Below, piece after piece: positions 1 to 38,222 of a DNA stretch of 38,222 bases (positions are counted from its first letter, which is position 1; each line of letters begins with the position of its first letter). The notes under the pieces were generated by a model. That model saw only the letters and a list, made by a program, of their open reading frames with translations. It was not told the DNA's origin and did no database searches. The stretch is taken from positions 1-38,222 of IMG/VR virus record IMGVR_UViG_3300047510_001854. One strand, given 5' to 3'. The position numbers and the translations under genes were made by a program. Source of the stretch: a virus.

Positions 1-2887
1 TAATAGCTGTTTCAAAAATACCGCCTCCAAGCGAAGAAAACCCAGACACCGCTCCTTTGGAAGCAAGAAAAGCCTTTCTGACATCTGCGTCAGAGATCTG
101 AATGCCGGTAGCTGGACCCCCTAAAGACTTTGAATACTCTCCCGCATATTCATAAGAATATTTTTTAGCAATATCTAATCCAAATGCCTGCACATCAGCT
201 TCAATATTAGTTAGATCGCCGCTCTTTTTTAAGCCCTCTGCTTTAAAGGCTTCTTGATTCAATCCGTATGTATGATATTTTACATAATCAACACCCAGTT
301 TTTTCCCTTTATCTTTAGTTTGAAATCCAAAACTTAAAGGCTTATCCAAATAAGCTTCCATTATTCGCTCATTTTTTTTATCTGGCACAAGCATTGCAGA
401 GCGACCTCTAGCATCTGCAATTGTTATTGAATCTCTTTGTTCTGCTTGAGCTTCTGAAGCTTGAGATTGCGCTTTTTGAGCAAAATTTGGAATATAACCA
501 GTTGCGGCATTTTTTACAATTCCAAAATTTTTAGCTTTTGATTTTACCTTGTCGATAAAATCAAATTGATTTAGCGGCGCGTATTTTGTCCCCGCGATCT
601 GCTTCTCTGATCTCAAATCTCCTTCTCCAACACCCTTTTCTTCTCTATTGATTCTTCTGGCAATAATATCCATATTGCCAGCATAAAGATATGAGACTTT
701 TCCTCCGCTTAAGTTTACTGCGCTGATAATCGATTCAAGATTAGCTGAAATTCCTCCATCTTTCGTTCTAGCTCCACCAGAAAGAATATCAATTTCTGTT
801 GCTTTATCAGCATCTTCTGGTTTTGTAATAAAGGTTCCGCCTGCTGCGGCAAAAGTTGTTTTGCCTGTGCCCGCTGGGCCTAAAATTAAATTCTTTTTAA
901 CCTTAGATGCTAAAATTTTCTTGAGCAGAGCATTCTTGTCTGCTGGCAATCTATCTGAATCGTAAATATATTTACCGTCCGTGAAATTTGGAATATAGCC
1001 GTTGGCCGCATTTATCTTTTTAGCGTTATCTGGCATTCCATACTTGCGAACCATATCTTTGTTGAAGATGGCGGTTCCATCGCCTCCGTTATAATTAGGA
1101 ACAACGTATTCGCTACTATTCGCATACATTGTGCCCTTCTTACCGCCACCAAAAGAGAAGTTTGGAATCTTAACTACTTTCGCATTCTTATCTGCGCCGC
1201 CAACTCCGCGCTTTACGTCAGCAGCTTCTTGTGCTGGGAGATAACCTTCTGCTGCTCTACCAGCTTTCTTTTGAACTGATCCACTAGTTGCCGAAAGACC
1301 AGCTTGCACCAAACCAGGAGCAACAGCGCCCGCAATCGACTGAACTTGCTGAAGCGCGGCAATTTGGCGATTATAAAGATTTAAAAGATATTCTTCTTGT
1401 TTTGTTCTATCTCCGCTCAAAGCGAGAATCGCCGCCATTACATCTCTGTCTCTAATCAAAGTATTTACTACAGCCTGTTCAAGAGCTTGTCTTTCCTTGA
1501 CCTGTTGATTGATTCCGAGAATTGTTTTCAGCGACTCAACACCGAATTGAGCAATATCCTTTGTCAGCTTAATGAAAATTGCGCCCAAAATTGGTAGACC
1601 TATCTTGAATAATACACCGCTAATTCCAGAAATTAAGCCCTTAGCAATATCACCGCCAATACTTTCTGAATCAATAAAGCTATTAATTCCAGAAATAACA
1701 TCATTAAAAAATTCAAGCAGTGATTGAAGATTCGCCGTTACACCAATTTTACCAATTGAATTAGCTAGTTCAGCAACCGAAACAACAGTTTGTTTAATTG
1801 TGGCATCAAGAGTCTTATTAAGCTCGACTTGTCTTGTATAAGCCTCATTATTTGCATTAGCTGATATTCCAGCAATCTCTTGGAACTTGCTTGAGCTAGA
1901 ACTTAAGTCGTCGAGCAAGGAGTTTAGAGAATTGATGTTGTATTTACTAGCTATAGCCTCAAGAACTTCAATCTTTTGAACTTCGCTAAGGCTGCTTAAT
2001 TTGCCCGCAAGCTGAGTCAAAATATCAACAACTGGACGAAGATTACCAGATGCATCTCTTGAAAAAATACCTATCTCCTGAAGAGCATTGATTGTCTCTT
2101 TAGACCTAATTCTAGTAAAAATTGTCTTAAAAGCATTACCAATAACCGCACCACCACGGGCAGTCTTTTCTTGAACAACAGTAACTATTGCGTTCAATTC
2201 ATCAAGAGAGACGCCAACTTCTTGTGCGATTGAACCCGCTCTAGAAAGACCTTTAGCAAGATCTTCTGAAGAAACTGCAAATCTTGTGTCTACGGCAACT
2301 AATTTATTTAATATATCCGCAGTAGTAGCACCACTTGAAGAAAATGAATTTACAGCAGCAGTTAGAACGTCAACAGCATCTGCCGCGCTTAAAGATGTGA
2401 ATCTTGTTAAAGTAAGGGCGTCTTTTGTTCTTTTTAAAGTTTCTTCCGTAGATAAACCTTGTCTAGAGAACTCAAGCGCTGCTTCGCTAGCAGTCTGGAA
2501 AGACTGGGCTGTTTCTCTAGCTACTGCGAAAAGACCTTTTGAAAAGCCGCTAAGTTCTTCATTAGTCTTGCCAAAGATAACGCCAATACTAGTCAGATTC
2601 TTCTGAACTTCTATTGTAGTTGCTACTAAGCTGGCAAGGGCGTTTTGAACACCATTAATAATACCTACGGATGCGCCGAATGCGATAACACGGGCGTTTG
2701 ACGCTGCAATTGACTTTTCGAATTCTGTCGCTAGCCCAGTTATTCTGCCTAGAGGCTGTGAAAGGTTTTTGAATGACTTAGCATCAACATCAATTGGAAT
2801 GCTAATACTTCCAACTTTCTTGGCTGCGCCTTGGATAGATTGCTCTAATCCAGTTTGCGTGACTGGGACTGTGATTCCTTTTGCCAT
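1..2887 (-). CDS. Tail tape measure protein with embedded P-loop domain (C-terminus beyond the left edge)
   Basis: The frame is open from the ATG at 2887 to the window edge, giving 962 codons and no stop; an AAAGG Shine-Dalgarno sits just upstream. Residues about 40-340 look like a tape measure N-terminal domain: long amphipathic helices, a GVIFG..NEEL segment and an ARGGAVIGNAFKTIFTRI segment. A hydrophobic stretch lies near residues 425-440 (GVLFKIGLPILGAIFIKL). From residue 548 the protein becomes modular: GYLP (548-551), IPNF (574-577), GYIPNF (ending 635) and GYIPNF (ending 802) separate small domains. The 636-798 segment has a clear Walker A, GPAGTGKTT (670-678), followed by a basic IIARRINREE stretch. 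Tape measures set tail length and are ejected into the host, so these domains may be ejected cargo. The tape measure call is firm; the cargo role is inference. Confidence 0.85.
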   Translation of the reverse strand, partial: MAKGITVPVTQTGLEQSIQGAAKKVGSISIPIDVDAKSFKNLSQPLGRITGLATEFEKSIAASNARVIAFGASVGIINGVQNALASLVATTIEVQKNLTSIGVIFGKTNEELSGFSKGLFAVARETAQSFQTASEAALEFSRQGLSTEETLKRTKDALTLTRFTSLSAADAVDVLTAAVNSFSSSGATTADILNKLVAVDTRFAVSSEDLAKGLSRAGSIAQEVGVSLDELNAIVTVVQEKTARGGAVIGNAFKTIFTRIRSKETINALQEIGIFSRDASGNLRPVVDILTQLAGKLSSLSEVQKIEVLEAIASKYNINSLNSLLDDLSSSSSKFQEIAGISANANNEAYTRQVELNKTLDATIKQTVVSVAELANSIGKIGVTANLQSLLEFFNDVISGINSFIDSESIGGDIAKGLISGISGVLFKIGLPILGAIFIKLTKDIAQFGVESLKTILGINQQVKERQALEQAVVNTLIRDRDVMAAILALSGDRTKQEEYLLNLYNRQIAALQQVQSIAGAVAPGLVQAGLSATSGSVQKKAGRAAEGYLPAQEAADVKRGVGGADKNAKVVKIPNFSFGGGKKGTMYANSSEYVVPNYNGGDGTAIFNKDMVRKYGMPDNAKKINAANGYIPNFTDGKYIYDSDRLPADKNALLKKILASKVKKNLILGPAGTGKTTFAAAGGTFITKPEDADKATEIDILSGGARTKDGGISANLESIISAVNLSGGKVSYLYAGNMDIIARRINREEKGVGEGDLRSEKQIAGTKYAPLNQFDFIDKVKSKAKNFGIVKNAATGYIPNFAQKAQSQASEAQAEQRDSITIADARGRSAMLVPDKKNERIMEAYLDKPLSFGFQTKDKGKKLGVDYVKYHTYGLNQEAFKAEGLKKSGDLTNIEADVQAFGLDIAKKYSYEYAGEYSKSLGGPATGIQISDADVRKAFLASKGAVSGFSSLGGGIFETAI

Positions 2888-2905
2888 CCTTTACCTTTTA
2901 GCTTA

Positions 2906-2911
2906 TTTACA
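2906..2911 (-). promoter_or_regulatory. TGTAAA box upstream of the tape measure gene
   Basis: CGTGTAAATAAG lies in the 32-base gap after the preceding gene, 24 bases before the tape measure ATG. It belongs to a set of TGTAAA boxes found in front of late genes here. It could be a late promoter -10 element; no -35 element is visible. Function is inferred. Confidence 0.35.
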
Positions 2912-2919
2912 CGGAAAAA

Positions 2920-3912
2920 CTACATCTCTCCATGTAATTTCATAAGGTCTTCCATGTTCATGCTTTTCTTCTCTTTCATCGCATTATTTAATGCTTTTGT
3001 TTGAGTATCTTTTGGAAGTTCATCCTTTGAAACGCCAAAAACCATCTCGCCGCTAGCATTTGGAATTCTCTTTTTAGCTTTTGATTCGAATTTTTCTTTT
3101 GCCTTTGTTTTGTCAACGTAAGCAAATAAAGCTTCGGGATCTTTCTTTATCGATTCTGGGATATTGTCATTTTGCTCAAATATATTTTTAAATACTTTTC
3201 CATAAATCATCAATCGGGCCTGACAATCAGAAAGTGCAATCATTGGCTTGCCCCATAAGTCGTTTGGACTCTCTAAAGCCAAAAAATAAGGATAAAAGAA
3301 ATCTGATAGCGCAATTTTTTGTATATTTAATTCAGAAAACTGGAGAGAATATTCATTATAAAAAATAATATAATCGTATAAGTCTTCATAAGTAAGATCC
3401 TCAAACTCTTCTAGATTAAAAACTCTTTTGCTTAACGCTTTATCTAAGAATAAAGTTTCGTATAATACGTAATCATTAGATCTATTTGAGGCGTAGCTTT
3501 CTGCCGTTTTTCCCAAAACTTCTTTTCTTTGATCGGTCTTTTTTGCTAGCTTTTCACGCTGCTCGATCTCCTGATCTTCTATCGCTTGAATCTCTAGTTT
3601 CTTGAATAAGTTTTTTTTTGTCAAAGCTAGTCGAGATAAAAAGTCTTTTGTTTTTTCAATTTCCATCTCGTCATTTTCTGTCCAATCGCCATTGTTTTTA
3701 GCCTTTTTTAAAGCCTCCTCCTCTGAAAGAATACCTCTTTTTAGAGCATAATTATAGTAATGCTGATATTTATAATCGAAAAAAGCTCTCTCGTCAAGGC
3801 CAATATGCTTGACGAAAAAGCTTTTTCCTTTAAACCTTCTTTCGGAAAATCCTTTAGTTATTTCGTAAAACCGAAGAGAAAGATCATTAGCTATCAATGG
3901 TTCCTTGTTCAA
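2920..3912 (-). CDS. Putative tail assembly chaperone, second (T-like) part
   Basis: A 330-aa charged, mostly helical protein lies immediately upstream of the tape measure gene, where the G/GT tail assembly chaperones of many long-tailed phages sit. It has a Lys/Glu-rich helix around residues 80-135 and aromatic segments at 165-225. No sequence family was recognised. The only near-N-terminal starts in this frame are TTG codons (3912 and 3897); the first in-frame ATG is around residue 82. The frame overlaps the end of the upstream ORF by 26 bases and is closed above by a TAA at 3922-3924. It is therefore made either from a TTG start or by a +1/-2 frameshift from the upstream ORF. The chaperone assignment rests on position and on this overlap, not on homology. 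Confidence 0.5.
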   Translation of the reverse strand: MNKEPLIANDLSLRFYEITKGFSERRFKGKSFFVKHIGLDERAFFDYKYQHYYNYALKRGILSEEEALKKAKNNGDWTENDEMEIEKTKDFLSRLALTKKNLFKKLEIQAIEDQEIEQREKLAKKTDQRKEVLGKTAESYASNRSNDYVLYETLFLDKALSKRVFNLEEFEDLTYEDLYDYIIFYNEYSLQFSELNIQKIALSDFFYPYFLALESPNDLWGKPMIALSDCQARLMIYGKVFKNIFEQNDNIPESIKKDPEALFAYVDKTKAKEKFESKAKKRIPNASGEMVFGVSKDELPKDTQTKALNNAMKEKKSMNMEDLMKLHGEM

Positions 3913-4627
3913 TGTCGGAATTTAGTTTCTCAAAATCTTCTCTCTTTGCGTTCTTACTAAAGTACCAGAATGCTGCGAATGTTGCCAGCTTCTTATAAGC
4001 TTTTGTATAGAGAGGATCGTCTTCATCGTCCATCTTATGAAGAATTTCGATCTTATCTTCGATAGTCTCTCCGGGGAACATTGGCTCAATCTTGCCGTCT
4101 GGCAGCTTTTGCTTATGCGCCATATTCAAGCAGAACCAGCGAATAACATTATTTTGAGCAATGCTGTCGGCAGTATTATTGAAAAGGTTATTGTAGGCCG
4201 ATTCTAACTCAGACATTCTCTTCTTGGCTTCAATAATAGAAGAGATAACGCTCTCTTCTTCGGCCTTATCACGATCTGTCTTTAACGTCAATTGCTGATA
4301 AGCTTCTTGCTGGGTGATAATAAAAGAATAAAGTTTGCCAAGCTCTACTCTATCAGCCTCAAGAATAAAGCCGCCAGAATCGGAGTACTTCTTGAGCAAC
4401 ATTCCTTTTGTAAGGATGCCTTTCTTGATGCAGTTCGACATCTCAATACTGAACTGAAGATCTGCATCTTCAATGTTTCTGCGGGATGGATTCTTGATGA
4501 TGATCTTATAAGGAACTTCTTGAGTCTCCTTCGAAGAAACGGTCACTGTCTTGCCGTTCTCTTCTTTTGTTTCCGTCTTTTCTACCTCTTGGCTCAGAGT
4601 AACATTAAAACTAAATAGTTCTTTCAT
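3887..4627 (-). CDS. Putative tail assembly chaperone, first (G-like) part
   Basis: A 246-aa protein starts at an ATG that overlaps the stop of the upstream 98-aa gene as ATGA, suggesting translational coupling. The N-terminus is beta-like with charged repeats (VEKTETKEENGKTVTV, then VPYKIIIKNPSRRN), followed by a helical region with a Glu/Lys-rich segment at about 120-150. The C-terminal third contains NVIRWFCLNMAHKQ and a Phe/Trp-rich FAAFWYFSKNAKRE. I do not recognise a named family. Its position two genes above the tape measure, and its out-of-frame overlap with the following ORF, match the G part of a G/GT tail chaperone pair. It could alternatively be an independent minor tail protein. 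Confidence 0.5.
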   Translation of the reverse strand: MKELFSFNVTLSQEVEKTETKEENGKTVTVSSKETQEVPYKIIIKNPSRRNIEDADLQFSIEMSNCIKKGILTKGMLLKKYSDSGGFILEADRVELGKLYSFIITQQEAYQQLTLKTDRDKAEEESVISSIIEAKKRMSELESAYNNLFNNTADSIAQNNVIRWFCLNMAHKQKLPDGKIEPMFPGETIEDKIEILHKMDDEDDPLYTKAYKKLATFAAFWYFSKNAKREDFEKLNSDIEQGTIDS

Positions 4628-4920
4628 TGTTTAAAGGTATGGTGAAATTCAACTCGGACAAAATCAATTTCAGAAGCCATTTTTCTGATCGATTCGTTGC
4701 CCATATCCAAAATGCGCTTTCTGTACAAAGCCATTTTATTTTCGTCTAGGTAATTTGCCTGCTTAACTACAAGCTTAAAAGAGTCTGGGGCAGAAGAAGC
4801 TAGAAGATCAAATTGCCTATCATGTTCGTGCTTAATATCTTCTAAAATAGTAAGCATCCTCTTAAATAAATCAGAGGTGCCAGCTTTAACCTTATCACTA
4901 AGATATTCCTTTCCTGTCAT
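4624..4920 (-). CDS. Small helical protein of the tail operon, unknown function
   Basis: A 98-aa, predominantly helical protein (ML.ILEDIKHEHDRQFDLL, then NKMALYRKRILDMGNESIRKMASEI). It is the first leftward gene after the divergent intergenic region. Its ATG at 4920 follows repeated AAGGT sequences (TAAGGTAAGGTAAAAGGTT), a plausible Shine-Dalgarno. Its stop overlaps the next start as ATGA. No family was recognised; the context suggests a minor tail or tail-assembly role. Confidence 0.6.
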   Translation of the reverse strand: MTGKEYLSDKVKAGTSDLFKRMLTILEDIKHEHDRQFDLLASSAPDSFKLVVKQANYLDENKMALYRKRILDMGNESIRKMASEIDFVRVEFHHTFKQ

Positions 4921-4973
4921 AACCTTTTACCTTACCTTATATTATATTTAATATAAAAAGTGTAAAGTAAAAT
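4921..4973. promoter_or_regulatory. Divergent AT-rich intergenic promoter region
   Basis: These 53 bases separate the leftward tail chaperone/tape measure genes from the rightward connector/tail tube cluster, so each direction needs a promoter here or nearby. On the plus strand, TATAAAAAGTGTAAAGTA carries a TGTAAA box at 4961-4966, 13 bases before the ATG at 4974. On the minus strand there is an exact TATAAT inside the stretch TTAAATATAATATAAGG, but no convincing TTGACA at normal spacing. The promoter assignment is inference. Confidence 0.5.
4961..4966 (+). promoter_or_regulatory. TGTAAA box upstream of the rightward tail cluster
   Basis: AGTGTAAAGTAAAAT ends directly at the ATG of the first rightward gene; T of the box is 13 bases before the A of ATG. 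There is no Shine-Dalgarno between box and start. If the box is a -10 element, the transcript would be almost leaderless. Confidence 0.4.
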
Positions 4974-5429
4974 ATGGCTTCTTCCTATATATCTGATAGT
5001 CAAAAAATATTTATAAACGAGGCTTTTGACAATATTCATGAGACGTTTTCGAGAACTATATCAATCATCATGAATCCTCAGATGACTATTATTTCAACTT
5101 CTGCTACTTATAATGCGCTTTATGATGCTGATACTAATTCCGCTGTTAATGCCCCAACTTATACCAGTGTGACCCATTCTGTAAAAGCTAGAATCAAATA
5201 TTTAAGCCAACAGAAAGATCTTTTTTCAGGCACGGACGCGCAACAAAAAGTTCTTTATCCTGCTGGCAGTGTTAAAATAAAAGTGGACGCTACAGGATAT
5301 AGCTATCTAAAAGAAGCAAGAAAAGTTGAATTTGACGGGCGTAGATACGGCATCGCTTCGGACCAAAAAAGCTATGGCATGTTTGGCCCAAAATACTATT
5401 CCTTTATCCTGACTCCAATTAACGAATAA
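4974..5429 (+). CDS. Putative head-tail connector / head closure protein
   Basis: A 151-aa protein opening the only rightward cluster. The N-terminal segment FDNIHETFSRTISIIMNPQ is helical; the rest is beta-rich with HSVKARIKYLSQQKD and a C-terminal YYSFILTPINE strand. The size, the pattern of a small beta-barrel with a 'VKARI...' strand, and the place ahead of tail-completion and tail-tube genes fit a head-closure or stopper-type protein. This is inferred from synteny; no family motif is decisive. It is followed after one base by the next gene (TAA, A, ATG). Confidence 0.5.
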   Translation: MASSYISDSQKIFINEAFDNIHETFSRTISIIMNPQMTIISTSATYNALYDADTNSAVNAPTYTSVTHSVKARIKYLSQQKDLFSGTDAQQKVLYPAGSVKIKVDATGYSYLKEARKVEFDGRRYGIASDQKSYGMFGPKYYSFILTPINE

Positions 5430-5430
5430 A

Positions 5431-6033
5431 ATGGCGTTACCAAGAGAAGTTCAAAATTTGATTAAAAAACAGTCTGGCAGAATCATAAGAGATTCTGTTG
5501 AAAAAAGAATTCTTTTATCTTTTAACAATTTAAAAAGACAAATGATTTCTGAGTTTGCAAACCATCCTATTTCTCAAGAAATTTTAATAGGACCAGACGC
5601 TCCAAACTTGAGCGGAACTTTGAATGGTTACGGCAATCTATTCTCTTACATTGGTTTTTACGCAGGAGATAGACCTCTTGATCCTATCGTAAAAATTTTA
5701 GAAAAAACAACGATAACATTCTCTAGGTTCATTGATGATGGAGCGGTTTGGAATATATTTATGCCCGCCAAAGAAGATATTTGGGAAGTAACCCCAATGC
5801 CTTGGGCTCCTGGTCGTAGTTGGGCGAAGGGCATTGAAACAGGAATATCAGGGGTCGGCTATTATCTTTATCTGGAAAAAGATATACCCCAATCAAGATC
5901 AGAAGCCGCGATTCAATTGAAAAACAAAGTTCGCTCTAAGGCCAGATTCAAAAACACAAAATACATTAGCGAAATTTTAGCTAAGTATGAAAAACTATTT
6001 TCTCAATTAGATGAAACCGCAATATCAACATAA
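5431..6033 (+). CDS. Putative tail completion / neck protein
   Basis: A 200-aa protein with a basic helical N-terminus (VQNLIKKQSGRIIRDSVEKRIL) and a central domain containing Trp-rich loops (WNIFMPAKEDIWEV, PMPWAPGRSWAKGIETG). The C-terminal helix is also basic (IQLKNKVRSKARFKNTKYISEILAKYEKL). In layout it resembles neck or tail-completion proteins that have a helix, a beta domain and a basic tail, such as HK97 gp10-like proteins. I see no diagnostic motif, so the assignment rests mainly on its position between a connector-like gene and the tail tube. It overlaps the next gene by 23 bases. Confidence 0.5.
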   Translation: MALPREVQNLIKKQSGRIIRDSVEKRILLSFNNLKRQMISEFANHPISQEILIGPDAPNLSGTLNGYGNLFSYIGFYAGDRPLDPIVKILEKTTITFSRFIDDGAVWNIFMPAKEDIWEVTPMPWAPGRSWAKGIETGISGVGYYLYLEKDIPQSRSEAAIQLKNKVRSKARFKNTKYISEILAKYEKLFSQLDETAIST

Positions 6034-6856
6034 TGTCACAACGTCTTTTGCGCTTTGGTTAGATCACTATCTTCTTGACAAAGGAGAAGCTTACTCAAAC
6101 CAAACTGGTCGCTTTGTTTATTACTCAGATCCAAGACTATCAACTACTTACAAACCATTTGGCAGCAAATATAAGCAATGGGTATTTGACTCTAGCATTA
6201 CTGGAGCCACAATTCCAACTGGATTTTACGTTAATTCTGTCTTTAAATCAAGAAATGATGGGCTCAAAATTGATTTTTTAAACGGCAGAGTTTTGGCTTC
6301 GGGTGTCTCTACGGGCGTAGCTGTTACTGGAAGCTTCGCTGTTAAAGAGTTCAATGTTTACTTGTCCAATGATAGTGAAGACGACCTTATTCTTGAAAAC
6401 AATTTAGAGGCTAATAAAAAATTTCCTTGGACTGGAGCTTATCTTGATCCGTATGATCAGGTATTTCCAGCGGTTTATGTATGCCCAGATAACATCGATA
6501 ACAAGCCTTTTTCATTTGGCGGCGAAGATGAAACTACTGCGTATATAAAATGCGTAGTGTTTGCCGAAAGCCCCTATTCCCTAGAGGGGGTAATGTCGTT
6601 ATTTGCGGATTCAGAGCAAAAAGTCTTCAAAGAAAAGAACTTCACTTCTTACCCTCTCAATGAATATGGCGATATTAAAACGCCTCCATATTCGTTCGAT
6701 GATTACTATGTTAATCCAGATGCAAATTCTGAACTTTTTATCAAAGATGTAACAGTATCAAAGTTTAAGGACAGAAGGGCAAGCGCTGGAGCAGCCAGAT
6801 CGTATATAGGCTTTATGGACTTTGAAATTACAAAGTATAGATATCCAAGAGCTTAA
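6011..6856 (+). CDS. Putative tail terminator or minor tail protein
   Basis: A 281-aa beta-rich protein (FALWLDHYLLDKGEAY near the N-terminus; NGLKIDFLNGR-like and GSFAVKEFNVYLS strands centrally). The start at 6011 lies inside the preceding gene; no other in-frame ATG nearby is better supported. It sits directly before the tail tube gene, a usual position for tail terminator or tail-completion genes. It has no transmembrane segment or signal peptide. The family was not recognised, so the role is inferred from order only. Confidence 0.5.
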   Translation: MKPQYQHNVTTSFALWLDHYLLDKGEAYSNQTGRFVYYSDPRLSTTYKPFGSKYKQWVFDSSITGATIPTGFYVNSVFKSRNDGLKIDFLNGRVLASGVSTGVAVTGSFAVKEFNVYLSNDSEDDLILENNLEANKKFPWTGAYLDPYDQVFPAVYVCPDNIDNKPFSFGGEDETTAYIKCVVFAESPYSLEGVMSLFADSEQKVFKEKNFTSYPLNEYGDIKTPPYSFDDYYVNPDANSELFIKDVTVSKFKDRRASAGAARSYIGFMDFEITKYRYPRA

Positions 6857-6865
6857 TATTCCATT

Positions 6866-6885
6866 TATAAATAAAAAAATGTAAA
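6866..6885 (+). promoter_or_regulatory. Late-promoter-like TATAAATA and TGTAAA boxes before the tail tube gene
   Basis: The 53-base gap before the tail tube ATG contains an exact TATAAATA (6866-6873), the T4 late promoter consensus, and seven bases further on TGTAAA (6880-6885), the box seen before other late genes here. The tube is needed in many copies, so a dedicated promoter is plausible. Which of the two boxes is used, if either, cannot be decided from sequence. Confidence 0.45.
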
Positions 6886-6909
6886 GTATTTAAAACCTTC
6901 TTTTAACTT

Positions 6910-8076
6910 ATGGCACGTAACAGAGTAATTTATCAATCAGAAGCGCTTTATGTTGCGGACGGCACTCTTGTCCCAACAGCCGCTCACACAACCGCTGGTA
7001 AAATTAATCAGCTTCATCGCGTTCAATCGGCCAATTACGGCTTTACAATTAATCGTCAGGACGTAAATCAATTTGGACAGCTTGCTCGTATTGACCAGAT
7101 CTCAATCGAAGCTCCAACTGTCAATCTTGACTTCTCTTATTACCTTACTACTGGCAATAACGAAACCGCACTTGGATTTAACGTAGGAACCGCAAGTGGA
7201 GCAGCTTCATTTATCAGCGGTCTTATCGACGCTAGCAACGCAACCAATAACATTGGCATCGTTTCTGGTCGTAACTTCCACATTCTGACCGTTGCCGAAG
7301 GTAATGACGCCAATGCTTCTGCTGCTGGTGTTTACAATGCTACTACTACAAGAACAATCGGTATCGGCAATGCTTACATCACCAATTATACTCTTGAAGC
7401 TGCTGTCGGTGGACTTCCAACTGTTTCAGTCACAGCCGAAGGTCTTAACGTAAATGTTGTTACAGGCTCATCTGGCGCTTCAGCCATTGTTCCTGGTATT
7501 AACGTAGAAAACGGCACAGCGTCATCGGCCCTATTCGCCCTTCCTGCCCCTGTTACTGGTGTTGTTGGAGCTTCCGCTCTTCGCCCTGGTGATATCACCC
7601 TTCTCTTAACAGACGGTGTTCTTACAGATCTTCCCACTGGTCTTAATCTTGCTGACAATACCGCTGCTCACATCCAAAACCTCTCAATCGAAGTACCAAT
7701 CGGTCGTACTACACTTGAGCGTCTTGGCAGCAGATTCGGCTTCACCAAGGTAATTGACTTCCCAGTAGAAATCACTTGCAACCTGAGCGCAATCGTTGCT
7801 GACCTTAAATCTTCTGGTGCAATCTCTACTCTTCTTGATGCTGACACTACAAAAACACTCGCTTTCTCATTTAAGCTCCCTGGTGCGAATGATAGAATTG
7901 TTTACGAACTCAGAGGCGCTAAACTTGCAAGCGAAAACTTCTCCTCAACAATCGGAGACAACAAGAGCGTTGACCTGACATTCACAACTCAGATTGGTGG
8001 CCCACAAGACGTTACAAACGGCTTGTTCGTATTCACACAAACTGGTACTTACTCCCCAGCCCCAATTATCGTATAA
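6910..8076 (+). CDS. Major tail tube protein
   Basis: A 388-aa protein lacking signal peptide or membrane segments, rich in Ala, Thr, Gly and Val, with repeated beta-strand patterns. The N-terminus (VQSANYGFTINRQDVNQFGQ, then IDQISIEAPTVNLDFSYYL) is characteristic of phage tail tube subunits. So is the C-terminal half, where LSIEVPIGRTTLERLG, IDFPVEITCNLS and KSVDLTFTTQIGG form alternating strands. The central part (about 85-240) is an Ala/Thr/Ser-rich insertion that may form a surface domain. The base composition is richer in C at third positions than its neighbours, as expected for a highly expressed structural gene. It is separated from its neighbours by a promoter-like gap and a strong terminator. 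Tube identity is inferred from strand pattern, size and context. Confidence 0.75.
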   Translation: MARNRVIYQSEALYVADGTLVPTAAHTTAGKINQLHRVQSANYGFTINRQDVNQFGQLARIDQISIEAPTVNLDFSYYLTTGNNETALGFNVGTASGAASFISGLIDASNATNNIGIVSGRNFHILTVAEGNDANASAAGVYNATTTRTIGIGNAYITNYTLEAAVGGLPTVSVTAEGLNVNVVTGSSGASAIVPGINVENGTASSALFALPAPVTGVVGASALRPGDITLLLTDGVLTDLPTGLNLADNTAAHIQNLSIEVPIGRTTLERLGSRFGFTKVIDFPVEITCNLSAIVADLKSSGAISTLLDADTTKTLAFSFKLPGANDRIVYELRGAKLASENFSSTIGDNKSVDLTFTTQIGGPQDVTNGLFVFTQTGTYSPAPIIV

Positions 8077-8097
8077 CGATAACCCCACAAAACAAAA

Positions 8098-8123
8098 CCC
8101 CCGAAGAAATTCGGGGGTTTTTT
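8098..8123. terminator. Bidirectional rho-independent terminator
   Basis: A perfect stem CCCCCGAA (8098-8105) / TTCGGGGG (8110-8117) closes a GAAA tetraloop and is followed by TTTTTT on the plus strand. On the minus strand the same stem is followed by TTTTGTTTT. It lies between convergent genes and can end transcription from both sides. Confidence 0.9.
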
Positions 8124-8124
8124 A

Positions 8125-8664
8125 TTAGTAATAGAAGTCTTCTTTGGGTACTTCTTTTTTCTTTTTTAGAGCGGCGATTCCTTGCCCCTCTGTTAACACT
8201 TCAATCATATCGTAATACTTTAGCGCCATTTGATAATCAGAGCGGTTAAAGTCATGAATAAAAACCACTACATTTTCATCAATAATATCCCAAAGATATT
8301 TGGCGCAATACTTTCTTGCTCTGCCATCAATCAAAGCCTTGGTGAACTTTAGGTTCTTGGTTGCTGGTAGATGCACGTAGTCCTTGAATTGCTCGTATCT
8401 GCAAGGCTTTGGGTCTGGAGAATGCGCCGCTTGATAGAGTAACTCAATATTCTGGATGTCATAAGCATTGATTAGTTTATTTAGGCTATTTACCCAATCA
8501 ATGTCATGCTCAATAGAAATTACTTTTTTTACAATTCCAGAAAAATAAATAGTGCTATTGCCACTACCAAACTCAAGCAAAGTGTCATTTTTATTTAGGA
8601 ACTTTTCAATGAATTTATACTCATGCTCATGCATGAGCGGGCGGAAAGAACTGAATTTATTCAT
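8125..8664 (-). CDS. Class I SAM-dependent methyltransferase-like protein
   Basis: A 179-aa protein with Rossmann methyltransferase features. Motif I is LLEFGSGNS (29-37), the SAM-binding acidic residue follows a strand in VISIEHD (48-54), and later strands are KALIDGRARKY and VVVFIHDF. It is shorter than most stand-alone methyltransferases but retains the core. Its ATG overlaps the stop of the glycosyltransferase gene by four bases, so the two are probably made together and act on the same substrate, perhaps a sugar on a virion protein or a host surface glycan. The acceptor is unknown. No DNA-methyltransferase catalytic motif (DPPY or PC) is visible. Confidence 0.7.
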   Translation of the reverse strand: MNKFSSFRPLMHEHEYKFIEKFLNKNDTLLEFGSGNSTIYFSGIVKKVISIEHDIDWVNSLNKLINAYDIQNIELLYQAAHSPDPKPCRYEQFKDYVHLPATKNLKFTKALIDGRARKYCAKYLWDIIDENVVVFIHDFNRSDYQMALKYYDMIEVLTEGQGIAALKKKKEVPKEDFYY

Positions 8665-10259
8665 CGCTTGTTATCGTAAATGTCCATTACTTCCTTAACG
8701 ACAGTATCGACCTCTGGGAGATACTCAAGCACTGTTTTCCCTTTTGGAATCAAGTCGATAGTGTCATGCTTGAACTCTGTATGGCGAATTTCAAGGTCGT
8801 CTAGGAGAAGGTTCTTACGTAGAGCCTTGGTCTTATAAGCTTGAGTTCCATTGCGGAATGGCAGGATATGGTCTTCGTGCTTACAAGTTGGGAATGTGAC
8901 GATCCAGTTATCGAACGCGCCCGCGATATGCAGGGGCGAGGAATCGTTAGTGACCAAGCATCTTGATAGCGAAATAAGGGCAAAAAGCTGACCAAGAGTT
9001 GTGAGGTCTCTCAGATCATAGCCGCCTTGTGGAATTTGTACAGGGAGATAACCTTGCTTCTCATCAATAGTCTTACCAATGAGAACAACAGTCAGCTTCT
9101 CTGAAAGCTTATTCACGATCTGCTGCCACCATTCAATTGGCAGGGTCTTTGAAGGCCACCACTTGCCAGCATGAACTACAACAACAGGCTTCTTAGGATC
9201 TTTATCCTTGAACAAATCAATAACATAAGAAACATCCTCGGCGTCCAATTTTAATTGAATTGTTTTGTCGTTGTTTGGGATTGTTCGCTTAATCATGGAC
9301 ATTGAAGCGAAATCGGTAGGATGGAAAAGAACGTGAGACATCTTATGCTCTGATTGCTCATCATCAGGGCAAGTATGCATTGTAATTAAAGCGTCTTTGA
9401 TCCCCTTCCATTGATCATAGCTTACTACTGGACAACTAAGATGCTCAAATAGTCGCGGGAAATGCGACACTACAGTAATGTTAGCATCAGGATACATCTT
9501 TTGAGTGTATCGGATAGCGGGCTCTGAGCAAAGCTGGTCGCCCATTCCAGCAGTAACAGAAATCAAGATATTACGCTTATATTTATATCCTTCTTGCTTG
9601 TCTTTTTCCCATTGGTCTATATCCTTAAGCATAACGTCCATTTGAATATCTTTTGGAGCGCCAGCATAGTGGACAATATAAGAATTTAGGCGAGAAATGC
9701 CACAGAACTTATCAAGAATATCCATACGATTAAAGTCGTAATGCAAGTCATGCATCTCGACCTTATCATTTAGGATTCGGAGGTTAATGTAGGGCTGATC
9801 AGTCTCTACAAAGTCAACGCCCTTTGGGAGTCTGAAAATTTGCTTATGAACCCGCGAAATAACCATCACGCCAGAGTTGTAAAACTTGCCGCCCCACTTC
9901 TTTAGCGGCTCTTTGTAATACTCTGAAGCTTGCTCCAGATATTCAAATCGCGGCGAGTATCGCCCTTCGTTGAACATGCCCAATTTATTTTCGGGCACAA
10001 TTTCAAAAAGATTTGGGCAATCATCTCTGATTAAAATATCAACATCAAGATAAATGATTCTCTTGTATTGATTTAGGAGTTCCGCAATCAGGAACTTATT
10101 CCATTTTTGCGTAATATAAAACTTATTGAACTCTGTAACGTTTAAGAAATCGGCGCCGATTTTTTCGGCGTATTTCTTGATCGAGGGCAAAGTAATCTTT
10201 GCGACTTCGTTATAATAATCCCCAATTGAGATGGTTAAAACTAGATTCTCTTTTTTCAT
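8661..10259 (-). CDS. Two-domain glycosyltransferase (GT8-like plus GT9-like)
   Basis: A 532-aa protein with two parts. Residues 1-225 resemble GT8-type or nucleotide-diphospho-sugar transferases: FLIAELLNQYKRIIYLDVD contains the metal-binding DVD (72-74), followed by the NSGVMVISR motif. Residues about 230-530 resemble GT9/heptosyltransferase-like GT-B enzymes: ISVTAGMGDQLCSEPAIRY at the start, VVVHAGKWWPSKTLP in the middle, and the donor-site-like SRCLVTNDSSPLHIAGAF near the end. Two catalytic domains in one chain suggest stepwise addition of two sugars. Likely targets are a phage structural protein or host envelope glycan. Domain calls are by motif recognition; the acceptor is unknown. Upstream is only a 50-base AT-rich gap. 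Confidence 0.75.
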   Translation of the reverse strand: MKKENLVLTISIGDYYNEVAKITLPSIKKYAEKIGADFLNVTEFNKFYITQKWNKFLIAELLNQYKRIIYLDVDILIRDDCPNLFEIVPENKLGMFNEGRYSPRFEYLEQASEYYKEPLKKWGGKFYNSGVMVISRVHKQIFRLPKGVDFVETDQPYINLRILNDKVEMHDLHYDFNRMDILDKFCGISRLNSYIVHYAGAPKDIQMDVMLKDIDQWEKDKQEGYKYKRNILISVTAGMGDQLCSEPAIRYTQKMYPDANITVVSHFPRLFEHLSCPVVSYDQWKGIKDALITMHTCPDDEQSEHKMSHVLFHPTDFASMSMIKRTIPNNDKTIQLKLDAEDVSYVIDLFKDKDPKKPVVVVHAGKWWPSKTLPIEWWQQIVNKLSEKLTVVLIGKTIDEKQGYLPVQIPQGGYDLRDLTTLGQLFALISLSRCLVTNDSSPLHIAGAFDNWIVTFPTCKHEDHILPFRNGTQAYKTKALRKNLLLDDLEIRHTEFKHDTIDLIPKGKTVLEYLPEVDTVVKEVMDIYDNKR

Positions 10260-10309
10260 ACTTCTTATTCAATTGTATTAAAAAAAAATAAAGATTCAAA
10301 TTTTTTCAG

Positions 10310-13300
10310 TTAAATAACGCATATTTGAATTGGAGTTCTCACATTAAGCTCACTTTTTTCTCCTTGACCCAAACCAACAGTTTCGCCCCAATGCCATATT
10401 TTTCCATTAAAATCAACCGCAGCCCATCCGTTAATATCAGAAATATTTTGTAAAATCATTTTTGGAGTTTCAAGTGTTGTGGTTCCTTCAGCTCTATAGA
10501 GTAAACCCCATACCCAAACATTATTATTTTTGTCTAACGCGATTCCTTCATAAAGAGAAGAAGTTATTTTGCAAAATGTTTTTGTTTGTCCTTTTATAGC
10601 AACCGGAGTAGTAATATTTCGACGATCACGAGCAAAGTTGGAAAAAATATTTCCCCATGCCCAAGTCACATTATTGTTGTCAATCGCCAAAATAATTTGA
10701 CTTTTAGCCATTATTTGACAAAATGTTTTATTCCCATAAATACTAACTGGTGTATTTCTACTAATTGTAGTATTATCGCCAAGTTGTCCAGATTCATTAT
10801 TGCCCCATGCCCAAAGTTTACCGTTTTTGTCGATAGCTGCGGCAAAATCATCTCCAACACTTATTTGGCAAAATGTTTTTACTTGCCCTGTTACACTAAC
10901 AGGAGTACGTTTTGATATATTTTCACCATTACCAAGTTGGCCGTAATAGCCTTCCCCCCAACTCCACAAACGACCATTTTTATCAATAGCTAATGAATTT
11001 GAATTACGAGCAGCTATCTTACAAAATGTTTTTGCTTGTCCCGCTACGCTAACAGGAGTACGTTTTAAAATACCTGTGTTGTCGCCAAGTTGACTATAAT
11101 AATTATTACCCCAACTCCATAAACGACCATTTTTATCAATAGTTAAATAGTGCGCTGTTCCAGCGCAAATTTTACAAAAAGTTTTAGTTGCGCCTCCAAG
11201 AGCGACTGGCGTTCGTCTTGAAATAGTAGTGTTATCTCCTAATCCTGCATTAGTATTGAATCCCCAAACCCAAACTTTGCCATTTTTATCTATAGCGCCA
11301 GCAGACGTTGTTCCAGCCGTTATTTCACAAAATGTTTTATTTCCATAAATAGCAAATGGCGTAGCTCTGCTAATTGTAGTATTATCGCCAATAGAGCCAT
11401 ATGCGTTACTTCCCCAAGCCCAGCCTTTGCCATTTTTATCGATAGCTAAACCAAAACTATTTACAGCTCCATAATTTCCTCCTGCTATTTTACAAAAAGT
11501 TTTACTTAATCCAGCTAAACTTATTGGCGGATACTGAATAGAGTTATAGCCATTAATTCCCAATGCTCCATAACTGTCTTGTCCCCAAGAAAATATTCCA
11601 CCATTAGAATTTAAACCATAAAATCCTTGATAGATTCCTTCTATTTTGCAAAAATTATTACTTGAATCAATAATAATAGGAGTGCTTTTTATAATCGGGT
11701 CATTTTGAGCAAGCTGACCTGAATTTCTTCCCCAAGCCCAAATTTGACCATTTTTATCTAAACCTAATCCACCCGCCGCTATAGGGCAAATTTCACAAAA
11801 CGTTTTATTTCCGCAAATAGCAACTGGCGTACCTCTAAAAATTGTAGAATTGTTTCCAAGTTGATTAATGTTGCCATTTCCCCAAGCCCAGCCTTTACCG
11901 TTTTTATCAATGGCAAAAACATAAATTGCACCAGCTCCAGCAGCGCAAATTTTGCAAAATGTTTTATTTCCATAAAGTGCGACTGGTGTTAGTTTTGATG
12001 TAGTAGTTTGATCACCCATACTACCACCACCGGCTCCCCAAACCCAAGTTTTCCCATTTTTATCAATTGCTGCGGAAAACTGCTCTCCTCCGGTTATGTG
12101 GCAAAATGTTTTATTTCCATAAATAGCAAATGGCGTACATCTATCAATTGTAGAATTATTTCCAAGACCGCCATATGCGTTACTTCCCCAAGCCCAGCCT
12201 TTGCCATTTTTGTCTATAGCAAAAGACGATGAGTATGTAGAGGGAAATATTTTGCAAAATGTTTTAACTGCACCAGCAACACTAACTGGTGTAAATCTAG
12301 AAATAGTTGTATTATCACCAAGTGTCCCCGCGGCGTTTCTCCCCCAGCCCCAAACTCTACCATTTTTATCTATAGCTAAAGAGTAACTCCCTACACTACC
12401 GTATCTCTGAAACACTTGACAAAATGTTTTGTTTCCATAAACATTGACTGGACTTTTCGTATAGGAGTAATATTCTACACCTAAATAAAGTTTTGAAAAT
12501 CCCCAACCCCATAAACGGCCATTTTTGTCAACTAAAAAAGTCTGATTTCCTCCAGTAGCTATATCACAAAATGTTTTATTTCCATAAATTGAAACGGGAG
12601 TTAATCGAATAGACGTAGTGCTTCCATCTCCTAAATAACCGCCTGCATTCCCCCAAGACCAAACTTTACCGTTTTTATCAATTGCGGAGACATAAGCTAC
12701 TCTGCCGTTTCCGTTAAGTTTACAAAAAGTTTTAGTTGCGCCTCCAAGAGCGACTGGCGTTCGTTTTGAAATAGTAGTGTTATCTCCGAGTTCGCCGTTA
12801 GTGTTGTTTCCCCAACACCAAATTTTGCCATTTTTATCAAGAGCTTGAGTAGCACCAAAAGACACATTTATTTGACAAAATGTTTTAACTGCACCAGCAA
12901 CACTAACTGGTGTAGCTCTGCTAGTTGTTGTGTTATCTCCAATGATGCCGTTGTTGTTGAAGCCCCATCCCCAAGCTCTGCCATTTTTATCAATAAGCAT
13001 TTGTGTGGTAGTATTAGTTGCGATTTTGCAAAATGTTTTTGTTGCTCCTGAAACAGAAACAGGACTGCTTCTACCTGAAAAAGCTCCCCAACCCCAAGCT
13101 TTACCATTTTTATCTAAAGCGTAAACATGACACCGACCAGGAGCTATCTCACAAAATGTTTTTGTTGAAAAAAAATCTACCCAAACTGGAATAAAATATG
13201 AAACGTATCCTGCCTCAGCATAGGTAATTTCCCCAAAATTACTACGGCCAGCTCCCCATATAATACCATTTTCATCAATAGCAAATGATGCACCTGAATT

Positions 13301-13555
13301 GGCGCCTCTGGTATCTTGATTCATGCCTATCTTTATTTTGCAAAATTTTTTATTTTGCAAATACATTATTTTATTCGGTACGGCGACTGCACCTCCAAGT
13401 TCTGGAACACCTACTTGCCCAGCTCCACTATTTCCCCAGCTCCATAAATTTCCATTTTTATCAATAGCCGAAGCGGTATATGTTCCATGAGCAATCAATG
13501 CAACATTTCTTTTTGGTCTGTTAGCTCTAACTGGACCTTTTAATAAAAGAGCCAT
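10310..13555 (-). CDS. RCC1-type beta-propeller repeat protein, putative adhesin
   Basis: A 1081-aa protein almost entirely made of about 50-residue repeats with the core IDKNGK.W.WG, then LGDNTT.S..TPV, then KTFCKI. Counting the blade motif gives 21 repeats, which would make three seven-bladed propellers. These are RCC1 (regulator of chromosome condensation) or ATS1-type repeats; in bacteria and phages such domains are generally taken as binding surfaces. Repeats near the ends (for example YRAEG and NIFSNFARD) are degenerate. A Cys recurs in each KTFC motif, unusual for an extracellular surface. No signal peptide or membrane segment is present. It ends the fibre array, so a receptor-binding or virion decoration role is likely. 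The fold is confident, the function inferred. Confidence 0.85.
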   Translation of the reverse strand: MALLLKGPVRANRPKRNVALIAHGTYTASAIDKNGNLWSWGNSGAGQVGVPELGGAVAVPNKIMYLQNKKFCKIKIGMNQDTRGANSGASFAIDENGIIWGAGRSNFGEITYAEAGYVSYFIPVWVDFFSTKTFCEIAPGRCHVYALDKNGKAWGWGAFSGRSSPVSVSGATKTFCKIATNTTTQMLIDKNGRAWGWGFNNNGIIGDNTTTSRATPVSVAGAVKTFCQINVSFGATQALDKNGKIWCWGNNTNGELGDNTTISKRTPVALGGATKTFCKLNGNGRVAYVSAIDKNGKVWSWGNAGGYLGDGSTTSIRLTPVSIYGNKTFCDIATGGNQTFLVDKNGRLWGWGFSKLYLGVEYYSYTKSPVNVYGNKTFCQVFQRYGSVGSYSLAIDKNGRVWGWGRNAAGTLGDNTTISRFTPVSVAGAVKTFCKIFPSTYSSSFAIDKNGKGWAWGSNAYGGLGNNSTIDRCTPFAIYGNKTFCHITGGEQFSAAIDKNGKTWVWGAGGGSMGDQTTTSKLTPVALYGNKTFCKICAAGAGAIYVFAIDKNGKGWAWGNGNINQLGNNSTIFRGTPVAICGNKTFCEICPIAAGGLGLDKNGQIWAWGRNSGQLAQNDPIIKSTPIIIDSSNNFCKIEGIYQGFYGLNSNGGIFSWGQDSYGALGINGYNSIQYPPISLAGLSKTFCKIAGGNYGAVNSFGLAIDKNGKGWAWGSNAYGSIGDNTTISRATPFAIYGNKTFCEITAGTTSAGAIDKNGKVWVWGFNTNAGLGDNTTISRRTPVALGGATKTFCKICAGTAHYLTIDKNGRLWSWGNNYYSQLGDNTGILKRTPVSVAGQAKTFCKIAARNSNSLAIDKNGRLWSWGEGYYGQLGNGENISKRTPVSVTGQVKTFCQISVGDDFAAAIDKNGKLWAWGNNESGQLGDNTTISRNTPVSIYGNKTFCQIMAKSQIILAIDNNNVTWAWGNIFSNFARDRRNITTPVAIKGQTKTFCKITSSLYEGIALDKNNNVWVWGLLYRAEGTTTLETPKMILQNISDINGWAAVDFNGKIWHWGETVGLGQGEKSELNVRTPIQICVI

Positions 13556-13558
13556 ATT

Positions 13559-14068
13559 TTACAACGTTGAAGCTAATGTAAAAATATCACCAATTTGAGC
13601 TTCTGTTAAATTTAAATTTGAAGCAATCATTGAAACAAGAGGATGCTGCCTATGAATTTCAAGTGCATATTCCCATTCTGCAATAGCAATTTCTTTTTCT
13701 ATTGGATCTTGAATATTATCAATAAAACTTTGAATTATTGCTAACGAAATTCCAGTTTTGATTAAAGCTATTCTCAATTGCCTTGGAGTACAAAGATCTG
13801 GAGGAGATGGAGTTCTTTGTTCAATCTCTTTTTCAGTTAATCTTCTAGCATAAGCCTCTTCAATCCATTTAAAATTAACTAAATCAGCATATGAACGATA
13901 TGCAAGAGTTTCTGTATCATAATTATAAGGTGGATTTGGCAATCTTGTTATTTCTAATTCAACTAAATGATCTGGCAAAACGCCAGGTTGTCCGTCAACC
14001 AAATAGCGCCCTTCTCTAATTGGCCCTTCTCTTTGTTGCGTATTTAAGTTGTAAAGAAAAGTTTGCAT
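13559..14068 (-). CDS. Fibre-associated small protein, unknown function
   Basis: A 169-aa protein with a beta-rich N-terminal half (REGPIREGRYLVDGQPG, then VELEITRLP) and a helical C-terminal half (PRQLRIALIKTG, then IEKEIAIAEWEYALEIHRQHPL). The C-terminal pattern recalls small proteins that accompany phage tail fibres, sometimes as fibre chaperones or caps; I recognise the pattern but no named family. It lies four bases from the RCC1 gene, and the region before its ATG is only the 14-base gap plus the previous stop codon. It may help fold or attach the RCC1 protein. Confidence 0.6.
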   Translation of the reverse strand: MQTFLYNLNTQQREGPIREGRYLVDGQPGVLPDHLVELEITRLPNPPYNYDTETLAYRSYADLVNFKWIEEAYARRLTEKEIEQRTPSPPDLCTPRQLRIALIKTGISLAIIQSFIDNIQDPIEKEIAIAEWEYALEIHRQHPLVSMIASNLNLTEAQIGDIFTLASTL

Positions 14069-14082
14069 CTTTATATATTATA

Positions 14083-14901
14083 TTACAGCAGTTCTCTTTC
14101 TCCAAGCAATGTCCAAACATCTGATGACGCGCGTTTTAGCGCAACAACAGAGTATTGTTTTTGTGTTTTTAAAGTTTCGCTGGTGTTAATAACAACTCCA
14201 GCGCCAGTTGTGAAAGTAACTTGTCCTGCCCCAGCTTGTTCAACTAAAATTTCACTGCTATCTATCCAAGCAACAGAAGCTTGAGGCGGAACTGTAATTG
14301 TTACAGCCGTTGCGGCAGTTGTTCTAATATAGTCTCCTGCGTGCCCGAGCGCGAGAGTTAAACCAGTTCCAGTAAAACCAGAAACTAAATAATATTGGGG
14401 GCCAAAAGGCCCAATTGTTGATCCGCTAATTTGCGCGTAAATGCCAGAGTTTGTTGTCCAAATATCTCCGTTAACTGGCGAGGTTGGCGGCAAACCGTGT
14501 GGCAAATTTAAATTCGCGCGCCCTGTTGAAGATGCCGCAATTGTAGTTTTGCCGCTAATATTGACTAAAGTTCCAGAAACAATAAGAGTATTTTGATTAT
14601 ATTGCCCCATCACTACTCTGTCATCGCTAAATACCTCAAATATTGGCAAGCCAGCAATGTCGTTAACGCTCATTAACGAGCCTGTCATAACGTCGTCTAC
14701 TTCAAACAATCTGCCGTTAACACCCTCGACGAAAAATCTGTCAACAGTCCCTGTTGAGTAGCTAGTAAGACCTAGAGTTCCGCTATTTGTAAAAGCTAGC
14801 CTAGCGGCGCCGCTCATTGATGCATCCAGCGAAGAAGATCCGGTAGTTCCTGTATTGAACTCCAGTATGCCAGAATTTGGATGTATTAATATGTTGGGCA
14901 T
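14083..14901 (-). CDS. Putative tail fibre / receptor-binding protein
   Basis: A 272-aa beta-rich protein. The N-terminal half has short strand-turn repeats typical of elongated fibre shafts (LAFTNSGTLGLTSYSTG, then FFVEGVNGRLFEVDDV, then LIVSGTLVNISG). The C-terminal half (about 155-272) contains HAGDYIRTT....TVPP and a strand-rich ending DVWTLLGERELL that resembles a compact phage beta-sandwich found in fibre proteins. It starts a new unit: the ATG is preceded by a TGTAAA box. It has no signal peptide or membrane helix. Function as a fibre is inferred from composition and neighbours. Confidence 0.6.
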   Translation of the reverse strand: MPNILIHPNSGILEFNTGTTGSSSLDASMSGAARLAFTNSGTLGLTSYSTGTVDRFFVEGVNGRLFEVDDVMTGSLMSVNDIAGLPIFEVFSDDRVVMGQYNQNTLIVSGTLVNISGKTTIAASSTGRANLNLPHGLPPTSPVNGDIWTTNSGIYAQISGSTIGPFGPQYYLVSGFTGTGLTLALGHAGDYIRTTAATAVTITVPPQASVAWIDSSEILVEQAGAGQVTFTTGAGVVINTSETLKTQKQYSVVALKRASSDVWTLLGERELL

Positions 14902-14909
14902 TGTTATAT

Positions 14910-14915
14910 TTTACA
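14910..14915 (-). promoter_or_regulatory. TGTAAA box upstream of the fibre gene starting at 14901
   Basis: CTATAAAGTGTAAAATATAACA lies between the previous stop codon and the ATG, with the box 14 bases upstream of it. There is no Shine-Dalgarno. It matches the box before 4974 in sequence and spacing. Confidence 0.4.
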
Positions 14916-14917
14916 CT

Positions 14918-15619
14918 TTATAGACGAAAACGGCCTTTTATAGCGTTGTAGTTTTGACGGATTTCAGTAATTGATAATGCGCGGTTATATATGCTAGCAT
15001 TAAATATTCTTCCATTTGAAAAACCAGTATAAACTGTTGGCATTGCTCCTATATGAACTTGATTACTTGAAATATCAAAAGTAGAGGTAAAGGTTGTATT
15101 GGATGCCACTAAATTTCCATTTATGTAAAGTTTTAAATCGTCTGTTATTGTACTAGCAACTGCAACAACATATGTAAAAGTATTTCTATAATCTCCGCCC
15201 GAATTAACATTTTTTTGGCTACGATCAACTCCAGTAATTGTAAGACCTAATGACCCACCTACACCTATTCCCATAGAATATTGCTCATAACTGCCAGCAT
15301 AATTATTTTGTTTAAAAATTATTGGACCATAATTAGAACTATGCCCTGATAAATTTACAAATGCACATAAGCTAATAGCGCCAGTTGGATTTAAACTAGA
15401 AGAATTAGGCACAGCCACATAATCATTTGATGCGTCAAAAAATATTCCTCCACCATTGGCGCTACTAAAAATTGGCCCATTAGTTAAAGTCCCATTATTC
15501 CCATTTCCGCTCAAATCAACCCACGAAGTTCCACTGCCCGGATAACTTTTAGTGTTCGCCGCATCTAAGCATAAAACTAAACCATCTTGGACTAAATCTG
15601 GACCCCCGGAGACACTCAT
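14918..15619 (-). CDS. LamG/concanavalin-like domain protein, paralogue 1
   Basis: A 233-aa single-domain protein with a LamG-like jelly-roll signature: GLVLCLDAANTKSYPGSGT, then WVDLSGNGNNGTL, then DYVAVPNSSSL, and the C-terminal INGNLVAS..F.....IGAMP and IYNRALS. It ends in YNAIKGRFRL, shared by the neighbouring paralogues. Such domains bind carbohydrates, so a receptor-binding or fibre-tip role is plausible. Its ATG overlaps the stop of the upstream paralogue as ATGA, indicating tandem duplication and coupled translation. The fold call is confident; the ligand is unknown. Confidence 0.75.
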   Translation of the reverse strand: MSVSGGPDLVQDGLVLCLDAANTKSYPGSGTSWVDLSGNGNNGTLTNGPIFSSANGGGIFFDASNDYVAVPNSSSLNPTGAISLCAFVNLSGHSSNYGPIIFKQNNYAGSYEQYSMGIGVGGSLGLTITGVDRSQKNVNSGGDYRNTFTYVVAVASTITDDLKLYINGNLVASNTTFTSTFDISSNQVHIGAMPTVYTGFSNGRIFNASIYNRALSITEIRQNYNAIKGRFRL

Positions 15620-16308
15620 AGTTTGAACCTTCCTTTGGTGGCGTTGTAGTTTTGACGAAGCTCTGTTTCAGACAATGCCTTAGTATATATTTGCAAATTT
15701 GCAATACGGCCTTTAAATGGTAAAAATCCATTCATACGGACACCTATATTAAAAACTCCAAATGTTATAGATGAATGTCCAACAGTGTTAGTAGCTTTGG
15801 ACATGCCACTTCTTTGGAATAAATATGCTGTAGCTGGCGTATTTCCGGCCCCAACTACAACGGATACAGCAACCATACACCAATCTAAATTTGGAGTCGC
15901 TAACCCGCTATTCCAATTATAGGTAGAAGCATTATTATTCCAATTATATGTAATTTTATCAGCATCATAAAATTGTAACGCAAATGCCGGATTTGTTCCA
16001 GCTGAACTAGGCGATTCAAATATAGTATCTTGATACACCTGATTACCGTCTCTGTATAGCCAACATACTATTGTTGAACTTCCCGCTACCGCAGAAATGC
16101 TACCCGTTGCATAATCATTGGTACCATCAAATATTAAACTTCCACTATTTTCGCTACTAAAAGTGGGTCCATTTAACAAAGTTGCATTGCCTCCATTTCT
16201 GCTTATATCAGTCCAAGTTGTCCCGCTACCAGAATAACTTTTTGGATTTCCGGCATCTAAACAAAACAAAAGATTATCAGTAACTATTTTTGGGCCGTTA
16301 CTATACAT
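15616..16308 (-). CDS. LamG/concanavalin-like domain protein, paralogue 2
   Basis: A 230-aa protein from the ATG at 16308, chosen because the frame continues upstream only through the end of the previous gene and because MYSNGPKIVTDNLLFCLDAG matches the start of paralogue 3. The signature NGPKIVTDNLLFCLDAGNPK, then WTDISRNGGNATL, then FDGTNDYATG, and the ending YNATKGRFKL place it in the same family as its neighbours. The middle, from VVCWLYR to AALQF-type strands, diverges strongly, consistent with ligand diversification. It follows the 85-aa gene by two bases and overlaps paralogue 1 by four. Confidence 0.75.
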   Translation of the reverse strand: MYSNGPKIVTDNLLFCLDAGNPKSYSGSGTTWTDISRNGGNATLLNGPTFSSENSGSLIFDGTNDYATGSISAVAGSSTIVCWLYRDGNQVYQDTIFESPSSAGTNPAFALQFYDADKITYNWNNNASTYNWNSGLATPNLDWCMVAVSVVVGAGNTPATAYLFQRSGMSKATNTVGHSSITFGVFNIGVRMNGFLPFKGRIANLQIYTKALSETELRQNYNATKGRFKL

Positions 16309-16309
16309 T

Positions 16310-16567
16310 TTAAATAATTCCAGTTGCTGTCCACTCAACACCAGTCAAGATATTAAGGATCTCGTCATAAGTGTACGGGCCTTCTGCGCCAGAAATTGTG
16401 GCGACAAAAGCGGGTTCCGCGCCCTCCCATTTCACAAATGTTTTTGTCTCATCGATTGATTTTCTAACAGTTTCGGCGCTGGTTTCTAAAACAAGATTAA
16501 AGTCAACCTTGGTTAATTCAGAAACTGGCAGGATTAAGTATTCGCGGTTTTCGAAATGATGACTCAT
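16310..16567 (-). CDS. Small accessory protein in the LamG cluster
   Basis: An 85-aa protein starting MSHHFENREYLILPVSE and containing TVRKSIDETKTFVKWEG, ISGAEGPYTYDE and a short acidic ending. I recall similar short proteins in fibre regions of aquatic phages, with no established function. The gene sits between two LamG paralogues: its ATG overlaps the stop of paralogue 3 (ATGA) and its stop is two bases from paralogue 2. The placement suggests a chaperone or partner for the adhesins, which is inference. Confidence 0.65.
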   Translation of the reverse strand: MSHHFENREYLILPVSELTKVDFNLVLETSAETVRKSIDETKTFVKWEGAEPAFVATISGAEGPYTYDEILNILTGVEWTATGII

Positions 16568-17247
16568 AGTTTGTATCTTCCTTTTAAAGCGTTGTAGTTT
16601 TGAAGTATTTGGGTTGGCGAAAGAGCAACATTGTATAAGCTAATATGACTGAACGAAGCGCTCATTGGATAATTATTAGATGGCGTATTACCAAAAGTTA
16701 AGCTAGATGATGTGTTGGTTATATTACCAGGAGATGCATTTTGACTGGCTAAAACTGCGCCATTTTTATAAATATACAAAAAGGTTCCAGATTTTACGAA
16801 AGTTAAATTCATAAAAGATCCACTTACATTTGCGCCAGCAGTTCCAACAAAATAGCCTATCCAATCATTAACAAAAAAATAAAAAAGACCATTCTCAAAA
16901 AAAGCGCCAAATCCATCATTCCAATTATCGTCTGTTTGTTTCCCAAAAAGACACATATAATCTGTAGTGCCAATTATTTTTACTAAAAAATTAATAGTAA
17001 TATCTGATGTGAAACTAGATATCGTCGAATTATTTGATATAAATATATTATCGTCTGTGCCATCAGTAGTTATAACCCCTTTATTTTCCGTTGAATAAGT
17101 TGGGCCGTTATAAAGAACGGCGTCATTTCCGTTTCTTCTCAAATCTGTCCAAACTGTTCCAGAACCAGGATAGCTTTTTGGATTCGCAGCATCCAAGCAC
17201 AAAACAAGATTATCAGTAACTATTCTTGGCCCGTAATAATTCGGCAT
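16564..17247 (-). CDS. LamG/concanavalin-like domain protein, paralogue 3
   Basis: A 227-aa protein: MPNYYGPRIVTDNLVLCLDA, then NPKSYPGSGTVWTDLRRNGND, TEGTDDNIF-type turns, and the C-terminal ISLYNVALSPTQ with the ending YNALKGRYKL. It is the best match of the three to the consensus GPRIVTDNLVLCLDAANP. It follows the collagen-like fibre gene by two bases. A carbohydrate-binding role is inferred from the fold. Confidence 0.75.
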   Translation of the reverse strand: MPNYYGPRIVTDNLVLCLDAANPKSYPGSGTVWTDLRRNGNDAVLYNGPTYSTENKGVITTDGTDDNIFISNNSTISSFTSDITINFLVKIIGTTDYMCLFGKQTDDNWNDGFGAFFENGLFYFFVNDWIGYFVGTAGANVSGSFMNLTFVKSGTFLYIYKNGAVLASQNASPGNITNTSSSLTFGNTPSNNYPMSASFSHISLYNVALSPTQILQNYNALKGRYKL

Positions 17248-17248
17248 A

Positions 17249-18175
17249 TTAAAACTCCACGGTTAATTTCTCTACGTCTTTGCGCTCGGCATAAACAATA
17301 TAGAAGTAATCCATATTGCCCCCGTTACCGTTAACGTAAACGCTGCCGCTGTCTACCGCCTCAACATAAAGCTCCTTAAATGATCCAATAGGAGTTAGCT
17401 GAACTGAAATAGAGTTCCAATCAACTAGCGCGACCCAATAATCGGGTAATTTAATCTCTCGCCCACGCCCACGCCCGCGCACGTACACGCCATTTTCTGG
17501 GCCTTCCAAGCAGGCATATTGTAACTTCATTCCCTCTTTAGTCGGGTGGTCAATTAGGAACGCCTTTGTTTGCGCTGCTAAGTGTCCATTAACTGTTGTA
17601 TTAACGCCAATTGTAACTAAGCTGCCTGTATCGGTTATTGAAGAATTGCCAACTGCTGTTGTTGAACTAAATTTCGCAACTGTATTAGTTGTTCCTGAGA
17701 TGGTCCCTGCTCCACTTGTTCCGCTTGTGCCAGCCGCGCCGCTTGCTCCGCTTGTGCCACTAGTGCCAGTTGTGCCGCTAGTTCCAGCCGCGCCAGTTGC
17801 ACCGTTTGTACCGCTAGTGCCAGTTGTGCCGCTAGTTCCAGCCGCGCCAGTTGCACCGTTTGTACCGCTAGTGCCAGTTGTGCCGCTAGTTCCAGCCGCG
17901 CCAGTTGCACCGTTTGTACCGCTAGTGCCAGTTGTGCCGCTAGTTCCAGCCGCGCCAGTTGCACCGTTTGTACCGCTAGTGCCTGAAGAACCACTTATAC
18001 CAGTAGTACCGCTTGTTCCGGTTGTGCCGCTGGTTCCACTAGTTCCAACTACTCCACTTGTCCCACTTGTACCATGGGTTCCCGTGGAAGATCCACTAGT
18101 ACCGCTTGTGCCTGCGGTGCCTGTTGCACCTTGTGGACCTACTAAGCCTGCTGGAACTAAAGTAGAAAGATTCAT
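17249..18175 (-). CDS. Collagen-like tail fibre protein
   Basis: A 308-aa protein. N-terminal MNLSTLVPAGLVGPQGATG is almost the same as the N-terminus of the gene starting at 20467, suggesting a common attachment module. Residues about 20-165 are Gly-X-Y collagen-like repeats dominated by GTS, GTT, GTN, GAT and GAA, with four copies of an 18-residue unit. The C-terminal domain has KAFLIDHPTKEGMKLQYACL, EGPENGVYVRGR and DYWVALVDWNSISVQLTP, a domain I associate with phage fibre C-termini (the PENGVYVRG pattern). It ends in a short beta segment. Probably trimeric and elongated. Fibre role is inferred from architecture. Confidence 0.8.
   Translation of the reverse strand: MNLSTLVPAGLVGPQGATGTAGTSGTSGSSTGTHGTSGTSGVVGTSGTSGTTGTSGTTGISGSSGTSGTNGATGAAGTSGTTGTSGTNGATGAAGTSGTTGTSGTNGATGAAGTSGTTGTSGTNGATGAAGTSGTTGTSGTSGASGAAGTSGTSGAGTISGTTNTVAKFSSTTAVGNSSITDTGSLVTIGVNTTVNGHLAAQTKAFLIDHPTKEGMKLQYACLEGPENGVYVRGRGRGREIKLPDYWVALVDWNSISVQLTPIGSFKELYVEAVDSGSVYVNGNGGNMDYFYIVYAERKDVEKLTVEF
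17757..17972 (-). repeat. Four tandem 54-bp repeats inside the collagen-like fibre gene
   Basis: Four consecutive 54-bp units begin at 17757, 17811, 17865 and 17919; the first differs at one base and the rest are identical by eye. They encode the 18-residue Gly-X-Y segment beginning GTSGTNGATG. Such tandem repeats allow length variation of the collagen stalk by recombination. Confidence 0.9.
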
Positions 18176-18176
18176 A

Positions 18177-18425
18177 TTACATTGGTGTTAATCCAACACT
18201 AGTAGCGATGCTTTGATAAAATGGACCATCGTCAGTCCAGTTCTGACATTGTTGCTCTGTGACATCAACAATCATAGAAGACACTTCTTCATTATTGGCC
18301 CATAAATGGCATCCAGCTTTTGCAGCATTATTGCTATATGTCACCCAGCGAACTTCAAAAATATTGGCTTGTTTTTGACCATCTTTTGTCCAAACCGTTA
18401 TTGGGACTATGTACATTCCATTCAT
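18177..18425 (-). CDS. Small fibre-region protein, unknown function
   Basis: An 82-aa protein, MNGMYIVPITVWTKDGQK at the N-terminus and VDVTEQQCQNWTDDGPFY near the C-terminus. No signal peptide or membrane segment. No Shine-Dalgarno is visible before its ATG; the AT-rich sequence upstream (AATATAAATT) may suffice. It sits two bases before the collagen-like fibre gene. An accessory or chaperone role for that fibre is plausible but unproven; the family is unrecognised. Confidence 0.55.
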   Translation of the reverse strand: MNGMYIVPITVWTKDGQKQANIFEVRWVTYSNNAAKAGCHLWANNEEVSSMIVDVTEQQCQNWTDDGPFYQSIATSVGLTPM

Positions 18426-18441
18426 AATTTATATTAATTTT

Positions 18442-19056
18442 TTATATAGGATTATCTCCTATTTCTTTACTAGAGATCCGTAGAGTATCCAATTGATTTG
18501 GAAGTCCTGCGCTGCCAGCGCCCCAATATAAACGGGTTGCTTGAACAGTACTTGTACTGTTAGTTCGCGTAAATTGAGGCGAAGCTGGTCTGGTAGCTGT
18601 ATTTGCATAATAAACGTTGACTATAGCATTTGAACCCGTTCCTTTTTTATATTGGACCCATGCATATTTAATAGTTTGATATAAAAGCTCTCCGCCAGGA
18701 AATACATCAAACCCTTGCCCAAGATACCTTGTATTGTTTGGCCCCCAATTTCCAAACGCAATCAATGTACCAACACTCCCCTGTATTTGAAATGCATAAT
18801 TGTAATAATTCGCTATATAAAATTTAGCAAAAACCCATAATTCATCTTGACCTGGGAAATCAATAAATGCATAATTATTAGTGCTATTTACTCGCAACGA
18901 TCTGGTCCCTGCTAATGGTGATGTTGCACTGTTTGAAACATTCCAATAGGTCCACCCTGCTTTTGGAGAAGCTGTTTCAAAATCATCTTCAAAAATATAC
19001 CTTGGCTCCGTTATAATTTTAGGCCCTTTATTGAAATTACGTAAATGCAAAAGCAT
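18442..19056 (-). CDS. Putative jelly-roll receptor-binding protein
   Basis: A 204-aa protein with the start chosen at the ATG (19056) two bases after the previous stop; an upstream in-frame start would overlap that gene. FNKGPKIITEPRYIFEDDFE recalls the N-terminus of the LamG paralogues (GPKIVTDN), so the shared segment may be a common attachment element. The rest is beta-rich with FIDFPGQDELWVFAKFYI, TLIAFGNWGPNNTR and ATRLYWGAGSAGLPNQLDTL, compatible with a concanavalin-like lectin or lyase-like jelly roll. No catalytic motif was recognised. Carbohydrate binding is inferred. Confidence 0.55.
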   Translation of the reverse strand: MLLHLRNFNKGPKIITEPRYIFEDDFETASPKAGWTYWNVSNSATSPLAGTRSLRVNSTNNYAFIDFPGQDELWVFAKFYIANYYNYAFQIQGSVGTLIAFGNWGPNNTRYLGQGFDVFPGGELLYQTIKYAWVQYKKGTGSNAIVNVYYANTATRPASPQFTRTNSTSTVQATRLYWGAGSAGLPNQLDTLRISSKEIGDNPI

Positions 19057-19057
19057 A

Positions 19058-20467
19058 TTAAGCGATAACTCCTTTGATAATAGCAAACGCAATTACAATT
19101 GCTTGTGAAAGTGCGCCAGCAGAACGATTTACTACAGAAATTTGAAATGATCCAGCGGCATTTCCACCAGCTATTAAATCATAATCATAAATATTTGTAT
19201 AACCTGATTTAAGATTTAAAACCACTAAATCACCAGCAGCCATTGCGCTATTAGTAACTGTAAATGTTACACCCGCTCCCGCAGCCAATTCTGCGGAATT
19301 CATTGTGATTGCGCCGCAAGCTTTATTGAGCGTAACGCCAGTTGATTTTGACGTTAGCTGCGTAACTGCTCCTCCTGCTCCAGTAGAATAGCCTATTCCT
19401 AGCGTACCAGAATTAGATAAAATAGCCCCAGAAGATACAATATTTTTAGCAACGCCAATTCCTCCGCTAACTACTACTGCGCCACCTGTTGATGTAGTCG
19501 TATCTGTAGTGTTTGTAAAAGAAACGCTTCCGCTTGCACTAAGTGTCGTGATTCCTGTTAACGCCAACATTGTAGCGCCAAGCGCGACAGAGTTTGTTCC
19601 AATCGTTATATTGGATGGCGTTGGATCTCCATAAATTAAGTAAACGCTTCCAGTATAATACCAATTTAATTGCAGTCTGCCTGCACTTGGAATTGTTACT
19701 GTAGTGATTGTAGTGTTTGTGGCTACAGAATAAGATGATGGAATCGTAAGAATATGGCTTGCTGCATCAGTATTAGTAACCAATAAAGAAAACCATTGAT
19801 CTGCACTTGGAGTAGAGCTAAAAGTAAAAGTAGAATCAACAGCAATACTTTTTGTATTTAAAGCTTTGCTAGTGTCAATGGCTAAAGCTGCAATTGCATT
19901 TGCTGTCGTAACACTAGCCCCATTAATCGTCGCTATGCCAGTTGCAGTCAACGCCCCAGTAGAAACTGAAGATGGAGTAATGGCACCAAGAGAAAGTGAA
20001 ATTGCCGCTGTGGTATTTGGATTAGTGACGGTTCCAGAAACTCCATTTGCGGTTGTGACTGAAACACTTGTAACTGTTCCGCTATTACCCCCTAGTTCAG
20101 CGATAAAATCAACTTTCCATCCAATGGTCGCATCAATATAAGTCAAACTAATAACCGCCGAGATATCGCATACTAAATCTTCACTCAAGCTATCTATTTT
20201 AGAACCATTTCTTGCAATGGTTAAATTATTTGTGGGCCAAGTTCCCTCGCCATCATTTATTTCTATGTAATATCCAGCAGCAGGAGAAGCTGGCAATGTA
20301 ACAGCAAAAGCTCCAGAAGAAGTATCGGCAATTACTCTATCTCCATTGGCGGCGGCATAATTTGATGTTTTTACCGTCCAAGATGGAACGTTGCCACTAG
20401 TACCGCTAGTTCCAGCGGCGCCCTGTTGACCCGTTAAACCAACTGGAAATAGTGAAGTTAAGTTCAT
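19058..20467 (-). CDS. Tail fibre protein with short collagen-like neck
   Basis: A 469-aa protein. The N-terminus MNLTSLFPVGLTGQQGAAG is paralogous to that of the gene starting at 18175. A short collagen-like GTSGTSGN follows. Residues about 30-130 form the WTVKTSNYAAANGDRVIADT domain, also present at the C-terminus of the 1570-aa collagen-like protein. The remainder has repeated beta-helix-like strands (GALTATGIATINGASVTTAN, then GVAKNIVSSGAILSNSGTLG) ending in a compact domain with LVVLNLKSGYTNIYDYDLIAGG. It is probably an elongated trimeric fibre. Confidence 0.7.
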   Translation of the reverse strand: MNLTSLFPVGLTGQQGAAGTSGTSGNVPSWTVKTSNYAAANGDRVIADTSSGAFAVTLPASPAAGYYIEINDGEGTWPTNNLTIARNGSKIDSLSEDLVCDISAVISLTYIDATIGWKVDFIAELGGNSGTVTSVSVTTANGVSGTVTNPNTTAAISLSLGAITPSSVSTGALTATGIATINGASVTTANAIAALAIDTSKALNTKSIAVDSTFTFSSTPSADQWFSLLVTNTDAASHILTIPSSYSVATNTTITTVTIPSAGRLQLNWYYTGSVYLIYGDPTPSNITIGTNSVALGATMLALTGITTLSASGSVSFTNTTDTTTSTGGAVVVSGGIGVAKNIVSSGAILSNSGTLGIGYSTGAGGAVTQLTSKSTGVTLNKACGAITMNSAELAAGAGVTFTVTNSAMAAGDLVVLNLKSGYTNIYDYDLIAGGNAAGSFQISVVNRSAGALSQAIVIAFAIIKGVIA

Positions 20468-20479
20468 TTTTTAAAAAAA

Positions 20480-20824
20480 TTAATTCTCTAAAACCCAGTT
20501 TAAATTATTTTCATCCCAATTATATACATTCCCATCATTAGGATATGGAACTGGAGCCTTCCAATTTAAATTTTCTTCGTCAAATAGCCAAGATAAAAAC
20601 GGCTGTGGAGGTATGAAGGCATCACGAATTTCATCGTAACGATAGCCGATTCCAGCAAATCGTTTGCGAATATTTCCATTGTATGAAGTACGAACGCATT
20701 TTTGTTTACGAAAATTACCGTACCATTCTTCTGGAGTAAGGTTTTCAATTAATTCATTCTCATCAATACCAACTATAACTTCAGTAACAACATTATTACT
20801 ATCTAAAAAAGCATAATGAGCCAT
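20480..20824 (-). CDS. Small conserved phage protein in fibre array
   Basis: A 114-aa protein: MAHYAFLDSNNVVTEVIVGI, then RTSYNGNIRKRFAGIGYRYD, DAFIPPQPFLSW and the acidic Trp-rich ending. I recall close relatives in cyanophage-like and other aquatic phages (the pattern TSYNGNIRKNYAGIGYTYD and PPKPFPSW), so the gene is probably real and conserved. Its molecular function is not established as far as I know. The location between adhesin genes suggests an association with tail fibres or particle assembly. Confidence 0.7.
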   Translation of the reverse strand: MAHYAFLDSNNVVTEVIVGIDENELIENLTPEEWYGNFRKQKCVRTSYNGNIRKRFAGIGYRYDEIRDAFIPPQPFLSWLFDEENLNWKAPVPYPNDGNVYNWDENNLNWVLEN

Positions 20825-20829
20825 AATAT

Positions 20830-21759
20830 TTAAAATGTTATTGTTCCAGTGCCTCCGGTAACTGAAAGGACTGTATATGCTCCATCTGTTGCTGTAGATG
20901 CAGTTAAACCAGCGCCAATATTTACTGTTCCTAAAAATCTAAGAATAACGATGCCGCTACCTCCATTGCCTCCACTCCCAGTGGCAAAAACAGGAGAGGT
21001 CGCCAAATTGCCTCCACCGCCACCACCTCCAGTATTAGCTGAACCACTAAATCCGCTTAAATTTACATTTCCATTTGCTCCCGCACCCCCACCTCCAGCA
21101 CCACCACTAGATGCAGTTTGTGTAGTTCTGGAGTCATAGCCTCCACCACCGCCACCAGCGCGAGTAATTGACGTTCCAGTTATTGACGAAGCGCTGCCAT
21201 TTCCTCCCGAACCTGGACCAGATGCACTTCCATTAGCTCCACCTGCACTAGCTCCACCACCGCCACCACCTCTGCCGCCAGATCCTGCGTTATATCCATT
21301 GCCACCATTATATCCTTGTCCAGAAGATGCAATTCCGCCAGAAGTATTAGCTCCACTATCACTTGCTCCACCACCACCGCCCGAACCACCATTTAAGCCA
21401 TTTGTTATTGTTTTGGCTCCACCTCCGCCTCCGTCAGAAATTATTGTTGAAAAAACACTATTTGATCCCGTAGCTCCATTATTTCCTACATCTCCACTGC
21501 CTCCTATTCCTCCGCTACCTCCAGCGCCAACAGTAACAGTTATGGCTTGATTGCGCTGCACCGTTAAAGTTCCAGTTCTATATCCACCTGCGCCCCCGCC
21601 TCCACTTCTAGATGTGCCGCCACCTCCGCCACCTGCAACAACAAGATACTCAACATTCAAGGCAGTGCGCCGAGAAGGAACAGTGACTGTACCTGATCCT
21701 TGCCCAATCCACTCCGACACTTGACTTGCTGATAAACCTTTTAAAAATTGCCTGCTCAT
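20830..21759 (-). CDS. Glycine-rich adhesin-like protein
   Basis: A 309-aa protein beginning at the ATG at 21759 (a TTG six bases upstream overlaps the previous gene and is not needed). After a short N-terminal MSRQFLKGLSASQVSEWIGQ helix and a strand LNVEYLVVAGGGGGG, residues 45-260 are Gly-rich with Gly4-Gly7 tracts broken by Ser, Ala and Asn. A C-terminal GGNGGSGIVILRF and a beta segment close the protein. The VVAGGGGGG... GGSGIVI pattern marks a known glycine-rich phage domain. Glycine-rich polyglycine-II sandwiches form the tip adhesin gp38 of phage S16, so a host-recognition role is plausible by analogy. Confidence 0.7.
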   Translation of the reverse strand: MSRQFLKGLSASQVSEWIGQGSGTVTVPSRRTALNVEYLVVAGGGGGGTSRSGGGGAGGYRTGTLTVQRNQAITVTVGAGGSGGIGGSGDVGNNGATGSNSVFSTIISDGGGGGAKTITNGLNGGSGGGGGASDSGANTSGGIASSGQGYNGGNGYNAGSGGRGGGGGGASAGGANGSASGPGSGGNGSASSITGTSITRAGGGGGGYDSRTTQTASSGGAGGGGAGANGNVNLSGFSGSANTGGGGGGGNLATSPVFATGSGGNGGSGIVILRFLGTVNIGAGLTASTATDGAYTVLSVTGGTGTITF

Positions 21760-21761
21760 AA

Positions 21762-22124
21762 TCAACTAATACGATTTACATATCCCGTAATTATAATTTT
21801 ATTTGTTGTTCCTGCGTATGCTCTTACTGTTGATGCGGCTGAACCTGTACCTGTTAAAATCAAACCAGGAACAACTAACGTTAGCCCAGAAGTTGCTGGA
21901 ATACTAAGTTTAATTGTATCGTCAGGATCTGTTGTCCCGCCAAATTCAATTGTTAATGTTATTGCTGAAGTATCGGAATTATAAGCGTAAAGCCAAATCT
22001 CATCTATAATTGAAGACGAAGTGTCTGTCGCATGTATTGTTGTGCCTGCGCTTGCTGTCGCAGCTACTTTAATCCCACGACCATTTGTGCTGCCAGATAA
22101 TTTGAGTTTTGAAAATGAAGCCAT
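21762..22124 (-). CDS. Small beta-sandwich phage structural protein
   Basis: A 120-aa protein: MASFSKLKLSGSTNGRGIKV, then TIHATDTSSSIIDEIWLYAY, then LTIEFGGTTDPDDTIKLSI and LTLVVPGLILTG, ending IIITGYVNRIS. The alternating strands form one beta-sandwich. I recall the pattern (SGSTNGRPI, EIWLYA, GGTT.PDD, GYVNRI) as a common phage structural protein of unknown role, sometimes near baseplates or fibres. It lies one base from the 1570-aa collagen gene's stop codon. A tail-surface or spike-base role is inference. Confidence 0.65.
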   Translation of the reverse strand: MASFSKLKLSGSTNGRGIKVAATASAGTTIHATDTSSSIIDEIWLYAYNSDTSAITLTIEFGGTTDPDDTIKLSIPATSGLTLVVPGLILTGTGSAASTVRAYAGTTNKIIITGYVNRIS

Positions 22125-22125
22125 T

Positions 22126-25100
22126 TTAAGAAAATACTTGTGCTGCTAAAACATAATCTGAAGAAACTGAACTTAAGTTTACCCCGCCCAATTCTGATAT
22201 AAAATCAACTTTCCAACCTATCGTTGCATCAACATAAGTAAGACCTAGTGTTGCAGAATAGTTGCAAACTAAATTTTCCGCTAAACTACTTATATTACTG
22301 CCATTTCGGGCAATTGTCAAATTATTTGCGCCCCATGTTCCTTCAGGATCATTTATCTCAATGTAGTTTGCTGCTGATGGAGAGCTTGGTAATGTAATCG
22401 TGAAAGAGCCAGCAGAAGTGTCTGCTAGTATTCTGTCTGAGTTTACGGCAGTGTAATTGGATGTTTTTACTGTCCAAACTGGCATTAAGCCGCTGGTTCC
22501 GCTGCTACCAGTTGTGCCGCTAGTGCCATTTACGCCGCTGGTTCCGTTAATGCCACTAGTACCAGTTGTGCCGCTAGTACCGTTAGCGCCTGCTGCGCCG
22601 TTTGTGCCGCTACTACCGCTAGTGCCAGTCGTACCGCTTGTGCCGTTAGCGCCATTCGCACCGCTAGTGCCACTGCTACCGCTAGTGCCAGTTGTACCGC
22701 TAGTACCGTTTAGGCCGCTTGTGCCGTTGGCGCCTGCTGCGCCGTTTGTGCCGCTACTACCGCTAGTGCCAGTTGTGCCGCTAGTACCGTTAGCGCCTGC
22801 TGCGCCGTTTGTGCCGCTACTACCGCTAGTGCCAGTCGTACCGCTTGTGCCGTTAGCGCCATTCGCACCGCTAGTGCCACTGCTACCGCTAGTGCCAGTT
22901 GTACCGCTAGTACCGTTTAGGCCGCTTGTGCCGTTGGCGCCTGCTGCGCCGTTTGTGCCGCTACTACCGCTAGTGCCAGTTGTGCCGCTAGTACCGTTAG
23001 CGCCTGCTGCGCCGTTTGTGCCGCTACTACCGCTAGTGCCAGTCGTACCGCTTGTGCCGTTAGCACCATTCGCACCGCTAGTGCCACTGCTACCGCTAGT
23101 GCCAGTTGTACCGCTAGTACCGTTTAGGCCGCTTGTGCCGTTGGCGCCTGCTGCGCCGTTTGTGCCGCTACTACCGCTAGTGCCAGTCGTACCGCTTGTG
23201 CCGTTAGCACCATTCGCACCGCTAGTGCCACTGCTGCCGCTAGTGCCAGTTGTGCCGCTGGTGCCGTTAATCCCGCTTGTACCTGACGAACCGCTAGTAC
23301 CTTCTGTGCCGCTAGTGCCTGAAGATCCACTTGCGCCACTACTTCCTGTCGCACCACTAGTGCCTGAAGATCCACTTGTTCCTTCTGTACCACTAGTACC
23401 GGAAGAGCCGCTCGCTCCGCTACTTCCTGTTGCGCCGCTTGTGCCTGAAGAGCCGCTAGTGCCTTCTGTTCCACTAGTGCCAGTTGTACCGCTTGTTCCT
23501 CCTGTGCCAGAAGAACCGCTAGTTCCATTAATTCCAGATGTTCCGCCAACAGCAACGTTCCAAGTGTTTCCGTCGCTTATTAATGTTACTGCCTCATATT
23601 GATCTAAAACATAAGTATCATTTCCATCAATTTGACCAAGAGAAGTCCCATCAATTGTTAATGCGCCAGAACCTTTATTCTTTACTGTGAACTCTCTGCC
23701 AAGATTTGAGGAGGCGCTGATTAAAGTGAAAGTGATTGGCGAGCTTGAATTTCCAACAATTACATTGTCATCAACAGTAATTTGGTAAGAAGATGTTTTG
23801 ACATCAACGTTTCTAACTAAGCCCTCGAAAGACAAAGTGTCGCCAACAGAAAACGCGCCAGAAACATAGCTTTGGCCCGTGCCGTTTAATCTGATAGTGT
23901 CAGTATTAAACCAAACGCCGCTACCAGAATGGTAAGAGATAATTTGGCCTTCTTGTTTATTGATGATTCTGACATCGTGAATTTCATTAAGCTCATAACC
24001 ATTTTGAACTTTAACAAGAATTTCGCCAGCAGTAACATGGCTTCTAACGCAATAGCCAACAAACACTCCGTGATCTGGAGCAATTGGTTTTCCAGTTTGA
24101 TACTCTCCAGAATTTACAGTTGAAAGCCAAAGGGCAGTTCCAGCAGGAATCAAAGATGTATCTAGACCTTTTAATACGCCTTCAAGAATAACATAGCCAT
24201 CTGCACCAGCAGCGATGCTTTCTGCTGTGTAGCCAAAAGTTTTTGAAGAGGCCATTTCATATCCAGCAAAAGCTTTTTCGACTGCAATTTTATTTCCTTG
24301 TGATCCACTTACGTAAACAACAGTGCCCTTTACCAGAGTTCCTGTTGTTGGGTTTGTTACATATTGATATAAATGCTGCCCAACATCTAAATCAACATTA
24401 CCGCCAAGTAAACCAAGAGAAAGAGTGCCTTTGCCCGCATTCCAATTTAATTCGCCAACTTCAACAACATCAGATACTCCAGTATTAAATAAAATTTCAT
24501 CTGTTTTTACAGAGCCTGATACTACAATATAATTTCCTGATTGATACGCGATGCTTTCGTCAATACCTCCATTGTCTGTATATTTTGGAATATAATTAGC
24601 TTCACCAGATACAGCTAATACATTTCCGCTTGTGCCGCTGGAGCCAGTTAAACCGCTGGAGCCGCTAGTGCCTTCGGTGCCGCTAGTGCCTGATGAACCG
24701 CTAGTACCTTCTGTGCCGCTGCTGCCTGACGAGCCGCTGGTGCCAGTTGTGCCGCTGGTGCCATTGATGCCGCTTGTACCAGATGAACCGCTAGTGCCTT
24801 CTGTACCGCTGGTGCCACTAGTACCTTCAGTACCGCTGCTGCCTGATGAACCACTAGTACCATCAATGCCGCTAGTGCCTTCTGTACCGCTGCTGCCTGA
24901 TGAACCGCTAGTGCCAGTTGTGCCACTAGTGCCAGTTGTGCCGCTTGTACCGCTAGTGCCTTCTGTGCCGCTTGTACCGCTAGTACCTTCTGTGCCGCTG
25001 CTACCTGACGAGCCGCTAGTACCTTCTGTACCACTGCTCCCTGACGAGCCGCTAGTGCCAGTTGTGCCACTGGTACCGTTGATGCCGCTAGTACCTGACG

Positions 25101-26838
25101 AACCGCTAGTGCCTTCTGTACCGCTGGTGCCGCTAGTGCCTTCTGTACCGCTGCTGCCTGACGAGCCGCTAGTGCCAGTTGTACCGCTAGTGCCATTAAT
25201 GCCGCTAGTGCCTGACGAACCGCTAGTGCCTTCTGTGCCGCTTGTACCACTTGTGCCCTCGGTGCCGCTTGTACCGCTTGTGCCTTCAGTGCCGCTTGTG
25301 CCGCTAGTGCCTTCTGTACCGCTTGTGCCGCTAGTGCCTTCGGTGCCGCTGCTACCTGACGAGCCGCTGGTGCCTTCTGTACCGCTGCTGCCTGATGAAC
25401 CGCTAGTGCCAGTTGTACCGCTAGTGCCATTAATGCCGCTAGTGCCTGACGAACCGCTAGTGCCTTCTGTGCCGCTTGTACCACTTGTTCCACTAGATCC
25501 GCTATCTCCTTTATCGCCAGTTCTAGCAAATGTTAAAATACAATCATCTCCATCAACGAATGGATTAGAAACCGAGCTATCTACAGGAGAAACAGTAATT
25601 TTAAAATACCCAGAAGCCTCCTCTGTAGCGCTAATTGTAAACAGAATAAAAACAGCAGTATCAAATAATTTGCTTACCTTTACGTGACCTTTTATTGTTG
25701 AGGTCGAGTCGTCAATTGTCCTCAAATAATTTTGTATATCTGACCCATTCAAATCAACGTCATCAAGGCTTATTCTTGTAGAAGAATTTTGAGTTGATTG
25801 ATTAAATATAAAATTCCCTGATCCGGGATCAGAGTCAGTTGTTACTGAACTAAAATTATATTTAAATGATGCGCCGCCAAAATTACCATCTTGACCAGAT
25901 GTGCCAGCGGTTCCAGAAGATCCGCTAGTACCGCTGCTGCCACTAGAACCACTAGTGCCTGACGAGCCACTAGTACCTTCTGTGCCGCTTGTGCCGCTAG
26001 TACCTTCTGTGCCGCTGCTACCTGAAGATCCGCTAGTGCCAGTTGTGCCACTGGTGCCATTAATGCCGCTAGTGCCGTTGATACCGCTAGTGCCTGATGA
26101 ACCGCTAGTACCTTCGGTGCCGCTTGTGCCGCTAGTGCCTTCTGTACCGCTGGTGCCGCTTGTGCCTTCTGTACCGCTGGTGCCGCTTGTGCCTTCTGTG
26201 CCGCTAGTGCCGCTAGTGCCTTCAGTGCCACTTGTGCCGCTAGTACCTTCGGTGCCGCTACTGCCTGACGAACCGCTAGTGCCAGTTGTGCCGCTAGTGC
26301 CGTTGATGCCGCTTGTGCCAGATGAACCGCTAGTGCCCTCTGTACCACTTGTGCCGCTGGTGCCTTCTGTACCGCTGGTGCCGCTTGTGCCTTCAGTTCC
26401 GCTTGTGCCGCTAGTACCCTCTGTACCGCTTGTGCCGCTAGTACCTTCGGTGCCGCTACTGCCTGACGAGCCACTAGTACCTTCGGTGCCGCTACTGCCT
26501 GACGAGCCGCTAGTGCCAGTTGTGCCGCTAGTGCCGTTGATGCCGCTTGTGCCAGATGAACCGCTAGTGCCCTCGGTGCCGCTTGTGCCGCTGCTACCTG
26601 ACGAACCACTAGTTCCCGTAGTACCACTAGTGCCACTAGTGCCTTCGGTGCCACTTGTACCACTGCTACCTGATGAACCGCTACTGCCACTTGTGCCGTC
26701 ATTACCGCTAGTGCCGTTACCAATTACTTGATCAACTTCAATAATTTCAGTAGGTGGGCAAACTCCGGTTGAAGTTTCTACAATTTCAACCGCACCACAA
26801 ACTCCTGAAACTATAACCTCTACAGTTATGTCTGGCAT
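22126..26838 (-). CDS. Giant collagen-like fibre protein
   Basis: A 1570-aa protein. A short N-terminus (MPDITVEVIVSGVCGAVEIV) precedes three long Gly-X-Y collagen-like blocks at about 26715-25890, 25505-24635 and 23545-22490. They are dominated by GTS, GSS, GTE, GTT and, in block 3, GAN/GAA, with no proline. Two folded domains interrupt the blocks: residues about 320-440 (ASFKYNFSSVTTDSDPG onward) and 740-1100 (GEANYIPKYTDNGG, YEMASSKTFGYTAESIAAG, VFVGYCVRSHVTAG, VGNSSSPITFTLISASSNLG). The C-terminal domain (WTVKTSNYTAVNSDRILADT) is shared with the gene at 19058-20467. Without proline, triple-helix formation would need other stabilisation, for example Thr-rich or glycosylated units. Fibre role is inferred. 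Confidence 0.85.
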   Translation of the reverse strand: MPDITVEVIVSGVCGAVEIVETSTGVCPPTEIIEVDQVIGNGTSGNDGTSGSSGSSGSSGTSGTEGTSGTSGTTGTSGSSGSSGTSGTEGTSGSSGTSGINGTSGTTGTSGSSGSSGTEGTSGSSGSSGTEGTSGTSGTEGTSGTSGTEGTSGTSGTEGTSGTSGTEGTSGSSGTSGINGTSGTTGTSGSSGSSGTEGTSGTSGTEGTSGTSGTEGTSGTSGTEGTSGTSGTEGTSGTSGTEGTSGSSGTSGINGTSGINGTSGTTGTSGSSGSSGTEGTSGTSGTEGTSGSSGTSGSSGSSGTSGSSGTAGTSGQDGNFGGASFKYNFSSVTTDSDPGSGNFIFNQSTQNSSTRISLDDVDLNGSDIQNYLRTIDDSTSTIKGHVKVSKLFDTAVFILFTISATEEASGYFKITVSPVDSSVSNPFVDGDDCILTFARTGDKGDSGSSGTSGTSGTEGTSGSSGTSGINGTSGTTGTSGSSGSSGTEGTSGSSGSSGTEGTSGTSGTEGTSGTSGTEGTSGTSGTEGTSGTSGTEGTSGSSGTSGINGTSGTTGTSGSSGSSGTEGTSGTSGTEGTSGSSGTSGINGTSGTTGTSGSSGSSGTEGTSGSSGSSGTEGTSGTSGTEGTSGTSGTTGTSGTTGTSGSSGSSGTEGTSGIDGTSGSSGSSGTEGTSGTSGTEGTSGSSGTSGINGTSGTTGTSGSSGSSGTEGTSGSSGTSGTEGTSGSSGLTGSSGTSGNVLAVSGEANYIPKYTDNGGIDESIAYQSGNYIVVSGSVKTDEILFNTGVSDVVEVGELNWNAGKGTLSLGLLGGNVDLDVGQHLYQYVTNPTTGTLVKGTVVYVSGSQGNKIAVEKAFAGYEMASSKTFGYTAESIAAGADGYVILEGVLKGLDTSLIPAGTALWLSTVNSGEYQTGKPIAPDHGVFVGYCVRSHVTAGEILVKVQNGYELNEIHDVRIINKQEGQIISYHSGSGVWFNTDTIRLNGTGQSYVSGAFSVGDTLSFEGLVRNVDVKTSSYQITVDDNVIVGNSSSPITFTLISASSNLGREFTVKNKGSGALTIDGTSLGQIDGNDTYVLDQYEAVTLISDGNTWNVAVGGTSGINGTSGSSGTGGTSGTTGTSGTEGTSGSSGTSGATGSSGASGSSGTSGTEGTSGSSGTSGATGSSGASGSSGTSGTEGTSGSSGTSGINGTSGTTGTSGSSGTSGANGANGTSGTTGTSGSSGTNGAAGANGTSGLNGTSGTTGTSGSSGTSGANGANGTSGTTGTSGSSGTNGAAGANGTSGTTGTSGSSGTNGAAGANGTSGLNGTSGTTGTSGSSGTSGANGANGTSGTTGTSGSSGTNGAAGANGTSGTTGTSGSSGTNGAAGANGTSGLNGTSGTTGTSGSSGTSGANGANGTSGTTGTSGSSGTNGAAGANGTSGTTGTSGINGTSGVNGTSGTTGSSGTSGLMPVWTVKTSNYTAVNSDRILADTSAGSFTITLPSSPSAANYIEINDPEGTWGANNLTIARNGSNISSLAENLVCNYSATLGLTYVDATIGWKVDFISELGGVNLSSVSSDYVLAAQVFS
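22561..23181 (-). repeat. Three tandem 207-bp repeats in the third collagen block
   Basis: Landmark sequences such as GCCATTCGCA recur at 22651, 22858 and (with one base change) 23065, each 207 bases apart. This corresponds to a 69-residue unit of Gly-X-Y triplets in the reading frame. A partial, diverged fourth copy continues downstream with a shorter spacing. Such identical long repeats point to recent expansion by recombination and make the region prone to assembly collapse. Confidence 0.85.
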
Positions 26839-26839
26839 A

Positions 26840-27181
26840 TTAGGACAGTGTTGAAATATTAGTATCTACGGCCACTGAGCCTTTTAATATTTTTTGGATT
26901 GTGCCATCAGCGTATTTCACAAGCACATCATACTTTAATGGACCAGGATGTAGGATCGCGGTTTGCGCGGCAGTTAAAGTTAATTTGATGAGGCCAGAAG
27001 CTGGAGTTACTTTTGTAACTGTAAAAGTTTGAATTGTGGGCAAGTAATAGTCCTGCTTAATCTCCGAGTCGATTGTCGCATTAGTAACATCAATTGCTGT
27101 TCCTGTGTCATCCTTTAGGGTTAAGACTAAACAGAAATCTACGTTTCTTTCTATGGAGATATTGTAGGTAGAAGCAGACAT
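26840..27181 (-). CDS. BppU-like baseplate or fibre-base domain protein
   Basis: A 113-aa Ig-like protein: MSASTYNISIERNVDFCLVL, then LKDDTGTAIDVTNATIDSEI, then SGLIKLTLTAAQTAILHPGP and LKYDVLVKYADGTIQKILKG. This is the pattern of the N-terminal domain of BppU-type baseplate proteins and similar fibre-attachment domains. The start at 27181 is chosen because AGAAGG lies seven bases upstream; the longer reading from 27220 starts within a terminator hairpin. A TGTAAA box is 24 bases before the ATG. It directly precedes the giant collagen-like gene and may be its attachment partner. Confidence 0.7.
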   Translation of the reverse strand: MSASTYNISIERNVDFCLVLTLKDDTGTAIDVTNATIDSEIKQDYYLPTIQTFTVTKVTPASGLIKLTLTAAQTAILHPGPLKYDVLVKYADGTIQKILKGSVAVDTNISTLS

Positions 27182-27199
27182 GGCGCGGCCTTCTATGAA

Positions 27200-27205
27200 T
27201 TTACA
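27200..27205 (-). promoter_or_regulatory. TGTAAA box after the terminator hairpin
   Basis: TTTGTGTAAATTC lies between the hairpin and the AGAAGG Shine-Dalgarno of the BppU-like gene, 24 bases before its ATG. If it is a promoter it would restart transcription just after the terminator. Inference from recurrence. Confidence 0.35.
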
Positions 27206-27233
27206 CAAAAAGCGCATCATAAAGATGCGCTTT
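27206..27233 (-). terminator. Rho-independent terminator
   Basis: On the minus strand AAAGCGCATC and GATGCGCTTT form a 10-bp stem around a five-base loop and are followed by TTTTTGTG. It follows the gene ending at 27256 and separates it from the BppU-like gene. Confidence 0.8.
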
Positions 27234-27255
27234 CGCAGTTAAATTTAATTGTTTT

Positions 27256-27747
27256 TTAACCTTGGTATCCAGCAGTATAGTAACCAGTGCCAGTAAGAAA
27301 CAAAATATCAATCAATCCGCTTTTTGCGACAGTTTGAACTGGCTTTGCCTGATACATATTATAAGCATAGACAAGTTTATTTAATTCTTCAATATGATCT
27401 TTTGACAACTGTCTAAATGTTTTGCTTACTTCATTACTGTTTACAAAAGAAACAGAACTGTCCTCATCACTTACAGATAAAATCGCATTTGTTGAAGACG
27501 AAGCAATTGCTTTAATCGCATTTCGCGATTTCTTTTTATAATACTGCGAAAGATAAAGATGCTTAAAAATATTTTGTTGCTCTTGATTAAAGTCGCCATC
27601 GCCAGACAAATCAGAGTAAATAAGATTATTAAGCTCGCCAACGTTTGCGCGAAGCCAGCCAGAAATTGAACTCAAATTTACTTCATTTGTATCGGCATCA
27701 AATTCGTAAAAAAAGATGCCACTAGCGATGTCGAATAAGTTAGCCAT
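27256..27747 (-). CDS. Putative head-tail adaptor protein
   Basis: A 163-aa helical protein. Residues about 1-100 include FDADTNEVNLSSISGWLRAN, DLSGDGDFNQEQQNIFKHLY and YYKKKSRNAIKAI; the C-terminal part is HIEELNKLVYAYNMYQAKPV. The D.S.DGDF segment resembles an EF-hand loop but lacks the usual final Glu, so calcium binding is uncertain. A helical adaptor between capsid and fibre genes is a plausible reading. The start overlaps the previous stop by eight bases. Family unrecognised. Confidence 0.45.
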   Translation of the reverse strand: MANLFDIASGIFFYEFDADTNEVNLSSISGWLRANVGELNNLIYSDLSGDGDFNQEQQNIFKHLYLSQYYKKKSRNAIKAIASSSTNAILSVSDEDSSVSFVNSNEVSKTFRQLSKDHIEELNKLVYAYNMYQAKPVQTVAKSGLIDILFLTGTGYYTAGYQG

Positions 27748-28132
27748 TTAAAATTTTTCCGAGCTGTTCTTTTTGTTCTTTTGTGAACATCTCTTTTGTT
27801 TGAGGTTGAGGAGAAAAATGCCCTCTGCTTTGTCCATTTTGAGTGTCGAATTGCTTGAGCAAGCGAGTTCTAATTGCCGCCATACTTCCAGATGAATCTA
27901 CTTTCATTTTTCTTGCATAAGCTTGAAGTTCAATAATTCCTAACTCATTAATATTTTCTTCAAAAATTGTGCGATTAGCGGTGCCAAAACGATTAACTTC
28001 TTTAATTCCTAATGCAGTCTCAAGCTCTCTGATTTTAGAGCGATATTCTGGTGAATTTTTATCTGCAATTTTTTCGATTTGCTCAAAAAGGCCACCATTG
28101 CCTTCATTTGTTTTTCCAGTAGAGATTTCCAT
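27740..28132 (-). CDS. SAP-like helical protein of the capsid operon
   Basis: A 130-aa protein. Residues about 70-100 (IIELQAYARKMKVDSSGSMA, then AIRTRLLKQFD) match the helix-extended loop-helix pattern of SAP domains, usually nucleic-acid-binding: two helices with an L..YA..M.V..SG....L..RL spacing. The N-terminal part has a charged ISTGKTNEGNGGLFEQIEKI segment, and the C-terminus ends in helical KEQKEQLGKILNG. It lies after the major capsid terminator and has its own TGTAAA box upstream. It may bind phage DNA during packaging or head completion; this is inference. Confidence 0.5.
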   Translation of the reverse strand: MEISTGKTNEGNGGLFEQIEKIADKNSPEYRSKIRELETALGIKEVNRFGTANRTIFEENINELGIIELQAYARKMKVDSSGSMAAIRTRLLKQFDTQNGQSRGHFSPQPQTKEMFTKEQKEQLGKILNG

Positions 28133-28151
28133 ACTAGATGGTAATGTAGTA

Positions 28152-28157
28152 TTTACA
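28152..28157 (-). promoter_or_regulatory. TGTAAA box upstream of the SAP-like gene
   Basis: GAAAAGTGTAAATACTAC lies between the major capsid terminator and the ATG at 28132, 25 bases from it. There is no strong Shine-Dalgarno. Transcription of the genes to the left would need to restart here after the terminator, which makes a promoter likely. Confidence 0.45.
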
Positions 28158-28174
28158 CTTTTCCAGAGTATAGA

Positions 28175-28208
28175 GAATAAAAAACCCGCCCTTTTTGGGG
28201 GCGGGTTT
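28175..28208 (-). terminator. Strong rho-independent terminator after the major capsid gene
   Basis: On the minus strand AAACCCGCCC and GGGCGGGTTT form a 10-bp GC-rich stem around CCAAAAA, followed by TTTATTC. It closes the packaging/capsid operon. Confidence 0.9.
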
Positions 28209-28227
28209 CGAAGCTTATGAGAGCTTA

Positions 28228-29367
28228 TCAGACGATCTTGCCAACAAGAGCGCGAACGTCGAGGATTACGCGGCCTTCCTCAAGGGAGCCGAAGTAACCG
28301 ATCTTGTTCTGACGGATGCTGTATTGATCATCAGCGACGAGGGAGAACTCAGAGTTGGAATCTGGGTCAGTAGCGACAACACGGAGAAGTGAGTCGCGGC
28401 TGCGGTCGATACCAACAAGGATTTCCTCGGTAGCGCCAGCGAAGTCACCGCTGCTACCACCAGCGGCGGTAGTGTAAGCGGTTGCACCAGCGGCAGTGTC
28501 GAAGATAGTGTTGAACTTCTGACCTTTGCCCATTTCGTTAAACTCAAGGATGCTTACACCGTAGAAGCTGGGGATGCCAGCGCTACCGTAGATAGCAGAG
28601 CGCATTTCGTCAGTGGCGGGGATACCAACAGTCGAAGCAGTGCCGCCAGAGGCAGTGATGCCAGAGAGGGTGTTGACTGGGTTGTAAGCCATTGCGCGAA
28701 TCTGCTCAACGATTTCTGGAGATACAAGAAGGTCAGAGATACCAGCGCGAGCGCCAGTAGCTGGGGTGCCTTTTGTCCAAGAAGTGTTGATGCGCTTTGC
28801 AAGGGTAAGAAGCTCGTTCAGGTCGGCAAGAAGGAAACGACCGCTCTGATTGGAGCGTTGAACGTGAGCTTTACCATTGGTTGAAGCAGCAGCGAGAGTG
28901 CTCATTACAAGAGTAGCGGAAGTGCGCTCTTGCTTGAGAAGAATCTCTTGAGCCATACGGGTGAAGGTCTTGGCGACTACATCCATACGATGCTTTGCAG
29001 CATAGCGACGGTCGAATGAAAGGGCGCTATCTAATGAATAGGTAGTGACCTTCATTTCTGAAGTAGTTGGAAGAACTTGGTTGGTGGGAAGACCGCCAGC
29101 GACAGACTGGGAGTATACAGTGATGTAGTCCTCGTCAGTAATGTCGTAGTAGAGGTCAAGAGGAATGCTGGGATTATCGTCGGCGTTGAATGGCAGGCTG
29201 GTGAACAGGTTGCTCAGTGTAGGAGCATTGTTTACTACCTCTGCGAGAACGGGACCAATGAATTCAGCGAGTGCGACTTGAGCGTCATAGGCAACGGTGC
29301 GATTACGGCTAGCCATTGCTTTAACAAGCTCAATTTGTTCTGGAGTGCGCTTTAGTGTGATTTTCAT
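28228..29367 (-). CDS. Major capsid protein (HK97 fold)
   Basis: A 379-aa protein with the layout of an HK97-fold coat protein: an N-terminal helical arm (TPEQIELVKAMASRNRTVAY), an E-loop-like strand region (LPFNADDNPSIPLDLYYDIT), a P-domain with a long helix (DVVAKTFTRMAQEILLKQER), an A-domain with LLVSPEIVEQIRAMAYNPVN and EILVGIDRSRDSLLRVVATD, and a strand-rich ending. No delta domain is fused to it; the scaffold is with the protease. Codon choice is richer in G and C than in surrounding genes, as expected for the most abundant virion protein. It follows the decoration gene and ends at a strong terminator. Confidence in the coat role is high from context and fold. Confidence 0.85.
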   Translation of the reverse strand: MKITLKRTPEQIELVKAMASRNRTVAYDAQVALAEFIGPVLAEVVNNAPTLSNLFTSLPFNADDNPSIPLDLYYDITDEDYITVYSQSVAGGLPTNQVLPTTSEMKVTTYSLDSALSFDRRYAAKHRMDVVAKTFTRMAQEILLKQERTSATLVMSTLAAASTNGKAHVQRSNQSGRFLLADLNELLTLAKRINTSWTKGTPATGARAGISDLLVSPEIVEQIRAMAYNPVNTLSGITASGGTASTVGIPATDEMRSAIYGSAGIPSFYGVSILEFNEMGKGQKFNTIFDTAAGATAYTTAAGGSSGDFAGATEEILVGIDRSRDSLLRVVATDPDSNSEFSLVADDQYSIRQNKIGYFGSLEEGRVILDVRALVGKIV

Positions 29368-29386
29368 TTAAGTAGGTTCCTTTCTA

Positions 29387-30007
29387 TTACATGCGGAGGC
29401 CAACTACAGCGAATACGCCAGAGAACTGGTCGGGGCTGCTGGTGAGGTTGGAGCGTGAGCCGGTGCCGAGAACGAGACCGAGCTTGCCATCGTCATTGTG
29501 GGCGCAGCCAGTGATCTTGCCGCCGTTAGCGGAAAGTTTGAAGCCAGAGCCTACAGTGAGGGTGCCATCGATAGCGTCTTTAGAAAGGGTGAAGATACCA
29601 CGGGTAGCGACTGGAACGGCTTGGCCGGGCAGTACGCACATAAGCTCTTCAGCTTTCTGACGATAATAGAGAAGCTTTTCACCGTTTTCGTCGTACTTTG
29701 CAGTTTGACGGAGGGTGAGGCCAAGGCAGTTGGTAAGGTCGCCAGAAGCGGCGGGAGTTACCTTGAGATTTACCTTGGGGTATTGGTTAACACCGACAAA
29801 TGGGAAGTCGGTTTTGCCGAGATAAGAGTCAGAACCGTATGAAACAGGGTCAAGGTCAAAGTTGCCAGCGGAAACTTTAACGAAAACGCCTGCGTCACCA
29901 GTTCCAACGCCGGTTACGTTCTCGTTGACGGCGGCGTCAACGAGAGCGTACATGTTTACTACATCATGATCGTCATATTGACGAAATGGTAGGAGACGGA
30001 TAGCCAT
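29387..30007 (-). CDS. Putative capsid decoration protein
   Basis: A 206-aa beta-rich protein: GVNQYPKVNLKVTPAASGDL, then LPGQAVPVATRGIFTLSKD and VGSGFKLSANGGKITG, with a C-terminal QFSGVFAVVGLRM. The AVPVATRGIFT / LSANGGKI pattern is typical of lambda D-like or related decoration (head-stabilising) proteins, and the gene lies directly before the major capsid gene, the usual position. Like that gene it uses more G and C. A TGTAAA box and an AAAGG Shine-Dalgarno precede the ATG. Decoration is the most likely role. Confidence 0.65.
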   Translation of the reverse strand: MAIRLLPFRQYDDHDVVNMYALVDAAVNENVTGVGTGDAGVFVKVSAGNFDLDPVSYGSDSYLGKTDFPFVGVNQYPKVNLKVTPAASGDLTNCLGLTLRQTAKYDENGEKLLYYRQKAEELMCVLPGQAVPVATRGIFTLSKDAIDGTLTVGSGFKLSANGGKITGCAHNDDGKLGLVLGTGSRSNLTSSPDQFSGVFAVVGLRM

Positions 30008-30027
30008 ATTATTTTCCTTTAGTGTTG

Positions 30028-30033
30028 TTTACA
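30028..30033 (-). promoter_or_regulatory. TGTAAA box upstream of the decoration gene
   Basis: TTAACTGTAAACAACAC precedes an AAAGG Shine-Dalgarno and lies 26 bases before the ATG at 30007. Same box as before other late genes. Confidence 0.35.
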
Positions 30034-30044
30034 GTTAATTTTTA

Positions 30045-30749
30045 TTATTTAGAATAGCTTACGCTAATATTTTCACGGGAAAACGCTTGAGCGAATTTCT
30101 CACGTAAAGATTTTTCGACAGAGACTTTGCTCTCTGGAGCAGTATTGGTAGCTTTTGCATTTTCTAATGCAGCTTCAATATTGGCCTGCTTGTCCTCTGC
30201 TTTGACTTCGGTAGTAGCGGAAGCTTTGCTGACTTCTTTGAGGCGAGCCTCAACTTGTTCAGCGATCTTCTTTTCGATCTCCTGAGCTTGAGCTTTGATA
30301 AAGTCTTTGTTTTTGTGCTTCCAAACAACAGCGAACTTTTCTTTGTAAGAAGCGAAAGCCTCTTCTGCTGAGTCAAGAGCTTGAACTTCACCAATGACAA
30401 CCTTGCGGTCTTCATCAGAAAGCTCGTATGCGGCATCAAGTTCTGCAACGCGAGAATTGACGCGAGCAACTGCCTCTTCTTGAGCTTTGGCAGTTTTGAT
30501 CTCATTAAGCTCTGCTTGAGCTTTCGAAAGCTCTGACTTGATTTGTTCTACGGAAGCGATTGTCTCGTCGTACAGTTTTTGAGCTTTTTCTTTAGCTTCT
30601 TTCTCTGCGGCGATAGACTCGCGGTACTCTGCATCTTTCTGTTTGATAGCTTCAGCAAAATGATTGGTCATTGAAGCGACAGCCTCTTCACCAAACTTCT
30701 TTTCCAGAAGAGCAGACTTTAATTCTGCGATAAGTTTTTCTAAGTCCAT
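30045..30749 (-). CDS. Possible nested scaffold protein from an internal start
   Basis: Within the protease-scaffold frame an in-frame ATG at residue 298 (30749) would give a 234-aa protein, MDLEKLIAELKSALLEKKFG onward, covering exactly the coiled-coil scaffold and omitting the protease. The DNA before it, ATGTAAAAACTATAAACC, carries the TGTAAA box found before late genes, here inside coding sequence. Phage lambda makes its scaffold Nu3 from an internal start in the protease gene C, a direct precedent. The start has no clear Shine-Dalgarno. This is a strong inference but is not demonstrated. Confidence 0.5.
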   Translation of the reverse strand: MDLEKLIAELKSALLEKKFGEEAVASMTNHFAEAIKQKDAEYRESIAAEKEAKEKAQKLYDETIASVEQIKSELSKAQAELNEIKTAKAQEEAVARVNSRVAELDAAYELSDEDRKVVIGEVQALDSAEEAFASYKEKFAVVWKHKNKDFIKAQAQEIEKKIAEQVEARLKEVSKASATTEVKAEDKQANIEAALENAKATNTAPESKVSVEKSLREKFAQAFSRENISVSYSK

Positions 30750-31640
30750 ATGGTTTATAGTTTTTACATTTTTTATATCTAAAATGGAATTTGATTTTTT
30801 ATTCGATATAAAAGCTTGAACTTCCTCAAAGCATTTTGCATTAAGGGTTTCTTCGTTTTCTTCGTATTCCTTCTCCTCTTTCTCGTCTTCAATCGAAATC
30901 ATAGGAGTTTGGTCAAATGCAACAACGCCATTGACTTGCGCTGCTGGATTTGTTGTGAATCCGCCACCGAGTGGATAAATATCACCAACGATTAATCTGT
31001 GAATAGGAGTTCCATCTTTCATCTTACCGGAGCCTCCTTTTGATTTTAAATATGGCATGTATTCGTTGATCTTTTCTGGATCAGTGATAATATCAGCCTC
31101 TTTTAAATACGAACTTCCAAGAGCTAAAAAGTATTTGCTAAACCCAATTTCCCAGCTTGCGGAGATGGAATTATGGAAAGTATCTTTAGGATCAGAATTT
31201 CGGAGCATCAGTTCTGCAAATTTTTTATCAACAGTCTTGTAAACAACACCAGCAACAGAAAGATAAAATGGGTCGAGTGTTTGGCCCGCTTCTGTTTCTG
31301 TCATAAATTCATTGGTCCCTATTTTATTAAATGAAACATTAGTGATATGACCAACAACTCGCTCTTTATTATGTTCTATATTAAGATATTTATTAAGAAA
31401 GCGCTTTGCAATCTTTGAAGCTGTGGCCCCAGAGATGCCGTCCCCATTAGAATTAATCATGTTGGGAACAGCTAAATTGAATGAAACACCAAGCAAGTCA
31501 GGATTTTCCTCAAAATCGATTTTGGGAGAAAGCTTCTTAAGCTCGTCCAGAGACGCTTTGGAAACTTGAAATTTTTCGTGCCCAAATGGGTAACAAGCAA
31601 AAGATGTCAAGTCTAAAGTCGTTTTATACTTATAGGCCAT
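30045..31640 (-). CDS. Prohead protease-scaffold fusion
   Basis: A 531-aa protein. Residues about 45-250 form a phage maturation-protease domain: LGVSFNLAVPNMINSNGDGI, then NIEHNKERVVGHITNVSF with candidate catalytic His90, and FHNSISASWEIGF with candidate nucleophile Ser (158-162). From about 298 on, the protein is a highly charged coiled coil (KEAKEKAQKLYDETIASVEQ, AEQVEARLKEV) of the kind used as internal scaffold and removed by the protease. It follows the portal by three bases and precedes decoration and coat genes, the classical order. Because the same gene holds an internal ATG with its own upstream box, the scaffold may also be made separately. Confidence 0.8.
   Translation of the reverse strand: MAYKYKTTLDLTSFACYPFGHEKFQVSKASLDELKKLSPKIDFEENPDLLGVSFNLAVPNMINSNGDGISGATASKIAKRFLNKYLNIEHNKERVVGHITNVSFNKIGTNEFMTETEAGQTLDPFYLSVAGVVYKTVDKKFAELMLRNSDPKDTFHNSISASWEIGFSKYFLALGSSYLKEADIITDPEKINEYMPYLKSKGGSGKMKDGTPIHRLIVGDIYPLGGGFTTNPAAQVNGVVAFDQTPMISIEDEKEEKEYEENEETLNAKCFEEVQAFISNKKSNSILDIKNVKTINHMDLEKLIAELKSALLEKKFGEEAVASMTNHFAEAIKQKDAEYRESIAAEKEAKEKAQKLYDETIASVEQIKSELSKAQAELNEIKTAKAQEEAVARVNSRVAELDAAYELSDEDRKVVIGEVQALDSAEEAFASYKEKFAVVWKHKNKDFIKAQAQEIEKKIAEQVEARLKEVSKASATTEVKAEDKQANIEAALENAKATNTAPESKVSVEKSLREKFAQAFSRENISVSYSK
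30763..30768 (-). promoter_or_regulatory. TGTAAA box before the internal scaffold start
   Basis: AAAAAATGTAAAAACTATAAACC lies in the linker between protease and coiled coil and precedes the internal ATG by 19 bases. The stretch is more AT-rich than its flanks, as if non-coding constraint acted on it. Confidence 0.4.
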
Positions 31641-31643
31641 AGG

Positions 31644-33557
31644 TTACTTTACAGCAGAATGGTAAAAAATGGCCGCAGAATATTCCTCTAGCGCATATTC
31701 TTCCGCAGTATCTAGAATTTCTTGCATGGGCGAAAGCTTTTCAATATGATCCATGTCATTAAAACATTTTTGCAAATTAAAGACCCAATCTTTTCTGTTG
31801 CTCGATGCAACGATCTTCTTGCATAACTGAGTTACGCTTTCGTTCTGCTGGTCGTTTAATTTTTCTACCTTGAATCTTTCCGCTGCGAAAGATACTGCGG
31901 ATTTCATGAATGTATCAATCTCATATACCGTAGACTGAATATCTTTTCTTGAAGCTTTGGCAACTGCTGGTCTCCCAGCAGTGGAATTTGTAGGAGCGCC
32001 TGTTGGAGCGCCGACAAACTCCTCGATAACTGGAATGCCACCAACGATTGGATTGTAATGGCCCTTTTTGCGCTGTTCGAAAAGAGCGTCCTGCGCGGGC
32101 GCGAGTTCGTCCGCGCTTGGAAGTTTGCCAGTTCTAATAGATTCGATGCCTTGCTCTGGAGACAGAACTCCGATTTCGATCATTCTACTGATCGTTCTCA
32201 TATACTCTGTCTCATTCTTCAGATCGATCTCAGTAAACTTTGCAGTTGGATACGCACGGAAGCCGAGATCTTTGGAGATTCTTACTATCTCTGGTTGAAG
32301 AATGTCATTAAGAAATGCGTTGCGAGATTCTTTGAGTCTCTCCATGAAGAAACTGATTTTCGCATTTGCTCCATTATACTTTTCCTCTCCAAGCATAACA
32401 TTCATCAAGCCTTCTTTGATATCCCGATCTAATACTTTATATTTTTCCTCTCCGACAACCTTCTTAAGATCAGGAATAATAAATTCTGCTCTTGTAGTAT
32501 AGTCGGAAACAAGAACACGCCCAACGCTTTCATTCATGAAGAGGTTTTGCATGGCGGTCATGTTGGCGGGATTGATTCCGCCCTTGTCTGGGTCCGAACC
32601 CATTGTGATAAGCAGAATAACATTCTCCACGGTACGCGCAATAGCTTGATCAATTCTCTTTAATTCGATTTTAGCGTTTACGTCTTCTAAAACTGGATAG
32701 CAAAATGGAATAGCAAAAGGCTCATAATCCTGCTTTTTGTAAAAAGAGTAAGTCAAAAACTTTGGATCTAATTTAATCTTTAAGCCGTCTCTAAAGTATT
32801 GCTTGTTCTTGATTTTTTCTCTCGTATCTGGATCAAGACCGTTAAGAAGCTCAACATCTGCATCGTCTTTTGGATTTTTTAGTCTTTCCAACTCGTACTC
32901 AGAAAGAATTTTTTCGTATACAGCATCCGCAAAAGAGCTAGAGATGGTGGTTACGATCTCGTAAGGGTTGAGCAGAATATAGCGCAGGGGGACTTTGTTA
33001 TTCTTAATCCCATTCTCGCTAAAACCAGAAAGAAGCTTAAAATCTTCAGCGTTAAACTTACCATCTATTCTGTAATAAAAAATATTACCACTTCTGTAGT
33101 ACTCGCGGAAGTACTGGTCTTTCAGTTTCCAAAGCTTGATCTTTTCGAACCACTTGTAGAAGAACTCTCTGCTTCTTTCGGTGCCGCCTTCTAAATAAAT
33201 ATCAGTATTGGCGAACTCTGTTTGGATATCAATTGTATTTCTGACAATAGCGACATTAGCATACGCCTTCTGACACAGCATAATGGCATCTCTTACGTCA
33301 ATGCCATCTTTTGAATAATCGAAAGGCAGGAGTCCTTGACTAAGAACAGTATATCTGCCAGCTAAAACATCAGTGCCGTTTCTTGGAACTCTTGTATTGG
33401 TGCCCCCGCCAGAACTGGCTCTTGAGGCTTGAGAAATCTCTTTGTAAAATGGCTCGCCAATAAGTTTTGGCTCTGCGGTTGCATTGGAAAACTGAATTGG
33501 GGCTGAATCCTTCTTTCTGTTCCAATAATCAGATTTTTTATTGTATTGGCGCGGCAT
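31644..33557 (-). CDS. Portal protein
   Basis: A 637-aa protein with portal features: VRDAIMLCQKAYANVAIVRN and TIDIQTEFANTDIYLEGG in the N-terminal part, YREYYRSGNIFYYRIDGK-like segment, then AIPFCYPVLEDVNAKIELKR with IDQAIARTVENVILLITMGS, and NVMLGEEKYNGANAKISFFM with LKESRNAFLNDILQPEIVRI in the crown and stem-like helices. The C-terminal region has a Pro/Gly/Thr-rich linker (VGAPTGAPTNSTAG) and a helical tail ending in FYHSAVK. It lies between the large terminase and the protease, the usual portal position. It forms the dodecameric DNA entry ring of the head. A TGTAAT box lies 20 bases before the ATG. Confidence 0.85.
   Translation of the reverse strand: MPRQYNKKSDYWNRKKDSAPIQFSNATAEPKLIGEPFYKEISQASRASSGGGTNTRVPRNGTDVLAGRYTVLSQGLLPFDYSKDGIDVRDAIMLCQKAYANVAIVRNTIDIQTEFANTDIYLEGGTERSREFFYKWFEKIKLWKLKDQYFREYYRSGNIFYYRIDGKFNAEDFKLLSGFSENGIKNNKVPLRYILLNPYEIVTTISSSFADAVYEKILSEYELERLKNPKDDADVELLNGLDPDTREKIKNKQYFRDGLKIKLDPKFLTYSFYKKQDYEPFAIPFCYPVLEDVNAKIELKRIDQAIARTVENVILLITMGSDPDKGGINPANMTAMQNLFMNESVGRVLVSDYTTRAEFIIPDLKKVVGEEKYKVLDRDIKEGLMNVMLGEEKYNGANAKISFFMERLKESRNAFLNDILQPEIVRISKDLGFRAYPTAKFTEIDLKNETEYMRTISRMIEIGVLSPEQGIESIRTGKLPSADELAPAQDALFEQRKKGHYNPIVGGIPVIEEFVGAPTGAPTNSTAGRPAVAKASRKDIQSTVYEIDTFMKSAVSFAAERFKVEKLNDQQNESVTQLCKKIVASSNRKDWVFNLQKCFNDMDHIEKLSPMQEILDTAEEYALEEYSAAIFYHSAVK
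31648..31653 (-). promoter_or_regulatory. TGTAAA box before the protease gene, inside the portal 3' end
   Basis: GCTGTAAAGTAACCT covers the last codons of the portal gene and its stop, and ends at the protease ATG, 13 bases from the box. Because it overlaps codons it could be coincidental, but the sequence and spacing match the box at 4961. Confidence 0.3.
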
Positions 33558-33572
33558 CTTTTATATTAAAGA

Positions 33573-33577
33573 TTACA
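33573..33577 (-). promoter_or_regulatory. TGTAAT (near-match) box upstream of the portal
   Basis: TTTGGTGTAATCTTTAATATAAAAG lies in the 54-base gap after the terminase stop; a near match to the TGTAAA box at 20 bases before the portal ATG. Weaker evidence than the exact matches. Confidence 0.2.
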
Positions 33578-33611
33578 CCAAAAGTATCAAAAGTAACTTA
33601 AAAGTACTTTC

Positions 33612-35480
33612 TTATCGAGCGAAAAATGGGGTAAAAGTACTTTGAACGGATTCTGCCTTAGCTTCCATCATATCAAAATATATTTTTGTCATCCAGTTGC
33701 CTAAAACTAGGCAAGAGTAAGAGTCTTTTCTTGTTTTCTCTGCGCCGCTCTGTTTTTTAAGCTCAACAGGCAAGTCAAAGCTTTGGTGTCCGTTTGCTGT
33801 TGTTGTGGGCATAATCAAAGAGCATTGCGCCTTAACTAGTTCGATAAGATCAGCTTGGTGATCCACAAAATCCACCATCTTTGCCTCTACTCCCTGATTA
33901 TCTTCTTGATCTCTAAAGAATTTTAAGTTTTTGATTGGTATAGACTTTGACTTTTGAGCCGTAAAGTCATTATCAATAGCTTCGGCAGCAAAAAGAATTT
34001 TTCTATGGTCAAAATTAGATTGCAGCAACTCGTTTGCGTATCTTATCCAACTGCTAGTAGGAACTCTTAAGTAACAAATTTTATTTGTGCTTTTATTATA
34101 GGCTCCCCTAGCTTTTCTCATTTCATCTTGATAAGTTTCGGGTGAGTCAAAATCGCCTTCAAACATTTTTATGTTTAGCTTTGCTTCTTTAAACAAATCG
34201 CTTTCATTAGCTGCGTTTATAAATTGCAATCCGCCGTTATAGTCACCGCACATAGCAACAATATTGAAATTTGTCATCAAGTAATGCAAGTATTCAATAT
34301 GCTTTCTGAGATTAGTTCCAGAAACGGCATAGTTGTGAACTAGAATCCCTCTTCTAGATGCTTTGTCTAGCTTAATTAAGTTCATGGCAAAATCGTCAGA
34401 CGAATCTGTTTCTGCCCAAGACGGGTCAAAGCTTAAAATATACTCGGCGTTCTTTTCTCCTGCGAGTTCGATAGACTGCCCTTCGCCAGCTTTGATTGTG
34501 CATTCATGCATCTTGCTAAGTTTAAAATAACCAGAAGAGTCATCGACAAATTGAGATCCAAACTCTCGCCTAAACTGCGATTCCGACATTGTTGATTTTG
34601 CTTGGGTCAACAAACTTTCATCGTATAGCCCATGAGGCGCAATATCATAAGAAAAGTGAAGGATCGCTCTTGTTGCGCCGCCCTTTCCATCCTTTTCTGG
34701 AGAAAGAATCAGATTATCGTACTGCTTATAAAGCTTGTACATGTATTCAAACTGATAAGAAGCGGAAGACAAAACAATAATTTTGTTATTAGGCCACTTG
34801 AACCTATCTTCTTCTGTCATTTCTCCGCGCTTAATAAGCTCGGTCTCCAAATCATAAACTTGTTTTCTTTCTGTTGGGTTCTGCACAACAGACAAGAATG
34901 GAATAATAACTTCGTTAAAGATTCTTTCTGGCATCAGCAAAAATTCGTCGATCATCATTCGGTGAAAGCGAAAACCACGAAGCTTTTCACCATCGCCAAG
35001 AGGCAAGCAAGTGATCTTGCTGCGTCCAATTTCCATTGTCCATTCGTCAGAGCTTTTTGTTACTTTAGTAATGCATTGTTTTAAAAAAACCGCCTGTGGT
35101 TTCTCTGCGATTTCCTCAATTTTTTTAAATATCATTTTTGCTTGGCGAAAGGTTTTACTTACGATGCCAACGTGAACGCCTTGATTCAGTATTGCATCAA
35201 GCGATGCGAAAACTGCACAAGTAAAACTCTTGGACAACCCACGACTCCAGACCATCATAGAATAGTCTGTTTCAAACATTGTTTTGATTGCTAAATGCTG
35301 AAAAGGGAAAAGCTTAACGCCGCAAATCATCTCGGATGAAAATGAAATATTGGCGCGGAGAAACTTATAGAGAAGAATTTTAGCTTCTCTCTCTTCTAAA
35401 AATCCCTTCTTTGATAGGATTTCTTCGTTTACTTTGCGAAACTGTGCTTTTCTTTTTTGATTTCCTTCGATCCAAGCCAT
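33612..35480 (-). CDS. terL: Terminase large subunit
   Basis: A 622-aa packaging motor from the ATG at 35480, chosen because AAGGA sits six bases upstream; a longer frame from 35522 runs deeper into the previous gene. It has an atypical Walker A-like SRGLSKS (79-85) following an MMVW strand, a Walker B MMIDEF (175-180), and a coupling motif region VLSSASYQFEYMYKLY. The nuclease part begins with AEYILSFDPSWAETDSSDDF, followed by VAMCGDYNGG and VDFVDHQADLIE, containing the acidic residues expected for an RNase H-like nuclease. The protein uses ATP to push DNA through the portal and cuts concatemers. It overlaps the ERCC4 gene by 52 bases. Confidence 0.9.
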   Translation of the reverse strand: MAWIEGNQKRKAQFRKVNEEILSKKGFLEEREAKILLYKFLRANISFSSEMICGVKLFPFQHLAIKTMFETDYSMMVWSRGLSKSFTCAVFASLDAILNQGVHVGIVSKTFRQAKMIFKKIEEIAEKPQAVFLKQCITKVTKSSDEWTMEIGRSKITCLPLGDGEKLRGFRFHRMMIDEFLLMPERIFNEVIIPFLSVVQNPTERKQVYDLETELIKRGEMTEEDRFKWPNNKIIVLSSASYQFEYMYKLYKQYDNLILSPEKDGKGGATRAILHFSYDIAPHGLYDESLLTQAKSTMSESQFRREFGSQFVDDSSGYFKLSKMHECTIKAGEGQSIELAGEKNAEYILSFDPSWAETDSSDDFAMNLIKLDKASRRGILVHNYAVSGTNLRKHIEYLHYLMTNFNIVAMCGDYNGGLQFINAANESDLFKEAKLNIKMFEGDFDSPETYQDEMRKARGAYNKSTNKICYLRVPTSSWIRYANELLQSNFDHRKILFAAEAIDNDFTAQKSKSIPIKNLKFFRDQEDNQGVEAKMVDFVDHQADLIELVKAQCSLIMPTTTANGHQSFDLPVELKKQSGAEKTRKDSYSCLVLGNWMTKIYFDMMEAKAESVQSTFTPFFAR

Positions 35481-36397
35481 GATTGATCCTTGTCTAAAAA
35501 ATATTGCATGTCTACGTCCCAAAGAACGCTGCCCATCGCAACTAATTTAGGAATTAAAATTTCGCTATTTCCTCTATTACCAGAAAACACAAATTGGCAA
35601 TAACCTGCAAACTCATGTTGCAGCAACCTCATATTATGATAAATAAACTTAAGATTAGCTTTATGAGGAGTAAAGTCGTTGTTGTTTTTTATGCGCTCAA
35701 GAGAAGACTCAACAACAACATACAGGTAAGATTCCATTTCTTTGCACCTTTGTATTTCGCGCCTAAACCTTTCTAAGTTTTCGCCAACAAGAGTGCCTTT
35801 AAAATCAGACTCTGACTTTCGGTCTACGAAAGTTTTTGTATAATGCGCCCCACTTGCCGTATAGTCTCCAAAATCTAACTTAACATTTCTTTGATTTTTG
35901 AATGCTAAAGGCTGCTGCTCTCTTGTATCTACAAAAATATTGACTTCAGAAAAATCTTCGTAGAATTTTTTAGGCAAGCTTCTTCCAAACATTGGATTTA
36001 CTCCAATCTCATCGCAAACCTTAGAATACGAACCAAAATGCTTCTTGTATATATCAATTGAAGGCATATCGCTAGTCTCAAGCTCCAAATGAAACGGAGC
36101 ATAGCTTAACTCTTTATTCTTAACTCTATTCGCAAGCATTTTTTTGACATACTCTTTAACAATTTCTGGTGATTCTATTTCGCACCATCTTAAAAGCTGC
36201 TCTCTATTATCAAAATCTTTATCAAAATAAGACTCCTTGTCTTTGAAGGCTAAAAGAGTCCCAGTTAAAAGATTTTTCTTAGGGTGATGCTTTCTGTAAT
36301 AGTCTCCAAGTGAGAACTTGTGCTTCTTGATGTGGGTGTGCAAAGCCCGTTCGCTTTTGAAGATGTTATTACATTCTAGGCACTTAGACTGCATCAT
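35429..36397 (-). CDS. C2H2 zinc-finger ERCC4-type nuclease
   Basis: A 322-aa protein with two recognisable parts. Residues 6-26 form a classical C2H2 zinc finger (Cys6, Cys9, His22, His26). Residues about 152-290 form an ERCC4/XPF-type nuclease: FVDTREQ (155-161), LDFGDY (174-179) and VDRKSESDF (191-199), then FRREIQRCKE and YLYVVVE. The canonical ERKxxxD is here DRKSESD, an Asp in place of Glu. XPF-type nucleases cut branched or flapped DNA; a phage version next to terminase could resolve or trim DNA before packaging, as T4 endonuclease VII does. That role is inferred from position. The middle (40-150) is of unknown fold. Confidence 0.8.
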   Translation of the reverse strand: MMQSKCLECNNIFKSERALHTHIKKHKFSLGDYYRKHHPKKNLLTGTLLAFKDKESYFDKDFDNREQLLRWCEIESPEIVKEYVKKMLANRVKNKELSYAPFHLELETSDMPSIDIYKKHFGSYSKVCDEIGVNPMFGRSLPKKFYEDFSEVNIFVDTREQQPLAFKNQRNVKLDFGDYTASGAHYTKTFVDRKSESDFKGTLVGENLERFRREIQRCKEMESYLYVVVESSLERIKNNNDFTPHKANLKFIYHNMRLLQHEFAGYCQFVFSGNRGNSEILIPKLVAMGSVLWDVDMQYFLDKDQSWLGSKEIKKEKHSFAK

Positions 36398-37454
36398 TTA
36401 ATGATATTCCCATGATGCGAGCTTTCCATTCCACCATAGATTCCATCTTTTGTGCCTCGTCCATAACCAGCGACTTTTGCATTTCGGCAATTTTAATCAT
36501 GTTTGCCCGCTCTTCCTCGTCTTGAAATAATTGAACAATAGAAAGAATTGATGCATTCTCTCTTTGTCTGGACGAAATTCTCTCGCGCCTGTCGCCTTGC
36601 AGCTTTTTGATCAAACTTTCTACGCGGCCTTCGCACTGGTGATACTCGCTACTCTTAGCTTTGATAATTTCAGCTAAACGAATACTCATCTCGTTCTGTT
36701 CCTGAGTCTCTTCGAACATCTTGTTGAGCTTATCCAAGTGTCTGGACGTAGTTTCAAGATTAATAATTTCTTTACAAACGTTCATATACAAGTTGACCTC
36801 GTCAGCGGTGAGATCTGGCTTATCCCAAGTCATTCTAATGAACTCTTGCTCAAAAATATTGCGATCTTCGTGAGAAGTGTAGCAGTTTATAATCTTCTGA
36901 AATCTAGAGTTCGCCAAATTGATAGACAGCTTGTCCATGCATACTTTGTGATGCCTTGTTAGCCGTTCCTTATCCAGCTTCTCGCCAGTTGCGTCATTAA
37001 TCTTATTGATAATACGCTCTGCTGAACGGGGGACTTGATATCTTACAAAAGCCGCATTGTCCGATTCCGAGTTATTTTCGCAGCCAGAGATTTTAATATA
37101 GTTGCTAACCGTTCTGTGCTCAGACCCCATTGCCGCAATTGACTTTCCGGGGTAAAGAAGTTCTGCGATTTTTAGCGAAGACACCCCGTCTCTAGCTTGA
37201 TCCTCTATAAACTCCTGCTGCTGCTTGGTAAGAGGCAAGTCTCCAACTTTTTCATACTTAGATGTCTTATATTCAATTTTATTTGAGCCCAAGAATGATC
37301 TTATCGCAACTCCTTGCTTAGTTCTACCATCCAAGCTCTCATCATTAAAAAATTTGCGCGTAATAGTATTTAAATCAGGGAATTGCTGGGCAAGTTCCTT
37401 GATTTTTTGGCCCTCTTCTTCTGTGAATGTTATTTGATTTTTATTGGTAGCCAC
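36384..37454 (-). CDS. Putative terminase small subunit / DNA-binding protein
   Basis: A 356-aa protein with N-terminal helix-turn-helix-like segments (LAQQFPDLNTITRKFFNDES and ARDGVSSLKIAELLYPGKSI), suggesting paired DNA-binding modules. The C-terminal half is charged and helical, with EDEERANMIKIAEMQKSL-like coiled-coil sequence and a DRRERISSRQRENASIL stretch. Small terminase subunits have an N-terminal DNA-binding domain and oligomerisation helices and usually precede the large subunit, so this is the best candidate here. It is longer than usual small terminases. The ERCC4 nuclease gene lies between it and the large subunit. A general DNA-binding regulator is an alternative. Confidence 0.55.
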   Translation of the reverse strand: MATNKNQITFTEEEGQKIKELAQQFPDLNTITRKFFNDESLDGRTKQGVAIRSFLGSNKIEYKTSKYEKVGDLPLTKQQQEFIEDQARDGVSSLKIAELLYPGKSIAAMGSEHRTVSNYIKISGCENNSESDNAAFVRYQVPRSAERIINKINDATGEKLDKERLTRHHKVCMDKLSINLANSRFQKIINCYTSHEDRNIFEQEFIRMTWDKPDLTADEVNLYMNVCKEIINLETTSRHLDKLNKMFEETQEQNEMSIRLAEIIKAKSSEYHQCEGRVESLIKKLQGDRRERISSRQRENASILSIVQLFQDEEERANMIKIAEMQKSLVMDEAQKMESMVEWKARIMGISLNDAV

Positions 37455-38154
37455 CTAAAATATCCTCGCTTTGTAATATCTTGACTGCTACTGCCCGAAA
37501 TAGCTTTTTAAGATTTTTGATTTGTTTATATCCTGCCTTTTTACCCTTTTCGTTTGTTTTGTAGCCCATTTCTGCCGCGACTTTTTCCTCATCAGCACCA
37601 TCGATATATAATCTAGAGTACACTTTATATTGCTTAGGCGCTAAACGATGCTTCATTTCTTCGTGCAACTTTTGTGCGCTACCAAGAACATCAAAGTTCA
37701 AATCTCGCATACCCTGAACTGTTTCAGAATGGTTTTCTGTAGAGACGGCAAGTTTTACATCGTAGGCGCTTTTCTTTGTCTTTTCCCACTTTGAATACAA
37801 GGGGCACTCGGAGCACTGAAGGCCACTGGGAGTTATAGAACAAGCTGGCGGCTCATTACCTTGATTGTATTTGCACGCCAAACAAGGGCGCACATAGTTC
37901 GAATAATTATTCCGCAGTAAATTTTTGATTTGATTGACCGTTATTCTTGAGATCCAAGGCTCAAGGGGGCGGTCTTGCTTCCACATCTTCCATTTTTTGG
38001 AAATATGAAAACGAATAATCTGGGCGACATCATCATAATCCATCCAAGCAATTGCTTTTAATTGCCAGATGTACCTGTGCTTTTCGATTATTCTGTCTAT
38101 TACGTCTTGCTTGTCTTCGTATCTAATCTTGCGCCTCAGTTTTCGTTTTTCCAT
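37441..38154 (-). CDS. Phage-encoded ECF-like sigma factor with Cys-rich insert
   Basis: A 237-aa protein. Residues about 40-82 fit sigma region 2: DYDDVAQIIRFHISKKWKMW, then QDRPLEPWISRITVNQIKNL with LRNN after it, the pattern of ECF-type factors. Residues about 172-230 fit region 4, a helix-turn-helix (LAPKQYKVYSRLYIDGADEE, VAAEMGYK, then KQIKNLKKLFRA). Between them lie five cysteines (91, 94, 105, 114 and 117) in C-x2-C...C...C-x2-C arrangement, suggesting zinc binding. It precedes the packaging genes and overlaps the next gene by 14 bases. T4 uses a small phage sigma (gp55) for late genes; a similar role is proposed. No Shine-Dalgarno is evident before its ATG. Confidence 0.7.
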   Translation of the reverse strand: MEKRKLRRKIRYEDKQDVIDRIIEKHRYIWQLKAIAWMDYDDVAQIIRFHISKKWKMWKQDRPLEPWISRITVNQIKNLLRNNYSNYVRPCLACKYNQGNEPPACSITPSGLQCSECPLYSKWEKTKKSAYDVKLAVSTENHSETVQGMRDLNFDVLGSAQKLHEEMKHRLAPKQYKVYSRLYIDGADEEKVAAEMGYKTNEKGKKAGYKQIKNLKKLFRAVAVKILQSEDILGGYQ

Positions 38155-38222
38155 ATTTAGTGGGTGACAAGCTTTCTATCCCACTTACTCTTTTAGACGC
38201 AAATTTCTTGACTGAGGCATTC
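38123..38222 (-). CDS. C-terminal end of an unidentified upstream gene (starts beyond the window)
   Basis: An open frame enters from the right edge (first full codon at 38221) and stops at a TAG at 38123-38125. The visible 32 residues are NASVKKFASKRVSGIESLSP followed by a basic ending with EAQD. It overlaps the start of the sigma-like gene by 32 bases. It may be the tail of a real gene; too little is visible for any function. Confidence 0.4.
   Translation of the reverse strand, partial: NASVKKFASKRVSGIESLSPTKYGKTKTEAQD

What the first reader, a model, noticed from the sequence alone, without database searches (positions are those of the whole stretch)
1..1260. Tape measure protein with a P-loop domain strung on repeated (GY)IPNF linkers
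Seen directly: a normal tape measure N-terminal half is followed by at least three small modules separated by GYLP, IPNF, GYIPNF and GYIPNF. One module (residues 636-798) contains an unmistakable Walker A, GPAGTGKTT, and a basic IARRINREE segment. A tape measure is ejected through the tail, so a nucleotide-binding or kinase-like module, and the further domain after residue 803, may be delivered into the host. The linkers could be unfolding hinges or processing sites. I recall similar I/V-P-N-F repeats in some phage tail proteins but know of no described function.
Basis: partly seen in the sequence, partly recalled or inferred. Interest (0 to 1): 0.72.

Follow-up and report, generated by a model that had tools for sequence, protein, structure and literature searches.

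The report
Phage tail ruler carrying swappable enzymes
In an uncultured group of phages, the protein that sets tail length and is ejected into the host carries a row of exchangeable enzyme-like domains (a P-loop kinase-like domain, a nuclease-like domain and, in relatives, an acetyltransferase), each bounded by the same short linker; phages may inject a kit of host-altering enzymes this way, but delivery is not yet shown.

Summary
Window 2-2887 (-) encodes 962 aa of a TP901-type tape measure protein (TMP) cut by the window edge, with linkers at residues 574-577, 596-599, 630-635 and 797-802. Residues 636-796 fold confidently (pLDDT 87, pTM 0.83), with best PDB matches to P-loop kinases; the Walker A Lys is present in 26/26 aligned homologues. 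Related viral contigs show the whole design: 112 non-redundant TMPs with an A-G-[FY]-[IV]-P-N-[FY]-A linker and about 49 module families between linkers. Phages 95-99% identical in the TMP N-terminus differ by whole modules. The commonest module, which starts at residue 803, keeps an E..D..(D/E)xK nuclease-like pattern in 67 homologues although mean column identity is 14%. In relatives one module passes Pfam's GNAT cut-off; others carry HAD, HExxH, kinase-like or ADP-ribosyltransferase-like motifs (by eye). Membrane-type helices lie on both sides of the module block and almost never inside it. Best reading: a TMP doubling as an injected, swappable multi-effector carrier, a new variant combining lytic-domain TMPs with 'polyvalent' injected proteins. 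Delivery and activity are inferred, not shown. No match for the modules tested was found in 50,697 phage records.

The parts
2..2887 (-). tape measure protein gene, 962 aa, 3' part beyond the window
1169..2887 (-). residues 1-573: TMP N-terminal half, common to the family
1952..2521 (-). residues 123-312: PhageMin_Tail domain
   Evidence: 107.8 bits, cut-off 33.2
1571..1627 (-). residues ~421-439: hydrophobic, membrane-type segment on the N side of the module block
   Evidence: found in L002, near-identical; one residue offset
1235..1246 (-). GYLP, residues 548-551
1157..1168 (-). linker 1, IPNF 574-577; start of the module block
1091..1102 (-). linker 2, VPNY 596-599
983..1000 (-). linker 3, GYIPNF 630-635
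500..982 (-). residues 636-796: P-loop kinase-like module
854..880 (-). Walker A GPAGTGKTT 670-678
   Evidence: K676 in 26/26 and S/T677 in 26/26 aligned sequences
638..664 (-). IARRINREE 742-750; R745 and R748 invariant
482..499 (-). linker 4, GYIPNF 797-802
2..481 (-). residues 803-962: first 160 residues of the nuclease-like module, complete (250 aa) in L002
11..28 (-). GGGIFE 954-959, holding the conserved Glu of the E..D..(D/E)xK pattern

Best explanation
The gene encodes a tape measure protein that also serves as an injected carrier of several enzymes. Its two TMP halves flank a central block of independently folding modules joined by an A-G-[FY]-[IV]-P-N-[FY]-A linker. In the virion the TMP lies extended in the tail tube; on infection it is ejected, its hydrophobic segments enter the inner membrane, and the module block is exposed to the host, where each module refolds and acts on host molecules (nucleic acid, nucleotides or proteins) to disable defence or redirect the cell. 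The linkers act as protein-level spacers or docking peptides that keep modules independent, so that modules can be gained, lost and shuffled. Shown here: TMP identity, linkers, modules, module exchange, conservation of active-site residues, a confident P-loop kinase-like model, and a GNAT domain in relatives. Inferred: delivery, refolding, compartment, enzymatic activity and targets.
For: TMP identity. 112 non-redundant linker-bearing TMPs, about 49 module families. P-loop model pLDDT 87, pTM 0.83, linker tail disordered; PDB matches to adenylate kinases (E 3e-4), zeta toxin 6epi (prob 0.98) and polynucleotide kinase 4gp6. Lys and S/T of Walker A 26/26; R745, R748, R759, N773 26/26. dN/dS of the P-loop module 0.06-0.25. 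Nuclease-like module: E 66/67, D 67/67, D/E 67/67, K 66/67 with mean column identity 14%. GNAT above Pfam's cut-off in three TMPs (33.1, 29.7 and 23.6 bits against 20.7). Pairs with N-termini 95-99% identical differ by whole modules: L002/L006, L017/L016, L004/L012. Hydrophobic 19-mers in 84 TMPs: 85 on the N side, 61 on the C side, 1 inside the module block. Linker codons agree no more than the gene's background (0.481 against 0.463), so the linker is kept as protein.
Against: No virion, ejection or activity data. The nuclease-like module has no significant match in PDB or BFVD. TM-scores of the P-loop model to known kinases are low (0.29-0.49). HAD, ART, kinase and peptidase readings rest on motifs read by eye; Pfam does not support them. 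Known TMP enzyme domains are mostly cell-wall hydrolases that act in the envelope. The window's own TMP is incomplete; everything past residue 962 comes from near-identical relatives.
Confidence: 0.62

Rival explanations
1. The linkers are protease sites: the module block is cut into separate enzymes, in the virion or in the host, so the TMP is a polyprotein rather than one long effector.
For: The linker is conserved as protein at module boundaries and is disordered in the P-loop model. Some relatives carry a module with a HExxH motif (L231-L233, by eye). lambda gpH and T5 pb2 TMPs are processed (own knowledge).
Against: The HExxH module was not seen in the window's close relatives and is rare among the TMPs read, no processing enzyme was identified, and no cleavage data exist.
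Confidence: 0.22
2. The modules are selfish or passively exchanged cassettes; the nuclease-like module promotes its own spread (homing-like) and the rest hitchhike, with no job in the host.
For: Sharp module gain and loss at linkers; the L006 linker looks like a join of two L002 linkers; a nuclease-like motif is present in most arrays.
Against: Hitchhiking P-loop and GNAT modules would have no reason to keep active-site residues; dN/dS 0.06-0.25; linker DNA is not conserved beyond codon usage; no intein-type residues at the junctions.
Confidence: 0.08
3. The modules work inside the virion or during tail assembly and DNA ejection (for example ATP-driven steps), not as effectors in the host.
For: They are part of a structural protein; ATP-binding type fold.
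Against: Free ATP is not expected in a virion (general knowledge); a phage 97% identical in the N-terminus lacks the P-loop module entirely (L006), so it is not needed for assembly; the module set is highly variable.
Confidence: 0.08

Closest known systems
Polyvalent proteins of phages and conjugative elements (Iyer et al. 2017, PMC5512222)
   Same: One injected polypeptide combining several unrelated enzyme domains; the repertoire overlaps (GNAT, ART, nuclease, peptidase, P-loop).
   Different: The paper's text has no mention of tape measure or of linkers; its phage examples include portal/MuF fusions and other virion-packaged proteins. Here the carrier is the tail TMP and a repeated short linker bounds the modules.
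Tape measure proteins with cell-wall hydrolase domains (mycobacteriophage TM4; SPbeta YomI)
   Same: TMP of the same superfamily with an embedded enzyme domain that is ejected.
   Different: Those carry cell-wall enzymes acting in the envelope; here the modules look like enzymes acting on nucleotides, nucleic acid or proteins, several per protein, and exchangeable.
TMP-related effectors of contractile injection systems (Sle1/Tme, PMC13277306)
   Same: TMP-like protein used as an effector delivered through a tail tube.
   Different: Bacterial, C-terminal effector domain behind a coiled-coil N-terminus; no internal linker-bounded array described.
P-loop kinases (adenylate kinase, zeta toxin, polynucleotide kinase)
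   Same: Fold matches, Walker A, conserved arginines after the P-loop.
   Different: No Pfam family passes its cut-off; an invariant DxD on a strand before the P-loop; low TM-scores.

Membership tests
TP901-type tape measure protein | match to TIGR01760 / PhageMin_Tail above curated cut-off | tested here: met
   129 bits against 28.8; 107.8 against 33.2
TP901-type tape measure protein | sets tail length and is ejected | not testable with these tools
   needs microscopy and infection assays
P-loop kinase superfamily | Walker A with conserved Lys and S/T | tested here: met
   26/26 each
P-loop kinase superfamily | P-loop kinase fold | tested here: inconclusive
   confident model; best matches are P-loop kinases, E 3e-4, zeta toxin prob 0.98, but TM 0.29-0.49
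P-loop kinase superfamily | member of a named Pfam kinase family | tested here: not met
   no Pfam match in 636-796 at E up to 1
PD-(D/E)XK nucleases (module from 803) | E..D..(D/E)xK active-site pattern | tested here: met
   66/67, 67/67, 67/67, 66/67
PD-(D/E)XK nucleases (module from 803) | restriction-endonuclease fold | tested here: inconclusive
   element order around the motif is compatible, but no PDB or BFVD match
Polyvalent injected proteins | several unrelated enzyme domains in one polypeptide | tested here: met
   P-loop model, nuclease-like motif, GNAT above cut-off in relatives
Polyvalent injected proteins | injected into the host with the DNA | not testable with these tools
   inferred from TMP biology only
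Inteins | splice-junction residues (terminal Asn with Cys/Ser/Thr following) | tested here: not met
   the linker's N is followed by F/Y, then usually A
Polymorphic toxins | single C-terminal toxin domain | tested here: not met
   modules are internal and multiple
Polymorphic toxins | adjacent immunity gene | not tested
   neighbouring genes were not analysed for immunity function

The most novel reading that the evidence does not exclude
A previously undescribed delivery platform: the tail tape measure protein of an uncultured phage lineage is a recombinable multi-effector array in which a short conserved peptide marks each cargo slot, so that phages change their injected anti-host or counter-defence enzymes by swapping modules between slots.
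Probability: 0.5. Interest if true: 0.88.

Novelty: new variant of a known kind. Interest (0 to 1): 0.76.

Why it matters
If right, tape measure proteins are not only rulers and pore formers but a general cargo system that puts enzymes in the host at the moment of DNA entry, when defences such as SNIPE, which associates with the tape measure protein, act (PMC13190303). It would give a ready list of early phage effectors, help explain why some TMPs exceed 3,000 residues, and suggest a natural linker code for loading enzymes into phage tails. It also makes testable how folded enzymes pass a tail tube and whether cargo counts towards tail length: L016 and L017 have 97% identical N-termini and similar C regions, yet their total lengths differ by about 340 aa of modules.

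Tried and rejected
Isolate phages: no match for the P-loop module, the terminal module or the GNAT/HAD array; only the generic N-terminal TMP domain matches. Chance linkers: rejected by shuffling. DNA-level repeat as the reason for linker conservation: rejected. Inteins: rejected by junction residues. Fold of the nuclease-like module by fold search: no match. Pfam, PHROGs and PDB sequence searches for HAD, ART, kinase and transglycosylase modules: nothing convincing. An all-against-all hhalign run timed out; the reduced run linked the nuclease-like family F0 with F5 (prob 93.9) and F40 (prob 83). Host identification: unresolved; only two metagenome-assembled genomes hold such a gene, probably as phage contigs. 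Three of the 41 P-loop profile hits are judged coiled-coil false matches (L099 twice, L004 once; no Walker A).

Full report
What is there. Window 2-2887 on the minus strand encodes the first 962 residues of a tape measure protein. It passes the curated cut-offs of TIGR01760 and PhageMin_Tail. The window is a 38,222-base virus record, so the rest of the gene is not in it. Linkers sit at 574-577, 596-599, 630-635 and 797-802. Four such motifs are far more than chance (0.016 expected, maximum 2 in 20,000 shuffles).

The rest of the protein, from relatives. A scan of viral contigs gave 80 related loci, most with TMP genes of 1,400-4,000 residues and 2-10 linkers. L002 and L003 are 98 and 96% identical to the window's protein over its 962 residues and are complete. 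In them the array reads: P-loop module, nuclease-like module, a further module (F6), a module with HAD-type motifs (F3), F4 or F7, a 77-residue terminal module (F1), and then a long C-terminal half. The order past residue 962 in the window's own phage is therefore inferred.

The linker. Over 319 distinct linker contexts the consensus is A-A-x-G-[FY]-[IV]-P-N-[FY]-A. Within one gene, codons at different linkers agree no more than expected from the gene's codon use (0.481 against 0.463). The linker is thus kept as a peptide, not as a DNA repeat. In the P-loop model the linker residues have pLDDT about 40, so they are not part of the domain.

The P-loop module. A 26-sequence alignment has invariant DxD (643, 645), Walker A P, G, G, K (671, 673, 675, 676), S/T677, K709, R745, R748, R759 and N773. 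The predicted structure is confident (pLDDT 87.2, pTM 0.83). Foldseek finds adenylate kinases at E 3e-4, zeta toxin 6epi (probability 0.98) and polynucleotide kinase 4gp6, but TM-scores are 0.29-0.49. I call it P-loop kinase-like, not a member of a named family. The DxD strand lies before the P-loop; a circular permutation would explain the poor sequential alignments, but this is a guess. dN/dS is 0.06-0.25. In one search, 41 profile hits include 38 that I take as genuine modules, all with intact Walker A; 36 begin within 6 residues of a linker.

The module after 803. It is the commonest (family F0; the clustering merged the P-loop modules with it, so the count of 97 of 112 TMPs given there is an upper figure). 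A 67-sequence alignment has only 14% mean column identity, yet E is kept in 66, D in 67, D/E in 67 and K in 66. That is the PD-(D/E)XK pattern. The model is confident (pLDDT 87.3, pTM 0.80), but no PDB or BFVD structure matches. Profile-profile comparison links it with families F5 and F40, which show the same pattern by eye. The window includes the Glu (GGGIFE, 954-959) and ends three residues later.

Other modules in relatives. GNAT acetyltransferase in L231, L232 and L234, above Pfam's cut-off (33.1, 29.7 and 23.6 against 20.7). By eye only: HAD-type (DWDGT; invariant D9, D11, T55, K106, D119), HExxH in L231-L233, ADP-ribosyltransferase-like in L121 and L217-L219, protein-kinase-like in L067, L068, L072, L108 and L023, transglycosylase-like in L074 (weak), and a second P-loop type in L231, L234 and L238. 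Pfam does not support these by-eye readings at its cut-offs.

Exchange. TMPs with almost identical N-termini differ by whole modules: L002/L006 (97%, the P-loop module absent in L006), L017/L016 (97%), L004/L012 (99%), L121/L123 (86%). Conversely, P-loop modules 92% identical occur in TMPs whose N-terminal alignments are only 37-39% identical (L110 and L027 against L194); the N-terminal comparison for L194 may be imperfect and I do not lean on it. In L006 the single linker matches the start of one L002 linker and the end of the next, as expected of recombination there.

Topology. In 84 complete TMPs, 85 hydrophobic 19-mers lie on the N side of the module block, 61 on the C side and one inside. 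This fits a membrane-inserted TMP with an exposed middle. Cargo length varies from 311 to 1,492 residues and does not trade off against the C region (r = 0.38).

What it most likely does. I favour an injected multi-effector carrier (0.62). The cleavage variant (0.22) is compatible with much of the same evidence and differs in what the linkers do. Selfish cassettes (0.08) and virion-internal roles (0.08) fit less well with invariant active sites and with dispensability of the P-loop module.

What is known. Polyvalent proteins (PMC5512222) are the nearest concept; that paper has no mention of tape measure or linkers. TMP-related effectors of contractile injection systems exist (PMC13277306). Lytic-domain TMPs are well known (TM4 is cited in PMC13277306). 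No paper in the library holds 'tape measure protein' and 'IPNF' together; further literature searches found no description. The library omits most subscription journals and preprints, so novelty is provisional. No isolate phage record matches the modules tested.

Noticed in passing
window 10310-13555 (-): 1,081-aa protein made of RCC1-type repeats (WD40_RLD E 4e-151, RCC1 7e-88) among the tail genes; a beta-propeller adhesin is likely.
   Followed up: partly
window 8661-10259 (-): Fusion of glycosyltransferase family 8 and family 9 domains next to the tail genes.
   Followed up: partly
window 22126-26838 (-): 1,570-aa protein with long GTSGSSG-type collagen-like repeats; long mechanical antisense ORFs mirror it.
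   Followed up: no
window 14918-17247 (-): Three neighbouring LamG-like proteins that look like paralogues (14918-15619, 15616-16341, 16564-17247; Laminin_G_3 confirmed for the first).
   Followed up: no
window 37441-38154 (-): Protein with weak similarity to sigma-70 region 2 and a Cys-rich insert (below Pfam's cut-off).
   Followed up: no
window 35429-36397 (-): Protein with weak ERCC4 and HNH-repeat matches (below cut-off), perhaps a mobile nuclease next to the terminase gene.
   Followed up: no
window 2920-4627 (-): Two ORFs overlap by about 25 bases just upstream of the TMP, where siphophages often have a frameshifted tail-assembly chaperone pair; not tested.
   Followed up: no
L002:7959-8189 and relatives (alignment A3): 77-residue terminal module (NPxGLxVxNxRDEP) present in about 100 of 112 TMPs just before the C-terminal half; function unknown.
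   Followed up: partly
window 500-982 (-): Invariant DxD on a strand before the P-loop, which could be a circularly permuted Walker B; coordinates of the model were not available to test it.
   Followed up: no
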